Below the pieces are notes generated by a model. That model saw only the letters and a list, made by a program, of their open reading frames with translations, had not been told where the DNA came from and searched no databases. A stretch of 64,000 nt of DNA from Streptomyces sp. NBC_01255 (GTDB lineage: Bacteria > Actinomycetota > Actinomycetes > Streptomycetales > Streptomycetaceae): the NCBI RefSeq assembly GCF_036226445.1, contig NZ_CP108474.1, forward strand, positions 496,001 through 560,000, given 5' to 3'. The stretch's first letter is position 1. Each line of letters opens with the position of its first letter. The position numbers and the translations under genes are program-made. Shown here in pieces: positions 1-64,000 of this stretch.

Positions 1-646
1 CCGCGGGACGGCCGAACTCACCGCCCAGCCACCAGGAGAACTTCACCGCCGGATACACGCACGCCAGCACGCAGGCAGCGTATGCCGGCCACGCCGCCTG
101 CCACGCCTCCGCGTCGGGCGTACGGCCGCACCTGTCGCAGCCGGTCCCCGTCACGCGTTGGTACGCCAGTACAGTCCTGGCCAGCGCCACAGTCGCGACG
201 AAGGCCGCCGCTCGGGTGAGAAAGCCGGGCCAGTCGACCTGTGCGAAGTCACCGGCGGGGATACCGGTGGCCCAGAAGAAGGCGCGGAAGCCGTCGAAGA
301 CGACACCGACCGCGGCCCACAGCAGCAGCACGGACGCGAGCCAGCCGACGGCCACCACCGGCCGCCGCCGCCCCACGCCACGCGAGATGGCGAGCGTCGC
401 GCCCAGTCCGAGTAGGCCGGCGGCACAGGGCGCCCAGCCCGGGACGATGCCCAGGGACGTGATGTAGTCCCGCCCGCCGGGAAGGTACGGCTGGACGGCC
501 CAGGTCGCGAGAGTGGCGGCGGCGCCCAGGGCACTCACCGCCACTGGTACGGAGGAGGACCTGGGCACGGCCACAGGTGGTGTCCGGCTGTCGTTCGTCA
601 CGCGGTCGTTGGCCACGCGGTCGTTCGTCACGCTGTCGTTCGTCAT
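1..646 (-). CDS. Membrane protein, 3' end cut by window edge
   Basis: I do not recognise the family. Reading on the minus strand from an ATG at 646 gives an open frame to the window edge (215 codons). After about 38 polar residues come several hydrophobic stretches: around residues 39-55, 67-90, 103-120 and 150-166, then another near the edge. A Cys pair in the motif GCDRCGRTP sits in the loop after the fourth and could bind a metal or form a disulfide. The last readable part contains paired Trp and Cys residues in a further hydrophobic helix. There is no clear Shine-Dalgarno sequence, so the start could be later. The gene lies 96 bp downstream of the RiPP operon end and may belong to ordinary chromosome outside the cluster. 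Confidence 0.7.
   Translation of the reverse strand, partial: MTNDSVTNDRVANDRVTNDSRTPPVAVPRSSSVPVAVSALGAAATLATWAVQPYLPGGRDYITSLGIVPGWAPCAAGLLGLGATLAISRGVGRRRPVVAVGWLASVLLLWAAVGVVFDGFRAFFWATGIPAGDFAQVDWPGFLTRAAAFVATVALARTVLAYQRVTGTGCDRCGRTPDAEAWQAAWPAYAACVLACVYPAVKFSWWLGGEFGRPA
587..646 (-). repeat. Four 15-bp units encoding TND(S/R)V
   Basis: The first 20 codons of the membrane protein are four near-identical five-codon units (MTNDS, VTNDR, VANDR, VTNDS). This is an in-frame microsatellite-like expansion at the polar N-terminus and also makes the exact start uncertain. Confidence 0.8.
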
Positions 647-742
647 GCGACCACCGTGGCCGCCGCAGGACCATGAGCGCGTCTGTCCTAAGTCTCGATG
701 CCGTACGACCTGAGACAGAGACAGCGCGACTTCCCTGCCGCG

Positions 743-2107
743 TCACACCCTCGCGCGTGTGCGGGAGAAGGCAGCCGACCGCCATGCCGGCCTGAGTCCC
801 GCCGTTACCGGACCTGAGAGCCTCGGGTGGTGGAGTTCCTCCTCGCGGTCGCCGTAGAGCATGGTCACGTTGATACGGAGGTTCTCGTAGCCGGGGCGGA
901 AGCGGACCGCGTCCGACGCGTGGAAGAGGTCCGAGTTGAAGATCACCGCCCGGTTCCGCCGGTACGGGATGGTGATGCTGCGGGCCTGGCGGCTCCGCAG
1001 GAACGGCCGGATCAGGTCCTGGCGGCCGTTGTAGCTGTCGAAGCCCCAGGACAAAGGGGCGTCCACGTCGTGCACCACCAGGCCGCCCGAGTGCTCGTCG
1101 GCGTTCGCGGCGTCCGGCGTGATCCAGAAGTTGACGTTGACGGCGGCGAAGTCCGCGTGCGTGGTGACGTCGGCCGGTACGTCGGGGCCGCACTTGAAGC
1201 CCCAGATCTGGCGCAGCGGGTACCTGTCGCCGATCAACCGGGGCAGGGCGTCCCGTAGTTCCTCGGCGATCTGGGTGAGCAGGGGGCAGACGAACCCGTC
1301 CTGCATGAGCGAGCCGAGCCGACCGTGGTCGTAGCGGTTGCCGAACCACACCGTCGACTCCAGACAGAACCGGTACAGCTCCTCCAGTGCCTCCTCGGTG
1401 AGGAAGTCGTCGACGGTCACCACGCCGGGTGCGTTCGCCATGTACTGGTCCTCGACCCCGGTGGGATCCCACCGGCGGGACAGGGCACGCGCCACGCGCG
1501 GAGTGTCACGGACATGCAGCAGTCGGTTGTAGGTGGGCGCGATGCTCCGATTGGCGTCGGTGTCGAGGGGTTCCCTGGCGTCGGGTCCCCCGAGCACCAG
1601 CCGCTCGTGCACGGCCCGGTAGGAGTCGATGACCTGCTCGTACTCCGCACCGAGCACGCCCAGACGCCGGAGGTGGCGCATCTGGTCGATGTCGTGGCGC
1701 AGCTTCGGCACGCTCAGCGGGACGACCGACCGCACGGCCGGGTCGGAGGAGCCCCAGCGCAGCCGGGCGAAGAGGAGGGCACATGCCTCGGCGAGCGGGA
1801 AGTCGCCCCGTTCCAGAGCCACCGTGACCGCCTCCGGCAGCCACTCCGGCTCCGACTCCGGCTCCGGCTCCGGCTCCGGAGCGCCCTCGCCCGGGCCCGG
1901 CTCGTCACACCACGGCAGCGCCTCTTCCCAGCGCCCCGAGGCGGCCAGCAGGAGCGCCAGTTCGCGGCGGGCCGACCGGTCCTCGGGGTCGGCCCGGAGC
2001 ACGTCGGCGAGGACGCGCGCCGCCTCCTCCGATCCGCCGGAACCGGCGGCTGCCCTCACCCGGGCGACCACCGGACCGGCGTCCCATGACGTTCCCACCC
2101 GCGTCAC
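743..2107 (-). CDS. 2-oxoglutarate/Fe(II)-dependent oxygenase with helical N-terminal half
   Basis: 454 residues. The C-terminal half has the double-stranded beta-helix signature: an H-x-D iron ligand pair in THADFAAVN near residues 316-318, the distal His in FNSDLFHASD near 395, and a downstream Arg in the FRPGYENLRIN stretch that fits 2-oxoglutarate binding. The N-terminal half looks helical and TPR-like, with an acidic EPEPEPESEPE linker near residue 75. The GTG start overlaps the previous stop as GTGA, so translation is probably coupled. As the last gene of the radical SAM operon it most likely hydroxylates or desaturates the modified peptide, for example on a Lys or hydrophobic side chain. 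That role is inferred; the fold call is fairly secure. Confidence 0.8.
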   Translation of the reverse strand: MTRVGTSWDAGPVVARVRAAAGSGGSEEAARVLADVLRADPEDRSARRELALLLAASGRWEEALPWCDEPGPGEGAPEPEPEPESEPEWLPEAVTVALERGDFPLAEACALLFARLRWGSSDPAVRSVVPLSVPKLRHDIDQMRHLRRLGVLGAEYEQVIDSYRAVHERLVLGGPDAREPLDTDANRSIAPTYNRLLHVRDTPRVARALSRRWDPTGVEDQYMANAPGVVTVDDFLTEEALEELYRFCLESTVWFGNRYDHGRLGSLMQDGFVCPLLTQIAEELRDALPRLIGDRYPLRQIWGFKCGPDVPADVTTHADFAAVNVNFWITPDAANADEHSGGLVVHDVDAPLSWGFDSYNGRQDLIRPFLRSRQARSITIPYRRNRAVIFNSDLFHASDAVRFRPGYENLRINVTMLYGDREEELHHPRLSGPVTAGLRPAWRSAAFSRTRARV

Positions 2108-2844
2108 CCGAGCCCGAGCGCGCCGCGCGCCCGGAGCTCCACCGCGTAGCGGGCGAGACCGTCGAGGGTCACCGTGGTGTACGGCGGCGCGAAGTCCGAG
2201 CCGATCGCGTGGGCCTCCTCCGCCTGCGTCGTCCTGATCCACGTGGTCCAGGTGATGGAGGTCAGCGGCGTGATGCCGCGGGGCTCGATGCCGACGCCCT
2301 CCTGGGACTCCGCCGGCGCTCCGCCGTGCCGGCCGTTCTCGTCGCCGCAGAGCGTGTGCGCGGCGTGGAGGTTGACGAAGTAGTGCAGCAGGTCCTCGGT
2401 GAGTCCGTGGATGCCTGTCCCGGCCACGCACCCTTCGAGCAGGGCGGCGACGATGTCCTGACCACCGTTGGCGACCGTCGCCTCGCAGAAGTCGGCGAGG
2501 AACTCGGGACCGGTGGGGACCCTGTCCGTGTGGTCGTGGACGTAGTCCTGGAGCCACTGCAGGAGCTTCGCGTTGGCGAAGACCGCGTACACGAGGCGGT
2601 CGGTGTAGGCCGCCTGCTCCGCCGTGACGGGCGGGACGTCGAGGTACTCCGTGAGGATCCGGGACGGACCGGTGATGAACTGCTCGCGGAGCAGGAAGTC
2701 CGTCTCCATGGCCTGGAACAGGGCGTCGATGCGCCGTACGTTCGCGGCGCGGGCCATCATGGTGGACCGCTGCGCGTTCCCCTGCCTGCGGGACGGCCTC
2801 TCCGGCGCCTTGTGGTCCAGCGTCTTCTCCAGGACGTTCTCCAC
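2104..2844 (-). CDS. Unrecognised protein of the RiPP operon
   Basis: 246 residues from a GTG with AGGAGAG 7 bases upstream. I do not recognise it. No membrane segment or nucleotide-binding motif is visible and most of the chain looks helical. The segment from about residue 38 (ALFQAMETDFLLREQFI, then PSRILTEYL) loosely resembles the helical leaders or small helper domains of RiPP systems, and a later stretch has TSITWTTWIRT. It sits between the acyltransferase-like gene and the oxygenase and overlaps the latter by 4 bp, so it is probably co-made with the tailoring enzymes. It could be a peptide-binding partner, a second substrate or an enzyme of unknown type. Confidence 0.75.
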   Translation of the reverse strand: MENVLEKTLDHKAPERPSRRQGNAQRSTMMARAANVRRIDALFQAMETDFLLREQFITGPSRILTEYLDVPPVTAEQAAYTDRLVYAVFANAKLLQWLQDYVHDHTDRVPTGPEFLADFCEATVANGGQDIVAALLEGCVAGTGIHGLTEDLLHYFVNLHAAHTLCGDENGRHGGAPAESQEGVGIEPRGITPLTSITWTTWIRTTQAEEAHAIGSDFAPPYTTVTLDGLARYAVELRARGALGLG

Positions 2845-2893
2845 CGTGCTCTCTCCTTCGGGTTGTTCGTTCTCGTCGTGTGAACCAGGGGGG

Positions 2894-3784
2894 TCACAGG
2901 GCCGGTTCGGCTGGTGCCGGTTCGGCTGGTGCCGGTTCGGCTCGCTCGGCTTCGTGGAGGCTGCCCCACGCCATCCACTGCTCCGGTGCCGCGTTCACGC
3001 ACCGGTCCAGCCACGTGCCGTACGCGTCCAGAGCCGCGTCGGCGGTGCCGGGCAGCCGGGCCCCGACGCACGGGGCGATCCGGCCCGCGACCTCCGGGGC
3101 CGCCACCGCCCGCGTCTCGAGCTGCCGTCTGGCGGCCAGGGCGAGCAGGCCGGTCGGCACGTTCAGCCGGCCGCCGAGCACCGACAGGGCGCGTACGTCC
3201 CGGGTGCCGGGGTAACAGGTGTCCAGATTCGCGACCATGACGGCGTCCGAGCCCAGCCAGCGGCGGATGTCGGCGGCGGCCAGCCGCGTCAGCAGCAGGG
3301 GTTCGCCGAGCCGCAGCCGCTCCGCGTACATCTTCCGTACCAGCGGGTTCCGGTCGTGCACGATCGGGAGGACGGGCCGTCCCGTGGCCTCCGCCACGAG
3401 GAGCGGCACCATCAGCGCGTGCCCGAGCTGGGTGGTCAGGACGAGGCGGGTCGTGCCCAGCCGGGCGCGCACCTCGGCGACGGCTTCTTGCCACCCCGGG
3501 AGGACCTCACGCGGTCCGTGCCGCAGGATGTCGTGCAGGCGGAGGTAGTACCCGGCCAGCCAGCTCACCATGGCGACGTACGGATCGGTGGGATGCCGCC
3601 AGTGCGCGGTGTAGCGCCCGCCGTGGCACCGGAGGAAGAGCTTGACGTCGTCGCCGATGGTCTCGGCGAGCACCCTGACGGCGTACCGGTGCCGTGCGCC
3701 TTCGCCGTACGGAGGCGGCGGATGTGCGGCCAGTTCCCGCAGGACGGCGACGTCCCAGTCCGAACCGGTGATCCGGATGCTCAT
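2894..3784 (-). CDS. Possible acyltransferase (LpxL/HtrB-like), tentative
   Basis: 296 residues. The ATG overlaps the stop of the radical SAM gene as ATGA. The middle (QLGHALMVPLLVAEATGRPVL, then HDRNPLVRKMY) and the tail (APEQWMAWGSLH) resemble the layout of lauroyl/myristoyl acyltransferase-like proteins, which have a pocket motif in the middle and a PEQW motif near the C-terminus. The classical HxxxxD catalytic pair is not clearly preserved, so activity is uncertain. If it is an acyltransferase, it could put a fatty acyl group on the RiPP product. An enzymatically dead structural homologue is the alternative. The last residues are an Ala-Glu-Pro-Ala repeat tail. Confidence 0.65.
   Translation of the reverse strand: MSIRITGSDWDVAVLRELAAHPPPPYGEGARHRYAVRVLAETIGDDVKLFLRCHGGRYTAHWRHPTDPYVAMVSWLAGYYLRLHDILRHGPREVLPGWQEAVAEVRARLGTTRLVLTTQLGHALMVPLLVAEATGRPVLPIVHDRNPLVRKMYAERLRLGEPLLLTRLAAADIRRWLGSDAVMVANLDTCYPGTRDVRALSVLGGRLNVPTGLLALAARRQLETRAVAAPEVAGRIAPCVGARLPGTADAALDAYGTWLDRCVNAAPEQWMAWGSLHEAERAEPAPAEPAPAEPAL
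2901..2945 (-). repeat. Three 15-bp direct repeats at gene end
   Basis: The unit GCCGGTTCGGCTGGT occurs twice perfectly and a third time with its last bases changed. It encodes the AEPAP-type tail of the acyltransferase-like protein immediately before the stop codon. Replication slippage in a disordered tail is the simple explanation. Confidence 0.9.
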
Positions 3785-5373
3785 CGCGGGGGCGCCACGG
3801 CGAGGTCGGGCGCCGTGGCCGCGCCGGAGCCTCCGGCCGCCCGGGACTTCGCCCGCTCGTGGTAGGCGCGGAGCGCCGACCCGCGGCGAGAGACGTCCTC
3901 CAGGATGCGGGGGAACAACGCGAGCCGGGTCGTGCACTCCAGCTCGTCCACCGAGAACAGCGAGCCGTTGTTGATCAGGGCGCGCGCCGGGCACGTGCCC
4001 GCGCACTGATGGAGCCAGGGGCAGGAGGCGCACGGCGCGTCCTCCGTGAGCCACCGCTCGCGGTCGCGCAGGGCGGCCGCCGCCGGGGTGCTCCGGCTGC
4101 GTACGGTCAGGGAACCGTCGGCGATCGGCAGCAGAGTGCGTCCGGGTGGCGGGGCCACGGCGGCCCGGGGCAGCAGCTGGAACGCGGGGTGGTAGCTGCA
4201 GTCGCAGGCCCGGACGGAGCCCACCGCGTCCAGGACCAGGAGGTCGCTGGAGGCGCCGCAGGGCATCTTCATGCACATGTTGGGGCGTTCGACGGAGAGG
4301 AACGGCTCGATCAGCTGGACCAGGTTGGTGAGGTACGGGGGTTCGAGGTCCCCGTCCAGCACCTCCGTGAGCCGTCTGCCGAGGAAGGCGGCGAACGTCT
4401 GCCGGAACCGGTGTGTCTCGGGCTTGTCGTCGGCGCGTCCCTCGGCGTCGGCCGGGAGCATCTTCCAGCTGTGCACGCCCATGCCCCGGAAGAACTCCCA
4501 GACGCGGTCGAGGTCGTCCGGTGTGGTGTCGGTGCCGACGACGCTGATGTAGCCGACCTCGTCGCGCATGAACTCGGGGAAGCGGTCGAAGTTCTCGACG
4601 ATCCGCGCGAACGTGCCGCGGCCGCGGTGGTCGACGCGGTGCCGGTCGTTGATGTCCTGCGGCCCGTCCAGGGAGACGCCGACCGTGAACGCGTGCCTCC
4701 GCAGGAACGCGACGACGTCCTCGGTGAAGTGCCGGCCGTTGGTCTGGACGGTGAAGTGCACGGACGCCCCCACCTCGGTGGCGCGCAGTTCGGCGAACTC
4801 CACGAGCTCGCGGATCTGGCCGAACCGCAGCATGGGTTCACCGCCGTGGAACATCAGCGTCAGCCGACGCCCGGGGACCAGGCATTCGGTGATGAGCCGT
4901 CGAGCCACTTCGGAGGTCATCCGGCCCGGCCAGCGTCCGCTGTCGTAGTCGTAGCAGTAGTCGCAGGCGATGTCGCAGGCGCCGGTGAGTTTCAGCAGGA
5001 GCGCCGTCGGCGGCTCGGCGCCGACGGCCTCGCCGGCGCCGACGACTCCGTCTCCGACGCCGCGCGGTGCGGGCACGGCGCGGACCCCGGTCCGGCCGCC
5101 GACGAAGACCAGGCCGGCGTCATAGAGGGCCCGCAGGGTGCCGGCCGCGTCGGGAAACCCCGGCCAGGCGGTGAATTCGGCGACGCTCGTGCCGTCCAGG
5201 GCGTCGAGCATCGGATACAGGGCGGCCGGCAGTCGGAGCCAGCCCGGCCGGCCGTGCGGCAGCAGGAGGAGTTCGTCGTCCTCCACCGGGATGCGGTAGT
5301 GGCGGGCGACCCGGATCGGCTCGCCGCCGTCCAGGTCCTCCCAGCGGGGCAGCGGAGCGATGCTGTATTTCAT
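3781..5373 (-). CDS. Radical SAM/SPASM peptide maturase
   Basis: 530 residues; ATG at 5373, 7 bp after the precursor stop. The radical SAM cluster motif is CDIACDYCY (Cys near residues 132, 136, 139), followed by MFHGGEPML, the glycine-rich SAM site. N-terminal to the barrel is a domain of about 110 residues that may recognise the leader. The C-terminal SPASM region has Cys in CDCSY near 388, then CASCPWLHQCAGTC around 450-465 and ECTTR near 479, enough ligands for auxiliary Fe-S clusters. SPASM enzymes of this layout install C-C, C-O or thioether crosslinks in ribosomal peptides. Its position directly after the precursor candidate and the WSK motif in that candidate suggest a Trp-Lys crosslink, by analogy with darobactin. 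Confidence 0.92.
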   Translation of the reverse strand: MKYSIAPLPRWEDLDGGEPIRVARHYRIPVEDDELLLLPHGRPGWLRLPAALYPMLDALDGTSVAEFTAWPGFPDAAGTLRALYDAGLVFVGGRTGVRAVPAPRGVGDGVVGAGEAVGAEPPTALLLKLTGACDIACDYCYDYDSGRWPGRMTSEVARRLITECLVPGRRLTLMFHGGEPMLRFGQIRELVEFAELRATEVGASVHFTVQTNGRHFTEDVVAFLRRHAFTVGVSLDGPQDINDRHRVDHRGRGTFARIVENFDRFPEFMRDEVGYISVVGTDTTPDDLDRVWEFFRGMGVHSWKMLPADAEGRADDKPETHRFRQTFAAFLGRRLTEVLDGDLEPPYLTNLVQLIEPFLSVERPNMCMKMPCGASSDLLVLDAVGSVRACDCSYHPAFQLLPRAAVAPPPGRTLLPIADGSLTVRSRSTPAAAALRDRERWLTEDAPCASCPWLHQCAGTCPARALINNGSLFSVDELECTTRLALFPRILEDVSRRGSALRAYHERAKSRAAGGSGAATAPDLAVAPPR

Positions 5374-5380
5374 CGTGGCG

Positions 5381-6103
5381 TCAGCAGCAGGTGGTCTTGG
5401 ACCAGGAGGAGGGCAGCAGTGCGTCGTTGTCCGCACCGTCCACCTCACGGACGTCGAAGCGGCCGAACCGGTCGACGTCGAACCCGCTCTCCCGCAGGTA
5501 GTCGTGGATCTCCGGGCTGACCCGTGACGTGAAGGGAACGCCGTCGCCGCCGAGGAGGCCCCGGTTGTTCGCCGCGATCGCCTCCAGGTCCACCCCGTGA
5601 GTGCGCAGATAGGCGCGGGCCCGCTCCGAGAGCCGGCAGTCCCCGAACAGGGCGGTCGCGACGTCGGCGGTGAGCTCGTCCGACTCGGCGATGTCCCGGG
5701 CGCCGCTTCCCGGGAGCTTGATGTTGATCTCCAGCGCGTCGGAGGGCCGCTCCTTGCCGTCGTACGCGTCGTACGTGAAGGTCATGAGGGCGCACCCACC
5801 CGAGGTGAGGTCGATGCCGTGCCGCCGGCAGACCTCGGCGAGCTTGTCGCTCGGGACGAACTCCACGGCGCCGGGGGACGGGCAGATGCCGAGGGGCTCG
5901 CGGGCGGCGAGCGAGGCGAGGTGGTTGAAGTCGATGCCCTCCTGCGCGAGCGCTTCGCTCAGTTCGGGCCTGACGCGTTCGTTGCCGAAGAGGAAGCGGG
6001 CGAGTGACAGCTCGAAGCGGGCCCGCCGCCCGGCGGGCACGTCGACGGGGACGAGGACCTCGATCTGGACGACGGGGACGTTCGTGATCTTCTGGGTGGT
6101 CAT
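5381..6103 (-). CDS. Putative RiPP precursor with about 230-residue leader and WSKTTCC C-terminus
   Basis: 240 residues; ATG overlaps the flavoprotein stop as ATGA. The protein is two divergent tandem copies of one domain: LFG (38-40 and 152-154), GID/GVD (56 and 170), a Gly-x-x-Phe strand (78-82 and 188-191), HGID/SGFD (95 and 206), YDG/VDG (114 and 221) and DAL (122 and 227). After the second copy comes PSSWSKTTCC (231-240), where the first copy instead has EINIKLPGSG. W234-S235-K236 matches the crosslinked WSK of darobactin, and the terminal Cys pair suits an EpiD-like decarboxylase. It lies between exactly those two enzyme genes. The length is extreme for a leader, so a substrate-carrier protein or a non-precursor partner remains possible. 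Confidence 0.7.
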   Translation of the reverse strand: MTTQKITNVPVVQIEVLVPVDVPAGRRARFELSLARFLFGNERVRPELSEALAQEGIDFNHLASLAAREPLGICPSPGAVEFVPSDKLAEVCRRHGIDLTSGGCALMTFTYDAYDGKERPSDALEINIKLPGSGARDIAESDELTADVATALFGDCRLSERARAYLRTHGVDLEAIAANNRGLLGGDGVPFTSRVSPEIHDYLRESGFDVDRFGRFDVREVDGADNDALLPSSWSKTTCC

Positions 6104-6738
6104 CTGCTGTGCTCCGTTCTCTGGGGACGTGAGGGAGGAGTCTGTGGCGGTACGGCGGTCAGCGCGGCGAGAGCGGCGGCGACCTCCGCCACCGGGGGCG
6201 CGGTGCCGTCGCGGGGAGGCAGCACCTGGACTCCGGCGGACCGGAGGCGTCGGATGTTCCGCCGGACCGGTTCGCCGTTCCACATGCGGGGATGCATCGA
6301 CGGCACGACGAGGGTGGGGATCCCTGTCGCGCACAGGTAGGCGGTGGAGGCCAGGTCGGTCGCGAGCCCGTTGGCCACCCGCCCGAGGAACCCGGCCGAG
6401 GCCGGGTAGACCAGCACCCGCCGGGCCACGTCCGTGAGCCAGACGTGCAGCGGCCGGAGCCCGGGGCCGGTGGTCTCGCGGGTCAGCACCGGGCAGCGGC
6501 CCAGGTGCCGGACCGCCGCCGGAGTCACGAACCGCCGTGCCGCGTCGGTGAGGACGACCGCAGTGGGCCCCGGAAGCGCCGACGACAGTTCGTGGAGGAG
6601 GCCGCCGATGTTGACCGCGGCGACCGACCCGGTCCCGATGACGAGCGTCAGCCCGTCGCGGGAGGCCGTCTCGGTGAACGCCTCGGTGAACGTCTCAGTG
6701 GGACCGTACGGGGGCGGCGCACCGATGTCGTCGAACAT
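6100..6738 (-). CDS. HFCD-family flavoprotein, EpiD/LanD-like cysteine decarboxylase
   Basis: 212 residues; ATG at 6738 preceded by CCGGAG. The fold matches homo-oligomeric flavin-containing Cys decarboxylases: a phosphate-binding VIGTGSVAAVN at 33-43, the active-site His in PLHVWL (H98), a PASAGFLGRVANGLATDL stretch matching the PATANT...ADxL motif, and PSMHPRMW at 146-153. The last corresponds to the family PxMNxxMW motif, but its Asn is replaced by His (H149). Family members (EpiD, MrsD) oxidatively decarboxylate a C-terminal cysteine to an enethiol, and the next gene encodes a protein ending Cys-Cys. The Asn change means activity may differ from EpiD. Confidence 0.85.
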   Translation of the reverse strand: MFDDIGAPPPYGPTETFTEAFTETASRDGLTLVIGTGSVAAVNIGGLLHELSSALPGPTAVVLTDAARRFVTPAAVRHLGRCPVLTRETTGPGLRPLHVWLTDVARRVLVYPASAGFLGRVANGLATDLASTAYLCATGIPTLVVPSMHPRMWNGEPVRRNIRRLRSAGVQVLPPRDGTAPPVAEVAAALAALTAVPPQTPPSRPQRTEHSR

Positions 6739-6900
6739 CCTGATCTCCGGAGGGGGGTGGGGTCGCTCGACGCCTCGCGGAACTCGTGCGAGAGCGCCAT
6801 GGCCTCATCGATAGCAGGCGTGGAAAGGCCCTCCGGGGAACCTGCGTGCGACGCTCGGTCAATCAATCCCAACAGCGGACCGGCATGTGGGGTACGGGCC

Positions 6901-8226
6901 TCAGGCCCCGGCCCCGGCCTCACCGGCGGGTGCGCCCGGCAGGTCGCGGAGGCCGCGCAGCGGCCCCACCAGGAGGAAACCGCCGGCTGCGACAAGCGCG
7001 GCCGTGACGGCCCACATCGTGGAGCGGGCGCCGAAGAGGGAGGCGAGGGAGCCGCCCAGGAGGGCGCCGAGCGGGATGGTGCTGTAGTTGAGGAACAGGG
7101 TGGTCGCGGTGACGCGCCCCAGCAGCGCGGGCGGGCAGTACGCCTGCCGGAAGCTGACGGTGATGACGTTGCAGGCCACTATCCCGGCGAGCATCACGGT
7201 CGTTCCGAGCACGAAGAACGCCAGCCCCGGCCCGGGACCGGCGAGCGCGGCGAGGAGCCCGAAGGGCGAGGCGGCGAACTGGATGGCCAGCAGGGCGCGT
7301 GCCGTGCCCAGGCGCCGGGCGAGCCGGCCGGCCACGAGGCCGCCGAGCACCCCGCCGAGACCGCCGCAGGAGACGAGCCAGCCGAGCGTGTCGGAGCCGA
7401 CGCCGACGGTCCGCACGAGGAAGACGATCTGGACGGCCTGGAAGCCGGCCATCGCCAGGTTGACCGCCGCGCCGAAGGCGGTGACGGCCCGGACCCACGG
7501 GTCACCGACGACGAAGCGCAGGCCGTCGGAGATCTCGCGGCTCAGGCGCCGCCGGGGCGGCGGGGCGGGGCGCGGCCCTTCGGGGCGGATGGCCAGGAGA
7601 CAGAGCGAGGACACCACGAAGGAAGCCGCGTCGAGCAGCAGGCCCGGCACACTGCCCACGGTCTGGGCGATCAGCCCGCCGAGACCGGGGCCCGCCACCC
7701 TGGCGGCCTGATCCCCGGCCTGAAGCTGCGCGTTGCGGTCCATCAGATCGGCCGTGGGGACCAGTTGGGGCAGATAGGCCGAATAGGCGGTGGAAAAGAA
7801 GACGGAGGCGGTACCGGAGATCAGGGCGGCCGCAAGGAGATGGCCGATGGACAGGAATCCCAGCCACCACGTGGCCGGAACACTCACGAACACCGCCGCG
7901 GAGACGGCGTTGCACACGAGCATCACCCGGCGCGGCGGAAGACGGTCGACCCACGCACCGGCAGGCAGGCCGATGACCAGCCACGGCAGCCACGGCGCTG
8001 CGGTGAGCACACCCATCACGAACGGCGAGGCCTGGAGTGTGGCGACGGCCACGAGCGGCAGCAGGACGGACGTCACGCTGGTGCCCAGCTTGCTGGTGGT
8101 CTCGCCGACGAGCAGCAATCGGAAGTTCCGGCGGGAGCGTCGGTCCTGGCCTTTCGCGGACTGCGTGGCAGCCGGCACAGCGGATTCCAGAACGGCCTCC
8201 GGACTTCGATAGCACGACGAATTCAT
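6901..8226 (-). CDS. MFS exporter
   Basis: 441 residues, about twelve hydrophobic helices. After a 33-residue polar N-terminus comes NFRLLLVGETTSKLGTS, typical of helix 1 in MFS efflux proteins. The loop between helices 2 and 3 carries GAWVDRLPPRR, the motif A analogue. A central Pro/Arg-rich loop (PRPAPPPRRRLSREI) separates the two halves. It is the first gene of the minus-strand RiPP operon, so export of the mature peptide or self-protection is the likely job. It could also serve the divergent NRPS product. No good Shine-Dalgarno precedes the ATG at 8226, so a start a few codons later is possible. Confidence 0.85.
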   Translation of the reverse strand: MNSSCYRSPEAVLESAVPAATQSAKGQDRRSRRNFRLLLVGETTSKLGTSVTSVLLPLVAVATLQASPFVMGVLTAAPWLPWLVIGLPAGAWVDRLPPRRVMLVCNAVSAAVFVSVPATWWLGFLSIGHLLAAALISGTASVFFSTAYSAYLPQLVPTADLMDRNAQLQAGDQAARVAGPGLGGLIAQTVGSVPGLLLDAASFVVSSLCLLAIRPEGPRPAPPPRRRLSREISDGLRFVVGDPWVRAVTAFGAAVNLAMAGFQAVQIVFLVRTVGVGSDTLGWLVSCGGLGGVLGGLVAGRLARRLGTARALLAIQFAASPFGLLAALAGPGPGLAFFVLGTTVMLAGIVACNVITVSFRQAYCPPALLGRVTATTLFLNYSTIPLGALLGGSLASLFGARSTMWAVTAALVAAGGFLLVGPLRGLRDLPGAPAGEAGAGA

Positions 8227-8382
8227 GGCGCGCCACAGAGTACGTGCGGTGGCCGGGAGTTCGGGCTGGATCGTACAAGTTCATCGCCCTGGAAACCAGG
8301 GTGGCCATTTCCCGCTGGTGCCGTTTAGGCTCTGCCGCGTCCATTGCCAACGAACCATGCCTCGTGGGAGGGTCGAGCCCGG
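8227..8382. promoter_or_regulatory. Divergent promoter region between RiPP and NRPS operons
   Basis: This 156-bp gap between the MFS gene (leftward) and the MbtH-like gene (rightward) must hold both operon promoters. A possible -10 (TAGGCT) for the rightward side lies near 8328. I see no convincing operator repeat. Confidence 0.5.
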
Positions 8383-8556
8383 ATGATCAATCCGTTCGCG
8401 AATGAATCCGGTCAATTCCCGGTCCTCGTAAATGGCGAGAACCAGCACTCCCTCCGGCCTTTGGAATTTGATATTCCGGCCGGATGGAGCACGGCATTCG
8501 GACCGGACCTGCGGGCGGCGAGCCTGCGTACCGCGATGGCCACGGCACCGCACTAG
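8383..8556 (+). CDS. Truncated MbtH-like protein
   Basis: 57 residues starting [18 protein letters not shown]. The N-terminal two thirds follow the MbtH pattern (NPF..., LVN, QHSLRP, IPAGW). Two things differ from working family members of about 65-75 residues. The first conserved Trp of SLWP, which packs against the adenylation domain, is Arg here. The C-terminal helix with the NWTDMRP signature is missing, replaced by [12 protein letters not shown]. It heads the NRPS operon, where an MbtH chaperone is expected. It may be a degraded copy, with the intact MbtH at 42411-42626 supplying function in trans, or a divergent but working one. Confidence 0.75.
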
Positions 8557-8648
8557 CGACGGCCCCGGCGAGAGGCCGCGCCCCGCTCCCGTCACCTCCG
8601 TCATCGCCCACACCGGCACCGTCCTCTCTCCCCTGCAAGGAGCTGTCC

Positions 8649-11600
8649 GTGGTCACCAGCGCGATCGACCTCCTCACGCGGTTTCTGCGGGAGGCGGCCC
8701 GGCACCCCGACCGTGCCGCCGTGATGACGCCGTCGGAGTCGGTGACGTTCGGCGAGCTGGGCGAACGGGTCGAGCGGACCGCACAGTTGCTGAGCGCGGC
8801 GGGCGCGGGGCCCGGTACGACCGTCGCCCTGGATCTCCCCCGGGGTGTCGACCTTGTGGCGGCGATGCTCGCGGTGTGGCGGGCCGGCGCGGCGTACGTA
8901 TCGCTCGACCCCGCCCATCCGGCGCACGGGCGGCGCCTGTTAGCCGAGGATGCCGGGGCTCGTCTCGTGCTCACCGCGGGGCCGGACGACACCGAGTGGC
9001 CGGCGGGCACGCGCCGCCTCGAACTGGGCTCCCGGGCCGGTCTCCCTTCCAGCCTCGACCCGGTGTCGTCGGGTACACCGGCCCCGGCGCGGGTGGTGTG
9101 GGACGCGGACCTCGGGTCGGACGCCTCGGTGCGGCAGTGGGTCCGGATCTGCCGCGGCGACACCCTGCTCCTCCCGACCGACGAACTGCGCGCCGACCCC
9201 GGACTGTTCGCCCGGTTACTCAAGGAGTACGGGGCCACCGGCCTCGACGGCGTGGACGCCCCGGCACGACCGCTGCTCGACCTCTTCGAGGAGCGCGCCG
9301 GGGCCGCCCCGGACGCCACCGCCCTGGTGTTCGGGAAGGACGAGGTCTCGTACGCGGAGCTCGACGCCCGCGCGAACCGACTGGCCCATGTGCTGGCCGC
9401 GCGGGGCGCCGGGCCGGAGACGGTGGTCGCCTCGGCGCTCGACCGCTCGGTGGAACTGGTCGTCGCGGTCCTGGCGGTGATGAAGGCCGGGGCCGCCCAT
9501 CTTCCGGTAGACCCCGGCTACCCGCAGCAGCGCATCGCCCACATCCTGGGCGACGCGGCCCCGGCACTGCTCCTCGCGGATTCCGGCACGGCCCTCCCGG
9601 CCGGCACCGCGGTGCCGCGTACCGACATGGACGATCCGGAGACCGCCGCGGCGCTGCGGCGCGCCCCGGTGTCCGGCCCGCCGGCCGGCGCCCGGCGCGC
9701 AGAGCGCGACCTGCCCGCGTACGTCATCTACACGTCCGGGTCCACCGGCCTGCCGAAGGGCGTGGTCGTCACCCGCTCCGGTCTCGCCAACCTCACCGCC
9801 CACCAGCGCGACACCCTCGCGGTGGACGCCGGCAGCCGCGTCCTGCAGTTCGCCTCGCCCAGCTTCGACGCGTTCTTCTGGGAACTGGCGATGGCCCTGT
9901 CGGCGGGGGCCGCGCTCGTCCTGGCGCCCGCCCTCAGCCTGCTGCCCGGGCCCGGACTGCGCCGTCTCGCCGACGAACAGCGGGTCACCCACGCGACCCT
10001 GCCCCCGTCGGTGCTGCGCGTCCTGCCGTCCGACGCCCTCCCGCGCGTCCGTGTCCTGGTCGCCGCCGGCGAGGCCCTGGACGCGGACCAGCAGCGGCGC
10101 TGGGCTCCCGGCCGGACCCTGATCAACGCGTACGGACCGACGGAGGCCACGGTCTGCGTCACCATGAGCCGGCCCCTCGCGGCGAGCGCCGGCCCACCGC
10201 CGATCGGCGGGGCGATCCGGGGCACGCGCCTCCATGTCCTCGACGCCGCCCTGCGGCCGGTGCCCGCCGGAGTGGTGGGCGAGCTGTACGTCGCCGGGGC
10301 GGGCCTGGCCCGCGGCTATCTGGACCGGCCCGGTCTGACGGCGCAGCGGTTCGTCGCGGACCCGTTCGGCCCGGCCGGGACGCGGATGTACCGTACCGGC
10401 GATCTGGGCCGCCGGCGGACGTCGGGCGAACTGGAGTTCGCCGGTCGCTCGGACGATCAGGTCAAGGTACGCGGACACCGGATCGAACCCGGCGAGGTCG
10501 AGGCGCGGCTCGCCGAACACCCCGGGTTGTCCGCCGCCGCGGTGACCGTGCACGAGGACCAGGACGGTGACCGCAGGCTCGTCGCCTACGTCCGCCGCGA
10601 GTCGACCGCGTCGGCGAGCGCCGGCCGAGCGAGCGACGCGGCCCGCGTGGCCGACTGGCGCCGCGTCCTCGACGCCGTGCCGGCCGACGGCCGACCGACG
10701 GCCTTCGGCGAGGACTTCACCGGGTGGAACAGCGCATACGACGGCAGCGCGCTGCCGCTGGAGGAGCTGCGGGAGTGGCGCGACGAGACCGTACGGAGCA
10801 TCCGTGCCCTGCGGCCCCGGCGCGTTCTCGAACTCGGCGTGGGCAGTGGTCTGTTGCTGTCGCGTCTCGCCCCCGAGGCGGAGGCCTACTGGGGGCTCGA
10901 CCTCGCGCCCCGGGTGATCGAGCGGCTGCGGCGGCAGGTGGACGAGCGACCGGACCTGGCGGGGCGGGTGGTGCTGCACAGCCGGCCGGCCGACGACCAC
11001 GAGGGCGTCCCGCGCGGGTACTTCGACGTGGTCGTCCTCAACTCCGTCGTCCAGTACTTCCCCAGCGGACGCCATCTCGCGCGGGTGCTGGAGCTCGCGG
11101 CGGCCGCCCTGGCGCCCGGTGGGTCGGTGTTCGTCGGCGACGTCCGGCACCTGGGGCTCATGGAGTCCTTCCACGGTACGGTCGCGGCCCGTTCGGCGGG
11201 CACCGTACCGGGAAGCGGGGAGCATCGCCGGGCCGTGGCGCGCGGCATCGCTGCGGAGCCGGAGCTGCTGGTGGATCCGGAGTTCTTCCGGTCGCTGACG
11301 GTCCCGGCCGAGGCGTCCGGGCCGCTCTTCGCGACCTGCGACGTACGGCTGAAGCGGGGAACCCATCACAACGAACTGACCCGCTACCGCTACGACGTCG
11401 TCCTGCGCCGCACCGGCGAAGCACCGTCGCCCCGCACCGGCGCGGTGGCGGAACTCCTGTGGGGAGCGGACGTGCGGACGCTCGCCGACGTCGCCGACGT
11501 CCTGCGCGACCGTGCGCGGGACGCCGTACCCGTCCGGGTCGCCGGGGTGCCCAACGCGCGCCTCGCCGAGGATCTGCGCGCGGCGGGCGGGACACCGGGC

Positions 11601-12302
11601 TCCGGTCCGGACCCGGAGGAGCTCGCGCGGCTCGGCGAACGGCTGGGGCACCGCGTCGTGGTGCGCTGGTCCGCGAAGGCTGGGCCCGACCACGTCGACG
11701 CCGAGTTCTCCTCCGGGGAGTGGGACGTCCCGCCGGAGATCGGAACCGAGCCGGTGGTCGATCCCGAGCGCCATGTCAACGTGCCCTTCGCGGCGTCCGA
11801 CGACACGGAGCTCATCGCATCGGTCGGCGCATGGGCGGCCGCGTACCTCCCCGTGTACATGGTGCCGTCCGCGATCGTCGTCCTCGACGCGTTGCCGCTC
11901 ACCCCGCACGGCAAGCTCGACCGGGCGGCCCTGACCGCCTTGCCGGCCTCGCACGGCGCCCGGCGCGGGGCCGGCCGCCGGCCGCGGACCCCGCAGGAGG
12001 CGGCGCTGTGCCGGATGTACGCGGAGGTCCTCGGGCTCGCCACGGCGGGCCCGGCGAACGGGGTGGACGCGCCGAGCGGGGACGACGCGGCGTACGTCGT
12101 GGGGATCGACGACGACTTCTTCGCGCTCGGCGGCCATTCGCTGCTCGTCACCCGCCTGGTCAGCCGCGTCCGCGCCGAGCTGGGAGTGGAGGTCCAGGTC
12201 CGTACGGTCTACGACGCGCCCACGGTGGCCGGCCTCGCGTCCCGGCTCACGGGAACCCGCACGGCACGACCGGCCATGCGGAGAATGCCGCGCCCCGGCT
12301 GA
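8649..12302 (+). CDS. NRPS starter protein: A fragment, A interrupted by methyltransferase, PCP
   Basis: 1217 residues. The GTG start is set by AAGGAG 6 bases upstream. Residues about 5-190 are the N-terminal part of an adenylation domain ([25 protein letters not shown]) lacking the A3-A10 motifs. A complete A domain follows: [11 protein letters not shown] near 358, [23 protein letters not shown] near 605. Between A8 and A10 ([10 protein letters not shown] near 1082) lies a SAM methyltransferase with [10 protein letters not shown] near 727, the usual position of embedded N-methylating domains. [13 protein letters not shown], Ser near 1164. My reading of the ten-residue code is DAWTVAAVCK, close to Phe. 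With no C domain it should load the first residue, plausibly N-methyl-Phe. Two TTA codons lie in the A fragment. Confidence 0.9.
8940..8942 (+). other. In-frame TTA codon (bldA target), codon 98 of starter NRPS
   Basis: TTA is very rare in this GC-rich DNA. Here it follows CTG within the vestigial A fragment. In Streptomyces, translation would depend on the bldA leucyl-tRNA. Confidence 0.85.
9216..9218 (+). other. Second in-frame TTA codon, codon 190 of starter NRPS
   Basis: This TTA lies in the context CGG TTA CTC, at the very end of the A fragment. Both TTA codons of the gene are in this extra domain; I saw none in the working part. Confidence 0.85.
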
Positions 12303-12365
12303 CGGCGGCACGGGCTCGCGACACCGACCGGCTCACATACGGCAAGGGTTACCGAAGGATTCCCG

Positions 12366-13433
12366 ATGGACTTCAGCCTCTTCTACTTCGCCGACGACAG
12401 CACACCGGAGGGAGACGCCGGACGGTACGAACTCCTCCTGGAGGGCGCCCGCTTCGCCGACCGGAACGGCTTCCGCGCGGTATGGACGCCCGAACGGCAC
12501 TTCCACCCCTTCGGCGGGCTCTACCCGAACCCGTCCGTGGTGGGCGCCGCCCTGGCGATGATCACAAGCACCGTCGCCATCCGCGCCGGGAGCGTCGTCG
12601 CGCCGCTCCACCATCCGCTGAGGATCGCCGAGGAGTGGTCGGTCGTGGACAACCTCTCCGGCGGGCGGGCCGGGGTGTCCCTCGCCTCCGGCTGGCACCC
12701 GGTGGACTTCGCGCTGAGCCAAGTGCCGTACGAGGACCGCAAACGCATACTGGGCGACAGCATCGGGCAACTCCGCGGGCTGTGGCGCGGCGACGGCCAC
12801 GAGGTCGTGGACGGCAACGGCGCCCCCGCGACCGTACGGATCTTCCCGCCACCGGTGCAGCGGGAGCTGCCGCTCTGGGTGACCAGTGCCGGCGACACGG
12901 ACACCTTCCGTACGGCGGCGGTGGCGCGGGCCGGTGTCCTCACGCATCTGCTGCACCAGGACGTCGACGAACTCGCCGCGAAGATCGCCGCGTACCGGCG
13001 GACGGCGCGTGGAACGCACGACGGCTGGGACGGGCATGTCGTCCTGATGCTGCACACCTTCCTCGGCGCCGACCGGGACGAGGTGCGCGCCACCGTCGAC
13101 GGACCGCTGCGGGCCTATCTGAGGAGCTCGGTCCATCTCCTCGCCCGCTCGTTCGGCGCCCTCGACCCGGACTTCGACATCGACGCGCTGGAGGACGAGG
13201 ACCTCGACTTCCTCGTCGCCCAGTCCTTCGACACGTACTTCGAGCAGCGGGGGCTGTTCGGAACGGTGGAGGAGGCGACGGCGACGGTCGAGCGGCTGCG
13301 CGGCATCGGCGTGGACGAGATCGCCTGCCTGATCGACTTCGGCATCGACACCAAGACCGTTCTGGACGGGCTGCGCCATCTGAACGCCCTCCGCGAAGCA
13401 TCCGCCCTCCGCGAAGCATCCGAAGCGAACTGA
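12366..13433 (+). CDS. Luciferase-like flavin monooxygenase, MupA/Atu3671 type
   Basis: 355 residues with GAAGG upstream of the ATG. It has the TIM-barrel luciferase-like pattern: [11 protein letters not shown] at the start, [21 protein letters not shown] (residues 39-59), [30 protein letters not shown] and LPLWVTSAG. This matches the subgroup found embedded in or next to NRPS/PKS lines, thought to oxidise carrier-bound substrates with reduced flavin. Here it stands alone between the starter NRPS and the next NRPS gene, separated by 63 and 29 bp, so it should act on the growing peptide or a tethered residue. The C-terminus carries a small duplication ([11 protein letters not shown]). The exact reaction cannot be read from the sequence. 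Confidence 0.85.
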
Positions 13434-13462
13434 TCCGAGAGACCCGAGAGGCCGAGACCACC

Positions 13463-16400
13463 GTGATCCCTCTGTCGTTTTCGCAGCTGCGGTTCTGGTT
13501 CCAGAGAGAGATGGACCGCGCCGGCGAATCGCCCAACGCCTCGATGGCACTCCGGCTGACGGGCCCGCTGGACCGGGCGGCGATGCGCGACGCGCTGCGG
13601 GACGTGGTGTCGAGGCACGAGATCCTGCGCACCGTCTTCCCGGTCACCGACGGAGTGCCCGGGCAGCGGATCCTGGAGGCGGTGACGGTCGAGCTGCCTC
13701 TGCGACGGGTCGCGGAGAAGGACGCCGATGCGGCCGTGACGGAGGCGGCCGAGCGCCTCTTCGACCTGGGGCGCGAGATCCCGCTGCGGGCCGTCCTGCT
13801 CGCCGTCGGCTCGCACGACCACCACGTCGACCACCACGTGCTGGCGATCACCGTGCACCACATCGCCTTCGACGGCTGGTCCGTCGCACCGTTCCTCCGC
13901 GAGCTGTCGTACGCCTACACCGCACGCCTCGACGGCGGACCACCGTCCTGGGACGAACTACCCTTCCAGTACGCGGATTTCACCCTGTGGCAGCGCAAGG
14001 AGCTCGGCGCACCCGACGAACCCGGCAGCCTCTTCGCCGAGCAACTGGCCCACTGGACCCGCGCCCTCGCCGACGCGCCCGCCGAACTCCCCCTGCCCTC
14101 CGACCGGCCGCGCCCTGCCGCCGCCACCCACCGTGCCGGCACCGTCCCCTTCCATCTGCCGCCCGACAGCTTCCGGCACCTCGCCGGCCTCGCCCTCCGG
14201 CACGGCGCCAGCACGTTCATGGTCCTCCACGCGGCGCTCGCGGGGCTCCTCCGGCGGCTCGGCGCCGGCACCGACATCCTGGTCGGCAGCCCGGTCGCCG
14301 GACGCACCGACGTCGGCCTCGACGACCTCGTCGGCTGCTTCGTCAACACCGTCGTCATCCGGACCGACACGTCCGGCGACCCCGACTTCCACGACCTGCT
14401 CCAGCAGGCCCGGGCGGGGGTCACGGCCGCGCTCGACCACCAGGACGTGCCCTTCGAGCAGGTCGTGGAGGCCGTCAACCCGGCACGGTCGGCGGCCCGG
14501 CACCCGCTCTTCCAGGTCATGCTCAGCCTGCAGAACAACGCGGGCGCCGCCGCGCACCTCCCCCACCTCGACACCCGCCTGCTGGACCCCGGCCCCCACC
14601 GGACGGTCTCCTTCGACCTGCTCCTCGACGTCACCGAGACCGACGGGGCGCTCGACGGCTCCCTCGTCTACGCCCGCGACCTCTTCGACCACGACACCGC
14701 CGAGCGTCTGGTCCGCTGCTTCACGGCCTTCCTGACCCAGGCGGTCGCCGCGCCGGAGCGGCGCATCGGCCGGCTGGAGATCCTCGACCCCGCCGAGCTC
14801 CGGACGACGTCGGAGACCTGGAACGGCCCGGACACGGCGCTGCCTGCCGACTCCGTACCGGAGCTGCTCCGGCGGCGCGCGGCCGCCGCGCCCGATGACA
14901 CCGCGGTGATCTGCGGCGCGTCCCGGCTCACCTACGCCGGGCTTGAGGCCCGGTCCGACCGCCTCGCCCGCCGGCTGCGCGGACAGGGCGCGGGTCCGGA
15001 AGAGCTGGTCGCCGTGGCCGTGAACCGCTCGGCCGACCTGGTCGTCGCCCTGCTCGCCGTACTGAAGACGGGGGCCGCCTACCTTCCCCTGGACCCGCGC
15101 AACCCGGTGGAGCGGCAGCGCGCGATCCTGGAGGAGGCACGGCCCTGCCTGCTCCTGGCGGACGCGTCCACGAAGGAGCGGGCCGAGGACCTCACGGGCG
15201 TGCCGCTGGTCCTGGCCGAGGACGCCGATCCGGCCGATGCCGATCCGGCCGGTCTCGATCCGGATGCGGACGGTTGGCCGGACATCACCGGCGACCGGGC
15301 CGCGTACGCGATGTACACGTCCGGCTCCACCGGCCGCCCCAAGGGCGTCCTCGTGACCCATCGGAACATCGTCGCTCTCGCCGCCGACACCTGCTGGGCG
15401 GCGGACGGTGGCCACGCGCGGGTACTCGCCCACTCGCCGCACTCCTTCGACGCCTCGACGTACGAGCTGTGGGTGCCGCTGCTCGGCGGCGGCACGGTCG
15501 TGATGGTGCCGGCCGGTGACTCCTCGCCGGGGGCACTGGAGCGGGCCGTGGCCGAGGGGGGCGCGACGAGCGTGTTCCTGACCACCGCGCTCTTCAACCT
15601 GCTGGTAGCGGAGAGAAGTTCACTCCTCGGCCGGCTCCGGCACGTCTGGACGGGTGGTGAGCAGCCGTCGGGCGGGGCCGTGCGGCAGATGCTGACGGAC
15701 TTCCCCGGCGCCGTGCTGACCCATGTCTACGGGCCGACCGAGAACACGACGTTCACCACCTTCAGGAGCCTGGACCCGGCCCGGGACGCGGACGGCGGCA
15801 AGCCGACGATCGGCCGGCCCATGGCGAACACGCGGGTGTACGTACTGGACGAGTGGCTCCGGCCGGTGCCCGTGGGGGTGCCGGGCGAGCTGTACGTCGC
15901 GGGCGCCGGACTGGCCCGCGGCTACCTCGGCCGCCCAGGTCTCACCGCGGGGCGTTTCGTCGCCGACCCCTACGGCGCGCCCGGCACCCGCATGTACCGC
16001 ACGGGTGACGTCGTCCGGTGGACCGCCGGCGGCGAGCTCGACTTCCTCGCCCGCGTCGACGACCAGGTCAAGATACGCGGCTTCCGCATCGAACCCCGCG
16101 AGATCGAGGCCGTCCTGGAGCGTCACCCGGCCGTCGGCCGCGCCGCCGTCCTCGTACGGGAGGACGGGCCCGGGGAGCGCGGCCTCGTCGCCTACGTCGT
16201 CCCCGCCCCGCACGTCGACGGCGATCCCGCCCCGGAACTCGCCGAGCACGCCAGGCGGGCCCTGCCCGACTACATGGTCCCCGTCGTCGTCGTACTCCCC
16301 GACGGGCTTCCCCTCACGCCCAACGGCAAGCTCGACCGGGCGGCTCTGCCCGCCCCCGGGAAGGGCAGCGGCTCCCGCGTGCCCCGCCCGCCCCGCACGC

Positions 16401-19400
16401 CCGCCGAGCGGATGCTGTGCGGACTGTTCGCCGAGATCCTCGGGCTGCCGGAGGTCGGTGCGGACGACGACTTCTTCGAGCTCGGCGGCCATTCCCTGCT
16501 CGCCATCCGGCTGGTCAACCGGCTGCGACAGGTGCTGGACGACGGAATCGGGATGCGGACGGTCTTCGAGTCGCCGACGCCGGCCGGACTCGCCCGGCTC
16601 GCCGAGAAGGCCGGGGCCACGGGTGCTGCCGACCGTGGGGCGCTGCGGCCCCGGCCACGCGGGGACGTACTGCCTCCGTCCTTCTCCCAGCTGCGGTTCT
16701 GGCTCCAGGGCGAGCTGGCGGAGGGCGCCGCCTCGCACACCGTCACGACCGCCCTGCGGCTCACGGGTCCGCTGGACACCGGGGCGCTGTCGGCGGCGCT
16801 GCGGGACGTGGTGGAACGCCACGAGAGCCTCCGCACCGTGTTCCCCGTCACCGACGGAGTTCCCCGCCAACTGGTCCTGGAGTCTGTGGAGTTCGACCTG
16901 ACAGTACGGGAGGTGGCACAGCGGGACGTCGAAGCGGCGGTGGCCGCGGCGTCGGCGCACGACGTCGACCTGGCACGGGAGGCACCGGTGCGGGCCGCGC
17001 TCTTCGTCTGCGCCCCCGAGGAGCACGTCCTCGCGGTCACGATCCACCACATCGCCTTCGACGGCTGGTCCGCCGCCCCCTTCCTCCGCGATCTCTCCGC
17101 GGCCTATGCCGCCCGGCTGCGGGGGCGGGCCCCCGACCTCCCGGAACTGCCCGTGCAGTACGCCGACTTCACGCTGTGGCAGCGTGAGGCACTCGGGGAA
17201 CCCGGCGACCCCGACAGCCTCTTCGCCCGTCAACTCGCCCACTGGAACCGCACGCTGGCCGAGGCTCCCGACGAGATCCCGCTGCCCGCCGACCGGCCAC
17301 GCCCCGCCGCCGCCACCCATCGCGCCGGCGCGGTGCCGTTCCGGATCGCCCCGGAGGTCCACGCGAACCTCACCGCTCTGGCACGGAAGCACGGCGCGAG
17401 CGTGTTCATGGCACTGCACGCCGGCCTGGCGGGCCTGCTGCGGCAGCTCGGCGCCGGGACGGACATCCTCGTCGGCAGCCCGGTCGCCGGACGCACCGAC
17501 AGCGGTCTCGACGACCTCGTCGGCTGCTTCGTGAACACCGTGGTGGTACGGACCGATGTCTCCGGAGATCCGGACTTCGGCGACCTGCTCGATCGCGTCC
17601 GCACCGAGGTCCTCGCCGCGCTGGAGCACCAGGACGTGCCCTTCGAGCAGGTCGTGGACGCCGTCGACCCGGTGCGGTCGGCGGCCCGGCACCCGCTCTT
17701 CCAGGTGATGCTGAGTCTGCAGAACAACGCGACCGGCGCCGTGGAACTTCCCGGCCTCCACGTCGACATGCTGGACCACGGCCGGTACCGGACCAGCCCC
17801 TTCGATCTGCTCTTCGATCTCACCGAGTCCGGCGGGGGCCTGGACGGCACCCTCTTCTACGCCCTCGACCTCTTCGACCACTCCACCGCGGAACGGCTCG
17901 CCGGGTTCTTCACCCACCTCCTCGCCGACGCGACCGCCCGTCCCACCCGGCCGGTGCGGCAGCTGGACGTGCTGTCCCCCGCCGAGCGGCACACCGTCCT
18001 CACGGAGTGGAGCGGGCCGGCGGCCGGTTCGGCACCGCCGACGGGTTCGGTGCCGCAGTGGTTCCGCGACCAGGCCGCCAGGACACCCGACGCGGTAGCT
18101 GTACTCCATGGGACCAGTCGGATCACGTACGGGGAGCTCGACGCGCGCGTGGACCGGCTGGCCGGGCGTCTGCGGCAGCTCGGCGCGGGCCCGGAGCGGC
18201 TGATCGCCGTGGCCATGGACCGTACTCCCGACCTCCTGGTCGCGCTCCTCGCCGTGCACCGGAGCGGTGCCGCGTACCTCCCTGTCGATCCGCACCACCC
18301 CAAGGACCGGGTGGAGACGGTGCTGTCCGAGGCCGCGCCGCTCCTGGTGCTCTCGGACCGCGCCACCCGCGACGCGCTCGGCACCGACGACTGGCTCGCC
18401 CTGGACGACCCCCGGCTCGACGTCGTGGTCGGTGCCGAAGGCCCGAGCCCGAGTGAGGCGATCCCGGCCGTCGCCACGGCGTACGTCCTCTACACCTCCG
18501 GATCGACGGGCCGGCCGAAGGGGGTCACGGTCACCCATCGCAATCTCGCCCATCTGCTGGCCGCCATGCGGGACCGGCTGCCGCTGGGCCCCGCCGACCG
18601 CCTGCTCGCCGTGACGACCGTCGCCTTCGACATCGCCCATCTGGAGCTCCTCCTGCCCCTGCTCGACGGCGCCGCGGTCGTCCTCGCCTCGCCCGACGAG
18701 GTGCGCGAGCCGCATGCCCTCGGCCGGCTGATCGGACGGCACGGGGTCACCGCCGTCCAGGCGACGCCCTCCCTGTGGTCCGGCCTCGTGGCCGAGATCC
18801 CCGACGCGGTCCGGGGGCTGCGCGTCCTCGTCGGCGGCGAGGCGCTGCCGCCCGCCCTGGCCGGCGGTCTCACCGCCCTGGCCGCGGAGGTCACCAACGT
18901 GTACGGGCCCACCGAGACGACCATCTGGTCGCTCGCGGCCCCCATCGGCCCGCACAACGCGGAGCACCCGCCGCTCGGCTCCCCGCTGGGCGACACCCGG
19001 GTCTACGTCCTGAGCGAGGCGCTGCGGCCGGTGCCCGTGGGAGTGCCGGGCGAGCTGTACATCGGGGGTGCGGGCGTGGCGCGCGGCTACCTCGGCCGCC
19101 CGGGGCTGACCGCCGAGCGGTTCGTCGCCGATCCGTACGGTCCGCCCGGCGCCCGCCTGTACCGGACCGGCGACCTGGTCCGGTGGACCTCCGAAGGGGA
19201 ACTCGTCTTCCTCGGGCGCACCGACGACCAGGTGAAGCTGCGCGGGTTCCGTATCGAGCCCCGCGAGATCGAGGCGGTCCTGGACCGGCACGACCGCGTC
19301 ACCCGCAGCGCCGTCGCGGTGCGCGAGGACCGGCCGGGCGAGCGCCGGCTCGTCGCCTACGTCGTGCCCGTCCGGGCCGCCGGCACCGCCGACGACCTCG

Positions 19401-21190
19401 TCTCCGCACTCGTCGAGTGGGCGCGGCAGGCGCTGCCGCCGTACATGGTCCCCACCGTCGTGGTGCTTCCCGACGGGCTGCCGCTCACGCCCAACGGAAA
19501 GCTCGACCGGTCCGCGCTGCCCGCCCCGCACGGACCCGCCTCCCCCGCCCGCGAGGCCCGGGAGCCGAGCACCCCCGCCGAGAAGCTCCTCTGCGAACTG
19601 TTCGCCGCCATCCTCGGACGGCCCGACGTCGGCGTCGAGGACGACTTCTTCGAGCTCGGCGGCGACAGCATCGTGTCGATCCGGCTGGTGTCCCGGGCCC
19701 GCTCACGAGGTCTGGCCATCTCCACGCGGGACGTCTTCCGATACCGGACCGTCGCCGAACTGGCCGCCCACGCGAAGGTACGGAAGCCCAAGGCGGGCGC
19801 GGCGACGGGATCCGCCGCGGCGCCGACGGCCGGCGAGGTGCCGCTCACCCCGATCGTCCACTGGCAGCGCGAACGGGGCGGCCCCGTCGACGGCTTCCAC
19901 CAGTCCGTGCTCGTACGGACCCCGGCCGACCTGTCCCTGCCGCGGTTGCGGGAGCTGGTCCAGTCGCTGCTCGACCGGCACGACGCGCTGCGGATGCGGC
20001 TGACGCGCACCCCCGGTTGGCGCCTTGAGGTCCTGCCGCGGGGTGCGGTCGACGCTGCCGCGCGCGTCGTACGGATCGACGCGGCCGGCCTCGCCGCGGG
20101 GAGGCTCGCGGACACGGTCCGCGCCGAGACGGACGCGGCGCGGCGGCGGCTGGCGCCCGGCGACGGGAACATGCTCCAGGCGGTGTGGTTCGACGCGGGT
20201 CCCGGCCTGCCCGGCCGACTGCTCCTGATGATCAACCACCTCGTGGTGGACGGCGTCTCGTGGCGGATCCTCCTGGAGGACCTGAGTGCCGGTGCGGCCC
20301 CGCGGACTGCGGCGCCGGACTTCACGCCGGTGTCGTTCGCCGACTGGGGGCGCCTCCTGGAGCGCGAGGCACGCGGGCGGGCACCCGAACTCCCCTTCTG
20401 GCTGGGGCTCGTCGAGGGAGCAGGCGATCTCGTCCAGGGTGCGGATCTCGTGGCCGGCCGTGATGTCGAGGGCTCGAAGCGCATCGTCACCCGTGTCCTG
20501 CCCGCCGACCTGACGGAGTCGCTCCTGACCCAGGTGCCCGCGCGGCTCGGCGTCGGCGTGAACGCGGTGCTGCTCGGCGCGCTGAGTACGGCCGCGGCGC
20601 GCTGGCGTGCGGCGCTCGGCCCCGCCACCCCTTCGGACGGCGACGCGCCGTTCCTCGTGGACGTGGAGGGGCACGGCCGCGAGGAGATCGTCGGCGGCCT
20701 CGACCTGTCGGCGACCGTGGGCTGGTTCACCAGCATGTTCCCCGTACGGCTCCCAGGGCGGCCGGACGATCCGGACGGCACCGTACGGGCCGTGGACGGC
20801 CGGCTCGGAAGCATGCCGGACAAGGGGCTCGGCTTCGGCCTGCTGCGCCATCTCCATCCGGAGACCGCGCCCGTGCTCGGGGCGCGGCCCCGGGCGCAGA
20901 TCCTGTTCAACTACCTGGGCCGGTTCGACCGGCCGGACGAGGCCGACTGGGGGCTGGCGCCGGAAGCCGGCGCGGTCGCCGGAGGCGGCGACCCCGAGAT
21001 GCCCCTGACGCACCTCCTGGAGGTGTCCGCGGTCGTCCACGACCGCGGGGACCGGCCGGAACTCCACGTCACCTGGGCGTATCCGAAGGCCCTGCTGGAG
21101 CGGCCCCGGGTGGAGGCTCTGGCCGACGCCTGGTTCGAGGCACTGGAGACCCTGACCGCACGCACCGACGAACCGGGAGAGACGGCGTGA
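13463..21190 (+). CDS. NRPS, C-A-PCP-C-A-PCP-E
   Basis: 2575 residues from a GTG, weak ribosome site. Module 2: C domain with HHIAFDG near 132, A domain with [11 protein letters not shown] near 617, [13 protein letters not shown] near 1008. Module 3: C with HHIAFDG near 1195, A with [11 protein letters not shown] near 1676, [13 protein letters not shown] near 2068. It ends in an epimerization domain with [10 protein letters not shown] near 2257 and FNYLGRFDR. The GGDSI form of the last PCP is the type normally paired with an E domain. My code for A of module 2 is DAYLWGVTFK (aliphatic, unsure). For module 3 it is DILQLGVIWK, very like published Gly codes, which conflicts with an E domain. The two modules are similar to each other, suggesting duplication. 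The stop overlaps the next start as GTGA. Confidence 0.93.
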
Positions 21191-24100
21191 CCGCACCGGA
21201 GCGCACCCACGAACAGGCCTGCGAGCAGGCCCAGGAGCAGGGCCACGAGCCGACGTCGAGGCCGGCGCCGCTCCAGCAAGGGCTGTTCTTCCACACGGCG
21301 TTCGACACGGACGGCCAGGACATCTACACGACCCAGCTGGCACTGGACTTCGAGGGTCCGGTCGACCCCGTTCTTCTGCGAGAGGTCTGCCAGGCACTCC
21401 TGGACCGGCACGACAGCCTGCGGTCGGGGTTCCGTACGGACGCGTCGGGATCGCCCGTACGCTTCGTACCGCCCTGGGTCCCGCTGGACTGGCGGGCGGC
21501 CGACCTCACCGGGACGGCGCCCGCCGACCGGGAGGCCGAGGCCGCGCGGCTGGTCGAGGAGGAGCGGCGGCGGCGCTTCGACACCGCCCGGCCGCCGCTG
21601 GTGCGCTTCCTGCTGATCCGTCTGGACGGCGCCCGGTGGCGCTTCGTCCTGACGAACCATCACATCATTCTGGACGGCTGGTCCACGTCGATCCTCCTCG
21701 ACGAGCTGTTCCGGCTGTACGACGCCGGTGCGGGTGCCGCGGCGCACCTGCTGCCGCCCGCCCCCTCGTACACCTCCTATCTGGACTGGCTCGGCGAGGT
21801 GGACCCGGAGTGGTCCCGGGACGCCTGGGCGGAGGCGCTTTCCGGGATCGAGGGGCCGACGCTGGTGGCACCGCGGGCGCAGGGCACGGACACCGTGGTG
21901 CCCGAACGGGTGGTGCGCACGCTGCCCGCCGCGCGCACCGCCGCGCTGACGGACCGGGCGCGGGAGGCGGGGGTCACCCTCGGCACGGTGATGCAGGTGG
22001 CCTGGGGGCTGGTGCTGCGGCAGCTGACCGGGCAGGGCGACGTGCTGTTCGGGACGACGGTGTCGGGGCGGGCCGCCGACGTCGACGGCGTCGAGACGAT
22101 GGTCGGGCTGCTCATCAACACCGTTCCGGCGCGGGTGCGGATCGGTCCGCGGGACACGCTGCTCGATCTCCTCGAACGGGTCCAGGACGAACAGCTCGAC
22201 CTGTTCGAGCACCACCACGTCGGGCTGACGGAGATCCAGCAGCAGGCGGGCTTCGGGGCTCTGTTCGACACCACGACCGTCTTCGACAACTATCCGATGG
22301 GCTCGGGCGAGCGCCGCCTCGGCGAGGCACTTCTCGTCGACGTCACCGGGTTCGACGCCACCCACTATCCGCTCTCCCTGATCTGCACGCCGGGCGAGGA
22401 GCTGGGCATCCGGATCGATTTCCGGCCCGATCTGCTCGGGCGCGGGACGGTGGAGGGGATCGCCGAGCGGTTCGCCCGGATCCTGGAGGCGATCGCCGGG
22501 GATCCGCACCGCGCGGCGGGCAGCCTGCCGGTCCTCTCGGACGGCGAGCGCCGGCGGGTCCTCGAGGAGTGGAACGCCACCGGCCGCCCGGTGGCACCGG
22601 CGACGCTGCCCGCCCTGATCGAGGCGCAAGCCGCGCGGAACCCGCACCGGCCCGCCCTCTCGCACGAGGGACGGGTCCTCGGGTACGGCGAGCTCAACCG
22701 GCGGGCGAACCGTCTGGCGCGCGTGCTGCTCGCCGAGGGGGCGGGACCGGAGACGCGGGTGGCCCTGACGCTGCCGAGGACCGCGGACATGGTCGTCGCC
22801 CTGCTCGCCGTGCTCAAGACCGGGGCGGCCTATGTGCCGGTCGACGTGCGCTACCCGGCCGACCGGGTGGCGCGGATGCTCGGCGACGCGCGGCCGCGGC
22901 TCGCGGTGGTCACCGAGGCGTCCCGGGGCGTGCTGCCGGAGGGGACGACCGCGCTCGTCCTGGACGACCCCGCCGTGGCGCGGCGCGTCGAGGAGCAGGG
23001 GGACGCGGACGTCGTGGACGCGGAGCGGCCGGGACCGCTCCTCCCCCGGCACCCCGCCTACGTCATCTACACGTCGGGCACCACGGGCGCCCCCAAGGGC
23101 GTGGTCGTCGAGCACGCGAACGCCGTCAACTTCGTGGCGATCGTGGAGGACCACTTCGGCGCCGACGGCATGGCGCGGATCCTGGCGTCCACCTCGCTCA
23201 GCTTCGACGTGTCGGTCTTCGAGATCGTCACGACCCTGGCGCTCGGCGGCCATCTGGAGCTGGTCGACGACCTGTTCGCCCTGCTCGACCGGGACGGCTG
23301 GGAGGGGAGCCTGGTCAGCGGTGTTCCCTCGGCGATGGCGAGCATGCTGGCGGGCGGCGCCTTCGAGGTGGCGGCACCGCATGTGGTGCTCGGCGGGGAG
23401 GCGGTGCCGCTCGCCCTGCTGCGCGAGCTGCGGGAGCGGGTGCCCGGCTGCGCGGTCACCAACATCTACGGCCCCACCGAGGCGACCACCTACTCGACCT
23501 GGTGGCGCAGTGGCGACGAGGACGGCGACGGCGATCCGCCGATCGGCCGCCCGGTGCCCAACGCCCGGGTGTACGTGCTGGATCCGTGGCTCCAGCCGGT
23601 CGCCGTGGGGCAGCTGGGCGAGCTGTACATCGCCGGCGCGGGCGTCACCCGCGGCTATCTGAACCGTCCGGCGCTGACGTCGGAGCGCTTCGTGGCCTGT
23701 CCGTTCGGCGCGCCCGGCGGCCGGATGTACCGCACGGGCGACCAGGTGCGGTGGCGGGCCGACGGGCAGCTGGAGTATCTGGGCCGGCTCGACGGCCAGG
23801 TGAAGATCCGTGGCTTCCGGATCGAACTCGGCGACGTGGAGGCCGCCCTGCTGCGGCACAAGAGCGTGGCGCAGGCCGTCGCGGTCGTACGGGAGGACCG
23901 GGCGGGCGACCGCAGGCTGGTCGCGTACGCCGTGGCGGCCGAACCCGGGACGGCGCTCGACGGCGCGGAGCTGCGGCGTTTCACCCGTGACACGCTGCCG
24001 GACTACATGGTGCCGTCGGCGGTGGTGCAGCTGGAGCGGTTCCCGCTGATGCCGAACGGCAAGCTGGACCGGCGGGCGCTGCCGGCCCCCGCGTACGGCG

Positions 24101-25095
24101 CCGCCGCCCGCCGGGAGGCGGCCCACGCGCACGAGGAGCCGCTGTGCGCGCTGTTCGCCGAGGTGCTCGGGGTGGACCGGGTCGGCCCGGACGACGGCTT
24201 CTTCGATCTGGGCGGGCACTCGCTCCTTGCGACGCGGCTGGTGAGCCGGGTGCGTGCGGTCCTGGGTACCGACCTGTCCGTCCGTGCCCTGTTCGAGGCG
24301 CCGACCCCGGCCGCCCTCGCACGCCGGTTCGACGGCGAGGGAGACGGCTCCGGTCTGGACGTGCTGTTGCCGCTGCGGACCCGCGGACGTCTGAGGCCGT
24401 TGTTCGCGGTGCACGCGGCGAGCGGCCTCGCCTGGCCGTACGCCCGGCTGCTGCCGCACCTGGATCCGGATGTGCCGCTGTACGGGCTGCAGGCGCCGAG
24501 CCTCACCGATCCGGAGGGCGGCGCGCGCACGCCGGAGGAGCTGGTGCGGGAGTACGCGCGGCGGATCCGGGAGGTGCAGCCGGAGGGCCCGTACCGGCTG
24601 CTCGGCTGGTCGGTCGGCGGCACCCTTGCCTTCGGCGTGGCCGCGGAGCTGGTGGCGGCGGGGCTGGCCGTGGAGTTCGTGGCCCTGCTCGACTCGTATC
24701 CGGCTCCCGAGGAGGGGCTGCCCGACTGGGAGGAGACGCACCGGCACGTGGCCGGGTCGGCCGGTTTCGCCGCGGACGGGACGCCGCCGGAGCAGATCGC
24801 GCTGCTCGGGGAGCGGGCGGTGGAGGGCGCGCGGCTCGCGGTGCGGTCGGCGGTGGACGCGCTGCGGACCGCTCCGGCGCGGACGCACGGTGTGGACGTG
24901 CTCCACTTCCGGGCCGCGTCGGACGCCTCGGACGCCGCCCCGGACGCCTGGCAGGTGTGCGGCGGCGGGCGGCTCTCGACGTTCGACGTGGCGTGCGGCC
25001 ACTACGAGATGCTGGATCCCGCTCCGCTCGCCTCGATCGGCGAGGTGCTGTCGGACCGGGCCGCGGAAGGCACGGCGGTCACGACGGGGCGTTGA
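21187..25095 (+). CDS. Terminal NRPS module, C-A-PCP-TE
   Basis: 1302 residues; the GTG overlaps the previous stop. A Gln/Glu-rich leader of about 25 residues ([14 protein letters not shown]) may act as a docking segment. The C domain has [10 protein letters not shown] near 158 and follows an E domain, so it should accept a D-configured donor. The A domain has [11 protein letters not shown] near 627; my code is DVFSVGITYK, which I cannot assign. The PCP is [10 protein letters not shown], Ser near 1012. The thioesterase has the nucleophile motif GWSVGG near 1140 and a late His in CGHYEML. It should release the four-residue product by hydrolysis or cyclisation. The gene ends 29 bp from the oppositely oriented cysN. 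Confidence 0.93.
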
Positions 25096-25124
25096 GGGGG
25101 GGGGCGCGGCGGACCGGTCGCTCG

Positions 25125-26492
25125 TCAGAAGTCCCAGCCGTCGTCGTCGGCGGCGGTGCCCTTGAGCAGGTCGGGAGCGGCGAAGGACTCGCCGACCATG
25201 CCCGCGGTCAGAGTGGTGCCGTCGCCGGGGTCGATCAGGATGAACGAGCCGGTGCGGCGCGAGTCGGCGTAGGAGTCGACGGGCAGCCGCTCGGCGGTAC
25301 GGATCGTGATCCGGCCGATGTCGTTGGCGACGAGGCGACCGGTGTGGGGGCGCAGGGACAGGTCGTCGAGGGTGAGCCGGGAGACGATGTCCGTGACGAT
25401 GGCCTTGACCGTGCGGGTGCCGTGCTTGAGCAGCACACGGTGCCCGACGGTCAGCGCCTGATCGGCCACATGGCAGACGGTCGCCTCGATGTCCTGGGTG
25501 GTCGCCGGAGCGTCCGTCGTCGGCACGATCAGGTCGCCCCGCGAGACGTCGAGGTCGTCCTCGAGGAGGACGGTCACCGACTGCCCGGTCCAGGCCGCGT
25601 CGACCCACCTGCCGAGCAGGTCGATGCCGGAGATCCTCGTCGTACGACCGGACGGAAGGATCGTGACCGGCTCGCCGACGTGGAAGGAACCGGCCGCGAT
25701 CTGGCCGGCGTATCCGCGGTAGTCGGGGTGCTCGGCGGTCTGGGGCCGGATGACGTACTGCACGGGGAGCCGGGCGTTGCGGTGGGTCAGGTCGTGGCTG
25801 ACCGGGACCGTCTCGACGTGCTCGAGCACCGTCGGGCCGCTGTACCAGTCCATGACCGCCGACGGCTCCACCACGTTGTCCCCGGCCAGGGCCGAGATCG
25901 GGATCGCGGTGACCTCGGGGATGCCCAGGTCGGCCGCGTACGCCGTGAACTCCGCCACGATCGTGGCGAACACCGGCTCGCGGTATCCGACCAGGTCCAT
26001 CTTGTTGACCGCCAGGACGACCTGCGGAACGCGCAGCAGTGCGGCGATGGCGGCGTGCCTGCGGGTCTGCTCGACGACACCGTGGCGGGCGTCGACCAGG
26101 ATCACGGTCAGTTCGGCGGTGGAGGCACCCGTGACCATGTTGCGGGTGTACTGCACATGCCCGGGGGTGTCGGCCAGGATGAACCGCCGCTTCGGGGTGG
26201 CGAAGTAGCGGTAGGCGACATCGATCGTGATGCCCTGTTCGCGTTCGGCGCGCAGACCGTCGGTGAGCAGGGCGAGGTCGGGGGCGTCCTGGCCACGGCC
26301 GGCCGAGGCCCGCTCCACGGCCTCCAGCTGGTCGGCCAGCACCGACTTGGAGTCGTGCAGCAGCCGGCCCACCAGCGTGGACTTGCCGTCGTCGACGGAG
26401 CCTGCGGTGGCGAATCGCAGAAGGGTGGCGGTCGAGGGTTCCGTGGTCCCGGTTCTGGTCCCGGTCCTGGTCCTGGTCCTGGTCCTGGTCAT
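25125..26492 (-). CDS. cysN: Sulfate adenylyltransferase subunit 1 (GTPase)
   Basis: 455 residues. It is the EF-Tu-like GTPase that couples GTP hydrolysis to formation of adenosine phosphosulfate by CysD. GTPase motifs are GSVDDGKSTL (residues 31-40), the switch region EREQGITIDVAYRYF, DTPGH and NKMD, followed by EF-Tu domain 2/3-like barrels. It starts 2 bp after cysD and ends the nine-gene operon. The first 16 residues are a Thr-Arg/Gly-Thr repeat made by a hexanucleotide expansion and probably disordered. Its presence with cysD and cysC inside a biosynthetic region suggests dedicated PAPS or sulfur supply. Confidence 0.95.
   Translation of the reverse strand: MTRTRTRTRTGTRTGTTEPSTATLLRFATAGSVDDGKSTLVGRLLHDSKSVLADQLEAVERASAGRGQDAPDLALLTDGLRAEREQGITIDVAYRYFATPKRRFILADTPGHVQYTRNMVTGASTAELTVILVDARHGVVEQTRRHAAIAALLRVPQVVLAVNKMDLVGYREPVFATIVAEFTAYAADLGIPEVTAIPISALAGDNVVEPSAVMDWYSGPTVLEHVETVPVSHDLTHRNARLPVQYVIRPQTAEHPDYRGYAGQIAAGSFHVGEPVTILPSGRTTRISGIDLLGRWVDAAWTGQSVTVLLEDDLDVSRGDLIVPTTDAPATTQDIEATVCHVADQALTVGHRVLLKHGTRTVKAIVTDIVSRLTLDDLSLRPHTGRLVANDIGRITIRTAERLPVDSYADSRRTGSFILIDPGDGTTLTAGMVGESFAAPDLLKGTAADDDGWDF
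26445..26490 (-). repeat. Hexanucleotide repeat at the start of cysN
   Basis: GGTCCT (plus-strand view) is repeated four times, with degenerate copies on the gene-internal side. It encodes alternating Thr/Arg/Gly directly after the cysN start codon. Copy number is a multiple of three, so changes keep the frame. Confidence 0.9.
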
Positions 26493-26494
26493 GC

Positions 26495-27430
26495 TCAGAA
26501 GTACCCCTCGCGCTTGCGGTCCTCCATGGAGGACTCGGAGAGCTTGTCGTCGGCGCGCGTCGCGCCCCGCTCGGTCAGCCGGGACACGGCGATCTCGGCG
26601 ATCACCTGGTCCAGGGTCACCGCGTCGGAGTCGACCGCGCCGGTGCAGGACATGTCACCGACGGTGCGATAGCGGACGAGCCGCTTCTCCACGGTCTCGC
26701 CGGCCTTCGGGTCGCCCCACTCCCCCACGGGCAGCCACATCCCGGAGCGCCGGAAGACCTCGCGCTCATGGGCGAAGTAGATCTCCGGCAGGTCGATGCC
26801 CTCGCGGGCGATGTACTGCCACACGTCCAGCTCGGTCCAGTCGGACAGCGGGAAGACGCGGACGTGTTCGCCGGGGGCGTGCCGGCCGTTGTAGAGCCGC
26901 CACAGCTCGGGGCGCTGGCGGCGCGGGTCCCACTGCGAGAACTGGTCCCGGAGGCTGAACACCCGTTCCTTGGCCCGGGCCTTCTCCTCGTCACGACGGC
27001 CGCCGCCGAAGACCGCGTCGAACCGCTCCGCTTGGATCTTCTCCGTCAGCGCCAGCGTCTGCAGCGGATTGCGGGTCCCGTCGGGGCGCTCCTTGAGCAC
27101 TCCGCGGTCGATGTAGTCCTGTACGGACGCCACATGGAGGCGCAGTCCATGGGCCGCCACCACACGGTCCCGGTACTGCAGGACCTCCGGGAAGTTGTGT
27201 CCGGTGTCCACGTGCAGCAGCTCGAACGGCACCGGGGCGGGCGCGAACGCCTTCAGCGCGAGGTGCAGCATGACGATGGAGTCCTTGCCGCCGGAGAACA
27301 GGATCACCGGCCGCTCGAACTCGCCCGCCACCTCGCGGAAGATGTGCACCGCCTCCGACTCCAGCGCGTCCGCATGGGTCAGGGTGTACGGGTGGTCGGT
27401 TCTCTCGGACCGCGTCGTCACCGTCGTCAT
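26495..27430 (-). CDS. cysD: Sulfate adenylyltransferase subunit 2
   Basis: 311 residues. It is the ATP-sulfurylase catalytic subunit of the PP-loop family, with the pyrophosphate loop PVILFSGGKDSIVMLHLALK near residues 40-60, VDTGHNFPEV, GGRRDEEKARAKERVFS and a C-terminal GAVDSDAVTLDQVI. The ATG overlaps the cysC stop as ATGA and cysN follows 2 bp after its stop, so the two subunits are made together. Length and motifs are those of a complete enzyme. Confidence 0.95.
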   Translation of the reverse strand: MTTVTTRSERTDHPYTLTHADALESEAVHIFREVAGEFERPVILFSGGKDSIVMLHLALKAFAPAPVPFELLHVDTGHNFPEVLQYRDRVVAAHGLRLHVASVQDYIDRGVLKERPDGTRNPLQTLALTEKIQAERFDAVFGGGRRDEEKARAKERVFSLRDQFSQWDPRRQRPELWRLYNGRHAPGEHVRVFPLSDWTELDVWQYIAREGIDLPEIYFAHEREVFRRSGMWLPVGEWGDPKAGETVEKRLVRYRTVGDMSCTGAVDSDAVTLDQVIAEIAVSRLTERGATRADDKLSESSMEDRKREGYF

Positions 27431-27972
27431 GCCAGCCCTTTCTCCCGCAGCAACGCGACAAGCGCCTCCGCCGACTCCGTCTTGCTCTGCTCGTGGGCCG
27501 GGATCCGCAGATCCGGTGCGGCAGGCGGCTCGTACGGATCGTCCACCCCGGTCAGGCCGGACATCTCGCCCCTCGCCTGCCGCGCGTACAGACCCTTCAC
27601 ATCGCGTACGGCGCACACCTCGACCGGCGTGGCCACGTGCACCTCGACGTACGCGGTACCGGCGGCCGCGTGCCGCTCGCGCACGGCTGCGCGGGCGTCC
27701 GCGTACGGGGCGATGACCGGTACGAGCACCGTCACACCGTGGGAGGCGAGCAGCTCGGCGACGTAGCCGATGCGGCACACGTTCACCTCGCGGTCCTTGC
27801 GGGAGAAGCCGAGGCCGGCCGTCAGGTGGGCGCGTACTTCGTCGCCGTCCAGGATGTGCACCCGGCGGCCCGCGGACCGCAGTTCGGCGGCGGCGGTCCG
27901 CGCGATCGTGGTCTTGCCGGCGCTGGGCAGGCCGGTCAGCCACACCGTCGCGCCGGCGGCGTCGCCGTTCAT
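27427..27972 (-). CDS. cysC: Adenylylsulfate kinase
   Basis: 181 residues. It phosphorylates APS to PAPS. Motifs: P-loop TGLPSAGKTTIA (14-25), DGDEVRAHLTAGLGFSRKDR (43-62), IAPYADARAAVRE and VKGLYARQARGE, all as in bacterial APS kinases. It is flanked by ATGA overlaps on both sides. No sulfotransferase is visible in the window. The PAPS could go to one outside it, or the set could feed sulfur assimilation for a thiol-containing product. Confidence 0.94.
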   Translation of the reverse strand: MNGDAAGATVWLTGLPSAGKTTIARTAAAELRSAGRRVHILDGDEVRAHLTAGLGFSRKDREVNVCRIGYVAELLASHGVTVLVPVIAPYADARAAVRERHAAAGTAYVEVHVATPVEVCAVRDVKGLYARQARGEMSGLTGVDDPYEPPAAPDLRIPAHEQSKTESAEALVALLREKGLA

Positions 27973-28949
27973 GAGGCGTCCGAGGAGCGGGGGCCCGCCG
28001 GCTCGATCCCGATCTCGATCGCGGTGACGGCTATCAGCTGCCCGGTCGCGGTGTCGCGCAGGGCCATGTCGGCCACCTCGACGTCCGGGGAGCCGGTGCT
28101 CCGCCATCTGCGGACGGTGACGGCGAAGACCGTGCCGGGGTCGGCGTTGCCGAAGTAGCCGATCTTCTGGTCGATCACCTTGCGCCGCAGGAACTGTTCG
28201 TCCGTGCGTCCCAGCGATCGCCACAGTCGCAGCAGCACCGTGTCGAAGACGGCGAAGTACGAGGCGAAGTACATCAGCCCGGCGCCGTTGAGGTCGCGCA
28301 CGACGTCCAGGGTGTACGCGAAGGTCTCGGGCTGCCCGGCCTCGTGGAACCCGGGCGGCCCGTCGGGGTGGAAGCTTCCGGTGGCCCGGGCCCGGCCCAC
28401 GAGGGACCGGGGAGAGTAGGCGTTCGGAAGCGGCGCCAGGTCCTGGTAGGTGAAGTCCGGAGGTGTCACCTGGGCGAGACCCCGGTTGCTGCCCGCGGTG
28501 GTACGGGCGACCCACCGGTTGAAGTTCTCCGCGTAGAGGCACTGCGGGTGCGGGTTCTCGTACACCTCCGCCGGGTCCAGCGGGCCGTCCGGCAGCTCCA
28601 GACCGGCGGGGGCCAGCCGGTGCAGCGTGATGACCGACTGGGTGCCGAACTGGAAGGCCCGGGAGTCGACCCGGAGTTCGTCGCCGAAGGTGAGCCCGTG
28701 GGGGTGGACGACGTCTCCGCCGCGCACATGGAAGTAGTAGAAGGACAGGTAGGCGGGGTCTCCGTCGGCGGTCCGGGCCGCGTGCACGTTGATCCGGCAC
28801 GACTCGCTCACCACCTCCCAGGTCCAGTCCCCGATCCGGCCGAACACCAGTGAGCCGCCGCTGCACATGCCCGGCGCGACGACGACGTGCCGGGAGACCC
28901 CGGCGTCGTGCGGGACCAGCGCACCGGGTGCGGTGTGAAGAGTGGTCAT
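27969..28949 (-). CDS. LnmK-like acyltransferase/decarboxylase (Pnap_2097 type), probable
   Basis: 326 residues; ATG overlaps the aminotransferase stop. It carries features I associate with the double-hotdog LnmK/Pnap_2097 family: PGMCSGGSLVFGRIGDWTWE near residues 27-46, then a central AENFNRWVARTTAGSNRG and LPNAYSPRSLVGRARATGSF. LnmK from leinamycin biosynthesis loads methylmalonyl-CoA, decarboxylates it and passes propionyl to the free carrier LnmL. A free carrier gene lies two genes upstream in this operon (30145-30375), which supports the pairing. The substrate here is unknown. Confidence 0.7.
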   Translation of the reverse strand: MTTLHTAPGALVPHDAGVSRHVVVAPGMCSGGSLVFGRIGDWTWEVVSESCRINVHAARTADGDPAYLSFYYFHVRGGDVVHPHGLTFGDELRVDSRAFQFGTQSVITLHRLAPAGLELPDGPLDPAEVYENPHPQCLYAENFNRWVARTTAGSNRGLAQVTPPDFTYQDLAPLPNAYSPRSLVGRARATGSFHPDGPPGFHEAGQPETFAYTLDVVRDLNGAGLMYFASYFAVFDTVLLRLWRSLGRTDEQFLRRKVIDQKIGYFGNADPGTVFAVTVRRWRSTGSPDVEVADMALRDTATGQLIAVTAIEIGIEPAGPRSSDAS

Positions 28950-30073
28950 CCTTCCGTCTCCTTTCCGGCCTGGCGCGTCCGGCCGGCTCCGGCCACGGCC
29001 GTCTGCCGTGCGGAGCTCCACTCGTCCGCCGCGGCGAGGAACTGGTCGTTGTCCTCGGCGGAACCGATCGACACCCGCACGCCCACGCCCGGGAACGCCC
29101 GTACCGTCACGTCCCTGCTCGCGCACCACGCACCGAAGTCGACCGCGTGCGGGCCGAGTCGCAGCCAGACGAAGTTCGCCTGGCTGTCCGGGATCTCCCA
29201 GCCGCGGCGCACCAGGGTGTCACGCACCCGATGGCGTTCCGCGACCGTGCTGTCGACGCGCCGCAGCAGTTGCTCTTCGAGTCCGAGGGCCGCGACCGCC
29301 GCCTGCTGGGCGACGGTGTTCACCGCGAAGGGGAGACATGCCCGGCGCAGCCGTTCGACGACCTGGGCGTCTCCCACCAGATATCCGGTCCGCAGTCCGG
29401 CCAGTCCGTACGCCTTCGAGAACGTGCGCAGCACGACCAGGTTCGGATGCGCGGCGCACAGCCCCAGCGCACTGGTCGCCGCGGGCCCACGGACGTACTC
29501 GTGGTAGGCCTCGTCCACAGCGACCAGGCAGGTCGGCGGTACGGACTCGACGAACGTCCGGAGTTCCTCGGGACCGACGACCGTGCCCGTCGGGTTGTTG
29601 GGGTTGCAGACGATCACCAGCCGGGTCCGGGAGGAAATCCGGCTGGTGATGGCCCGCAGATCATGGGTGTCGTCGCTCAGCGGCACTTGTACGGACTCCA
29701 CGCCGGCCAGGGCGGCGAGCGTGGGGTAGACCTCGAACGACGGCCAGGCGTAGACGGCTTCGGCGCCGGGGTCGGCGACCGCCTGGAACAGCGTCTGGAG
29801 GAGGGCCACGGAACCGGCACCGACCGCGATCCGGTCCTCCGCGACCCCGTGGGCCTTGGCTATGGCGCGTATCAGCGCTCCGCAGCCGGGGTCCGGGTAG
29901 CGGTTCACCGTGGAGCCGGCCGCCGCGATCGCCTCGACGATGCCGGGGAGAGGGGTGTGCGGCGACTCGTTCGCCGACAGCGGGCGAGGTCGCGCCGTCG
30001 ATCCGTGGGCGCCTGCGGACGGCTTGTAGGAGGCGACGGTTTCGAGAACCGCACGCAGAGGTGGAGAGGACAT
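28946..30073 (-). CDS. Histidinol-phosphate aminotransferase-like PLP enzyme
   Basis: 375 residues, ATG with GGGAGT upstream. It is a fold-type I aminotransferase of the HisC group: ANESPHTPLPG near 48, GAGSVALLQTLFQAV, the aspartate-side motif CNPNNPTGTV, and the PLP lysine in RTFSKAYGLAGLRTGY. The His-pathway context is absent. It lies among aldolase, carrier and LnmK-like genes, as NikK lies with NikA/NikB in nikkomycin clusters. A role in converting a 2-oxo acid made by the aldolase into an amino acid for the NRPS is inferred. Confidence 0.85.
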   Translation of the reverse strand: MSSPPLRAVLETVASYKPSAGAHGSTARPRPLSANESPHTPLPGIVEAIAAAGSTVNRYPDPGCGALIRAIAKAHGVAEDRIAVGAGSVALLQTLFQAVADPGAEAVYAWPSFEVYPTLAALAGVESVQVPLSDDTHDLRAITSRISSRTRLVIVCNPNNPTGTVVGPEELRTFVESVPPTCLVAVDEAYHEYVRGPAATSALGLCAAHPNLVVLRTFSKAYGLAGLRTGYLVGDAQVVERLRRACLPFAVNTVAQQAAVAALGLEEQLLRRVDSTVAERHRVRDTLVRRGWEIPDSQANFVWLRLGPHAVDFGAWCASRDVTVRAFPGVGVRVSIGSAEDNDQFLAAADEWSSARQTAVAGAGRTRQAGKETEG

Positions 30074-30144
30074 GGGACTCCCGATGGAGTGGACCCCGCC
30101 CGCGCTGAGTCGCGCGAACGGCGCCCGGATCGACTGGGGGGCTC

Positions 30145-30375
30145 TCAGCCTCCAGGCCGCCGCTCCGCCATCAGGCGGGCCACGTCGGCGAGGGTGCGGG
30201 TGTCCAGCAGTTCGTAGTCGTGGACCTCGATGCCGAACCGCTCGTTCAGTACGGTGGCGAGTTCCTGCACCGCCAGGGAGTCCAGCCCGACCTCGTCGCG
30301 GGTGGCAGTGGGCACGACGTCCTTCTCGCGTACGTGCAGGTCGCTGACCAGGATGTCCTTGAGTACGTCGTACAC
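30145..30375 (-). CDS. Free acyl/peptidyl carrier protein
   Basis: 76 residues from a GTG with AGGGAAGAG upstream. It is a single carrier domain: acidic helical protein with the phosphopantetheine site DEVGLDSLAVQEL (Ser near residue 36), followed by FGIEVHDYELLDTRTLADVARLM. The DSL form is closer to acyl carriers than to NRPS PCPs. With the LnmK-like gene in the same operon it may be the LnmL-type acceptor of a decarboxylated acyl group. The longer upstream frame lacks a ribosome site and was not used. Confidence 0.88.
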   Translation of the reverse strand: MYDVLKDILVSDLHVREKDVVPTATRDEVGLDSLAVQELATVLNERFGIEVHDYELLDTRTLADVARLMAERRPGG

Positions 30376-30430
30376 GGCTGGCTCTTCCCTCGCTGTCCTC
30401 ACCCGACCGGAAGCCGCGGGCTTGCGGCTT

Positions 30431-31468
30431 TCACGCACCACGAGCCGCCTTCAGAGCCAGGGCCACCTCGACGATGAGGTCCTCCTGGCCCGCCACGGCC
30501 TGCCTCTTGCCCAGTTCGAAGAAGACGTCACGCGGATCGACGTCCTCACGCCGCGAGATGTCCAGGACCCGGGTCTTGAACCCGGAGAACACTCCGGCCA
30601 GACCGCTGACGACACTCACCGAGTCGATGGTGGGCGGGGCCGGCATGAGCTCGCGCTCGGCGAGGTCGGCCGCGTCCAGCAGTCCGTACAGGTCGATGCC
30701 CGTCGAAAAGCCCATCCGTTCCAGCACGGGCACCAGGACCTCGAGCTGGGTGTTCCCCGCGCCCGCCCCGAAGCCCCGGGCACAGGCGTCCAGGATGTCC
30801 GCCCCCGCCTCCACCGCGGCGATCGAGTTCGCGACCGCCATCCCGAGGTTGTTGTGGGCGTGGAACATGACCGGCACCGCGACGGCTTCGCGCATGGCAC
30901 CGATGCGCTCCGTGACATCGGCCGGCAGGTAGTGGCCGGAGGAGTCCATGATGCCGACCGCGGTCGCGCCGAACTCCACCAGCCGGGCGCATTCGCTCGC
31001 CAGCCGTTCGGGAGTCGCCATGTGACTCATGAGAAGAACGGCCTGGGCCTCGACCCCTTGCTCGCGGAGGAAGCCCAGATGCCGTTCGGCGAGGTCTCCT
31101 TCGGTGCAGTGCGTGCCGATCCGGACCACGTCCGCCTGATGGGCGATGGCCCGTTCGAGGTCTGCGGTGGTGCCCCATCCCGGCAGCATGAAGACGGCCA
31201 TCTTGCTGTCGCTCAGGGCCTCTCGCACGACCGACAGCATCTCGTCGTCGCCGAGCCGGGCCTGCCCGACCTGGAGGGACGAGGCTCCCAGACCGTTGCC
31301 GTGCCCGACCTCGACCACCGGAACGCCGGCGGTGTCCGCGGCCCGTGCGTAGGCGCGCAGTTGGTCACGGTCCAGCTGGTGGCGGACGGCGTGATGCCCG
31401 TCGCGCAGGGACGCGTCGTGGATGAGAACCGGCTTTCCGGCACCGCCGGGAGATGGTGCCGCGCTCAT
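30431..31468 (-). CDS. 4-hydroxy-2-oxovalerate aldolase-like (DmpG/NikB type)
   Basis: 345 residues; ATG overlaps the dehydrogenase stop. It is a TIM-barrel pyruvate aldolase of the HMG-CoA-lyase superfamily: [15 protein letters not shown] near residues 17-31 (metal and catalytic residues), [12 protein letters not shown], the metal histidines in [14 protein letters not shown] and [12 protein letters not shown]. The C-terminal domain ([21 protein letters not shown]) is the part that channels aldehyde to the partner dehydrogenase. Family members cleave or form 4-hydroxy-2-oxo acids from pyruvate (or 2-oxobutanoate) and an aldehyde. In nikkomycin biosynthesis the homologous NikB works in the condensing direction. 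Confidence 0.92.
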
Positions 31469-32358
31469 GACGTCTCCGTTCCGATGCCCGCCAGGCCGAC
31501 CGCCGCACACTGTTCGGCGACATGGACCGCGGCGGAGTTGATGATGTCGAGGTTGCCTGCGTACAGGGGGATGCGTCCGCCGGACGACGTGACCTCCGCG
31601 GCGACGAACACCTTGTGCTCCTCCACGACGCACGCGGTGATCCGGTATCCCTTGGCGAAGGCGCGCACCTGGTCGGCCGCGGCCGTCACGGCCGCGTTCA
31701 CCGACTCGGTGCCGAACCCTTCCCCGAGCATCGACATGGCGACTCGGAAGGTGGCCGGCGGCCTGGCCGGGCTGATGTTGAGGATCGCCTTGACGTCCTT
31801 GACGCCGGTGAAGTCGCGTACCGCGTCCTGCGTGGTCTCGATGTACTCGTCGAGATTGAGCCGGGTGGAGCGCCCGACACTCGGGCTGGCGGCCGTCGTG
31901 ACGACCTCGACGCACTCGACCCGGTGGCCCTGGGTGATCGCGTGCAGGATCGGTATCGAGGCCTGGCCACCGCAGCTGATCATGTTGATGTCGTCGCAGC
32001 CCAGGACTTCCGTCCCGTTCACGCTCGGAATCACCATCCGCCCCACCTTGCTCGGCGTCAGGTCCACGAGCTTCGTGCCCGACAGACTCAGGCGTTCCGC
32101 GTGCTCGGCATGGGCCATCGCGTTGGTCGCGTCGAACACGATGGCGAACGGCTGCGGAGCGTCCAGGAGGGACTCGATGCCGCGCGTGCCGATGGGAAGA
32201 CCGAGGTCGGCCGCCTGCCGCAAGCCGGGCGTCTTTTCGTCGCGTCCCACCACCAGGCCGCAGTCGAGGAACTCCGAACGCATGATCTTCTCGGCCAGAT
32301 CGACTCCGATGAGGCCGGCGCCGAGGACGGCCACGGGCAGGCGCCCGTTTCTCTTCAT
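31465..32358 (-). CDS. Acylating acetaldehyde dehydrogenase-like (DmpF/NikA type)
   Basis: 297 residues with GAAGGGAGAAG upstream of the ATG. N-terminal NAD site [14 protein letters not shown]; catalytic Cys in [12 protein letters not shown]; then [23 protein letters not shown] and the [15 protein letters not shown] strand typical of the DmpF family. These enzymes form a channeling complex with the DmpG-type aldolase and interconvert aldehydes and acyl-CoAs using NAD and CoA. Within a biosynthetic operon the reductive direction (acyl-CoA to aldehyde) is plausible, as for NikA. Confidence 0.92.
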
Positions 32359-32409
32359 GGCTGCTTCTCCCTTCCCTGTCCAGAGGTTGACCTTGGGCGC
32401 GTCGGTGGT

Positions 32410-33204
32410 CTAGGCGTCGCCCACGTGCAGAGTGACGGTGCCCAGCCGGTCGAACTCGGCCACGAAGCTGTCTCCGGGACACATCGCGACCGCGGCGTGG
32501 AGGGCGCCCGTCATGATCAGCTGGCCCGCTTCGAGCGTCACACCGTGTTCGCCGAGGACATTCGCCAGCCAGGCGACCACCGCGACCGGATCCCCCAGGG
32601 CGGCGGCGCCCGCTCCGGTCGCCACGAGTGCGCCGTTGCGGGAGAAGGCCATGCCGATGAGGCGCACATCGCAGTCGTCGGGCAGTGCGACCGGCGGGCC
32701 GAGCACCACCGCGCCGTTCGACGCGAGGTCGGCGACCGTGTCCGCGAGGCGGATCCTCCAGTCCTCGATCCGGGAATCGACGATCTCGAGTCCCGCCATG
32801 ACGTCGGAGATCGCCTCGCGTGCCGCCGCCACGGTGACACCGGGCCCCTTCAGGGGCGTTCCGAGCCGGAAGACGATCTCCGCCTCGACCTTGGGCGCGA
32901 TGAACGCCCCGCTCGGCGTGGTGGCCCCGTTCTCGTACACGGTCGAGCTCAGCACCGGTCCGTAGTCCGGGGTGCTGACACCGAGCAGCTCCTGCATCGG
33001 GACGGAGGTGAGTCCCGCCTTGTATCCGACGACGCTGTCGCCGGCGGCCGTGAGCATCCCGACCAGTTCGCGCTGGATGGCGTATCCGTCCTGCATGTCC
33101 AGCGCCGGATGCTCGTCGGTGAAGGGAGGGATGGGGCAGCCCGTCGCGCGTGCCTCGTAAAGTGCCTTGGCCTTGATCCTGGCGTCGTCCACCGAGATGT
33201 TCAC
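32410..33204 (-). CDS. 2-keto-4-pentenoate hydratase-like (DmpE/MhpD)
   Basis: 264 residues from a GTG at 33204 with AGGAG 4 bases before it. An ATG at 33225 would add 7 residues but lacks a ribosome site. It has the fumarylacetoacetase-like hydratase fold: [33 protein letters not shown] (metal-binding Glu residues), [13 protein letters not shown] and [10 protein letters not shown]. It adds water to 2-oxo-4-enoic acids or removes it in reverse. It is the first gene of the nine-gene operon. A degradative trio is the ordinary reading. The lack of a ring-cleavage dioxygenase and the NRPS setting favour a biosynthetic use. Confidence 0.9.
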
Positions 33205-33653
33205 TCTGCTCCTGTCAGAACACATCGCACCTGCCGCATGGGCCCGTCGGTCACCTGCACGCGAGCGTCTCCTCTTACGACGCGTCGCCGTTCACCCACG
33301 ACGCCGGCCCGCCTCTGACGGACTGCCACCGGCACCTGGGGAACACGAGGTCCATGACGTGCGGACCGAATCACTGGGATCAGCAGAGCGGATCCGGGCG
33401 AGGGGAGCACGGCCGCGAAGCCCGGGGCCCGATGCCTGCCCCCTCGTTTCGCGTCTCACCGTAGCCACGAAGTCCGCGCCGCAGAAGGTTCCATCCATGC
33501 CCACGGGTCGGGCAATTGGTCATATTCAGCACCCTGTCCCCCACGTAATCGGCAGGAAGCGATGCGATCCCCACGTCAAACGTGAGCTTCGTCACTCCCG
33601 GTTTCTCATGTTCGCCACCTGTGCCTGGAAATGCGCCATGGCGCCCCAACGTC
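33205..33653. promoter_or_regulatory. Intergenic region with the promoter of the nine-gene operon
   Basis: This 449-bp gap holds no supported gene: the short frames in it have no ribosome site and poor codon bias. On the minus strand it precedes the hydratase gene. Two copies of CCCCACGT (33539-33546 and 33569-33576, 30 bp apart) and an imperfect CACGT/ACGTG palindrome next to the second are candidate operator elements. I find no StrR-type site in it. I see no convincing terminator for the upstream regulator gene. Confidence 0.5.
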
Positions 33654-34730
33654 CTAACGGACCGCGCGCCAGGAGCTGTTCAGCGGGTCGGTCTCCTGCA
33701 GCCCGGCGGCCAGCCGTTCCCACTCCCTGGCGTAGTGACTCACCACTTCGGTGAGGGCCCGGGCGCAGTGCGGTGGGACGGAGGCGAGCAGCTGCTCGCC
33801 CGCCGCCAGCCCGTGGGCCTGGCCGTTGAGCCAGCGCAGCAGAGCGCGGCCACTGTCCGTGAAGCGAATCGAAGGATCGTTGGACAGCACGTCCATGGCC
33901 CGCACCCGGATGCGCGTGGTCCCTCGTGAGGAGGGGTCCGCCGGGGCCGGAAGGGAGGTCGGGCCGGAACACCGCTGGGACGCCGCGACCACGAGCTGGG
34001 CGACGTCCGCGGAGTCCTCGGGCACGGGCGCCGCGGCCGGCGCCCGATCCTCCGAGTCCGGGACGGCCGTTCCGGTCCGCAGCTCCTGCCGCAGGCGGTG
34101 CGCGGTACTCACGGAGACGCCGGCCTCCTGGGCCACTTCGCGCAGCGTCGCGCGGGGCCGTTCCGCCAGCAGGGACCGGGCTTTCTCCCGTCGCTCAGGC
34201 ATGTCCACCGGGCGCACCCGGCCGTCCCTGCCCACACGCGGGATCGAGGGATTCGACTGAGGAGATTCCTCAGTCGAACGTCTCCCCCGTACGGCCCCTA
34301 CCGTCTTCGGCGACACCCCTGTGACGGCGGCGATGGCCCGGTCGGACCAGTGGGGATGGGTCGCGAGGATGCGCAGGACCGCCGCCTTGCGGTCCCCGAG
34401 CGTCAGGGGAAGGCCATGGCTGATGTTGGCCTGCACCGACCGGATGAACAGGTCGGCCGACGGGCCGTCGACATAGTGGACCGTGATGCGGCGCTCCCCG
34501 CGCAGGATCGCGGCCCGCAGCCGATGCATTCCGTCGACGACGCGTCGCGTGTCCTGGTGCACGAGGATCGGCTCGAACGCGGTCCCGCTCTCCGCCAGCG
34601 CCCGGGCATGCCCCTCGTTCAGACCCTCCAGACGCGGTGAGTCCGCCGGCAGCAGGGATTCGACCGGCACTGTGTGCGTCGTCGACTGCGATTCGTCAGA
34701 CAACTGTTCACCCCTTCTGCCCAGCCTCAC
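33654..34730 (-). CDS. StrR-like pathway-specific activator (ParB/Spo0J family)
   Basis: 358 residues. The ParB-like N-terminal domain reads VPVESLLPADSPRLEGL, EPILVHQDTRRVVDGMHRLRAA (about 52-73) and VHYVDGPSADLFIRSVQANISHG. It is followed by a helix-turn-helix around 122-140 (AIAAVTGVSPKTVGAVR) and a second HTH-like part near 195-215 (REVAQEAGVSVSTAHRLRQE). This is the layout of StrR, TeiR and NovG-type activators of antibiotic clusters. The GTG at 34730 overlaps the previous stop as GTGA; a TTG at 34703 with AGAAGGGG upstream is an alternative start. A StrR-consensus inverted repeat lies inside the gene. It probably activates the Region 3 or Region 5 operon. Confidence 0.9.
   Translation of the reverse strand: MRLGRRGEQLSDESQSTTHTVPVESLLPADSPRLEGLNEGHARALAESGTAFEPILVHQDTRRVVDGMHRLRAAILRGERRITVHYVDGPSADLFIRSVQANISHGLPLTLGDRKAAVLRILATHPHWSDRAIAAVTGVSPKTVGAVRGRRSTEESPQSNPSIPRVGRDGRVRPVDMPERREKARSLLAERPRATLREVAQEAGVSVSTAHRLRQELRTGTAVPDSEDRAPAAAPVPEDSADVAQLVVAASQRCSGPTSLPAPADPSSRGTTRIRVRAMDVLSNDPSIRFTDSGRALLRWLNGQAHGLAAGEQLLASVPPHCARALTEVVSHYAREWERLAAGLQETDPLNSSWRAVR
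34251..34279. promoter_or_regulatory. StrR-type binding site inside the regulator gene
   Basis: Half sites ATTCGACTG and CAGTCGAAC are separated by 11 bp. The published StrR consensus is GTTCGACTG-N11-CAGTCGAAC, so only the first base differs. The spacer itself continues the symmetry, giving perfect 12-bp arms TTCGACTGAGGA around a 3-bp centre. In the streptomycin cluster StrR also has a site within its own gene, so autoregulation or roadblock control is plausible. Confidence 0.8.
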
Positions 34731-35089
34731 ACCTTCTCGGCCGGCACTGTCTCGGGGACGAACCCCCGATAGGTGGTGTACGAGAACGGACTCAGCAGCA
34801 ACGGAACGTGCAGGTCGCTCGGGTCACCTGGATGGTGGAGCGAGACGATGACTTCCGTGTACAGGCTGTCGACCGCCCGCTCGGCGAAGTACTCACCGGT
34901 GTCGAACACCAGCCGGTAGGACCCGTACGACAGGGCCTCGTCGCAGATCGAGCCGATCTTCCCCGCGCTGTCGGTCCGCGACCGGGCCACGGCCGGCCAT
35001 GAGCCGTTCTCCCGGGCGTGCAGGGTGACGGCCAGATCCGCGACCGGGCGACCATTCGTGGAATCGATGACCCGAACCGAGATGCTCAA
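34727..35089 (-). CDS. Transthyretin-like/5-hydroxyisourate hydrolase-like protein 1
   Basis: 120 residues, TTG start one base after the stop of a 23-codon ORF. The fold of transthyretin-related proteins is clear: SVRVIDSTNGRPVADLAVTLHA at the N-terminus, YRLVFDTGEYF in the middle, LHVPLLLSPFSYTTYRGF near the C-terminus. 5-hydroxyisourate hydrolases use a His in the first strand (THVLD), an Arg, a second His (HVPLLLSP) and a C-terminal YRGS. Here the first His is Arg, the second His is present and the tetrapeptide is YRGF followed by 10 extra residues. Purine catabolism is therefore unlikely, and a recruited or non-enzymatic role in the cluster fits better. It is translationally linked to the StrR-like gene. 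Confidence 0.85.
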   Translation of the reverse strand: MSISVRVIDSTNGRPVADLAVTLHARENGSWPAVARSRTDSAGKIGSICDEALSYGSYRLVFDTGEYFAERAVDSLYTEVIVSLHHPGDPSDLHVPLLLSPFSYTTYRGFVPETVPAEKV

Positions 35090-35090
35090 G

Positions 35091-35162
35091 TCAGCCCCAG
35101 ATGGTGTCGTCCGCGGTGTAGACGCCCGCGAATCCGGCCAGGGTACAAAGCAGAGCCAACAT
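35091..35162 (-). CDS. 23-residue ORF upstream of transthyretin-like gene 1
   Basis: ATG at 35162 preceded by GGGAG with 7-base spacing. The peptide begins MLALLCTLAGFAG and ends VYTADDTIWG. Its TGA is one base from the TTG start of the next gene, which has no good ribosome site of its own, so translation of that gene probably depends on this ORF. It lies downstream of a likely SARP box. It could be a small hydrophobic peptide, a regulatory upstream ORF or a peptide substrate; the C-terminal Thr-Ile-Trp-Gly is notable. Confidence 0.55.
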   Translation of the reverse strand: MLALLCTLAGFAGVYTADDTIWG

Positions 35163-35412
35163 ATCGATCTCCCATGCGGAAACTCGTGACCCGAAGGTCC
35201 GGGTGGACATCTCCAGTTCTAGTGAGTTCCGTTTTCGTCCTCCTACTGGAACGCTAAGTACTCGCTAAGCGTCCGTTGTCGGAGGGTGACCGCCGGTCGG
35301 CGAGGGGCGCGAGGAAGGGATCGCCTTCACCCGCCGCTGCCTCGTCGAAGTCGGCGGCACGGGATGACCAGGGTGCGGTCGCCTGTCGTCGTTCCTCGTT
35401 CGTGTGCCGCGG
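35163..35412 (-). promoter_or_regulatory. Promoter region with SARP-type direct repeat
   Basis: On the minus strand CTTAGCG occurs twice with an 11-bp period (35252-35258 and 35263-35269 as CGCTAAG on the plus strand). This is the spacing bound by SARP/AfsR-type activators. A possible -10 lies about 6-8 bp downstream (TAGGAG near 35241). It should drive the 23-codon ORF, transthyretin-like gene 1 and the StrR-like gene. The rest of the gap up to 35412 shows no gene. Confidence 0.6.
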
Positions 35413-35742
35413 CTACTGGGCGACGGCGCAGACCGCGTAGCCGTGTGGGGCGATCACGATCGGGATCTCCTGGTCCGTCTCCCACTCGGCGAACACGACC
35501 GAGATGTGACTGTAGAACGGCCGCATCCCGAGGGTCGTGAAGTACCGGTCCGTTTCCAGGATCAGCCGGAGCGGCCCAGGAGTGTCCTCCGGCAGGGACG
35601 GGCGGTCCAGCCGGCCGTCGCTGCCGGTCAGCCCGTGCCACACGGTCTGCCACTCGTCCTGGCGAGGTCGTTCGATGCGGATCAGCAGCCCGTCGACGGG
35701 CCGCCCATTGGTTCCATCAGAGACACACACTCCGAGTTTCAC
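35413..35742 (-). CDS. Transthyretin-like protein 2, degenerate
   Basis: 109 residues from a GTG that overlaps the stop of another 23-codon ORF as GTGA. It starts KLGVCVSDGTNGRPVDGLLI, shares the DGTNGRPV turn with the first paralogue, and has LRLILETDRYF matching YRLVFDTGEYF. Neither catalytic His is kept: the first strand has none, and HVPLLLSP has become IPIVIAPHG. The C-terminal YRGS is replaced by CAVAQ. It is almost certainly not a hydroxyisourate hydrolase. The two paralogues may form a mixed oligomer, since transthyretin folds are tetramers with active sites at the interface. Confidence 0.8.
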   Translation of the reverse strand: MKLGVCVSDGTNGRPVDGLLIRIERPRQDEWQTVWHGLTGSDGRLDRPSLPEDTPGPLRLILETDRYFTTLGMRPFYSHISVVFAEWETDQEIPIVIAPHGYAVCAVAQ

Positions 35743-35810
35743 GTAACACCGGCCTCATCGATTGCATCCTTTGTGGGACGGAACACCGGATGCGTCCCGT
35801 CTGCGAACAT
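35739..35810 (-). CDS. Possible 23-residue ORF upstream of transthyretin-like gene 2
   Basis: ATG at 35810, GGCGGGG upstream (weak site). The peptide begins MFADGTHPVFRPTKD and ends AIDEAGVT. The TGA overlaps the GTG of the transthyretin-like gene as GTGA. It is the same length as the ORF before the paralogue but has no sequence similarity, so the parallel may be coincidence. Confidence 0.35.
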   Translation of the reverse strand: MFADGTHPVFRPTKDAIDEAGVT

Positions 35811-35851
35811 CTGCCCCGCCGCTGCCGCGACGGTTCTTTCCTTCCTTCCCA

Positions 35852-35898
35852 CCGTCCGGCATCCGATGTCCGGACGGAGTTTCCCGCCGAAGCGGGAA
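35852..35898 (-). terminator. Double hairpin after the SARP gene
   Basis: CCGTCCGG (35852-35859) pairs perfectly with CCGGACGG (35870-35877) around a 10-nt loop. TTCCCGC (35881-35887) pairs with GCGGGAA (35892-35898) around a CGAA tetraloop. Both lie downstream of the regulator stop, with no T-run, as is common for actinomycete terminators. Confidence 0.6.
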
Positions 35899-36027
35899 TG
35901 ATGTCACGCGGCCGGAAGCCGCGCGGAAGTTCCGTTCCCGGCAGGCCGGTTCCGGTCCTCGGGCCACACTGCCGGGCACGGGGACGGCGGCATACCGCTC
36001 TGCCGCCGGTCGCCCGCGGCCCCGGCG

Positions 36028-39000
36028 TCAGCCCGAGCTCGCCTGTGCGTAGGCGGCGGCCGCGGCCGCGTCGTCGGAGGCCGCGCAGACGTCGCTCATC
36101 AGGCGCAGCGTCTGTTTCTGCCATCTGACGGCCTGCATCCGCTCGAAGATGTCCAGTGCCGCGGTGATGTGCTCCTTGGCGCGGTCGTAGCTGCCCTTGT
36201 CCGCGGCCACCTCGCCGAGCGAGAGCTGGATCCGGCCGATGGCCAGCGTCTCGTGGGCATGGGAAGCGATCACCATGGCCTGTTCCAGCATCTCGTAGGC
36301 CGCGCTGTGACTCCCCTGGCGTGAGCGGACAATGGCCAGACCACGCAGCGCGTAGCACTCGCCCACCGGGTCGCCGACCGCACGCACGGTCTCGAGCGCC
36401 CGTGTGAACACGTACTCGGCCTCGGTCACCTCGTCGATCTGCAGATGCGCCTCGCCCAGGCGGACCAGGATCTGCGCGCGCACCCGCCGGTTGCCCGACC
36501 TCTCCACCGCGGCCAGACCGGCCGCCATCGTCTGTTTCCCCTCCGCGATCAGGCCGCGGTCCAGATGGATCTGTGCCATGTTGCTCAGCACGTGCGCCTC
36601 GGCTGTCGAGTCGTTCACCTCGGAAAGCATGACCAGCGCCTGCTCGTAGCCCTCCATCGCCTCGTCGAGGCGGCCCTGGATCCGGTCGACGAACGCGAGG
36701 TTGCGCAGGGCCAGCGCCGTGCCGTGCACGTCGCCGACCTGACGGAACAACTCGCAGCCGAGCCCCAGACGGCGTCGTGCCTCGTCCAGCTTGTACTCGA
36801 ACATGTGGAGGGTGCCGAGGGAGTACAGCATCGCTGCCTGACCACGTCTGTTGTCGTGGTGCCGAGTGACCTCGAGCGCGATCTCGTGGGTCGTGCGCCA
36901 GTCGTCGAAGTAGCCGTACATCTCGAAGAGCGTGACCAGGGTCAGCGCCAGATCCCAGCAGAGCTCGTCGAGGCCCGAGCCCGCGGCCTGTCTGACCGCA
37001 GTGATCAGACTGGCCCGTTCGTCCTCGAACCACCCGAGCGGATCGGCGAGTTCGCGGTCGACGACCGACTGGTCGAGTGCCAGGCGCGGCGCCTCTCCGT
37101 GGATCAGCGTGTGGTCCCCGCCGTACGCCCGCCGGTGCGCCTCCTCGACCAGGAGCAGCCACGTACTCAGCACGCGGCCGAGCACGACGGATCTCTCGGC
37201 GGTGCTCTCGTGCTCGGCCAGGCACTCCTGGGAGTAGACCCGGACCAGGTCGTGCAGGCGATAGCGGGGGCGGTGGCCCTTCACCACCTCGACGTCGACG
37301 AGCTGGGCGTCCACGAGGAACTCCAGGGTGTCCTCGGCCTCCGCCACGGCGACGTCGAGCAAGGGAGCCGCGACCCAGCTGGAGAACTCCGCCGCCTCCA
37401 GCATGGACAGGCGCCGGAAGAGGCGCTGCGCGTCGGCCGGCAGGCTCTGATAGGCCATGGCCAGGCCGGCCCGGACGCCGACCCCGCCGTGGGTCAGTTC
37501 GTCCAGCCGCTGGCGTTCGTCACGAAGCCGGGCCACCATCTTGCTCAGGGGCCAGTGCGGCCGGGCGGCCAGTCGCGCCGCCACGATCCGCAGCGCGAGC
37601 GCGAGGTTGCCGCACAGCTGTATCAGTTGCAGGGCGCCGGACAGTTCGCTGTGGATCCGCTCCGCACCGAGGATCCGGCTGAGCAGTTGCAGCGCCTGTT
37701 CGGTGGTGAACACGTCGATCTGGACGGCGCTCGCGCCCTCCAGACCGGCCAGCCGGGACCGGCTCGTGATCAGGACCGGGCAGTTGGACGATCCGGGGAG
37801 CAGCCAGCGCACCTGTTCCTCGTCGATCGCGTCGTCGAGGACGATGAGCATGCGCCGGTCGGCGACGAGGTTCCGGAACAGTTCCGCCCGTTCCTCGATG
37901 GTCGACGGCACTGCCGAGCCCGGTATTCCCAGGCTGCGCAGGAAGCGTTCGAGGATGCGTGTCGGCAGGATCGGCTGGGCTGATGGTCCTCGCAGTTTGA
38001 CGAACATCTGGCCGTCGGGGAATCGTTTCGCCAAGGAGTGTCCGAGGTGCACCGCGAGGGTGGTCTTGCCGACGCCTCCCTTGCCGGTGATCGAGACGAT
38101 CCGCAGGGCGTACGACGTCTCCGTGGCGTCTTCCAGCGTCGCTTTGAGGCTGGCGAGCAGGTCGTCGCGTCCGCTGAAATCGGCGATCGCGCCGGGGAGC
38201 AGGCGGGGCACCGCGGGTGGTTCGACGCCCGTCACGGCCGCCGTCGGTGCTGCGGGTGTGGGTGCCGGTACTGGTTCCGGTGGCGCTGCGGGTGCCGCGG
38301 GCACGGCCGGTACCGCCCGCGGCGCGGGCGGGGCGCTCACCGGCGGCGGACAGTCCAGCCGGCCGGCCAGGATCGCTTCCTGCAGTCGGCGGAGCTCCTC
38401 CCCCGGCTCGATGCCGAGTTCGTCGATCAGCTCGCGCCGACCGCGCCGGTAGACCTCCAGCGCTTCGGCCTGGCGGCCCGACCGGGACAGCGCCACCATG
38501 AGCTGGGCTCGAAGGCGTTCACGCAGCGGGTTCTGCATGACCAGGTCGATCAGCCTCGCCACGAGCTGCTGGTGCAGGCCAAGGGCCAGCCGCGCGTCCG
38601 CCCACTGCTCCACGACGGCGAGCCGCTGTTCGTCCAGCCGCGCGGCCGGAGCCTGCAGCGCCATGCTGGGGGTGCCACCGTCGAAACACGAAGACCCGCG
38701 CCAGAGCCCGAGCGCGGATTCGAAGGCGGATGCCGCCTCGTCGAAGCGGCCGGCCTCCGCGGCGGTACGTCCGGCCGACGCGACCCGCTCGAAGACATGC
38801 AGATCCAGCTCGTCGTCCCCGACTTCGGCGAGGTATCCGGGCGACCTGGTCTGGATGACATCGGGCAGCCCGACCTTCGCCATGCTGGCGCGGACGATCG
38901 AGACACAGATCTGGATCTGGGCGCGTGCGGTGGGCGGCGGGGACACGCCCCAGACGGCGTCGACGAGGTGACCCATCGGAACGATCCGATTGGACTCCAG

Positions 39001-39099
39001 CAGCAGAACCGCCAGAACGATGCGCTGGCGCTCGGCGGTGATCAGCGCTGGGCCACCGGGGCCGACGACTTCCAACGGCCCGAGTAATCGAAAGCGCAT
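36028..39099 (-). CDS. AfsR/SARP-type regulator with NB-ARC and TPR domains
   Basis: 1023 residues. It has an OmpR-like winged helix (MRFRLLGPLEVVGPGG to about 95), a BTAD domain (about 100-245, DELGIEPGEELRRLQ at its end), an Ala/Pro-rich linker, an NB-ARC ATPase with P-loop GKGGVGKTT near 343 and Walker B MLIVLDD, and C-terminal TPR repeats (about 720-980). This is the architecture of AfsR and of large cluster-situated SARPs that bind heptameric direct repeats near the -35 region. Codon 5 is TTA, making synthesis dependent on bldA. A matching direct repeat lies at 35252-35269, upstream of the neighbouring operon. It is transcribed alone, ending at paired hairpins. Confidence 0.95.
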   Translation of the reverse strand: MRFRLLGPLEVVGPGGPALITAERQRIVLAVLLLESNRIVPMGHLVDAVWGVSPPPTARAQIQICVSIVRASMAKVGLPDVIQTRSPGYLAEVGDDELDLHVFERVASAGRTAAEAGRFDEAASAFESALGLWRGSSCFDGGTPSMALQAPAARLDEQRLAVVEQWADARLALGLHQQLVARLIDLVMQNPLRERLRAQLMVALSRSGRQAEALEVYRRGRRELIDELGIEPGEELRRLQEAILAGRLDCPPPVSAPPAPRAVPAVPAAPAAPPEPVPAPTPAAPTAAVTGVEPPAVPRLLPGAIADFSGRDDLLASLKATLEDATETSYALRIVSITGKGGVGKTTLAVHLGHSLAKRFPDGQMFVKLRGPSAQPILPTRILERFLRSLGIPGSAVPSTIEERAELFRNLVADRRMLIVLDDAIDEEQVRWLLPGSSNCPVLITSRSRLAGLEGASAVQIDVFTTEQALQLLSRILGAERIHSELSGALQLIQLCGNLALALRIVAARLAARPHWPLSKMVARLRDERQRLDELTHGGVGVRAGLAMAYQSLPADAQRLFRRLSMLEAAEFSSWVAAPLLDVAVAEAEDTLEFLVDAQLVDVEVVKGHRPRYRLHDLVRVYSQECLAEHESTAERSVVLGRVLSTWLLLVEEAHRRAYGGDHTLIHGEAPRLALDQSVVDRELADPLGWFEDERASLITAVRQAAGSGLDELCWDLALTLVTLFEMYGYFDDWRTTHEIALEVTRHHDNRRGQAAMLYSLGTLHMFEYKLDEARRRLGLGCELFRQVGDVHGTALALRNLAFVDRIQGRLDEAMEGYEQALVMLSEVNDSTAEAHVLSNMAQIHLDRGLIAEGKQTMAAGLAAVERSGNRRVRAQILVRLGEAHLQIDEVTEAEYVFTRALETVRAVGDPVGECYALRGLAIVRSRQGSHSAAYEMLEQAMVIASHAHETLAIGRIQLSLGEVAADKGSYDRAKEHITAALDIFERMQAVRWQKQTLRLMSDVCAASDDAAAAAAYAQASSG
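39085..39087 (-). other. TTA codon 5 in the SARP regulator
   Basis: The gene starts ATG CGC TTT CGA TTA. A TTA this early in a cluster activator is the classical bldA checkpoint that delays antibiotic synthesis. Confidence 0.9.
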
Positions 39100-39247
39100 G
39101 ACCGTTCTTCACATCCCCGCCATAGTTTCCGCCGGTCAGCTACGCACCAACGTCATATCTACCTAACCCGATCGGGTCTGTCCAGTGAGCGGTGTTGCCC
39201 AAGTGACAGGGGATTCAGGGGCGGGAAGCAGGGTGGCTCAATGATGT
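39100..39247 (-). promoter_or_regulatory. SARP gene promoter region with 12-bp palindrome
   Basis: This gap upstream of the SARP start contains the perfect palindrome ACCCGATCGGGT (39166-39177), about 67 bp before the start codon. It is a candidate operator for a dimeric repressor or activator. Confidence 0.45.
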
Positions 39248-39274
39248 CCTCACCGCCGTCGCGCGGCGGTGAGG
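39248..39274 (-). terminator. Hairpin overlapping the LAL stop codon
   Basis: CCTCACCGCC (39248-39257) pairs perfectly with GGCGGTGAGG (39265-39274) around a 7-nt loop. It covers the last codons and stop of the LAL gene and should end its transcript before the SARP promoter region. Confidence 0.6.
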
Positions 39275-42015
39275 TCCCCCATCGCCGGTCCGCCCAGCAG
39301 GGACGGCAGGTCCGCGCGCCGGCTGATGCGAAGCTTGCGGTACGTGCGCGTCAGGTGCTGTTCGACCGTGCTGACCGTGACGTGCAGCCCCTCGGCTATC
39401 TCCCGGTTGGAACAGCCGACCGCGGCCATCGCGGCCACGCGGCGCTCCGCCTCGGTGAGCCCGTCGCCGCCGGCGTCCGGTGCCGGCAGCGCGGTGGTGC
39501 TCTCCACCACCAGGCCCCGGACCAGTGCTTCGGCGTGGCAGTCGGCGGCCACGATGACCGCGCGTCGCTCGGCCGCCGCGGCGCGCCGGAACTCGCCCAG
39601 GGTGCGGTAGGCCCGGGCCAGGTCCGCGAAGGCCAGGGCGAGTTCGTACCGGTCGCCGTCGTCGGACTGCAGCAGTTCGGCCGCCTGGCGCAGCATCGTC
39701 GGCCGGTGCCCGGGAGCGCCGGTTCCGGCCAGGACCCGGGTCGCGGTGCCGCGTACCCGGTTCGGCATCACGCTGAACTTGGCCGACTGTTCCTCGAGTA
39801 TCCGCTTGGCGTCGTCCGGTCGGCCCAGGCCCAGGTACACCTCGGCGACGTCGGTACGCCACGGGATCAGGCCAGGCGTGTCCATCCCCCATTGGCGCAG
39901 CGTGGCACCGCACCGGAGCAGGTCCTCCAGGGCCATCTCCAGGTGACCGGTGGCAAGCCCGAACCGCGCTCGCGCGTACTGGTAGTGCATGCCGTACCGG
40001 GTGGAGAACATCGCCTCCGGAACGCGGTGGTCCAGGTAGGTCTGTGCCTCGTCGTAGCGGCCCATCGCGGTGGTGGCCAGGATCAGTGTGCTCAGCGGCG
40101 CACCGACGGTCACTCCCCAGCTGATCGCCGGCAGGGTGGCGAGCGCTTCGCTCGCGTGCCGCCGGGCGTCGGTCAGGTCACCTCGGCGCAGGGCGATCTC
40201 GGCCCGTACCGCGCCCAGCCTCGCCTGTCGGCTCGGCGTGTGCCGCGACCGCATCCGGTCCAGGAACAGGTCGCACCAGACTGTCGCACGCTCGGCTCGC
40301 CCGCTGTACGCCAGGGCGAGGAGGGCGCTTTCGACGGTCTCGGTGGACAACTCGTCCGGCCGGGTGCCGTGGAGCACCCGCTGCGCCACGCTCACGGCCT
40401 CCTGATGGGGCCCGTCGCTGACGACGGCGGCCAGCGCGGACACCGCCTGCAACCGCCGGTCGGCGCTCACCGAGTGCGTGGGGGGACGTCCGGCACCGGA
40501 CCGCGGGCCGAGCGCGGCCAGGAACGACGGGTAGGTGTGCCGCAGCCGGCGCCGGGTGATCTGCAGCTCGGTGGCTGCCTCCGGGTCGGTCACCTGCCCG
40601 GCGCCGGCCAGGTGACCGAGGACCTCCTGGGCCTGGTCGAAGCGGCCGTGCCAGAGCAGCGCCCGGGCCAGCGTGAGCGCGTCGGCACCCCGCAGGCAGC
40701 CCTTGCGCATCGCCTCGACGAGTTCGCCGAGCCGGCCGCTGGACACTCCCGGGTTGATGCTCCACTCGGCCCGGATGAGGGCGGCGGTGATCCGTGCCCG
40801 TCGGAGCGGGTCCGCGCAGACCAGGCGGGCCAGCCGGAGGCAGTCCACCGCACGGCCGGCGGCGCCGTCGCGCAGGGCGTGCGCCGCGGCGTCCTCCAGC
40901 GTCGGCAGCGCCCACGACTCCTCCAGCACACTGCCGGCGGCCGGCGCACCGGCGTGGAGCAGGTGGCCTGCGACCACGGCGGTGCCGGCGCCGCGCTCGT
41001 GGGCGAGGACCGCCGCGCGGGCGTGCAGCCGGGCGAGCTCGTCGGCGTCGATCGCGCCGACGACCGCGGCGCGGGCCGCCTCATGGCGGAAGCCGTCCAT
41101 GGTGAGCAGCCCGCCGGCGATCAGCGCGTGCACCGCCTCCGTGGTCCTGGCCGGACTCAGGTCCACCAGGCGGTCCAGGTTGTCCAGCTCGCCGAGCACC
41201 ACGTAGCCGCTCAGCACGCGGACCATGTCCGGGCAGCCGCGGCGCACGCAGGACAGTACGGCCTCGCGGTAGCGCGGACCCGCCTCGCCGCCGCCCAGGT
41301 GATCGCGGACCAGCGCCTCGACGAGCAGCGGGTTGCCCCCGCTGTAGGCGTGCCAGTCGGCGGACCGCTCGTCGGCGGTCACCGCGCCCAGGTGCTGGGC
41401 TATCAGCTGCCGTACGCCCGCCGGGGAGACCCGCGACACCTCGACACGGTGGCAGTTGGGCTGCCTCATCAGGTCGGCCCCGAAGCGGAAGTCGGTGTCG
41501 CAACCGTGCCCACTGTGCGTGAACACCGCGAGCACGCGGGCACTGTTCAGTCGCCGTGCCAGGTACGCCAGGCACGTCAGTGAGGCCTGGTCGGCCTGCT
41601 CCACGTCGTCGACGGCGATGTACAGCGGGCAGCGTTCGGCCAGTTCCAGCAGAACGGTGCTGAGGCCGTGCACGATGCCGTCGTCCACCTGCTCGCCGGT
41701 GTCCCGGCACCGGGCGGTGCGCACGCCTTCCTCGATCAGCGCCGCGGCCCGCGCCCGGTCCTCGGCGTCCAGCGGCGCGTCGTCCACCAGCTGCCGCACG
41801 ACGCCCAGGGCCAGGTGCCGCTCGTCCCGGGATCCCAGCGCCGACAACGGAAGCATTCCCAGGCTCAGGGCGCGATCGGCGAAGTCGTGCACCAGCACGC
41901 TCTTGCCCGCTGCCACCGCTCCGGAGATCAGCACGGCGCGTCCGTGTCCGTCCCGCGCCTGTTCGGCCAGCGCGGTCAGTAGCGCCATCGGTGCTTCGCG
42001 CTCCACCAGTTCCAC
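39250..42015 (-). CDS. LAL-family (large ATP-binding LuxR) regulator
   Basis: 921 residues from a GTG at 42015 with GGGAGGA 7 bases upstream; the protein then starts VELVEREAPMALLTAL, as LAL proteins usually do. Starts at 42099 or 42165 are open but lack ribosome sites and the extra codons have poorer bias. P-loop GAVAAGKSVLVHDF near residues 29-42, Walker B LYIAVDDVEQAD, a long helical middle, and a C-terminal LuxR HTH: LTEAERRVAAMAAVGCSNREIA and TVSTVEQHLTRTYRKL. These regulators activate NRPS/PKS operons. It lies just beyond the terminator of the Hpg operon, which it probably controls. Confidence 0.93.
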   Translation of the reverse strand: MELVEREAPMALLTALAEQARDGHGRAVLISGAVAAGKSVLVHDFADRALSLGMLPLSALGSRDERHLALGVVRQLVDDAPLDAEDRARAAALIEEGVRTARCRDTGEQVDDGIVHGLSTVLLELAERCPLYIAVDDVEQADQASLTCLAYLARRLNSARVLAVFTHSGHGCDTDFRFGADLMRQPNCHRVEVSRVSPAGVRQLIAQHLGAVTADERSADWHAYSGGNPLLVEALVRDHLGGGEAGPRYREAVLSCVRRGCPDMVRVLSGYVVLGELDNLDRLVDLSPARTTEAVHALIAGGLLTMDGFRHEAARAAVVGAIDADELARLHARAAVLAHERGAGTAVVAGHLLHAGAPAAGSVLEESWALPTLEDAAAHALRDGAAGRAVDCLRLARLVCADPLRRARITAALIRAEWSINPGVSSGRLGELVEAMRKGCLRGADALTLARALLWHGRFDQAQEVLGHLAGAGQVTDPEAATELQITRRRLRHTYPSFLAALGPRSGAGRPPTHSVSADRRLQAVSALAAVVSDGPHQEAVSVAQRVLHGTRPDELSTETVESALLALAYSGRAERATVWCDLFLDRMRSRHTPSRQARLGAVRAEIALRRGDLTDARRHASEALATLPAISWGVTVGAPLSTLILATTAMGRYDEAQTYLDHRVPEAMFSTRYGMHYQYARARFGLATGHLEMALEDLLRCGATLRQWGMDTPGLIPWRTDVAEVYLGLGRPDDAKRILEEQSAKFSVMPNRVRGTATRVLAGTGAPGHRPTMLRQAAELLQSDDGDRYELALAFADLARAYRTLGEFRRAAAAERRAVIVAADCHAEALVRGLVVESTTALPAPDAGGDGLTEAERRVAAMAAVGCSNREIAEGLHVTVSTVEQHLTRTYRKLRISRRADLPSLLGGPAMGDLTAARRR

Positions 42016-42349
42016 CGCGAACTCCTCCCATGGGTCGGTGAGAAAGAGAGAAAGCCGTTCCTCGGCCAGGCAGTAGGTCGCATACGTGTGCCGCGCCATC
42101 AGCGCATGTGTCTCAGCTGCGCGCCCTCGTCGATGGCCTGCGCGGTGGTCGTCATCTCGCCTCACGCCGTCGACACCGCGGACCGGGCGTTCCGGTCGCC
42201 TACTCGACGCATGCTTCCCGCCCGGCTCATCGACCGGCTATCAGCGCGCTATCGGCGGCCGCGGGCGCCGGCGGCCGCCGCGATGCGGAGGCGAGAGAAT
42301 CACGCGTGCGGAAATTCCCTGCGGAATGGGCTCGCTGTGGGCCCATGCA
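42016..42349. promoter_or_regulatory. LAL promoter region
   Basis: This 334-bp stretch between the operon terminator and the LAL start should contain the LAL promoter. I see no clear repeat, hairpin or gene in it. The in-frame upward extension of the LAL gene to 42165 has weak coding bias. Confidence 0.4.
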
Positions 42350-42398
42350 GAAGCCGCCAGGGTTCACGCGACCTGATCGCGTGAACCCTGGCGGCTTC
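42350..42398 (-). terminator. Strong intrinsic terminator of the Hpg/NeuB operon
   Basis: A perfect 21-bp inverted repeat (42350-42370 and 42378-42398) with a 7-nt loop ACCTGAT starts 13 bp after the MbtH stop. Arms begin GAAGCCGCCAGGG. It is one of the strongest hairpins in the window and fully symmetrical, so it can also block traffic from the left. Confidence 0.9.
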
Positions 42399-42410
42399 GG
42401 GGCAGGCGCG

Positions 42411-42626
42411 TCAGTCGGCCTGGCGCATCGCGTCGACGAGGCTCTTCGGCCGCATGTCGACCCAGTGTTCGTTCACGTAGTCGAGGCACTCCTGCCGGGT
42501 CGTGCTCTGCAGGGCGACGGTCCAGCCGGCCGGGATCTCCGCGAAATCCGGCCACAAAGAATACTGCTCCTCCGCATTGGTCAGAACGCGGTATGAGGCA
42601 TTTTCGTCCTCGAACGGATTGCTCAT
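42411..42626 (-). CDS. mbtH: MbtH-like NRPS chaperone
   Basis: 71 residues: MSNPFEDENASYRVLTN, SLWP, IPAGW, CLDYVNEHWVDMRPKSL. All three signature Trp residues are present, unlike the truncated copy at 8383. The ATG at 42626 is chosen over one 4 codons upstream because NPF follows it as in the family. It is the last gene of the Hpg operon, 139 bp after the aminotransferase, and should activate the adenylation domains of Region 5 and perhaps of Region 2. Confidence 0.95.
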   Translation of the reverse strand: MSNPFEDENASYRVLTNAEEQYSLWPDFAEIPAGWTVALQSTTRQECLDYVNEHWVDMRPKSLVDAMRQAD

Positions 42627-42765
42627 GAACCCTCGCACCCCTTTATCGCCGCCGAATTACAGAGCTGCTCGTATTCTGGCCGCGTCACCATCTCTCGACA
42701 ACCCCTACAACCCCTACGCCCCCGTGGTGACCATTCCGGCCGGTCCGTGCGGTCCGTGCGGTTCG

Positions 42766-44046
42766 TCATGCGCTCAGCGAGGTGAGGACCGCGTCCACCG
42801 CGGCAACGCCCTTGTCCAGGTCGTCGAGCCCGACGGTCAGGGCGGGGCGGAAGCGTACGGCGCGCGCCCCGCCGGGCAGCAGGAGCACCCGGTGGTTGCG
42901 GCGCAGGCGGTCCAGGACCTCCTTGCGCAGCGCCGGATCCGGCAGGTCGAACGCCCACATCAGGCCCAGGCCGCGTACGTTACTCACCAGCGTCGGGTGG
43001 GCGGCGGCCAGGTCGGCGAGCAGGCGGCCCAGATGTCCGCCCTTGGTCTCGGCCGCGTCCATCAGGCCGTCGCGTTCGATGATCTCCAGGATCCGGGTGG
43101 CCCGCACCATGTCCGCGGTGTTGCCGCCCCAGGTGGACCCGAGCCGGTCCGGGACGGCCAGGGCGCCCTCGGGCACCTGGTCCACCCGGCCGCCCGCCAT
43201 CAGGCCGCACACCTGGGTCTTCTTGCCGAAGGCCACCACGTCCGGTGCGAGTCCGAGCCGTTGGTACGTCCACGGCGCGCCGGACATGCCGCAACCGGTC
43301 TGCACCTCGTCGAGCACGAACAGCACGTCGTACGCGTGGCACAGGTCCTGCATGCGCAGCAGGAACTCCCTGCCGAGGTGCCGGTCGCCGCCGGCTCCCT
43401 GGATCGGCTCGGCGACGAAGCAGGCGATCCGGTCGCCGCGCTCGGCCAGGTGCCGTCGCGCGACCTCGACCGCCTCACGTTCGGCGCCGGGCTCGGGCAC
43501 CGGTACGCGCGGCCACGTCCACGCCGGGTACCGCGCGGTCACCGTCGGCGAGGTGTTCGTCAGACTCAGCGTGTAGCCGCTGCGCCCGTGGAAGGCGCCC
43601 TCCATGTGCAGGACTTCGAGGGGCACCGTCGGGTCGCGTCGCGGTCGCTGCGCCCGCCAGTCGAAGGCCACCTTCAGCGCGTTCTCCACCGCCAGGGCGC
43701 CGCCGTCGATGAAGAACAGGTGCGGCAGCCCCGGGTCGCCGAGCACCCGGCTGAACGTCGCCGTGAACCGCGCGTACTGCGCGGTGTAGATGTCGGAGTT
43801 GGTCACCTTGTGCAGTGCGGCCCGGGTGAGTTCGGCGAGGAACGCTGGGTCACCGGCCATGTCGGGGTGGTTCATGCCCAGGGGCAGTGAGCCGTAGAAC
43901 GTGAGCAGGTCCAGGTACTCCTCGCCGCCGCGCGCGTCGACCAGCGTGCTGCCGCGGCTGCGGTCCAGGTCGAGTACGAGGTCCAGGCCGTCCATCAGGA
44001 CGTGCCGGGACAGTTCCTCCAGGGCGTTGTCCGCCGTGATCTCCAT
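42766..44046 (-). CDS. lat: L-lysine 6-aminotransferase-like class III aminotransferase
   Basis: 426 residues. It follows the Lat pattern: RGSTLVDARGGEEYLDLLTFYGSLPLGMNHP near 31-61, FFIDGGALAVENALKVAFDW, HMEGAFHGRSGYTLSLTNTSP, the PLP aspartate region VLFVLDEVQTGCG and the lysine in VAFGKKTQVCG. Lat converts lysine to 2-aminoadipate semialdehyde, which cyclises to piperideine-6-carboxylate and can lead to pipecolate or aminoadipate. Its start is one base after the HAD stop. Given the sugar-acid-type neighbours, transamination of a different aldehyde or 2-oxo acid is also possible. Confidence 0.88.
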   Translation of the reverse strand: MEITADNALEELSRHVLMDGLDLVLDLDRSRGSTLVDARGGEEYLDLLTFYGSLPLGMNHPDMAGDPAFLAELTRAALHKVTNSDIYTAQYARFTATFSRVLGDPGLPHLFFIDGGALAVENALKVAFDWRAQRPRRDPTVPLEVLHMEGAFHGRSGYTLSLTNTSPTVTARYPAWTWPRVPVPEPGAEREAVEVARRHLAERGDRIACFVAEPIQGAGGDRHLGREFLLRMQDLCHAYDVLFVLDEVQTGCGMSGAPWTYQRLGLAPDVVAFGKKTQVCGLMAGGRVDQVPEGALAVPDRLGSTWGGNTADMVRATRILEIIERDGLMDAAETKGGHLGRLLADLAAAHPTLVSNVRGLGLMWAFDLPDPALRKEVLDRLRRNHRVLLLPGGARAVRFRPALTVGLDDLDKGVAAVDAVLTSLSA

Positions 44047-44047
44047 G

Positions 44048-44695
44048 TCACACCTCGTCCGGCCGATAGCTCAGCAGATCCAGCTCGTTCAGGCTCGGCA
44101 GCACCGCGTCGGCACCGGCCAGGCCGGGCGCCCCGGCCGGCTCCCAGGGCACCGCCACGCAGCGTAGACCGGCGGCCTGGGCGGCGCGGACGCCTCGCGG
44201 GGAGTCCTCGACGGCCAGCGCGGAATCGGCACCCACCCCGGCGCGTTCCAGTGCGAGCAGGTACAGGTCCGGTTCCGGTTTGTGCCGGTCGGTGTCGTCG
44301 CCGGTGACGAGGAAGGCGAAGTGGTGCCGCAGCCCGAGCCGCCGCAGGTGCTCCTCCACCCAGGCGGCCGGGCTGCTGGAAACGATCGCCGCGCCCTCGG
44401 CGGTGCGCAGCAGCCGGTCCACGCCGGGCCGGGCCGGGGCGGCGGCGCACCGGGTGGTACGCCGCTGCCGCTGCCAGGCCCACTCGCCGTCCTCGACCGG
44501 CCGGCCCAGCCGGTCGGCCAGGTCGGCCAGGGCGACCCGGGCTCCGGCCGAGTTGCCGAGCATCCCGGCGCGCACCTCGGCGCTCAGGGGCACGCCGAGC
44601 CGGTCGTACAGGTCCTGCCAGGCGAGCAGCGCGGCCCTTTCGGTGTCGCACACCACGCCGTCGAAGTCGAGCATCAGGAACGGCGGCCTGGGCAT
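44048..44695 (-). CDS. HAD-family phosphatase
   Basis: 215 residues. It has the haloacid dehalogenase fold with beta-phosphoglucomutase-like cap: motif I FLMLDFDGVVCDTE (6-19), motif II IVSSSP, motif III Lys in DRHKPEPDLY, motif IV VEDSPRGVRAAQAAG. It overlaps the RmlD-like stop as TGATG. In NeuB-type pathways a HAD phosphatase often removes the phosphate left on the condensed sugar acid, which is a sensible role here. Substrate specificity cannot be read. Confidence 0.88.
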   Translation of the reverse strand: MPRPPFLMLDFDGVVCDTERAALLAWQDLYDRLGVPLSAEVRAGMLGNSAGARVALADLADRLGRPVEDGEWAWQRQRRTTRCAAAPARPGVDRLLRTAEGAAIVSSSPAAWVEEHLRRLGLRHHFAFLVTGDDTDRHKPEPDLYLLALERAGVGADSALAVEDSPRGVRAAQAAGLRCVAVPWEPAGAPGLAGADAVLPSLNELDLLSYRPDEV

Positions 44696-45585
44696 CAGTG
44701 GTTCACCGTGCCTCGGTCGACGGCGGTGAGCCGGGCGCAGTACCGGGAGAGGGAATCCGTCCAGTGGGGCATCGCGTGGACGAAGGCGGCCGCGCGGGTG
44801 CTGTCCAGGCGGGAGTCGCGCGGCCGGCCGCCGACGAAGCCGGCGTCGTCCATGGACATCGGCACGGGGTGGGCGGTGCCGAGCCGTTCGGCGAGTGCCA
44901 TGCCCACCTGGTACCAGCTCGCCCGGCCCCGGTTGGCGATGTGCAGCAGGCCGCGGACGGCCAGTGCGCCGGGCAGCAGCCGTACCAGCGCGGACGCCAG
45001 GTCGGGGATGTAGGTCGGGCTGCTGAACTGGTCGTCGATCAGTCGCGGTCGGCCGCCGTCGAGGAACTCGTGAACGGCGGCGAGCACCTGGTCGAGGCGT
45101 GGGTCGGTACCGCCGTACAGCCAGGACGTGCGGACCACGAGGTGGTCGGGCACGGCCTCGACGATCCGCTCGCCGGCGAGTTTGCTCAGGCCGTACACGC
45201 TGACCGGGGCGGGGATGTCGTCCTCGTTGTACCCGGCAGGGCCGGGTGCCCGGCCGTCGAACACGTAGTCGCTGGAGATGTAGATCAGCCGGCTGCCGTG
45301 CCGTCGGCAGGCCTCCGCGACGTGACGGGTGCCGCCGACGTTGACCCGCAGGGCGAGCGCCGGGTCCCGTTCGCAGGAGTCCACGACCGCGTTCGCGGCG
45401 GTGTGCACCACCACGTCTGGCTTGAAGTCGGCGATCGAGTCCCGGACGGCGGACTCGTCGCCGATGTCGAAGTCGGAGAGGGACACTCCGAGGACGGGCC
45501 AGTCGGCGGTTTCGGGCCGCGCCGCGAGCTCCTGCCGCAGCGCGGTGCCGAGCATCCCGTCCGCGCCGGTGAGGTAGACGCGCAT
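44695..45585 (-). CDS. RmlD-like NAD(P)-dependent sugar reductase
   Basis: 296 residues; ATG overlaps the RraA-like stop (TGATG). It is an extended SDR: MRVYLTGADGMLGTALRQEL (nucleotide-binding glycines), VVVHTAANAVVDSCE, YISSDYVFDG, and catalytic YGLSK with the Tyr-x-x-x-Lys pair, then VRTSWLYGG. This is the pattern of dTDP-4-dehydrorhamnose reductases. No nucleotide-sugar synthesis genes are nearby, so it may reduce a ketone on the sugar acid or amino acid intermediate of this operon instead. Confidence 0.88.
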   Translation of the reverse strand: MRVYLTGADGMLGTALRQELAARPETADWPVLGVSLSDFDIGDESAVRDSIADFKPDVVVHTAANAVVDSCERDPALALRVNVGGTRHVAEACRRHGSRLIYISSDYVFDGRAPGPAGYNEDDIPAPVSVYGLSKLAGERIVEAVPDHLVVRTSWLYGGTDPRLDQVLAAVHEFLDGGRPRLIDDQFSSPTYIPDLASALVRLLPGALAVRGLLHIANRGRASWYQVGMALAERLGTAHPVPMSMDDAGFVGGRPRDSRLDSTRAAAFVHAMPHWTDSLSRYCARLTAVDRGTVNH

Positions 45586-46259
45586 CACAGGTGTCCGAAC
45601 TCGGCGATCAGTTCGGCGACCGAGAGGCCGGAGCTGATCTTCTCGCGGATCACCCGCTCCCTGTCGATGTTCATCCTCGTGTGGGCGAGGACGGTCTCGG
45701 CCTCGCCGTGCGGCACGACCGCGATGCCGTTCTCGTCGGCGACGACGATGTCCCCGGGGTTGATGACCTGACCGTCGATCACCACCGGCACGTTGACCTG
45801 GACCGGCTCGGTGCGGTCGTGCACGGCGGTCGGGGAGGGCCTCGGGACGGTGCTGCGGTACCAGACCGGGAAGTCCAGGTCGCGGATCTCGTCGACGTCG
45901 CGGATGGCGCCGTCGACGATGCCGGCGGCCAGTCCGATCTGCCGCGACAGGGTGGACATCAGGCCGCCCCACATCGCGGTGCGGGTGGTGCCGTGGCAGG
46001 CCACCACGACCACGTCGCCCGGCTGCGCCCGGGCCAGCACCGGCATGCAGTCGACCAGGTCGTCGATCGACAGATTGACGGTGAGCGCCGGTCCGGCGAT
46101 CTTGTGGTGGTGTTTCACCGGCAGCAGCCCTCCGATCGCGCCGACCCGCCGACGCGCGTCGGTGACGAGGCAGCTGGGGCTGTACTCGGCGAGTACCGCG
46201 CGGAAGCCCTCGACGATCTTCTCGGGCGGGCGGTTCAGTTCGTTGCGGACAGTTTCCAC
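45585..46259 (-). CDS. RraA-like aldolase/decarboxylase
   Basis: 224 residues; GTG with GGGAGAG upstream, overlapping the transketolase end by 25 bp. Motifs: SPSCLVTDARRRVGAIGG, GPALTVNLSIDDL, PGDVVVVACHGTTRTAMWGGLMS, GIVDGAIRDVDEIRDLDFPVWYRS, then VVIDGQVINPGDIVVADENGIAVVP. This matches the RraA/HMG-aldolase family, which includes class II pyruvate aldolases and oxaloacetate decarboxylases. The catalytic GAIRDVDE segment is intact, so enzymatic rather than RNase-inhibitor activity is expected. It would either form or cleave a pyruvate-derived carbon chain. Confidence 0.88.
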   Translation of the reverse strand: METVRNELNRPPEKIVEGFRAVLAEYSPSCLVTDARRRVGAIGGLLPVKHHHKIAGPALTVNLSIDDLVDCMPVLARAQPGDVVVVACHGTTRTAMWGGLMSTLSRQIGLAAGIVDGAIRDVDEIRDLDFPVWYRSTVPRPSPTAVHDRTEPVQVNVPVVIDGQVINPGDIVVADENGIAVVPHGEAETVLAHTRMNIDRERVIREKISSGLSVAELIAEFGHL

Positions 46260-48196
46260 GGTGTCTCTCCCGTCGGTTGAGTGGTGCGGGTGGCGTCCTG
46301 GACGTCCCCGCCGATCAGCTGCGCCAGGTGCGCCGCGTCCATGCCGTGTGCGGCGAGCACTTCCGCGTCGGTGCCGCAGCGCGGTACGTCGGTGAGGCAG
46401 ATGCCGCGGAAGGCGGTCCCGTCCCCCGCGCCCGTCTCCAGGAGGTGCCGGGCGAGCAGGTCGGCCTGGCCGCCGCTGCCGTACTGGTGCTCGACCACGA
46501 ACACGTGCCGGACGCCGGTCAGCAGTTCGCCCAGCCACAGCGGGTCGACCCGGTTGTGCCAGGGCAGGTCCACCACGGTCAGCTCGACGCCCTGGGCGGC
46601 GAGCAGGTCGGCGGCGCCGAGCAGTTGCGCGAGGACCACCGGGCCGGCGCCGAACGCGACCGCTCGGCCGCCGGTCCGCAGGACCTGTCCCTGGCCGACG
46701 ACGAGGGGCGCGGGCGGCAGATCCGCCAGTTCGGCGGGGACCGGTTGGCTGGAGAGCCGCAGGTAGACGCTGTCCGGGGTGGATCGGCAGTAGCGCAGGG
46801 CGGCGGCCAGTTGGGCGGGGTGGGACGGTTCCAGGATCGTCAGGCCGGGGACGGCGCTGAGCGCCGACACGTCGCGGACCGCCTGGTGCGAGTGTCCGGG
46901 CCCGGCGGGCAACAGCCCGGCGAGCGAGCCGACGTAGACCACCGGCCGCCGCTCGGTGGCGTTGTTGTAGATGTGCTCGTTGGGCCGTGCGTGCAGGAAG
47001 CAGGAGAACGAGTGCACGAACGGCCGCAGACCGCCCGCTGCCAGTCCGCTCGCCATCGAGACCATGTCCTGCTCGGCGATGCCGCATTCGACGAACCGGT
47101 CCGGATGGGCCTCGCGGAACGGGATCAGGCCGGTGTCGAGTACCAGGTCGCCGTCCAGCGCCACGATCCGCGGATCGTCGTGCGCCGCCTCGGTGAGCAG
47201 GCGGCCGTACAGTTCGGGCAGCCGTACCCCGGTCGGTTTCACCGGCAGGTCCAGCGTGCGTTCGACCGGCCGGAGGGCCGGCAGGTCGCGCCTTTCGAGT
47301 ATCTCGTCGGCGGTGTCGAGCAGCTCCTTGTACGCGGAGCGGTAGTCCTCCGGGCTCGGCGCGCCGCTGTGGTGGCGGTAGCGCCATTCGCCGGGTGCCA
47401 TCGAGGTCGCGGCGAACGTCGGGCATCCGCCGCCCTTCACCGTGTCCGCGATGATCACGACGGGCTGCTCCGGGTGGTCCGCGGCGCGGCGGGTGAACGC
47501 CTGCTGCAGCTGCCTGGGGTCGTGCCCGTCGCAGCGCAGCACGCCCCAGCCCGCGGCGGTGAACTTGCCCGGCAGGTCACCGAGGTCGCTGACGTCGGTG
47601 ACGAACGTGTCGGACTGCATGCGGTTGTGGTCGACGACCACGGTCAGCTCGCCCATCCCGTACCGCGCGGCGCTGGGCAGCGCCTCCCAGTTCTGGCCCT
47701 CCTGGAGCTCGCCGTCGCCGGTCATCACCACCACTCGGGAGACCCGGCCGGCCAGGCGATGGGCGAGGATCAGGCCCTTCGCCTTGGAGATGCCCATGCC
47801 CAGGGAACCGGTGTTGAAGGGCATTCCGGGGGTGCCGACGTCAGGGTGCCCGGGCAGGCCGTCGATCCGCCGCAGCCGGTGCAGGAGGTCCTCGTCCAGA
47901 TGTCCGAGCGCGATCATCGCGGCGTACAGTCCGGGCGCGTCGTGCCCCTTCGACGAGAAGTACACGTCGCCGTCGGCTTCGAACGGCCGGTGGAGTTCCT
48001 CCAGCAACAGCCAGCTGACCACGTCGGCGGCGCTGAAGCTGGAACCGATGTGGCCCGACCCGGCACGCGCGATCATGTAGAGAGTGTTGATCCGGGACAT
48101 CGCCGCGAAGGCGAGGGCCCTTTCATGCGGATCGTCGACGTGGCCCAGGACCCGCTCGAACTCGGTACGCGGTATCCAGGCCAAGGACCTGTCCAT
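46235..48196 (-). CDS. Transketolase, single-chain
   Basis: 653 residues with GAGGAGA upstream of the ATG. The N-terminal thiamine diphosphate domain has RAGSGHIGSSFSAADV near 45-60, SSKGHDAPGLYA and GDGELQEGQNWEA near 158. The second half has GDLVLDTGLIPFREAHPDRFVECGIAEQDMVSMASGLA, the pyrimidine-binding part with the catalytic Glu, and a C-terminal domain (FVVEHQYGSGGQADLLA). It transfers two-carbon ketol units between sugars. A dedicated transketolase beside a NeuB-like synthase suggests preparation of a special aldose or ketose for chain extension. Confidence 0.92.
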   Translation of the reverse strand: MDRSLAWIPRTEFERVLGHVDDPHERALAFAAMSRINTLYMIARAGSGHIGSSFSAADVVSWLLLEELHRPFEADGDVYFSSKGHDAPGLYAAMIALGHLDEDLLHRLRRIDGLPGHPDVGTPGMPFNTGSLGMGISKAKGLILAHRLAGRVSRVVVMTGDGELQEGQNWEALPSAARYGMGELTVVVDHNRMQSDTFVTDVSDLGDLPGKFTAAGWGVLRCDGHDPRQLQQAFTRRAADHPEQPVVIIADTVKGGGCPTFAATSMAPGEWRYRHHSGAPSPEDYRSAYKELLDTADEILERRDLPALRPVERTLDLPVKPTGVRLPELYGRLLTEAAHDDPRIVALDGDLVLDTGLIPFREAHPDRFVECGIAEQDMVSMASGLAAGGLRPFVHSFSCFLHARPNEHIYNNATERRPVVYVGSLAGLLPAGPGHSHQAVRDVSALSAVPGLTILEPSHPAQLAAALRYCRSTPDSVYLRLSSQPVPAELADLPPAPLVVGQGQVLRTGGRAVAFGAGPVVLAQLLGAADLLAAQGVELTVVDLPWHNRVDPLWLGELLTGVRHVFVVEHQYGSGGQADLLARHLLETGAGDGTAFRGICLTDVPRCGTDAEVLAAHGMDAAHLAQLIGGDVQDATRTTQPTGETPWKLSATN

Positions 48197-48222
48197 GCAT
48201 TCTCCTCGTGGATGGGTCGGTG

Positions 48223-49032
48223 TCACCAGCAGCTGAACCCGCCGTCCACGGCGAGTTCGGTACCGGTGACGTAGCGGCTCAGGTCGGACGCGAGGAACAG
48301 CAGCGGTCCGGTCAGATCCTCGGCGCGGGCCATCCGCCGCAGCGGCACGCGGGCGTCGAACTTCTCCCGGAACACGGGGTCCTGCGCGCCCAGCACACCG
48401 CCCGGCGACAAGGTGTTGACCCGCACCCCGGCCGGACCCCACAGCGCCGCGAGGTACCGCGACAGCGAGGCGACGCCGGCCTTGGACATGCCGTACGCGG
48501 GCGGTTTCAGGAACGGCGGGTCCACCGGCAGGTGCTCGTACATCCGCGGGTCGGGCGCGAGGCCGCCGTACATCGAGCCGATGTTGACGATGGATCCGCC
48601 GCCGTGCCGGACCATCCTCGACCCGAACACCTGGCACATCCGCAGCGTCCCCTGGGCGTTGACCGCGAGGACGCCGCCGGACACCTCGTCCGGGATGTCC
48701 TCGAAGCGCCAGCCGGTGCCGTCGGCCGACGGCGGACTGTCGACGCCGGCATTGTTGATCAGGACGGTCGGCTCGCCGGCCCGTTCGAGACAGTCGTCGA
48801 GCGCGCGGCGCAGGCTGCCGGTGTCGGTGACGTCCGCGACCAGCGTCGTGAACCGCTTCGGGTCGTGCCGGTCGAGCACGGCCCGCAGCTCCGGCCCGCG
48901 GGTGTCCCGGACGTCCAGGCCCACCACCTCGGCTCCGGCGCCCAGCAGGGCGTCCACCCACACCGGTCCGAGCCGTCCGCACACGCCGGTCACCACGGCG
49001 ACCGAGCCGGTCAGGTCAATCGCGGCCGGCAT
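48223..49032 (-). CDS. Short-chain dehydrogenase/reductase
   Basis: 269 residues; it overlaps the NeuB-like gene by 17 bp. Classical SDR: GSVAVVTGVCGRLGPVW with the glycine motif slightly altered, LINNAGVD, the catalytic Ser in IVNIGSMYGG, Tyr and Lys in YGMSKAG, and LSPGGV plus the C-terminal TGTELAVDGGFS. An insertion between Ser and Tyr (LAPDPRMYEHLPVDPPFLKPP) is longer than usual, as in some sugar-alcohol or gluconate dehydrogenases. Likely it oxidises or reduces a hydroxyl of the polyol intermediate. Confidence 0.9.
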   Translation of the reverse strand: MPAAIDLTGSVAVVTGVCGRLGPVWVDALLGAGAEVVGLDVRDTRGPELRAVLDRHDPKRFTTLVADVTDTGSLRRALDDCLERAGEPTVLINNAGVDSPPSADGTGWRFEDIPDEVSGGVLAVNAQGTLRMCQVFGSRMVRHGGGSIVNIGSMYGGLAPDPRMYEHLPVDPPFLKPPAYGMSKAGVASLSRYLAALWGPAGVRVNTLSPGGVLGAQDPVFREKFDARVPLRRMARAEDLTGPLLFLASDLSRYVTGTELAVDGGFSCW

Positions 49033-50083
49033 CGCCGTCCACCAGGTCGTCCAGGGTGATGTCGGCGTCGGTCGCGAGCGGCCGGCCGAGGCGACGGCCC
49101 ACCACGTCGGCGAGCCGGTCGGGCGTCAGCCCGTCGCCCGGCGACTTGATCGCCACGTCCTCCAGGGTGAGGCGGTGCCCGGCCGGCAGGTCCTTGTGGG
49201 CGACCAGCTTCTTGCCCATCTTGCCCATCGCGGGCCGTTCGCCGTCCAGGACCTTCTTGTCCGCGCTGCCCAGCGAGCGCCGCACCCGGCGCAGTCCGTC
49301 GACCAGTTCGGCGATGTCCGCCTGCTCCAGCGAGAACTTGTGGTCGCTGCCGGGCCGGGTGCGGTCGAGGGTGACGTGCTTCTCCACCACCCGGGCGCCG
49401 AGCGCGTACGCGGTCCAGGCGGCCAGCGGGCCGAGGTCGTGCCCGGAGAAGCCGACCACCGTGTCCGGGAACTCGGACCGGTACGTGGCAAGGACCGCCA
49501 GGTTCAACTCCTCCGGCTCGGCCGGGTACATCGCCGTGCACTGCAGCAGGGCGAGGTCCGGGTTGATCGGCAGGATGGTGCCGCAGGCGCGCCGCACGGA
49601 CTCCATGTCGGCGCCGCCGGTGCTCACGACCAGCGGCTTGCCGACCTTCGCCGCGTAGGCGAGCAGCGGGGTGTTCCTGATGTCCCCGGACGCGATCTTG
49701 ATCGCCGGCACGCCGAGCTCGGCCAGGAAGTCCACGCTGGCAAAGTCGAAGGCGGTCGCGAAGAAGTCCACGCCGAGTTCGGCCGACAGCTGCTGGAGAT
49801 GGGTGTACTCGTGGGTGCCGAACTCCAGGAACTCGCGGTGCGCTCCGTACGTCGGGCCGAAGCTGTTGCGTCCGGGGTAGGGGGAGTCGTACATCGCCTT
49901 GGTGTAGAGCAGGCGGTTGTCCCGCTTCTGCAGCTTGACCGCGCTGGCTCCGGCCGCGGCTGCCTGGCGTACCAGCTCCTCGGCCTTGCCCAGGTCGCCC
50001 TCGTGGTTGTGGCCGATCTCCGCGATCACATAGGCGTCGGTGTCGTCGGAGATGGTCCGATCGTTTACCGTCAGCGCTCTCAT
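49016..50083 (-). CDS. NeuB-like PEP-condensing synthase with SAF domain
   Basis: 355 residues. The barrel has YVIAEIGHNHEGDLGKAEELV (18-38), AVKLQKRDNR, FFATAFDFASVDFL, IKIASGDI, VVSTGG, QCTAMYPAEPEELNL, GFSGHDLG and VVEKHVTLDRTRPGSDHKFSLE. It is followed by a C-terminal SAF/antifreeze-like domain (about 285-350, KLVAHKDLPAGHRLTLEDV). NeuB-family enzymes condense phosphoenolpyruvate with an aldose to make nonulosonic acids. No CMP-transferase or GlcNAc epimerase is present, so the product is probably not a surface sugar but a building block for the NRPS. Confidence 0.92.
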   Translation of the reverse strand: MRALTVNDRTISDDTDAYVIAEIGHNHEGDLGKAEELVRQAAAAGASAVKLQKRDNRLLYTKAMYDSPYPGRNSFGPTYGAHREFLEFGTHEYTHLQQLSAELGVDFFATAFDFASVDFLAELGVPAIKIASGDIRNTPLLAYAAKVGKPLVVSTGGADMESVRRACGTILPINPDLALLQCTAMYPAEPEELNLAVLATYRSEFPDTVVGFSGHDLGPLAAWTAYALGARVVEKHVTLDRTRPGSDHKFSLEQADIAELVDGLRRVRRSLGSADKKVLDGERPAMGKMGKKLVAHKDLPAGHRLTLEDVAIKSPGDGLTPDRLADVVGRRLGRPLATDADITLDDLVDGDAGRD

Positions 50084-50088
50084 GGTGC

Positions 50089-51417
50089 TCAGGTCCTTTC
50101 CAGAAGATCGGTTACCAGCGAAGCGAACCGGTCCAGACCGAGGTCGATCTCCTCCGGCGTGAGCGAGCTGCAGGACAGGCGCAGCTGCCGCTGTCCGCCC
50201 CCCGCCGCGTAGAAGTGGTGCATCGGTGTCCAGATGACCTTGTGCCGCTCGGCCGAGTGGGCGAGCAGGTCGTCGTCGGCGACGAAGGGCACCGTGACGA
50301 CAAGGAAGAATCCGCCGTCCGGCCGGTTCCAGGTGACCGGCGACGGTGCCGGGAAGCGCGTGGCGAGGCCGTCGAGCAGGTGCCGCAGCCGTTGCCCGTA
50401 CCGTGCGGTGGCGTCCCGGTTCGCCTCGCGCAGCGCGAAGCCGCTCTCCAGCAGCTTGCCGCCGATGACCGCCTGCGCGATCGGCGGGGTGTTGACCGTG
50501 ATCATGCTCTTGATCTTCGAGAGCTCGTCGGCGAGTGTGCCGAGGAGCTCTCCGTCCCGGACGACCGGCTGATCCGCCACCACGAACCCGATCCGGGCGC
50601 CGGGCAGGGCGGTCTTGGCGTACGAGCCGAGGTAGACGACCCGATGGCCGGTGTCCAGCGACTTGAGCGTCGGTTTCGGGGGCGCACCGTCGCCGAAGAA
50701 GCCGTACGGGTTGTCCTCGATGATCAGGATGTCCAGCTCGGCGGCCAGGTCGAGGAGCCGGCGCCGGGTCGGCACGTCGAGACTGAGCCCGGTCGGATTG
50801 GCGAAGTCGGGCACCAGGTAGCAGGCGCGGGGCCGCAGTCCGGCCTCGCGTGCGCCCCGTACCTTGGCCGCCAGGTCGTCCAGGTCGATGCCGCTGGTGC
50901 CGCTGTCGACCGGTACGACCGGCATGTCGACCAGGCGGGCCGCGCCGGTGATGCCCACATAGGCCGGTTCGGTGGCCAGGAGGACGTCGCGGTCGCCGGC
51001 GCGCAGCGCGCGCAGCGCCAGGACCATGGCCTCCTGGCAGCCGACGGTCACCAGGATGGACTCGGGGTCGACGTGGATGTTCTCGTCGGTCGCGAGGTTC
51101 CGGGCCACCAGGTCCTGGATCACGCCTTTGGTTCTGCCGTACTGGTAGAGCCGGTTGCGGGCCGTTTCCGCGCCTCGGGCCGTGCCGTCGGTGACGTGTT
51201 CGGTCCAGGTACGCAGGAACCGGTGGACGTCCTCGATCGAGAACCCGCCCGGGTCCGGCCGTCCGGGCGCGAAGGAGACCGCGTCCGGGTACCGGTCGGA
51301 CACCTCGTTCAGCAGGTTCATCGACAGCAGCGCCGGATCGGACAGCGACCCGTGCAGGTCGCCCAGGTCCAGCACCGTCCCGGGCCGTGCCGTCGAGGTG
51401 GGAGAGGACTCGGTCAT
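50089..51417 (-). CDS. hpgT: 4-hydroxyphenylglycine aminotransferase
   Basis: 442 residues; ATG overlaps the Hmo stop as ATGA. It is a PLP aminotransferase of the MocR/HpgT subgroup: SFAPGRPDPGGFSIEDVHRFL, ILVTVGCQEAMVLALRAL, PDFANPTG, IIEDNPYGFFGDG and the PLP lysine in VVYLGSYAKTALPGARIGF. Together with hmaS and hmo directly upstream it completes the three-step route from 4-hydroxyphenylpyruvate to L-4-hydroxyphenylglycine, with tyrosine as the usual amino donor. The assignment rests mainly on this linkage. Confidence 0.92.
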   Translation of the reverse strand: MTESSPTSTARPGTVLDLGDLHGSLSDPALLSMNLLNEVSDRYPDAVSFAPGRPDPGGFSIEDVHRFLRTWTEHVTDGTARGAETARNRLYQYGRTKGVIQDLVARNLATDENIHVDPESILVTVGCQEAMVLALRALRAGDRDVLLATEPAYVGITGAARLVDMPVVPVDSGTSGIDLDDLAAKVRGAREAGLRPRACYLVPDFANPTGLSLDVPTRRRLLDLAAELDILIIEDNPYGFFGDGAPPKPTLKSLDTGHRVVYLGSYAKTALPGARIGFVVADQPVVRDGELLGTLADELSKIKSMITVNTPPIAQAVIGGKLLESGFALREANRDATARYGQRLRHLLDGLATRFPAPSPVTWNRPDGGFFLVVTVPFVADDDLLAHSAERHKVIWTPMHHFYAAGGGQRQLRLSCSSLTPEEIDLGLDRFASLVTDLLERT

Positions 51418-52523
51418 GACTCCTCCCGTCCGTGCGTGCCCGAGGCCCACCGCACGCCCAGCCATCCGGCCGCGGCCACGTTCGGCGCACCGGCGAGGGC
51501 CATCGACACCTCGAGTTCCGAGCGCAGCAGCTCCAGTACTCCGGTGACTCCCCGCTCCCCGCCGGAGGCCAGTCCCCACAGGACCGGCCGGCCGAGCAGC
51601 ACCCCGGACGCACCGAGGGCCAGTGCGCGCAGCACGTCGGTGCCGCTGCGCACGCCGCTGTCCAGCAGCACCTCGCACGCGTCGCCGACCTCGTCCCGGA
51701 TCGCGGGCAGGGCCAGGAGGCTGGGCACGGCGCCGTCCAGTTGGCGGCCGCCGTGGTTGGACACCACGAGGCCGTCCGCGCCGAGGTCCACCGCGCGCCG
51801 CGCGTCCGCCGGGTCGAGAACTCCCTTGAGCACCAGCGGCAATCGTGTCCTTCGCCGCACCCAGTCCACGTCGGACCAGGACAGGGTGGGGTCGATCACC
51901 GCGGCCGCGTGCCCGCCGACGCTCTGCCCTCCGCCGCGTTGGCCGTCGGACAGGTTCACCGGTGCGGCGTGCGCCGGCACGGCGAACCCGTTGCGCAGAT
52001 CGCGCAGCCGCCGGCCCATGAACGGAACGTCCACGGTGAGGATCAGGGCGCGGGCGCCGAGCCGCTCGGCCTCCCCGATCAGCCACTCGGTGCGGGCCCG
52101 GTCGCGCAGCCAGTACAGCTGGAGGAACAGGTCACCGTCGGCGGAGGTCAGCTCGTCGAACGGGCAGCCGGCCAGGGTCGCCGCCGTGAAGGGGACGCCC
52201 GCCGCGGCCGCAGCACGGGACACCGCCGGTTCGCCGTCCGGGTGCACCAGCGAGTGGAACGCCATCGGGGCCACGGCGACGGGCATCGACGCCGGCACCC
52301 CCAGCAGGGTGGTCGTGGTGTCGGCGGTGTCGACCCCGGACAGGACGCGCGGGACGAGGTGACACCGGTCGAACGCGCTCCGGTTGGCGTTCAGGGTCGA
52401 CTCGCCGCCGCTTCCGCCGGCCACGAAGTCGTACACCTCGGGCGCCAGTACGGCGCGGGCACGGTCCTCGACATCGGCGAGGGTGAGCGGATCCGTCGCC
52501 AGGACGGCCGATCCGCTCGTCAC
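51414..52523 (-). CDS. hmo: 4-hydroxymandelate oxidase (FMN alpha-hydroxyacid oxidase)
   Basis: 369 residues, GTG overlapping the HmaS stop as GTGA. It has the glycolate/lactate oxidase fold: FVAGGSGGESTLNANRSAF, APMAFHSLVHPDGE, LFLQLYWLRDR, LTVDVPFMGRRLRD, LVLKGVLDPADAR, VSNHGGRQLDGA (active-site His and Arg), LLDSGVRSGTDVLRALALGA. It oxidises 4-hydroxymandelate to 4-hydroxybenzoylformate in the Hpg route. Complete length. Confidence 0.93.
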   Translation of the reverse strand: MTSGSAVLATDPLTLADVEDRARAVLAPEVYDFVAGGSGGESTLNANRSAFDRCHLVPRVLSGVDTADTTTTLLGVPASMPVAVAPMAFHSLVHPDGEPAVSRAAAAAGVPFTAATLAGCPFDELTSADGDLFLQLYWLRDRARTEWLIGEAERLGARALILTVDVPFMGRRLRDLRNGFAVPAHAAPVNLSDGQRGGGQSVGGHAAAVIDPTLSWSDVDWVRRRTRLPLVLKGVLDPADARRAVDLGADGLVVSNHGGRQLDGAVPSLLALPAIRDEVGDACEVLLDSGVRSGTDVLRALALGASGVLLGRPVLWGLASGGERGVTGVLELLRSELEVSMALAGAPNVAAAGWLGVRWASGTHGREES

Positions 52524-53566
52524 GCCGTGTCCTGTCGCTCGACCGCCTCGTACAGCTTGCGGATGTTGTTGCTTCCGAACGTGGTCGCGCCCCGGCGTTC
52601 GATGATCTCCATGAAGTGGGTGCGGCGCGGGTGCTCGGACCGGGTGAAGATCTGGAACAGCTCACCGTCGTGATCCCGGTCGGCGAGCACGCTGTACTTG
52701 CGCAGCTCCGCCACCGGATGGGCGGACGACCCGAGCCGCTGCTCGAGGTCCTCGTAGTAGGAGTCGGGCGTGGCCAGGAACCGTACGCCGGCGGTGCCGA
52801 GATCGGCGACCGCGTCCACGATGTCCGGGACCGCGAAGGCCAGGTGCTGCACACCACCGCCGCCGTGCTTCCTCAGGAAGTCGTCGATCTGGCCCGGGAC
52901 GGCACCGCTCATGGGCTGCAGCAGCGTCAGCGTCACCCGCCCGCACGGGCTCTGCACCACTTTGGACTGCATGGCCTGCGCGCCGACGTGGATGTCCTCC
53001 TCGAACACCACCTGCCAGCCCAGCATCCGCTCGTAGGACTCCACGGTCCGGTCCAGCTCGCCGGTCTCCAGGCAGACCGCGATGTGGTCGACGCACAGCA
53101 GGTGACGCTTCGCCGGCCCCGTCGTCGCCGTGGTCCCTGTGGTCCCTGTGGTCCCGGTGGTCCCGGTGGTCTCCTCGGTGCGCACCGGTGCGATACCGGG
53201 CAGCGACCAGGGTTCACCGGCGGGCCGGCTCACGAAGGTGTGCGTGACGTCGCCGAAGGCGTCGAGCACCGTGTGGTCCGGCGCTTCCACCCGCAGGGCG
53301 ATGTCACTCACGCCGTCGCCGTGCCGGGCGACGAACCGGGTGGCCGGATGGTCGTCGGTGCGGCCCTCCAGCAGCACCAGGACGACGTCCCGCTGCCGCA
53401 CCGCCACGGCGGTGAACTCCGGGGTGTCCCCCACGGCGATCACCTCGAAGCCGTAGCGGTCGACGAACTCGGCCGCCCGGGTGCGGGCGTCACCGACGGA
53501 GAGTGTGATGTGGTCGATCCCGGCGTCGACAGCGTGCTGATTTCTGGTCTGGGGTGCGGACGACAC
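52520..53566 (-). CDS. hmaS: 4-hydroxymandelate synthase
   Basis: 348 residues; GTG with GGGGGA upstream. It is a two-domain vicinal-oxygen-chelate dioxygenase related to HPPD. Iron ligands are in CVDHIAVC (second domain His), GGGVQHLAFAV and FMEIIERRG (Glu). The C-terminus TTFGSNNIRKLYEAVER fits the HmaS branch. It converts 4-hydroxyphenylpyruvate to 4-hydroxymandelate, the committed step to Hpg; the hmo-hpgT linkage favours this over true HPPD. A Thr/Gly-rich insertion of about 17 residues between the domains is caused by a 9-bp repeat. It heads the eleven-gene operon. Confidence 0.92.
   Translation of the reverse strand: MSSAPQTRNQHAVDAGIDHITLSVGDARTRAAEFVDRYGFEVIAVGDTPEFTAVAVRQRDVVLVLLEGRTDDHPATRFVARHGDGVSDIALRVEAPDHTVLDAFGDVTHTFVSRPAGEPWSLPGIAPVRTEETTGTTGTTGTTGTTATTGPAKRHLLCVDHIAVCLETGELDRTVESYERMLGWQVVFEEDIHVGAQAMQSKVVQSPCGRVTLTLLQPMSGAVPGQIDDFLRKHGGGGVQHLAFAVPDIVDAVADLGTAGVRFLATPDSYYEDLEQRLGSSAHPVAELRKYSVLADRDHDGELFQIFTRSEHPRRTHFMEIIERRGATTFGSNNIRKLYEAVERQDTA
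53130..53171 (-). repeat. 9-bp tandem repeat in hmaS linker
   Basis: GTGGTCCCT or GTGGTCCCG is repeated four and a half times (plus-strand view) and encodes the TTG/TTG linker between the two HmaS domains. The unit is in frame, so its expansion only lengthens the linker. Confidence 0.9.
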
Positions 53567-53821
53567 GAATTCCCCCAAGGCTCGATAATCGGTTTCAACG
53601 GCGGGAACAAGAATTGTCAGATCCCGGTACCGCGACGAAAAAACGCTACGGACGATCACGGAAGAAAGTCAATGCGCGCTGCCACGAGCCGCCGAACAGT
53701 GCGGAACGCGCCTTGCCGCACCTGGGTACCGGGGTATCCGCTATGGGGTTCGTAGGGGTTGCGCGCACCACGGTGACAGGTGAATATGCGTGCGGTTGAA
53801 GCGGCGGACAAGGAGCGGTAC
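53567..53821. promoter_or_regulatory. Divergent promoter region of the two Region 5 operons
   Basis: This 255-bp gap between hmaS (left) and the A-domain gene (right) must carry both promoters. It is locally AT-richer than the genes, with an A6 tract inside GACGAAAAAACGC near 53635-53647. GGGGTT occurs twice 10 bp apart near 53745-53760. I see no StrR-type site here. Confidence 0.5.
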
Positions 53822-56350
53822 GTGTTGATTCATCAGGTACTCGACGAGTGCGCGGCAAAATACGGCGACCATATTGCGCTGATTGACGACGATGGCCCGG
53901 TCACCTATTCCCGACTTGTTTCGACGGCGGATTCGTATGCCGCCGCGCTTGCCGAGGCGGGGGTGGGACCGGGTTCCCTGGTGCCGGTACGCATCGCCCG
54001 CTCGGCCCGGATGGTGACGCTGCTGCTGGCCGTGCTGAAGACGGGTGCGGCCTACTGCCCCATCGACGTGAAGTGGCCGGACGAGCGCGTACGGGAACTG
54101 CTGCGCCTGCTGCGGGCACCGTTGTTCGTCACGGACACCCCCCTCGCCGGCGCACCGTGCTGGACACCGTCGTCCGCGCCCGCGCCCGTACCCGGGTCCC
54201 GGACGGTCCGGGCGGACATCGGGCCGGACGACCCGGCCTGTGTCTTCTTCACCTCCGGCAGCACCGGCGCCCCCAAGGGAGTGGTGACTCCGCACCGGGC
54301 CGTGCTGCGGCTCTTCGACAGCGGCCCCTTGGCGGCCTTCGGCCCCGGGCGGGTGCTGCCGCAACTCGCCCCGGTCGGCTGGGACGCCTGCGGGCTGGAG
54401 CTCTGGGGCATGCTGTCCCGGGGCGGCACCGTGGTGCTGCCGGACGAGGACCACCTGCTGCCGGACACCCTGCGCGACCTGATCGAGCAACACGGCGTGA
54501 ACACCCTCGTGCTGGTCGCGTCCGTGGTGAACCTGCTGGTACGGCTGGACCCCGACTGCTTCCGCGGGGTCGACCTGATGTTCATCGGTGGTGAACGGCT
54601 GGCGCCGGAGCCGGTGCGCGCACTGCTGCTGCACCACCCGGACACGACCGTCCACAACTGTTACGGCCCGGTGGAGAGTTTCGCCTTCACCACCATGCAT
54701 CACATCCGGCCCGAGGACTGCGACCGGCCGCACGGCGTGCCCATCGGGCGGCCGGTGCCCGGCACGGAGGTCCACCTGATCGACGGCGAACTGTGCGTCG
54801 CGGGCACCGGCCTGGCCCAGGGTTACCTGCGCGACCCGGAACGCACCGCCGAGCGGTTCGTCACGGTCGATGTGCGCGGTGTGCCGACAAGGGTCTACCG
54901 CACCGGTGACCGCGCCGAACGCGACGCCGAGGGAGTGCTGCACTTCCTGGGCCGCGCCGACCGGCAGGTGAAGATCCGCGGATACCGGGTGGAGCTGGGC
55001 GAGGTGGAGAGCCACGCCGCGGGCCGCGCCGGCGTGCGCGACTGTGTGGCGGTGGCGCTCGCCGGCCGCAGCGGCGCGTACGAACGTCTGGCGCTGGCCT
55101 TCACCGGCGACGCGGACCCGGACCGGGTCCGTGCGGAGCTGCGCGACCGGCTCCCCGGCCACCTGGTGCCCGATCTGGTACGCCGCCTCGACGAACTCCC
55201 CCACAACGCCAACGGCAAGGTGGATCACCGAGCCGTGACAGAGCTGCTGCTGCGCGTCCCGACCCCAAAAAAAGGGCTGACGATGACCACGTACATCGAG
55301 ACGACCGAGACCACCCCTGCCGAGACGACCGAGACCGCCGGGGGCACCTCTGACGGGGCGATCGACAAGATCGTGGAGGACTACCTCACGCTCGTCGACG
55401 ACAGCATGGTCGCGGTGCTGCCGCACGCCTTGCGCATCGCCATCGAACTCGGCGTCGCCGATGCCATGGACTCCTCGACCGCGCAGCCCGTGGCGACCAC
55501 GGCGGAGCTGATCGACGCCGACCCCGACGCCCTGGGCCGGCTGTTGTCCGCCCTCGGCGCGGCCGGATTCTTCGCAGGCGACTCCGCCACCGGCTTCCGG
55601 CTGACCGCACTCGGCGCGCGGCTGCGCCGGGACGACCCGCAGAGCCTCTCCGCGTCGCTGGTCAACGCCGAGAGCCAACTGGCCTGGCTGCGCGCCACGG
55701 ACACGTTCCGCACGGGTGCGGCATCCTTCGCCGGCGACGACGGCGACTTCTTCGGGGTCAAGAACACCCAGCGCGGCGCGAACCTCGCGTTCCTGCGCCG
55801 GATGCAGGAGCGTACCGGCCGTCTGTACCGCCAGGCGGCCGAGGCCGTCGACTGGTCGCGGTCGGAGACCATCCTGGACATCGGCGGCGCCGACGGCTTT
55901 CTCCTCGGCGAGATCCTCTCGGCGGCCCCGCACGCGAGCGGCATCCTGTTCGACCGCCCCACGGTGATCGACGAGGTGAACCTCCGCGGCGGGGTCCCCG
56001 GTTGCCGCACGGTGCCCGGTGACTTCTTCACCGCGGTGCCCACCGGCGCGGACACCCACCTTCTGTGCAGCGTCCTGCACGACTGGACCGACGACCAGGC
56101 GGTGGAGATCCTGCGGTCGAGCCGTCGCGGGCTGGCGCCCGGCGGCCGGCTGCTGGTCATCGAGATGCTCGTACCGGAGGACGGCTCCCAGCACATCAGC
56201 CGCTGGAGCGACCTCGGCATGATGGTCCTCACCGGCGGCCGGGAACGCGACCGGGCCGGGTTCGCCCGGATCCTGGAGGCCGCCGGCTACCGCATGCACC
56301 AGGCCGTGGCGATCCCGGAGTCGCCGTTCTCCGTGATCGAGGCGCGCTGA
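53822..56350 (+). CDS. Stand-alone adenylation domain fused in frame to O-methyltransferase
   Basis: 842 residues from a GTG with AAGGAG 6 bases upstream. Residues 1-480: an adenylation domain with [14 protein letters not shown] near 142, the GWDACGLELWG substrate region, MFIGGERL, NCYGPVES, YRTGDRAERD, KIRGYRVELGE and a final NANGKVDHR. It has no carrier domain; my code reads DALLFGCAFK, unassigned. Residues about 488-842: a Methyltransf_2-type enzyme with LDIGGADGFLLGEIL, CSVLHDWTDD and a C-terminal SPFSVIEAR. The two parts are joined across an A7 tract followed by a ribosome site and ATG, so they may be two genes. With the P450 and free PCP downstream, they should build a modified carrier-bound amino acid. 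Confidence 0.8.
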   Translation: MLIHQVLDECAAKYGDHIALIDDDGPVTYSRLVSTADSYAAALAEAGVGPGSLVPVRIARSARMVTLLLAVLKTGAAYCPIDVKWPDERVRELLRLLRAPLFVTDTPLAGAPCWTPSSAPAPVPGSRTVRADIGPDDPACVFFTSGSTGAPKGVVTPHRAVLRLFDSGPLAAFGPGRVLPQLAPVGWDACGLELWGMLSRGGTVVLPDEDHLLPDTLRDLIEQHGVNTLVLVASVVNLLVRLDPDCFRGVDLMFIGGERLAPEPVRALLLHHPDTTVHNCYGPVESFAFTTMHHIRPEDCDRPHGVPIGRPVPGTEVHLIDGELCVAGTGLAQGYLRDPERTAERFVTVDVRGVPTRVYRTGDRAERDAEGVLHFLGRADRQVKIRGYRVELGEVESHAAGRAGVRDCVAVALAGRSGAYERLALAFTGDADPDRVRAELRDRLPGHLVPDLVRRLDELPHNANGKVDHRAVTELLLRVPTPKKGLTMTTYIETTETTPAETTETAGGTSDGAIDKIVEDYLTLVDDSMVAVLPHALRIAIELGVADAMDSSTAQPVATTAELIDADPDALGRLLSALGAAGFFAGDSATGFRLTALGARLRRDDPQSLSASLVNAESQLAWLRATDTFRTGAASFAGDDGDFFGVKNTQRGANLAFLRRMQERTGRLYRQAAEAVDWSRSETILDIGGADGFLLGEILSAAPHASGILFDRPTVIDEVNLRGGVPGCRTVPGDFFTAVPTGADTHLLCSVLHDWTDDQAVEILRSSRRGLAPGGRLLVIEMLVPEDGSQHISRWSDLGMMVLTGGRERDRAGFARILEAAGYRMHQAVAIPESPFSVIEAR
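55267..55273 (+). other. A7 slippery tract at the A-domain/methyltransferase junction
   Basis: The sequence is CCA AAA AAA GGG CTG ACG ATG in the fused frame. Losing one A, or a -1 shift, gives AAG GGC TGA, a stop at 55278-55280 two bases before the ATG at 55283. The same A-rich and GGG stretch is a Shine-Dalgarno for that ATG. Confidence 0.75.
55283..56350 (+). CDS. O-methyltransferase read from its own start (alternative to fusion)
   Basis: 355 residues from ATG at 55283 with AAGGG 7 bases upstream. It starts MTTYIETTETTPAETTE, a repetitive polar segment, then a helical dimerisation domain (DDSMVAVLPHALRIAIELGVAD, about 35-56), and the SAM-binding LDIGGADGFLLGE near 196-208. The catalytic-His position corresponds to HDW in SVLHDWTDDQ. 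This is the small-molecule O-methyltransferase family. Likely substrate: a phenolic or beta-hydroxyl group on a residue made in this operon. Confidence 0.6.
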   Translation: MTTYIETTETTPAETTETAGGTSDGAIDKIVEDYLTLVDDSMVAVLPHALRIAIELGVADAMDSSTAQPVATTAELIDADPDALGRLLSALGAAGFFAGDSATGFRLTALGARLRRDDPQSLSASLVNAESQLAWLRATDTFRTGAASFAGDDGDFFGVKNTQRGANLAFLRRMQERTGRLYRQAAEAVDWSRSETILDIGGADGFLLGEILSAAPHASGILFDRPTVIDEVNLRGGVPGCRTVPGDFFTAVPTGADTHLLCSVLHDWTDDQAVEILRSSRRGLAPGGRLLVIEMLVPEDGSQHISRWSDLGMMVLTGGRERDRAGFARILEAAGYRMHQAVAIPESPFSVIEAR

Positions 56351-56356
56351 CCGGCG

Positions 56357-57571
56357 ATGGACATCGACCTGCTCACGCCGGAGATCTTCTCCGGGCACCG
56401 GTTCCTGGACCAGCTCGCGGCCGTCCGCGCCCGCCCCGGCCTGACCCGGCATCCGGAGCCGGACGGCCCCGGGTTCTGGGTGGCGGCCCGGTACGACGAC
56501 GTCCATACGGTCCTGGGTGATCCGGCCACGTTCAGTTCCCGCGCCGGCATCAGGATCGGTGGCACGGACGAGTCGGCACGCCTGGTCGCCGACCGGATGA
56601 TGGTGGTCAGCGACCCCCCACGGCACGGCCGGATCCGCCGCGTGGTGGGTGCGCCGTTCACCCCGGCATCGCTGCGTCTCTGGCACGACCGGATCGTCGC
56701 CGGCGTCACCGATCTGGTGGACGAGGTGGTCGAGTCGGGTGTCGGCGGGCCCGTGGGTGACCGGCCGGACGACGCGGCCGGGCCTCTGATCCGGGACGCC
56801 GTCGGTGACCTGACCCAGCGGCTGCCCAACCAGGTCATCTGCGCCATGATGGACCTGCCCCGGGCCGACTGGCCGCTGATCGGCAGACTCACCACCGACG
56901 GCCTGGACTCCCCCGACCCGATCGACCGGCTGGACGCCAACGCGGAGATCTTCGGCTACTTCGCCGACATGATCGGCCGACGCCGGGCCCGCCCCGGCGA
57001 CGACCTGATCAGCGCACTGCTCGCGGCCGATGGCGACCTGACGGACGGCGAGCTGATCCTCAACTGCAGCGGCGTGCTGACCGGTGCCAGCGAGACCGTC
57101 CGGTACGCGGCGGCCGGAGCGCTGCTGGTCTTCGCCGACCGGCCGGAGCTGTGGACGGCGCTGCGCGCGGCGCCGGAGCTGCTGCCCACCACCGTCGAGG
57201 AGATCCTGCGCTGGACCAGCCCCGGTCTGCACGCGCTGCGCACGGTGACCCGCCCGGTGACGGTCGCCGGCACAGACCTGCTGCCCGGCGACCAGGTGAC
57301 CGCCTGGATCTGCTCGGCCAACCGCGACCCGGCCGTCTTCGCCGACCCGGACACCTTCCGGCCCGACCGCACCCCCAACCGGCACGTCGCCTTCGGCTGG
57401 GGCCCCCACGTCTGCGTCGGGGCCCGGGTGGCCAGGCTCGAACTGACCGCTCTGCTGACCGCGCTGATCCGCCGCGTACGCACGATCGAACCGGCCGGAA
57501 CGCCGGTCTGGAGCACCGGAAACTTCATCCACGGACTGACCAGCCTGCCGGTGCGGCTCTGCCCGGCCTGA
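56357..57571 (+). CDS. Cytochrome P450
   Basis: 404 residues starting 6 bp after the methyltransferase stop. Heme-binding FGWGPHVCVGARVARLE near residues 345-361; ExxR in VEEILRW; the I-helix is GVLTGASETVR, with Thr/Ser-Glu-Thr as in P450s that act on carrier-bound amino acids; RIGGTDESAR and DPPRHGRIRRVV are also typical. The adjacent free A domain and PCP resemble the A-PCP/P450 sets that beta-hydroxylate tethered tyrosine or other residues (NovH/NovI, skyllamycin). Beta-hydroxylation of a PCP-bound amino acid is therefore the favoured role. Confidence 0.92.
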   Translation: MDIDLLTPEIFSGHRFLDQLAAVRARPGLTRHPEPDGPGFWVAARYDDVHTVLGDPATFSSRAGIRIGGTDESARLVADRMMVVSDPPRHGRIRRVVGAPFTPASLRLWHDRIVAGVTDLVDEVVESGVGGPVGDRPDDAAGPLIRDAVGDLTQRLPNQVICAMMDLPRADWPLIGRLTTDGLDSPDPIDRLDANAEIFGYFADMIGRRRARPGDDLISALLAADGDLTDGELILNCSGVLTGASETVRYAAAGALLVFADRPELWTALRAAPELLPTTVEEILRWTSPGLHALRTVTRPVTVAGTDLLPGDQVTAWICSANRDPAVFADPDTFRPDRTPNRHVAFGWGPHVCVGARVARLELTALLTALIRRVRTIEPAGTPVWSTGNFIHGLTSLPVRLCPA

Positions 57572-57603
57572 TCGGCAAGACACCCCCTAGGAGCTGATAG
57601 ACG

Positions 57604-57840
57604 ATGGGTACCACCGCAATCGCCGAGATCTGGCAGGAGGTTCTCGGCGTCCCGGTCGAGGACGACGACGACTTCTTCGCCCTGGGCGGTCAGTCGCTGG
57701 CCGCCATGGAGGTGGTGGCCGCGGTGCGCCGGCGCCTCGGCATCACGGTCCGGGTCCGGGTCCTGCTGGAGCACCCCGTCCTTGCGGACTTCGCCGGCCA
57801 GCTCGGCCTGTCCGGGGAACGGTCTCCGGATCGATCCTGA
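57604..57840 (+). CDS. Free peptidyl carrier protein
   Basis: 78 residues, TAGGAG 10 bases upstream. It is a single [36 protein letters not shown], with the phosphopantetheine Ser in GGQS near residue 36, and a C-terminal ADFAGQLGLSG helix. It is the last gene of the A/methyltransferase/P450 operon. The stand-alone A domain should load it, the P450 and possibly the methyltransferase would act on the tethered residue, and an NRPS C domain would then accept it in trans. Confidence 0.93.
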   Translation: MGTTAIAEIWQEVLGVPVEDDDDFFALGGQSLAAMEVVAAVRRRLGITVRVRVLLEHPVLADFAGQLGLSGERSPDRS

Positions 57841-57850
57841 CCGCCCGGTC

Positions 57851-57893
57851 GACAGGACGGCGGGAGCGAAATCCTCGCTCCCGCCGTCTTGTC
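57851..57893. terminator. Bidirectional hairpin 1 between converging operons
   Basis: 19-nt arms (57851-57869 and 57875-57893) pair with a single G-T mismatch around a 5-nt loop, starting 10 bp after the PCP stop. Confidence 0.9.
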
Positions 57894-57907
57894 GCGTGTA
57901 CTCACCC

Positions 57908-57946
57908 GGCCGCGTCCCCGGGGGCTCCGCCCCCGGGGACGCGGCC
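57908..57946. terminator. Bidirectional hairpin 2 between converging operons
   Basis: A perfect 18-bp stem (57908-57925 and 57929-57946, arms starting GGCCGCGTCCCC) closes a 3-nt loop. It lies 4 bp from the NRPS stop at 57951 and should end its transcript. Confidence 0.9.
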
Positions 57947-57950
57947 ACCG

Positions 57951-60900
57951 TCACGACCGGGCGAGCCGGTCCAGGACACCGCGCAGCGTCTCCGCCAGTG
58001 TGGTCAGGTGGGGCTGCTGAAGCATGGTGTGGTGGTCACCGGGGACCGTGTGGAGTTCGAAGCCGTCACGGGCGAGGACACGCCACGGGCGGATCTTCGG
58101 CCTGCGCGGTTGCTGCTCCGCCGACAGCAGCACCAGGCGGCCGTCGACGGGGCCCGGGCGGTGCCGCAGCAGTGCGCGGGTGTTGGCCTCGAAGACCGCT
58201 ATCCGCTCGCGCATGTCGTCACGGATGCCCTCCGGGACGAGGGCCGCGCGCTCCAGGAGGTCCAGCAGTGCTTCGTCCTGGCGGTCCGGCGCCAGGCCCC
58301 GCAGCGCGGCCTCGTCGTACCGGGGTGCCGGTACGCCCGCCAGGCCGGCGAGGTCGTGGACGAATCCGCCGAGGAGCACCGCGCGGTCGGGCAGTTCCTT
58401 GCCCAGGTACGGCGGCATTCCGGTGTCCAGCATGACGACCAGCGCGACCGGTTCGCCCGCTGCGGTCAGCTGACCGGCCATCTCCGCGGCCACCACGCCG
58501 CCCAGGGACCAGCCGCCGAGATGGTAGGGGCCGTGGGGCTGGACGGCGCGGATCGCCTCGACGTACCGCGCGGCCAGGCCGGTCAGCGACGTGGTGACCG
58601 GGCCGCCGTCGAGGCCCGGATCCTCCAGGGCGTAGAGCGGCTGCTCGGGGTCGATCAGGCGGGCCAGCGGCAGGTACGGCACCACGGATCCGCCGACGGC
58701 GTGCACCAGGAAGAGCGGCGGCCGGCCGCCGGTGGGTTTGATCGGCACCAGCGGTGAGGGCTGGGTCCGGTTCTCGCGGGTCGGGTCGAGCAGCATCGCG
58801 GTCATCTCCACGGTCGGTGCCGAGTACAGGTCGCGCATGTCGAGTTCGACACCGAACTCCCGGCGGATCTCGGCACGCAGCCGGGTCAGGTCGAGGGAGG
58901 TGCCGCCCAGGTCGAAGAAGCTGTCGTGGACGCCGATCCGGTCGGTGCCGAGGAGTCCGGACCAGACCCGGGCGACCGCGTGTTCGGTGTCGCCGCGCGG
59001 CGCGACGAACTCGCCGGCACGGCTCGGCCCCGGTGCGGGCAGCGCGCCCCGGTCCACCTTGCCGTTGGCGGTCAGGGCGATGCGCTCCACGGGCACCAGC
59101 GCGGAGGGCACCATGTAGTCGGGCAGGCGGGCCGCCAGGTGCGCGCGGAGCTCGCCGAGGTCGCCGAGGTCGCCCGGCGCCTTGGTCACCACGTACCCGA
59201 CGAGGCGGTCGTCGCGAACGGTCACGCACGCGTTGTCGACGCGGGGATGAGCGGCGAGTACGGCTTCGATCTCGCCGAGTTCGATCCGGAATCCGCGGAT
59301 CTTGACCTGCTGGTCGATGCGGCCCAGGTACTCCAGGCCGCCGTCGGCGCGGCGCCGGGCCAGGTCGCCGGAGCGGTAGAGCCGGGCGCCGGGGGCGCCG
59401 CCGAACCGGTCGGCGACGAACCGCTGGGCACTCAGGTCGGGCCGGTGCAGGTAGCCCCAGGACAGTCCGGCGCCGCCGACGAGGAGTTCGCCCGGTACGC
59501 CGATGGGTGCCGGATGGCCTGCCGGGTCGACGACCCACAGCGACAGGTCGGGTATCGGCTCGCCGATGGGGCTGGCGTTGTCCCGCAGGAGCTCCCGGGT
59601 CAGCGGGCAGTAGGTGACGTGGACCGTGGTCTCGGTGATGCCGTACATGTTGACCAGCCGCGGGTGGTCCTCGCCGTGCCGGTCGAACCAGCGCCGTACC
59701 GAGTCGATGTCCAGCGCGTCGCCGCCGAAGATCACGTACCGCAGGGAGAGTTCCTCCGGGCTCGCCTCGTCGGCCGCGACCAGCTGCCGGAAGGCGGCCG
59801 GGGTCTGGTTGAGCACCGTGACCTTCTCGCGGGCCAGCAACCGCTGGAAGTCCTCGGGCGAGCGGGTCTGCCAGAACGGCACCACGACGAGCCGGCCGCC
59901 GTGGGCGAGGGCGCCCCACAGTTCCCAGACGGAGAAGTCGAAGGCGAACGAGTGGAACAACGTCCACACGTCCCGCTCGTCGAACCGGTACCGGTCCTGG
60001 GTGGCCCGCATCAGGCGGACGACCTGGCCGTGCGGGACGGTGACCGCCTTGGGTTCGCCGGTCGAGCCCGAGGTGTAGATGAGGTAGGCCAGGTCGGCGC
60101 CGGTCGCGGTCGCGTCCGGTACCGGGAGGTCCCCGTCGGTGTCGTCGTCGAGGGGCAGCGCGGTCGCGGGGACGTCGAGTCCTCGCTGGGTGACCACCAC
60201 GGACAGGCCCGCGTCGGCGGCCATGTAGGACAGCCGCTGCGCCGGGTAGTCGGGATCCAGCGGTACGTACGCGGCGCCGGCCCGCAGGATGCCCAGGATC
60301 CCGACGACGAGGTCCGTGTCCCGGCGGGTGCAGAGGCCGACCAGGCTTCCCCGGGTGACCCCTCGGGCGGCCAGTCGGGCGGCCAGCCGTTCGGCGCGCC
60401 GGGCCAGTCCGCGATAGGTCGTCCGCTCCTCGCCGGCGACCACCGCCACCGCGTCGGGGCGGAGTCGGACCTGTTCGGCGAAGAGGTCCCACAGCGAGGC
60501 GTCGGCCGGCACCTCGGACCGGGCGGCGCTCCACCGGTGCAGCAGCGCCGCCTCGTCCGGCCCGGGCAGGACGACGTCGGACACCCTGGAGTCCGGGGCC
60601 GCCACCGCGTGGGCCAGGACACGGCCCAGGTGTTCGAGGAGCCGGGTGATCCGGTCGGCGTCGAACAGGTCGGTGGCGTACTCGGCCTGGAGCCGCAGTC
60701 CGCCGTCGGCGGTGACGGTGGCGTGCGCGGCCAGGTCGAAGCGGGCGACCGAGCCGGCCACCGGCAGCGGTTCGACGGTGACCGGGCCGAGCGCCGGCGC
60801 GGCGTCCGGGACCTCGTCGGCGTGCAGGGTGAGGCTGATCTGGAAGAGCGGGTTGCGGCCCGGTTCACGGGCGGGCCGGAGCTGTTCGACCAGCGTGCCG

Positions 60901-63900
60901 AAGGGGAGGTCCTGGTGTTCGGTGGCGCCCTGCACGGCCAGTTCGCAGCGGCGCACGAGTTCCCGGAAGGTCGGGGTTCCGGCGACGTCGGCGCGCAGCA
61001 CGACGGTGTTGGCGAAGTAGCCGACCAGCGGCTCGAGTTCGGGACGGTTGCGGCCGTAGAACACCGAACCGATGCCGATGTCGTCCTGCCCGGTGTGCCG
61101 GGAGAGCACCACGAGGAATCCGGCCATCAGGACGGACAGCAGTGATCCGCGTTCGGCGTCGGCCAGTCCGCGCAGCGAGGCGCCGAGACCGTCCCGCAGG
61201 TGGAGTTCCACCGTGGCCCCGGGGTGCCCGGCGCCGGTGCCGCGCGGGCGGTCGGTGGGGAAGTCGAGCTGCGGCAGCGCGTGGAGCTGTTCGCGCCAGT
61301 AGCCGAGCTGCTTGTCCAGGACGTCGTCGGCGAGCCAGGCGCGCTGCCAGACGGCGTGGTCGGCCGGCTGGATGGCCAAGGCCGGGAGGGCGGCGTCCGG
61401 GTCGGTGTACAGGGTGGACAGTTCGTCGAGCAGGACGCCCGCCGACCATCCGTCGGCGATGATGTGGTGGGTGCACAGCACCAGGACGTGCTCGGCCGGG
61501 CCGAGCCGCAGCAGTTCCGTGCGGAGCAGCCGGTCGGTGGCCAGGTCGAACGGGCGGGTGGCGGCCTCGGCGAGCGCCTTTGGCACGTCGTCCGGGTGGG
61601 TCGGGGTCACCGTGAGCGGCCAGGCCGGCGGTGCGGGGTCGTGCACCTGGACGGGTACGCCGTCCACCGCGACGAACCGGGTGCGCAGGCTCTCGTGCCG
61701 GGCGACCAGCCGGCCCAGGGCGCGGGAGAGCCGGTCGACGTCGAGCCGGCCGCGCAGGCGCAGCGCGAGCGGCACGTTGTAGACCGGGGAGCCGGGATCG
61801 AGCTGGTCCAGGAACCACAGGCCTTCCTGCTGGTACGACAGCGGCAGCGCGGCGGTCCGGGCGGCGGCGGGGATCCGTCGGCGGCCGTCCGGTTCGACGA
61901 GCCGGCCGGCGAGTTCGGCGACGGTGGGCGCCTGGAACAGGGTCGCCACGCCGAGGTCCACGTCGAACGTGGTGCGGATCCGGTTGATCAGCCGGATCGC
62001 GAGCAGCGAGTGGCCGCCGAGCGTGAAGAAGCCGTCGTGCACACCGACCCGCTCCACCCGCAGTACCTCGGCGAACAGTGCGCACAGCGCGCGTTCCCGG
62101 TCGTCGCGGGGTGCCACGTACTCCGTGCCGGAGGCGGCCTCGTCGGGTGCCGGCAGCAACCGCCGGTCGATCTTGCCGTTCGGGGTGAGCGGCAGCTGGT
62201 CGAGCGGGACCAGAGCGGAGGGCACCATGTACGGCGGGAGGACCGAGGCCGCCGCGGCGCGGATCCCGGCGAGGTCCGGCGACGGTACGGCGGGCACCAC
62301 GTATCCGACGAGGCGCTTGTCGCCCGGCCGGTCCTCGCGGGCGTGCACGTGGGCCTGCGCCACGTGCGGGTGACGGACCAGCACGCTCTCCACCTCGCCG
62401 GGTTCGACCCGGAAGCCGCGGATCTTCACCTGGGTGTCGGCCCGGCCGGCGAATTCGAGGGTCCCGTCGGCGCGCCACCGGGCGAGGTCTCCGGTGCGGT
62501 ACATCCGGGTGCCGGGCGCGCCGAACGGGTCGGCGACGAAGCGTTCGGCGCTGAGCCCGGCACGGCCGTCGTACCCGCGGGCGAGACCGGCACCGGCGCC
62601 GTAGAGCTCGCCGACCACGCCGACCGGTACCGGCCGCAGCCGGTCGTCGAGCAGGTAGACGGCGGTGTTGTCCATCGGCCGGCCCAGCGGCACGCTGTCC
62701 GGAACCGTGTCGGGGGCGTCCAGGGGCATCTGCACCGAGCACATGGTCAGTTCGGTGGGGCCGTACGTGGCGCGGACCCGCAGGTCCGGGTGGCGGCGCA
62801 GTGCCGCGCGGACCGCGGCGGGGCTGATCACGTCGCCGCCGGTCATCACCTCGCGCAGGCCGGTGAAGCAGTCCGGGTCCTCCTCGGCGATGACCTGGAA
62901 GAGGCCGGAGACCAGGAGGACGTCGGTGAGTCCTGCGGCGCGCACGACGGCGCCGTCGACATCTCCGACGGGTGCCACGACGACCTCTCCGCCGGACAGC
63001 AGCGGCACCCAGATCTCGCAGGTCGACGCGTCGAAGGCGTGGGGTGAGTGCAGCAGCGCGCGGCGGGGCCGTTCGTCCTGCCAGCACCGGTCGTGGGCGA
63101 ACGCGAGCACTCCGCGCTGGGTGGTGACGACCCCCTTGGGCGCACCGGTCGAGCCCGAGGTGTACATGATGTAGGCGGCCTGCTCGGGGTGCGCGGCACC
63201 GGCCGGTACGGCGGCGCGGTCGGCCGCCGTGGCCTGGAAGCCGGTCACCGTCAAGGTCTCCACCGTGGCGCCGGTCACCGTGTCGTGGTCGCGCAGCGCT
63301 TCGTCGGCCAGCAGCAGTTCCACGCCGGACCGGTCCAGCATGTCGCGGAGCCGTTCGGTGGGCGCGGTGAGCGGCAGCGGTACGAAGCAGCCGCCGGCCT
63401 TGAGCACCGCGAGCATCGACACGATCAGGTCGGCGGAGCGCTGCTGGAGTATGGCGACCCGCGTCTCGGCCGCCACGCCCAGCCGGGTCAGGCGGCCGGC
63501 CAGCAGGTCGCTTCGTCGGTCCAGTTCGGCGTAGCTCAGCGTGCCGTCCGTGTCGGACACGGCCGGCGCGGTGGGCGTCCGGGCGGCCTGCCGTGCGAAG
63601 GCCTGGGCGAGTCCGATCGGTGGTTCCGGTCGGGTCGCGCCGTTCCACTCGTACAGCACGGTGTCGCGTTCGCGGGCGGCAAGCAGGTCGATGTCGCCCA
63701 GGGCGCGGTCCGGGTCGTCCACCACCGCTTCGAGCAGCCGCACCAGGCGGTGCGCGAACGCCGTGACCGTGTCCCGGTCGAAGAGTTCGGTGCGGTAGAC
63801 GAGCTGCGCGGACAGTTCGAGGGGTGTGCCGTCCTCGGCGTACCGGTCGGTGAAGGCGACCGACAGGTCGAAGTGCGCCGCGATGGTCCGGTTCCGCAGC

Positions 63901-64000
63901 TCCGTGACGGTCAGGCCGTCCATCGTGTACTGGGCGGCTGCGTTGTTCTGGAGGACCAGCGCGACCTGGAAGAGCGGGTGCCGGTTGAGCGCCCGGCTCG
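57951..64000 (-). CDS. NRPS, partial: (C)-A-PCP-C-A(Thr)-PCP-TE
   Basis: The frame is open to the right edge, so the N-terminus is missing. The readable protein (2016 codons) starts inside a C domain ([15 protein letters not shown]). Order by position: A with [11 protein letters not shown] near 63140, [14 protein letters not shown] near 62010, C with HHIIADGWS near 61460, A with [11 protein letters not shown] near 60070, [14 protein letters not shown] near 58900, thioesterase with [12 protein letters not shown] near 58500 and a late His in GDHHTML. My code for the second A domain is DFWNIGMVHK, the standard Thr code. For the first it is DACLMGTMCK, unassigned, with the CK ending seen in aromatic/Hpg codes. 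It converges on the P450/PCP operon and should use Hpg and the operon products. Confidence 0.95.

Follow-up and report, generated by a model that had tools for sequence, protein, structure and literature searches.

The window, a 64,000-nucleotide stretch of the Streptomyces sp. NBC_01255 genome, carries seven open reading frames on its minus strand at 743-8226 (Table 1). The gene of a 240-residue protein ending in WSKTTCC sits between those of an HFCD flavoprotein and a radical SAM/SPASM enzyme, as a sequence-only reading of this DNA had described. Read from the sequence, three gene pairs overlap by 4 bases each (HFCD/precursor, radical SAM/296-aa and 246-aa/oxygenase-like), while the precursor and radical SAM genes are spaced by 7 bases and the 296-aa and 246-aa genes by 49 bases. 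The MFS gene lies 162 bases upstream of the HFCD gene and belongs less clearly with the others in one unit. NRPS genes begin at about 8649 on the opposite strand, and the MFS gene may belong to this divergent cluster and not to the core. A simple gene caller placed the start of the MFS gene at 8178 and that of the TPR/oxygenase-like gene at 2071.

Table 1. Features of the minus-strand gene group, in window coordinates.
Feature	Position	Strand	Evidence
MFS exporter	6901..8226	-	Pfam MFS_1 4.8e-31; EntS model 67 of 324 bits
HFCD (EpiD/MrsD/CoaC-type) flavoprotein, 212 aa, putative C-terminal Cys decarboxylase	6100..6738	-	Pfam Flavoprotein 8.4e-16
Precursor/carrier protein, 240 aa: duplicated leader, variable linker, C-terminal tail	5381..6103	-	
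Putative modified tail (core) W-S-K-T-T-C-C	5384..5404	-	25-row alignment
Radical SAM enzyme, SPASM-type C-terminal Cys motifs	3781..5373	-	Pfam Radical_SAM 1.8e-18
296-aa protein, LPLAT (LpxM/PatA) fold, fourth core gene	2894..3784	-	
246-aa protein, accessory, fold without assignment	2104..2844	-	no Pfam/NCBIfam match at E <= 0.1; tblastn
TPR + putative Fe(II)/2-oxoglutarate oxygenase-like protein, accessory	743..2107	-	Pfam TPR; HxD...H...R by eye only

Four genes are kept together in five loci

The genes of the HFCD protein, the precursor, the radical SAM enzyme and the LPLAT-fold protein were kept together in five of five loci, namely the window and four further loci (L005-L008), which come from Streptomyces, Streptacidiphilus and Virgisporangium. 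This four-gene operon is rare and actinobacterial. The radical SAM enzyme of the window shares 93%, 65%, 64% and 65% identity with those of L005, L006, L007 and L008, respectively. Searching with the radical SAM enzyme gave no match in plasmids at E <= 1e-20 and, among 250 genomes of the family of the Virgisporangium locus (L008) at E <= 1e-38, returned only the genome of L008 itself; a search of viral contigs with the leader gave none.

When the called genes of L005-L008 were compared with each other and with positions 1-9000 of the window, only the four core genes (and antisense ORFs) were common to all. The seven ORFs had been proposed to form one operon: the ORFs are present, but conservation as a unit holds for four of them. 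Next to the radical SAM gene the precursor and HFCD partners were kept throughout, whereas the 246-aa, oxygenase-like and MFS genes were not. By tblastn the 246-aa and oxygenase-like genes are common to L005 and the window (two of five loci); L006, L007 and L008 all keep the precursor tail yet returned no match to either gene, and the 246-aa protein was rejected as the true precursor on these grounds. The suggestion that a 2OG oxygenase hydroxylates the product found no support: the oxygenase-like gene is not core, and no oxygenase domain was found in the protein encoded at 743-2107 by Pfam, NCBIfam or PDB sequences. Two further ideas were discarded. An exporter role of the MFS protein within the core was dropped because L005-L008 gave no match to it at E <= 1e-3 (the L007 contig ends about 2 kb beyond the HFCD gene on the upstream side), and an NRPS-RiPP hybrid because the first NRPS protein had no counterpart in these four loci at E <= 1e-6. 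The five loci were found to have no peptidase or exporter gene in common. A regulator with weak similarity (29-32%) occurs in L005 and L008.

Precursor tail, radical SAM enzyme and a second precursor family

The precursor of the window ends in ...LLPSSWSKTTCC. All 25 aligned rows finish with the heptapeptide W-[STE]-K-[TA]-T-C-C, i.e. W, K, T, C and C are invariant while position 2 is S, T or E and position 4 is T or A. The Virgisporangium copy, a 26th sequence outside these rows, has an agreeing tail. None of 300,000 shuffles of the 240-aa protein ended in W.K..CC. Before the tail lies a linker of 11-20 residues, variable in both sequence and length, and the leader is internally duplicated (hhalign of the two halves of alignment A1: 58 columns, E 7.8e-7, probability 91.7). 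The AlphaFold model of the precursor, based on 25 rows, has a mean pLDDT of 78.6. The sequence-only reading had staked its case on a C-terminal WxK and Cys being conserved beside the same enzymes, which is what we found, and with the tail invariant where predicted the protein stands as a substrate-like partner of the radical SAM and HFCD enzymes. As in RiPP systems, a gene-encoded precursor with a conserved core adjoins modifying enzymes, and like an HFCD substrate it ends in Cys in every aligned row.

The radical SAM enzyme shows, by eye, SPASM-type Cys motifs at its C-terminus; it is extended at the N-terminus by about 120 aa that look RRE-like, again by eye only. None of the best 25 of 66 matched NCBIfam models reached its cut-off. 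The top family was PapB with 122.6 bits (cut-off 340). YhhB, FxsB, GrrM/OscB, XyeB and AmcB gave 60-109 bits (cut-offs 310-450) and DarE gave 69 bits (cut-off 650). The likeness of W-x-K to cyclophane motifs agrees with published accounts: XncB is described as joining Trp to Arg at i+2 (PMC11002830), and the darobactin-type cores WNWx(K/R)xF suggest that Arg may stand in for the crosslinked Lys (PMC9055067); a second precursor family has R in the place of K. In the triceptides (XncB/XyeB, OscB, YhhB) an aromatic residue is linked to i+2, Trp-Arg included (PMC11002830); the W-x-K and W-x-R sequences of the two families fit their aromatic-x-x motif, and the link itself is putative here. Unlike them, our system has a radical SAM enzyme below the cyclophane-maturase cut-offs listed, a long duplicated leader, an HFCD protein and the CC pair. 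Darobactin and the other daropeptides (DarE), one cluster of which has the core WNWx(K/R)xF (PMC9055067), are similar in combining a radical SAM/SPASM enzyme with W-x-K. They differ in that the present core lacks the WNW first half and the following Phe and ends in two Cys, and in the HFCD and LPLAT-fold partners.

The second family was met through a distant radical SAM relative (34% identity) that lies between its precursor and an LPLAT-like gene. An internal W-x-R-x-C-C with conserved flanks on both sides is present in 16 of 16 members; when one member was shuffled 300,000 times, 23 of the shuffled sequences contained W.[KR].{1,2}CC. Common descent of the two precursor families as whole proteins was rejected, the profile comparison being not significant (E 0.16, probability 0.4), with the tail motif as the sole aligned stretch. 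Between the two loci, similarity of the LPLAT-like proteins is confined to the C-terminal half (hhalign E 2.5e-4, probability 43). No HFCD gene was found in the 19.9 kb of the second-family locus (tblastn, E <= 1). A profile built from the five HFCDs gave E 0.19 there versus 5e-114 on L008, one of its own rows. Finding the HFCD only with the terminal-Cys family fits C-terminal decarboxylation, with one HFCD-less locus in the comparison. Further second-family loci were found neither in 396 genomes of the phylum nor in 198 genomes of a genus presumed to be mycobacterial (both searches without positive control), nor in plasmids or viral contigs, and among the three genomes of the order of G470 only G470 itself was returned, such that the radical SAM and LPLAT context of this family is n=1.

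Since the CC pair is invariant in the second family too, the Cys pair may serve the radical SAM enzyme. This enzyme could then make a thioether, as in ranthipeptide or sactipeptide chemistry, from an invariant Cys to a tail carbon, with W and K/R as recognition residues and the HFCD acting on the other, terminal Cys. We consider this not very likely. Two points speak for it besides the Cys in the core: the absence of a visible HFCD in the second family, and PapB, a thioether enzyme, topping the NCBIfam matches of both radical SAM enzymes (134 bits for the second). However, both scores stay below the PapB cut-off, hence no membership follows, and W is as invariant as Cys in both families, likewise K in the first and R in the second. 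PapB substrates carry Asp/Glu after Cys in a CxxxD/E-type pattern, which the first family lacks.

It is also unlikely that the 240-aa protein stays whole, with an uncut leader and the tail as a protein-borne redox or metal centre or as a reused scaffold. This picture would suit the length, predicted folding, duplication and good conservation of the leader, the lack of a common peptidase or exporter gene, and the internal, flanked motif of the second family. Quinohemoprotein amine dehydrogenase is an enzyme matured by a radical SAM protein, and its maturase is among the top matches of the radical SAM enzymes (118 and 115 bits, cut-off 453). Yet the variable linker of the first family resembles a leader-core boundary, and peptidases encoded elsewhere in the genome can serve.

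The HFCD and LPLAT-fold partners

Solved relatives of the HFCD protein are MrsD, EpiD and CypD, which act on C-terminal Cys. It has the flavoprotein domain, and the motifs LHVWLTD, PASAGF and PSMHxRMW occur in five of five loci; we take the first to provide the active-site His and the last to act as the PxMxxxMW-type motif of these enzymes. In the HFCD motif named PASANT, the Asn is replaced by Gly in all five proteins, which calls for caution over the predicted decarboxylase activity. Among solved structures the top match is 6jls, a putative flavoprotein decarboxylase; it reads PATAAT and is likewise without this Asn, which is thus not universal in such flavoproteins. Of the NCBIfam models CoaBC scored highest (87.8 bits, cut-off 219.7), and CypD, a RiPP model, gave 15 of 215 bits. 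These scores and the Gly would suit an HFCD with a small-molecule substrate (CoaC-like) or the role of a non-catalytic subunit, with the terminal CC as a recognition or metal-binding tag, but this is very unlikely given the 6jls sequence and a gene that adjoins and overlaps that of a Cys-ending precursor.

LanD and CypD-like enzymes are described to act on C-terminal Cys (PMC9415263). The RiPPs of this type (lanthipeptides, cypemycin, thioamitides, kintamdin) resemble our system in having an HFCD beside a Cys-ending precursor. They differ from it in that a radical SAM enzyme is present here and no kinase, lyase or dehydratase was recognised among the seven window genes, so that an AviCys ring has no obvious partner. 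The earlier statement that a lanthipeptide dehydratase is absent holds in this sense for Ser/Thr dehydration enzymes in the seven genes, of which the 246-aa gene is without family.

The 296-aa protein has the LpxM/PatA acyltransferase (LPLAT) fold, which a sequence profile search against the PDB did not find. Unlike in PatA/LpxM acyltransferases, HxxxxD/E is not conserved: no column shows it in more than 3 of the 18 sequences of alignment A2, which comprises 14 of 19 matches plus the window, L006, L007 and L008 (left out were P0026, the window's own, and the shorter sequences P0033, P0035, P0041 and P0043). Ordinary acylation is therefore doubtful, and the proposed acylation of the product is not supported by this protein, which lacks the canonical catalytic motif.

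Proposed chemistry and meaning

Judged from the sequences, the radical SAM enzyme and a Cys-decarboxylating flavoprotein appear to act on the invariant W-x-K-x-T-C-C tail of the 240-residue carrier. We tentatively favour, as a serious possibility, a RiPP-type system that combines a radical SAM-made Trp-Lys cyclophane with an HFCD-made C-terminal enethiol on this tail. The duplicated leader would present the tail, and the radical SAM/SPASM enzyme would most likely link a Trp aromatic carbon with the Lys side chain at +2, giving a three-residue cyclophane. The HFCD would most likely take CO2 and two hydrogens off the C-terminal Cys, and the resulting enethiol may react further, e.g. with the Cys next to it. 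For the protein of acyltransferase fold, a binding or protective role, or catalysis by an altered active site, is likelier than ordinary acyl transfer. We infer both reactions and their order, as well as this role and the release of the peptide.

A wider reading is conceivable, and we put it forward with some reserve: two diverged families may share a radical SAM enzyme and an acyltransferase-fold partner whose motif is lost (data of the first family). A Trp-Lys cyclophane and an enethiol made without dehydratase may then constitute, in the first family, a new thiol warhead, possibly metal-binding or redox-active, that is released or carrier-bound. Among the titles and abstract openings listed by searches of the open-access PMC literature, none describes such a system.

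If true, the Trp-Lys cyclophane together with the C-terminal enethiol would be a new combination of peptide chemistry, in which the enethiol, having no dehydroamino acid to pair with, would need another fate than AviCys. With so little variation in its core, the system seems made for a single defined product or cofactor and not for a varying antibiotic. Since a radical SAM enzyme is paired with an LPLAT-fold protein in two families, the latter may represent a new kind of RiPP partner protein that is open to testing, and the four-gene system is small and should be easy to reconstitute.

The four-gene unit and its surroundings

The source genome comprises 8.57 Mb, and the window (G000:C1:496001-560000) has a G+C content of 72%. 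All seven minus-strand open reading frames that a sequence-only reading had described at 743-8226 are present. The HFCD (EpiD/MrsD-type flavoprotein) and precursor frames overlap by ATGA, as do those of the radical SAM/SPASM enzyme (rSAM) and the 296-aa LPLAT-fold protein, and the rSAM starts 7 bases from the precursor stop. A gap of 49 bases separates the 296-aa gene from the 246-aa gene, which in turn shares GTGA with the oxygenase-like gene. The MFS gene is upstream of the HFCD, at a distance of 162 bases.

A search over GTDB species genomes provided four related loci, in Streptomyces sp. NBC_00572 (L005), two Streptacidiphilus (L006, L007) and Virgisporangium (L008). The order HFCD, precursor, rSAM, 296-aa gene is kept in all five loci, window included. 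The MFS gene was present in one of the five, the window itself, L007 covering only ~2 kb upstream of its HFCD, and the 246-aa and TPR/oxygenase-like genes in two, the window and L005. When all called flank genes were compared, no further gene was common to the five loci, and the window's first NRPS protein had no match in the flanks of the others.

The four-gene system is rare. With the window's genome counted, there were true matches in 2 of 61 relatives, in 3 of 394 family genomes and in 1 of 394 class genomes; a third, weak match among the relatives proved to be a cyclase-like ORF, and a fourth match in the family a Clp-N-like one. In the family of the Virgisporangium genome the rSAM query matched 1 of 250 genomes, namely that of L008 itself.

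Coordinates of the features discussed
Feature	Locus	Position	Strand	Remark
TPR/oxygenase-like	window	743-2107	-	
246-aa protein	window	2104-2844	-	
296-aa protein	window	2894-3784	-	LPLAT fold
rSAM	window	3781-5373	-	
Precursor, 240 aa	window	5381-6103	-	family 1
HFCD	window	6100-6738	-	
MFS	window	6901-8226	-	
NRPS cluster	window	8649-25095	+	divergent from operon
Luciferase-like monooxygenase	window	12366-13433		MupA/Atu3671 family
CysN, CysD, adenylyl-sulfate kinase	window	25125-27972	-	adjoin NRPS cluster
4HPPD-like, FMN 2-hydroxy-acid-oxidase-like, aminotransferase-like	window	50089-53566	-	consecutive
ThiF-like	L005	4810-6180	-	~3.2 kb upstream of HFCD
Precursor, 123-aa ORF	L014	9432-9803	+	family 2
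rSAM	L014	9881-11173	+	34% identity to window rSAM; true start may lie upstream
LPLAT-like 272-aa ORF	L014	11203-12021	+	weak model and profile matches

The 246-aa gene is paired with the TPR/oxygenase-like gene in both Streptomyces loci, and the C-terminal third of its product looks precursor-like to the eye (PLTSITWTTWIRTTQ). Pfam, NCBIfam and PDB sequence searches found no 2OG oxygenase domain in the TPR/oxygenase-like protein; the putative assignment comes from an HxD...H...R pattern read by eye.

The NRPS cluster includes an A domain with an inserted methyltransferase and two large ORFs that by eye look like NRPS genes; its product may be exported by the MFS protein. Because the CysN, CysD and adenylyl-sulfate kinase genes adjoin it, a sulfated, PAPS-derived product is suggested. 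Further NRPS-like ORFs, again by eye, lie beside the 4HPPD-like gene row, which we take to resemble hydroxyphenylglycine pathways. The ThiF-like gene of L005 weakly matches a thiazole-bacteriocin maturation model (53 of 562 bits).

The precursor tail

The precursor ends in ...NDALLPSSWSKTTCC. A search of 5.8 billion proteins yielded 25 homologues including the window's own, all of which were aligned, the window sequence replacing its identical copy P0001. The sequence-only reading had staked its proposal on conservation of the C-terminus, and this was found: in the last seven columns W, K, T, C and C each occur in 25 of 25 sequences. Only the second (S/T/E) and fourth (T/A) columns vary, giving the cores WSKTTCC (13), WTKATCC (6), WEKATCC (2), WEKTTCC (2), WTKTTCC (1) and WSKATCC (1). 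Leader conservation ends at column 224; the linker from there to the tail has 11-20 residues, is variable in sequence and length, and commonly shows a Gly-rich spot ahead of the tail. The Virgisporangium precursor, outside the 25, ends in WSKTTCC too. Shuffling the precursor protein 300,000 times never produced a sequence ending in W.K..CC.

Neither the precursor nor the 296-aa protein matched an NCBIfam model at E <= 0.1. The tail letters were found in no open-access paper, and the available parts of the open-access literature yielded no description of an rSAM and an HFCD acting on one precursor.

A second precursor family

Among 296 class genomes the rSAM query (E <= 1e-45) matched, besides its own, one genome, G470; L014 denotes the 19.9 kb around this match. 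Its 272-aa ORF has two weak matches, one to a phosphatidylinositol mannoside acyltransferase model (32 of 209 bits), the other to the 296-aa family over its C-terminal half. No HFCD was found in L014, either by tblastn with the window HFCD (E <= 1) or with a profile of the five HFCDs (best E 0.19).

The 123-aa protein has 16 homologues, itself included (119-128 aa in 13 of them), also from Mycolicibacterium helvum (P0055) and metagenomes. All 16 contain an internal W-x-x-W-x-R-x-C-C with W, W, R, C and C invariant; shuffling one member 300,000 times gave W.[KR].{1,2}CC in 23 cases. Beyond the motif the two families have no recognisable relationship. Since the flanks VNAV and H-x-E-S are invariant as well, the sequences suggest that family 2 may work as a whole protein.

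The window and five further loci contain 1,355 six-frame stop-to-stop frames of 60 aa or more; of these, the five family 1 precursors, the L014 precursor and two others (110 and 142 aa) carry W.[KR].{1,2}CC. Family 1 loci and L014 thus bring together an rSAM, an LPLAT-like protein and a W-x-[K/R]-x(1-2)-C-C precursor twice.

Proposed chemistry

According to the available parts of the respective papers, cyclophane-forming rSAM enzymes join Trp to residue i+2, Arg included (triceptides, PMC11002830), and one cluster of darobactin-type cores reads WNWx(K/R)xF, read by its authors as a hint that Arg can replace the crosslinked Lys (PMC9055067). Both precursor families follow this pattern, family 1 having W-x-K and family 2 W-x-R, each with a variable middle residue. 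In the tail, the rSAM would form a Trp-Lys cyclophane and the HFCD would decarboxylate the C-terminal Cys; we hold this combination tentatively, as possible though short of probable. Formation of a thioether by the rSAM to Cys, a residue likewise invariant in both families, appears rather doubtful. That the precursor protein retains its modified tail, which could be combined with either chemistry, is unlikely. It is quite improbable that the HFCD does not act on the tail. An HFCD accompanies the precursors with terminal CC, and none was found beside internal CC in the single locus of that kind, L014.

HFCD enzymes convert C-terminal Cys into an enethiol by oxidation and decarboxylation; KinI requires the kinase-like KinH, and RosD needs no partner, the kinase-fold RosX then cyclising and probably protecting the enethiol (available parts of PMC9415263 and PMC12291118). 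No kinase-like gene was recognised among the seven window genes, and the LPLAT-fold protein could fill such a partner part. L014, however, in which no HFCD was found, carries an LPLAT-like gene too, so it is no less likely that the protein acts with the rSAM or the leader.

We class the window system as RiPP-type; if the precursor acts as a carrier that keeps its modified tail, the system may be something other than RiPP-type.
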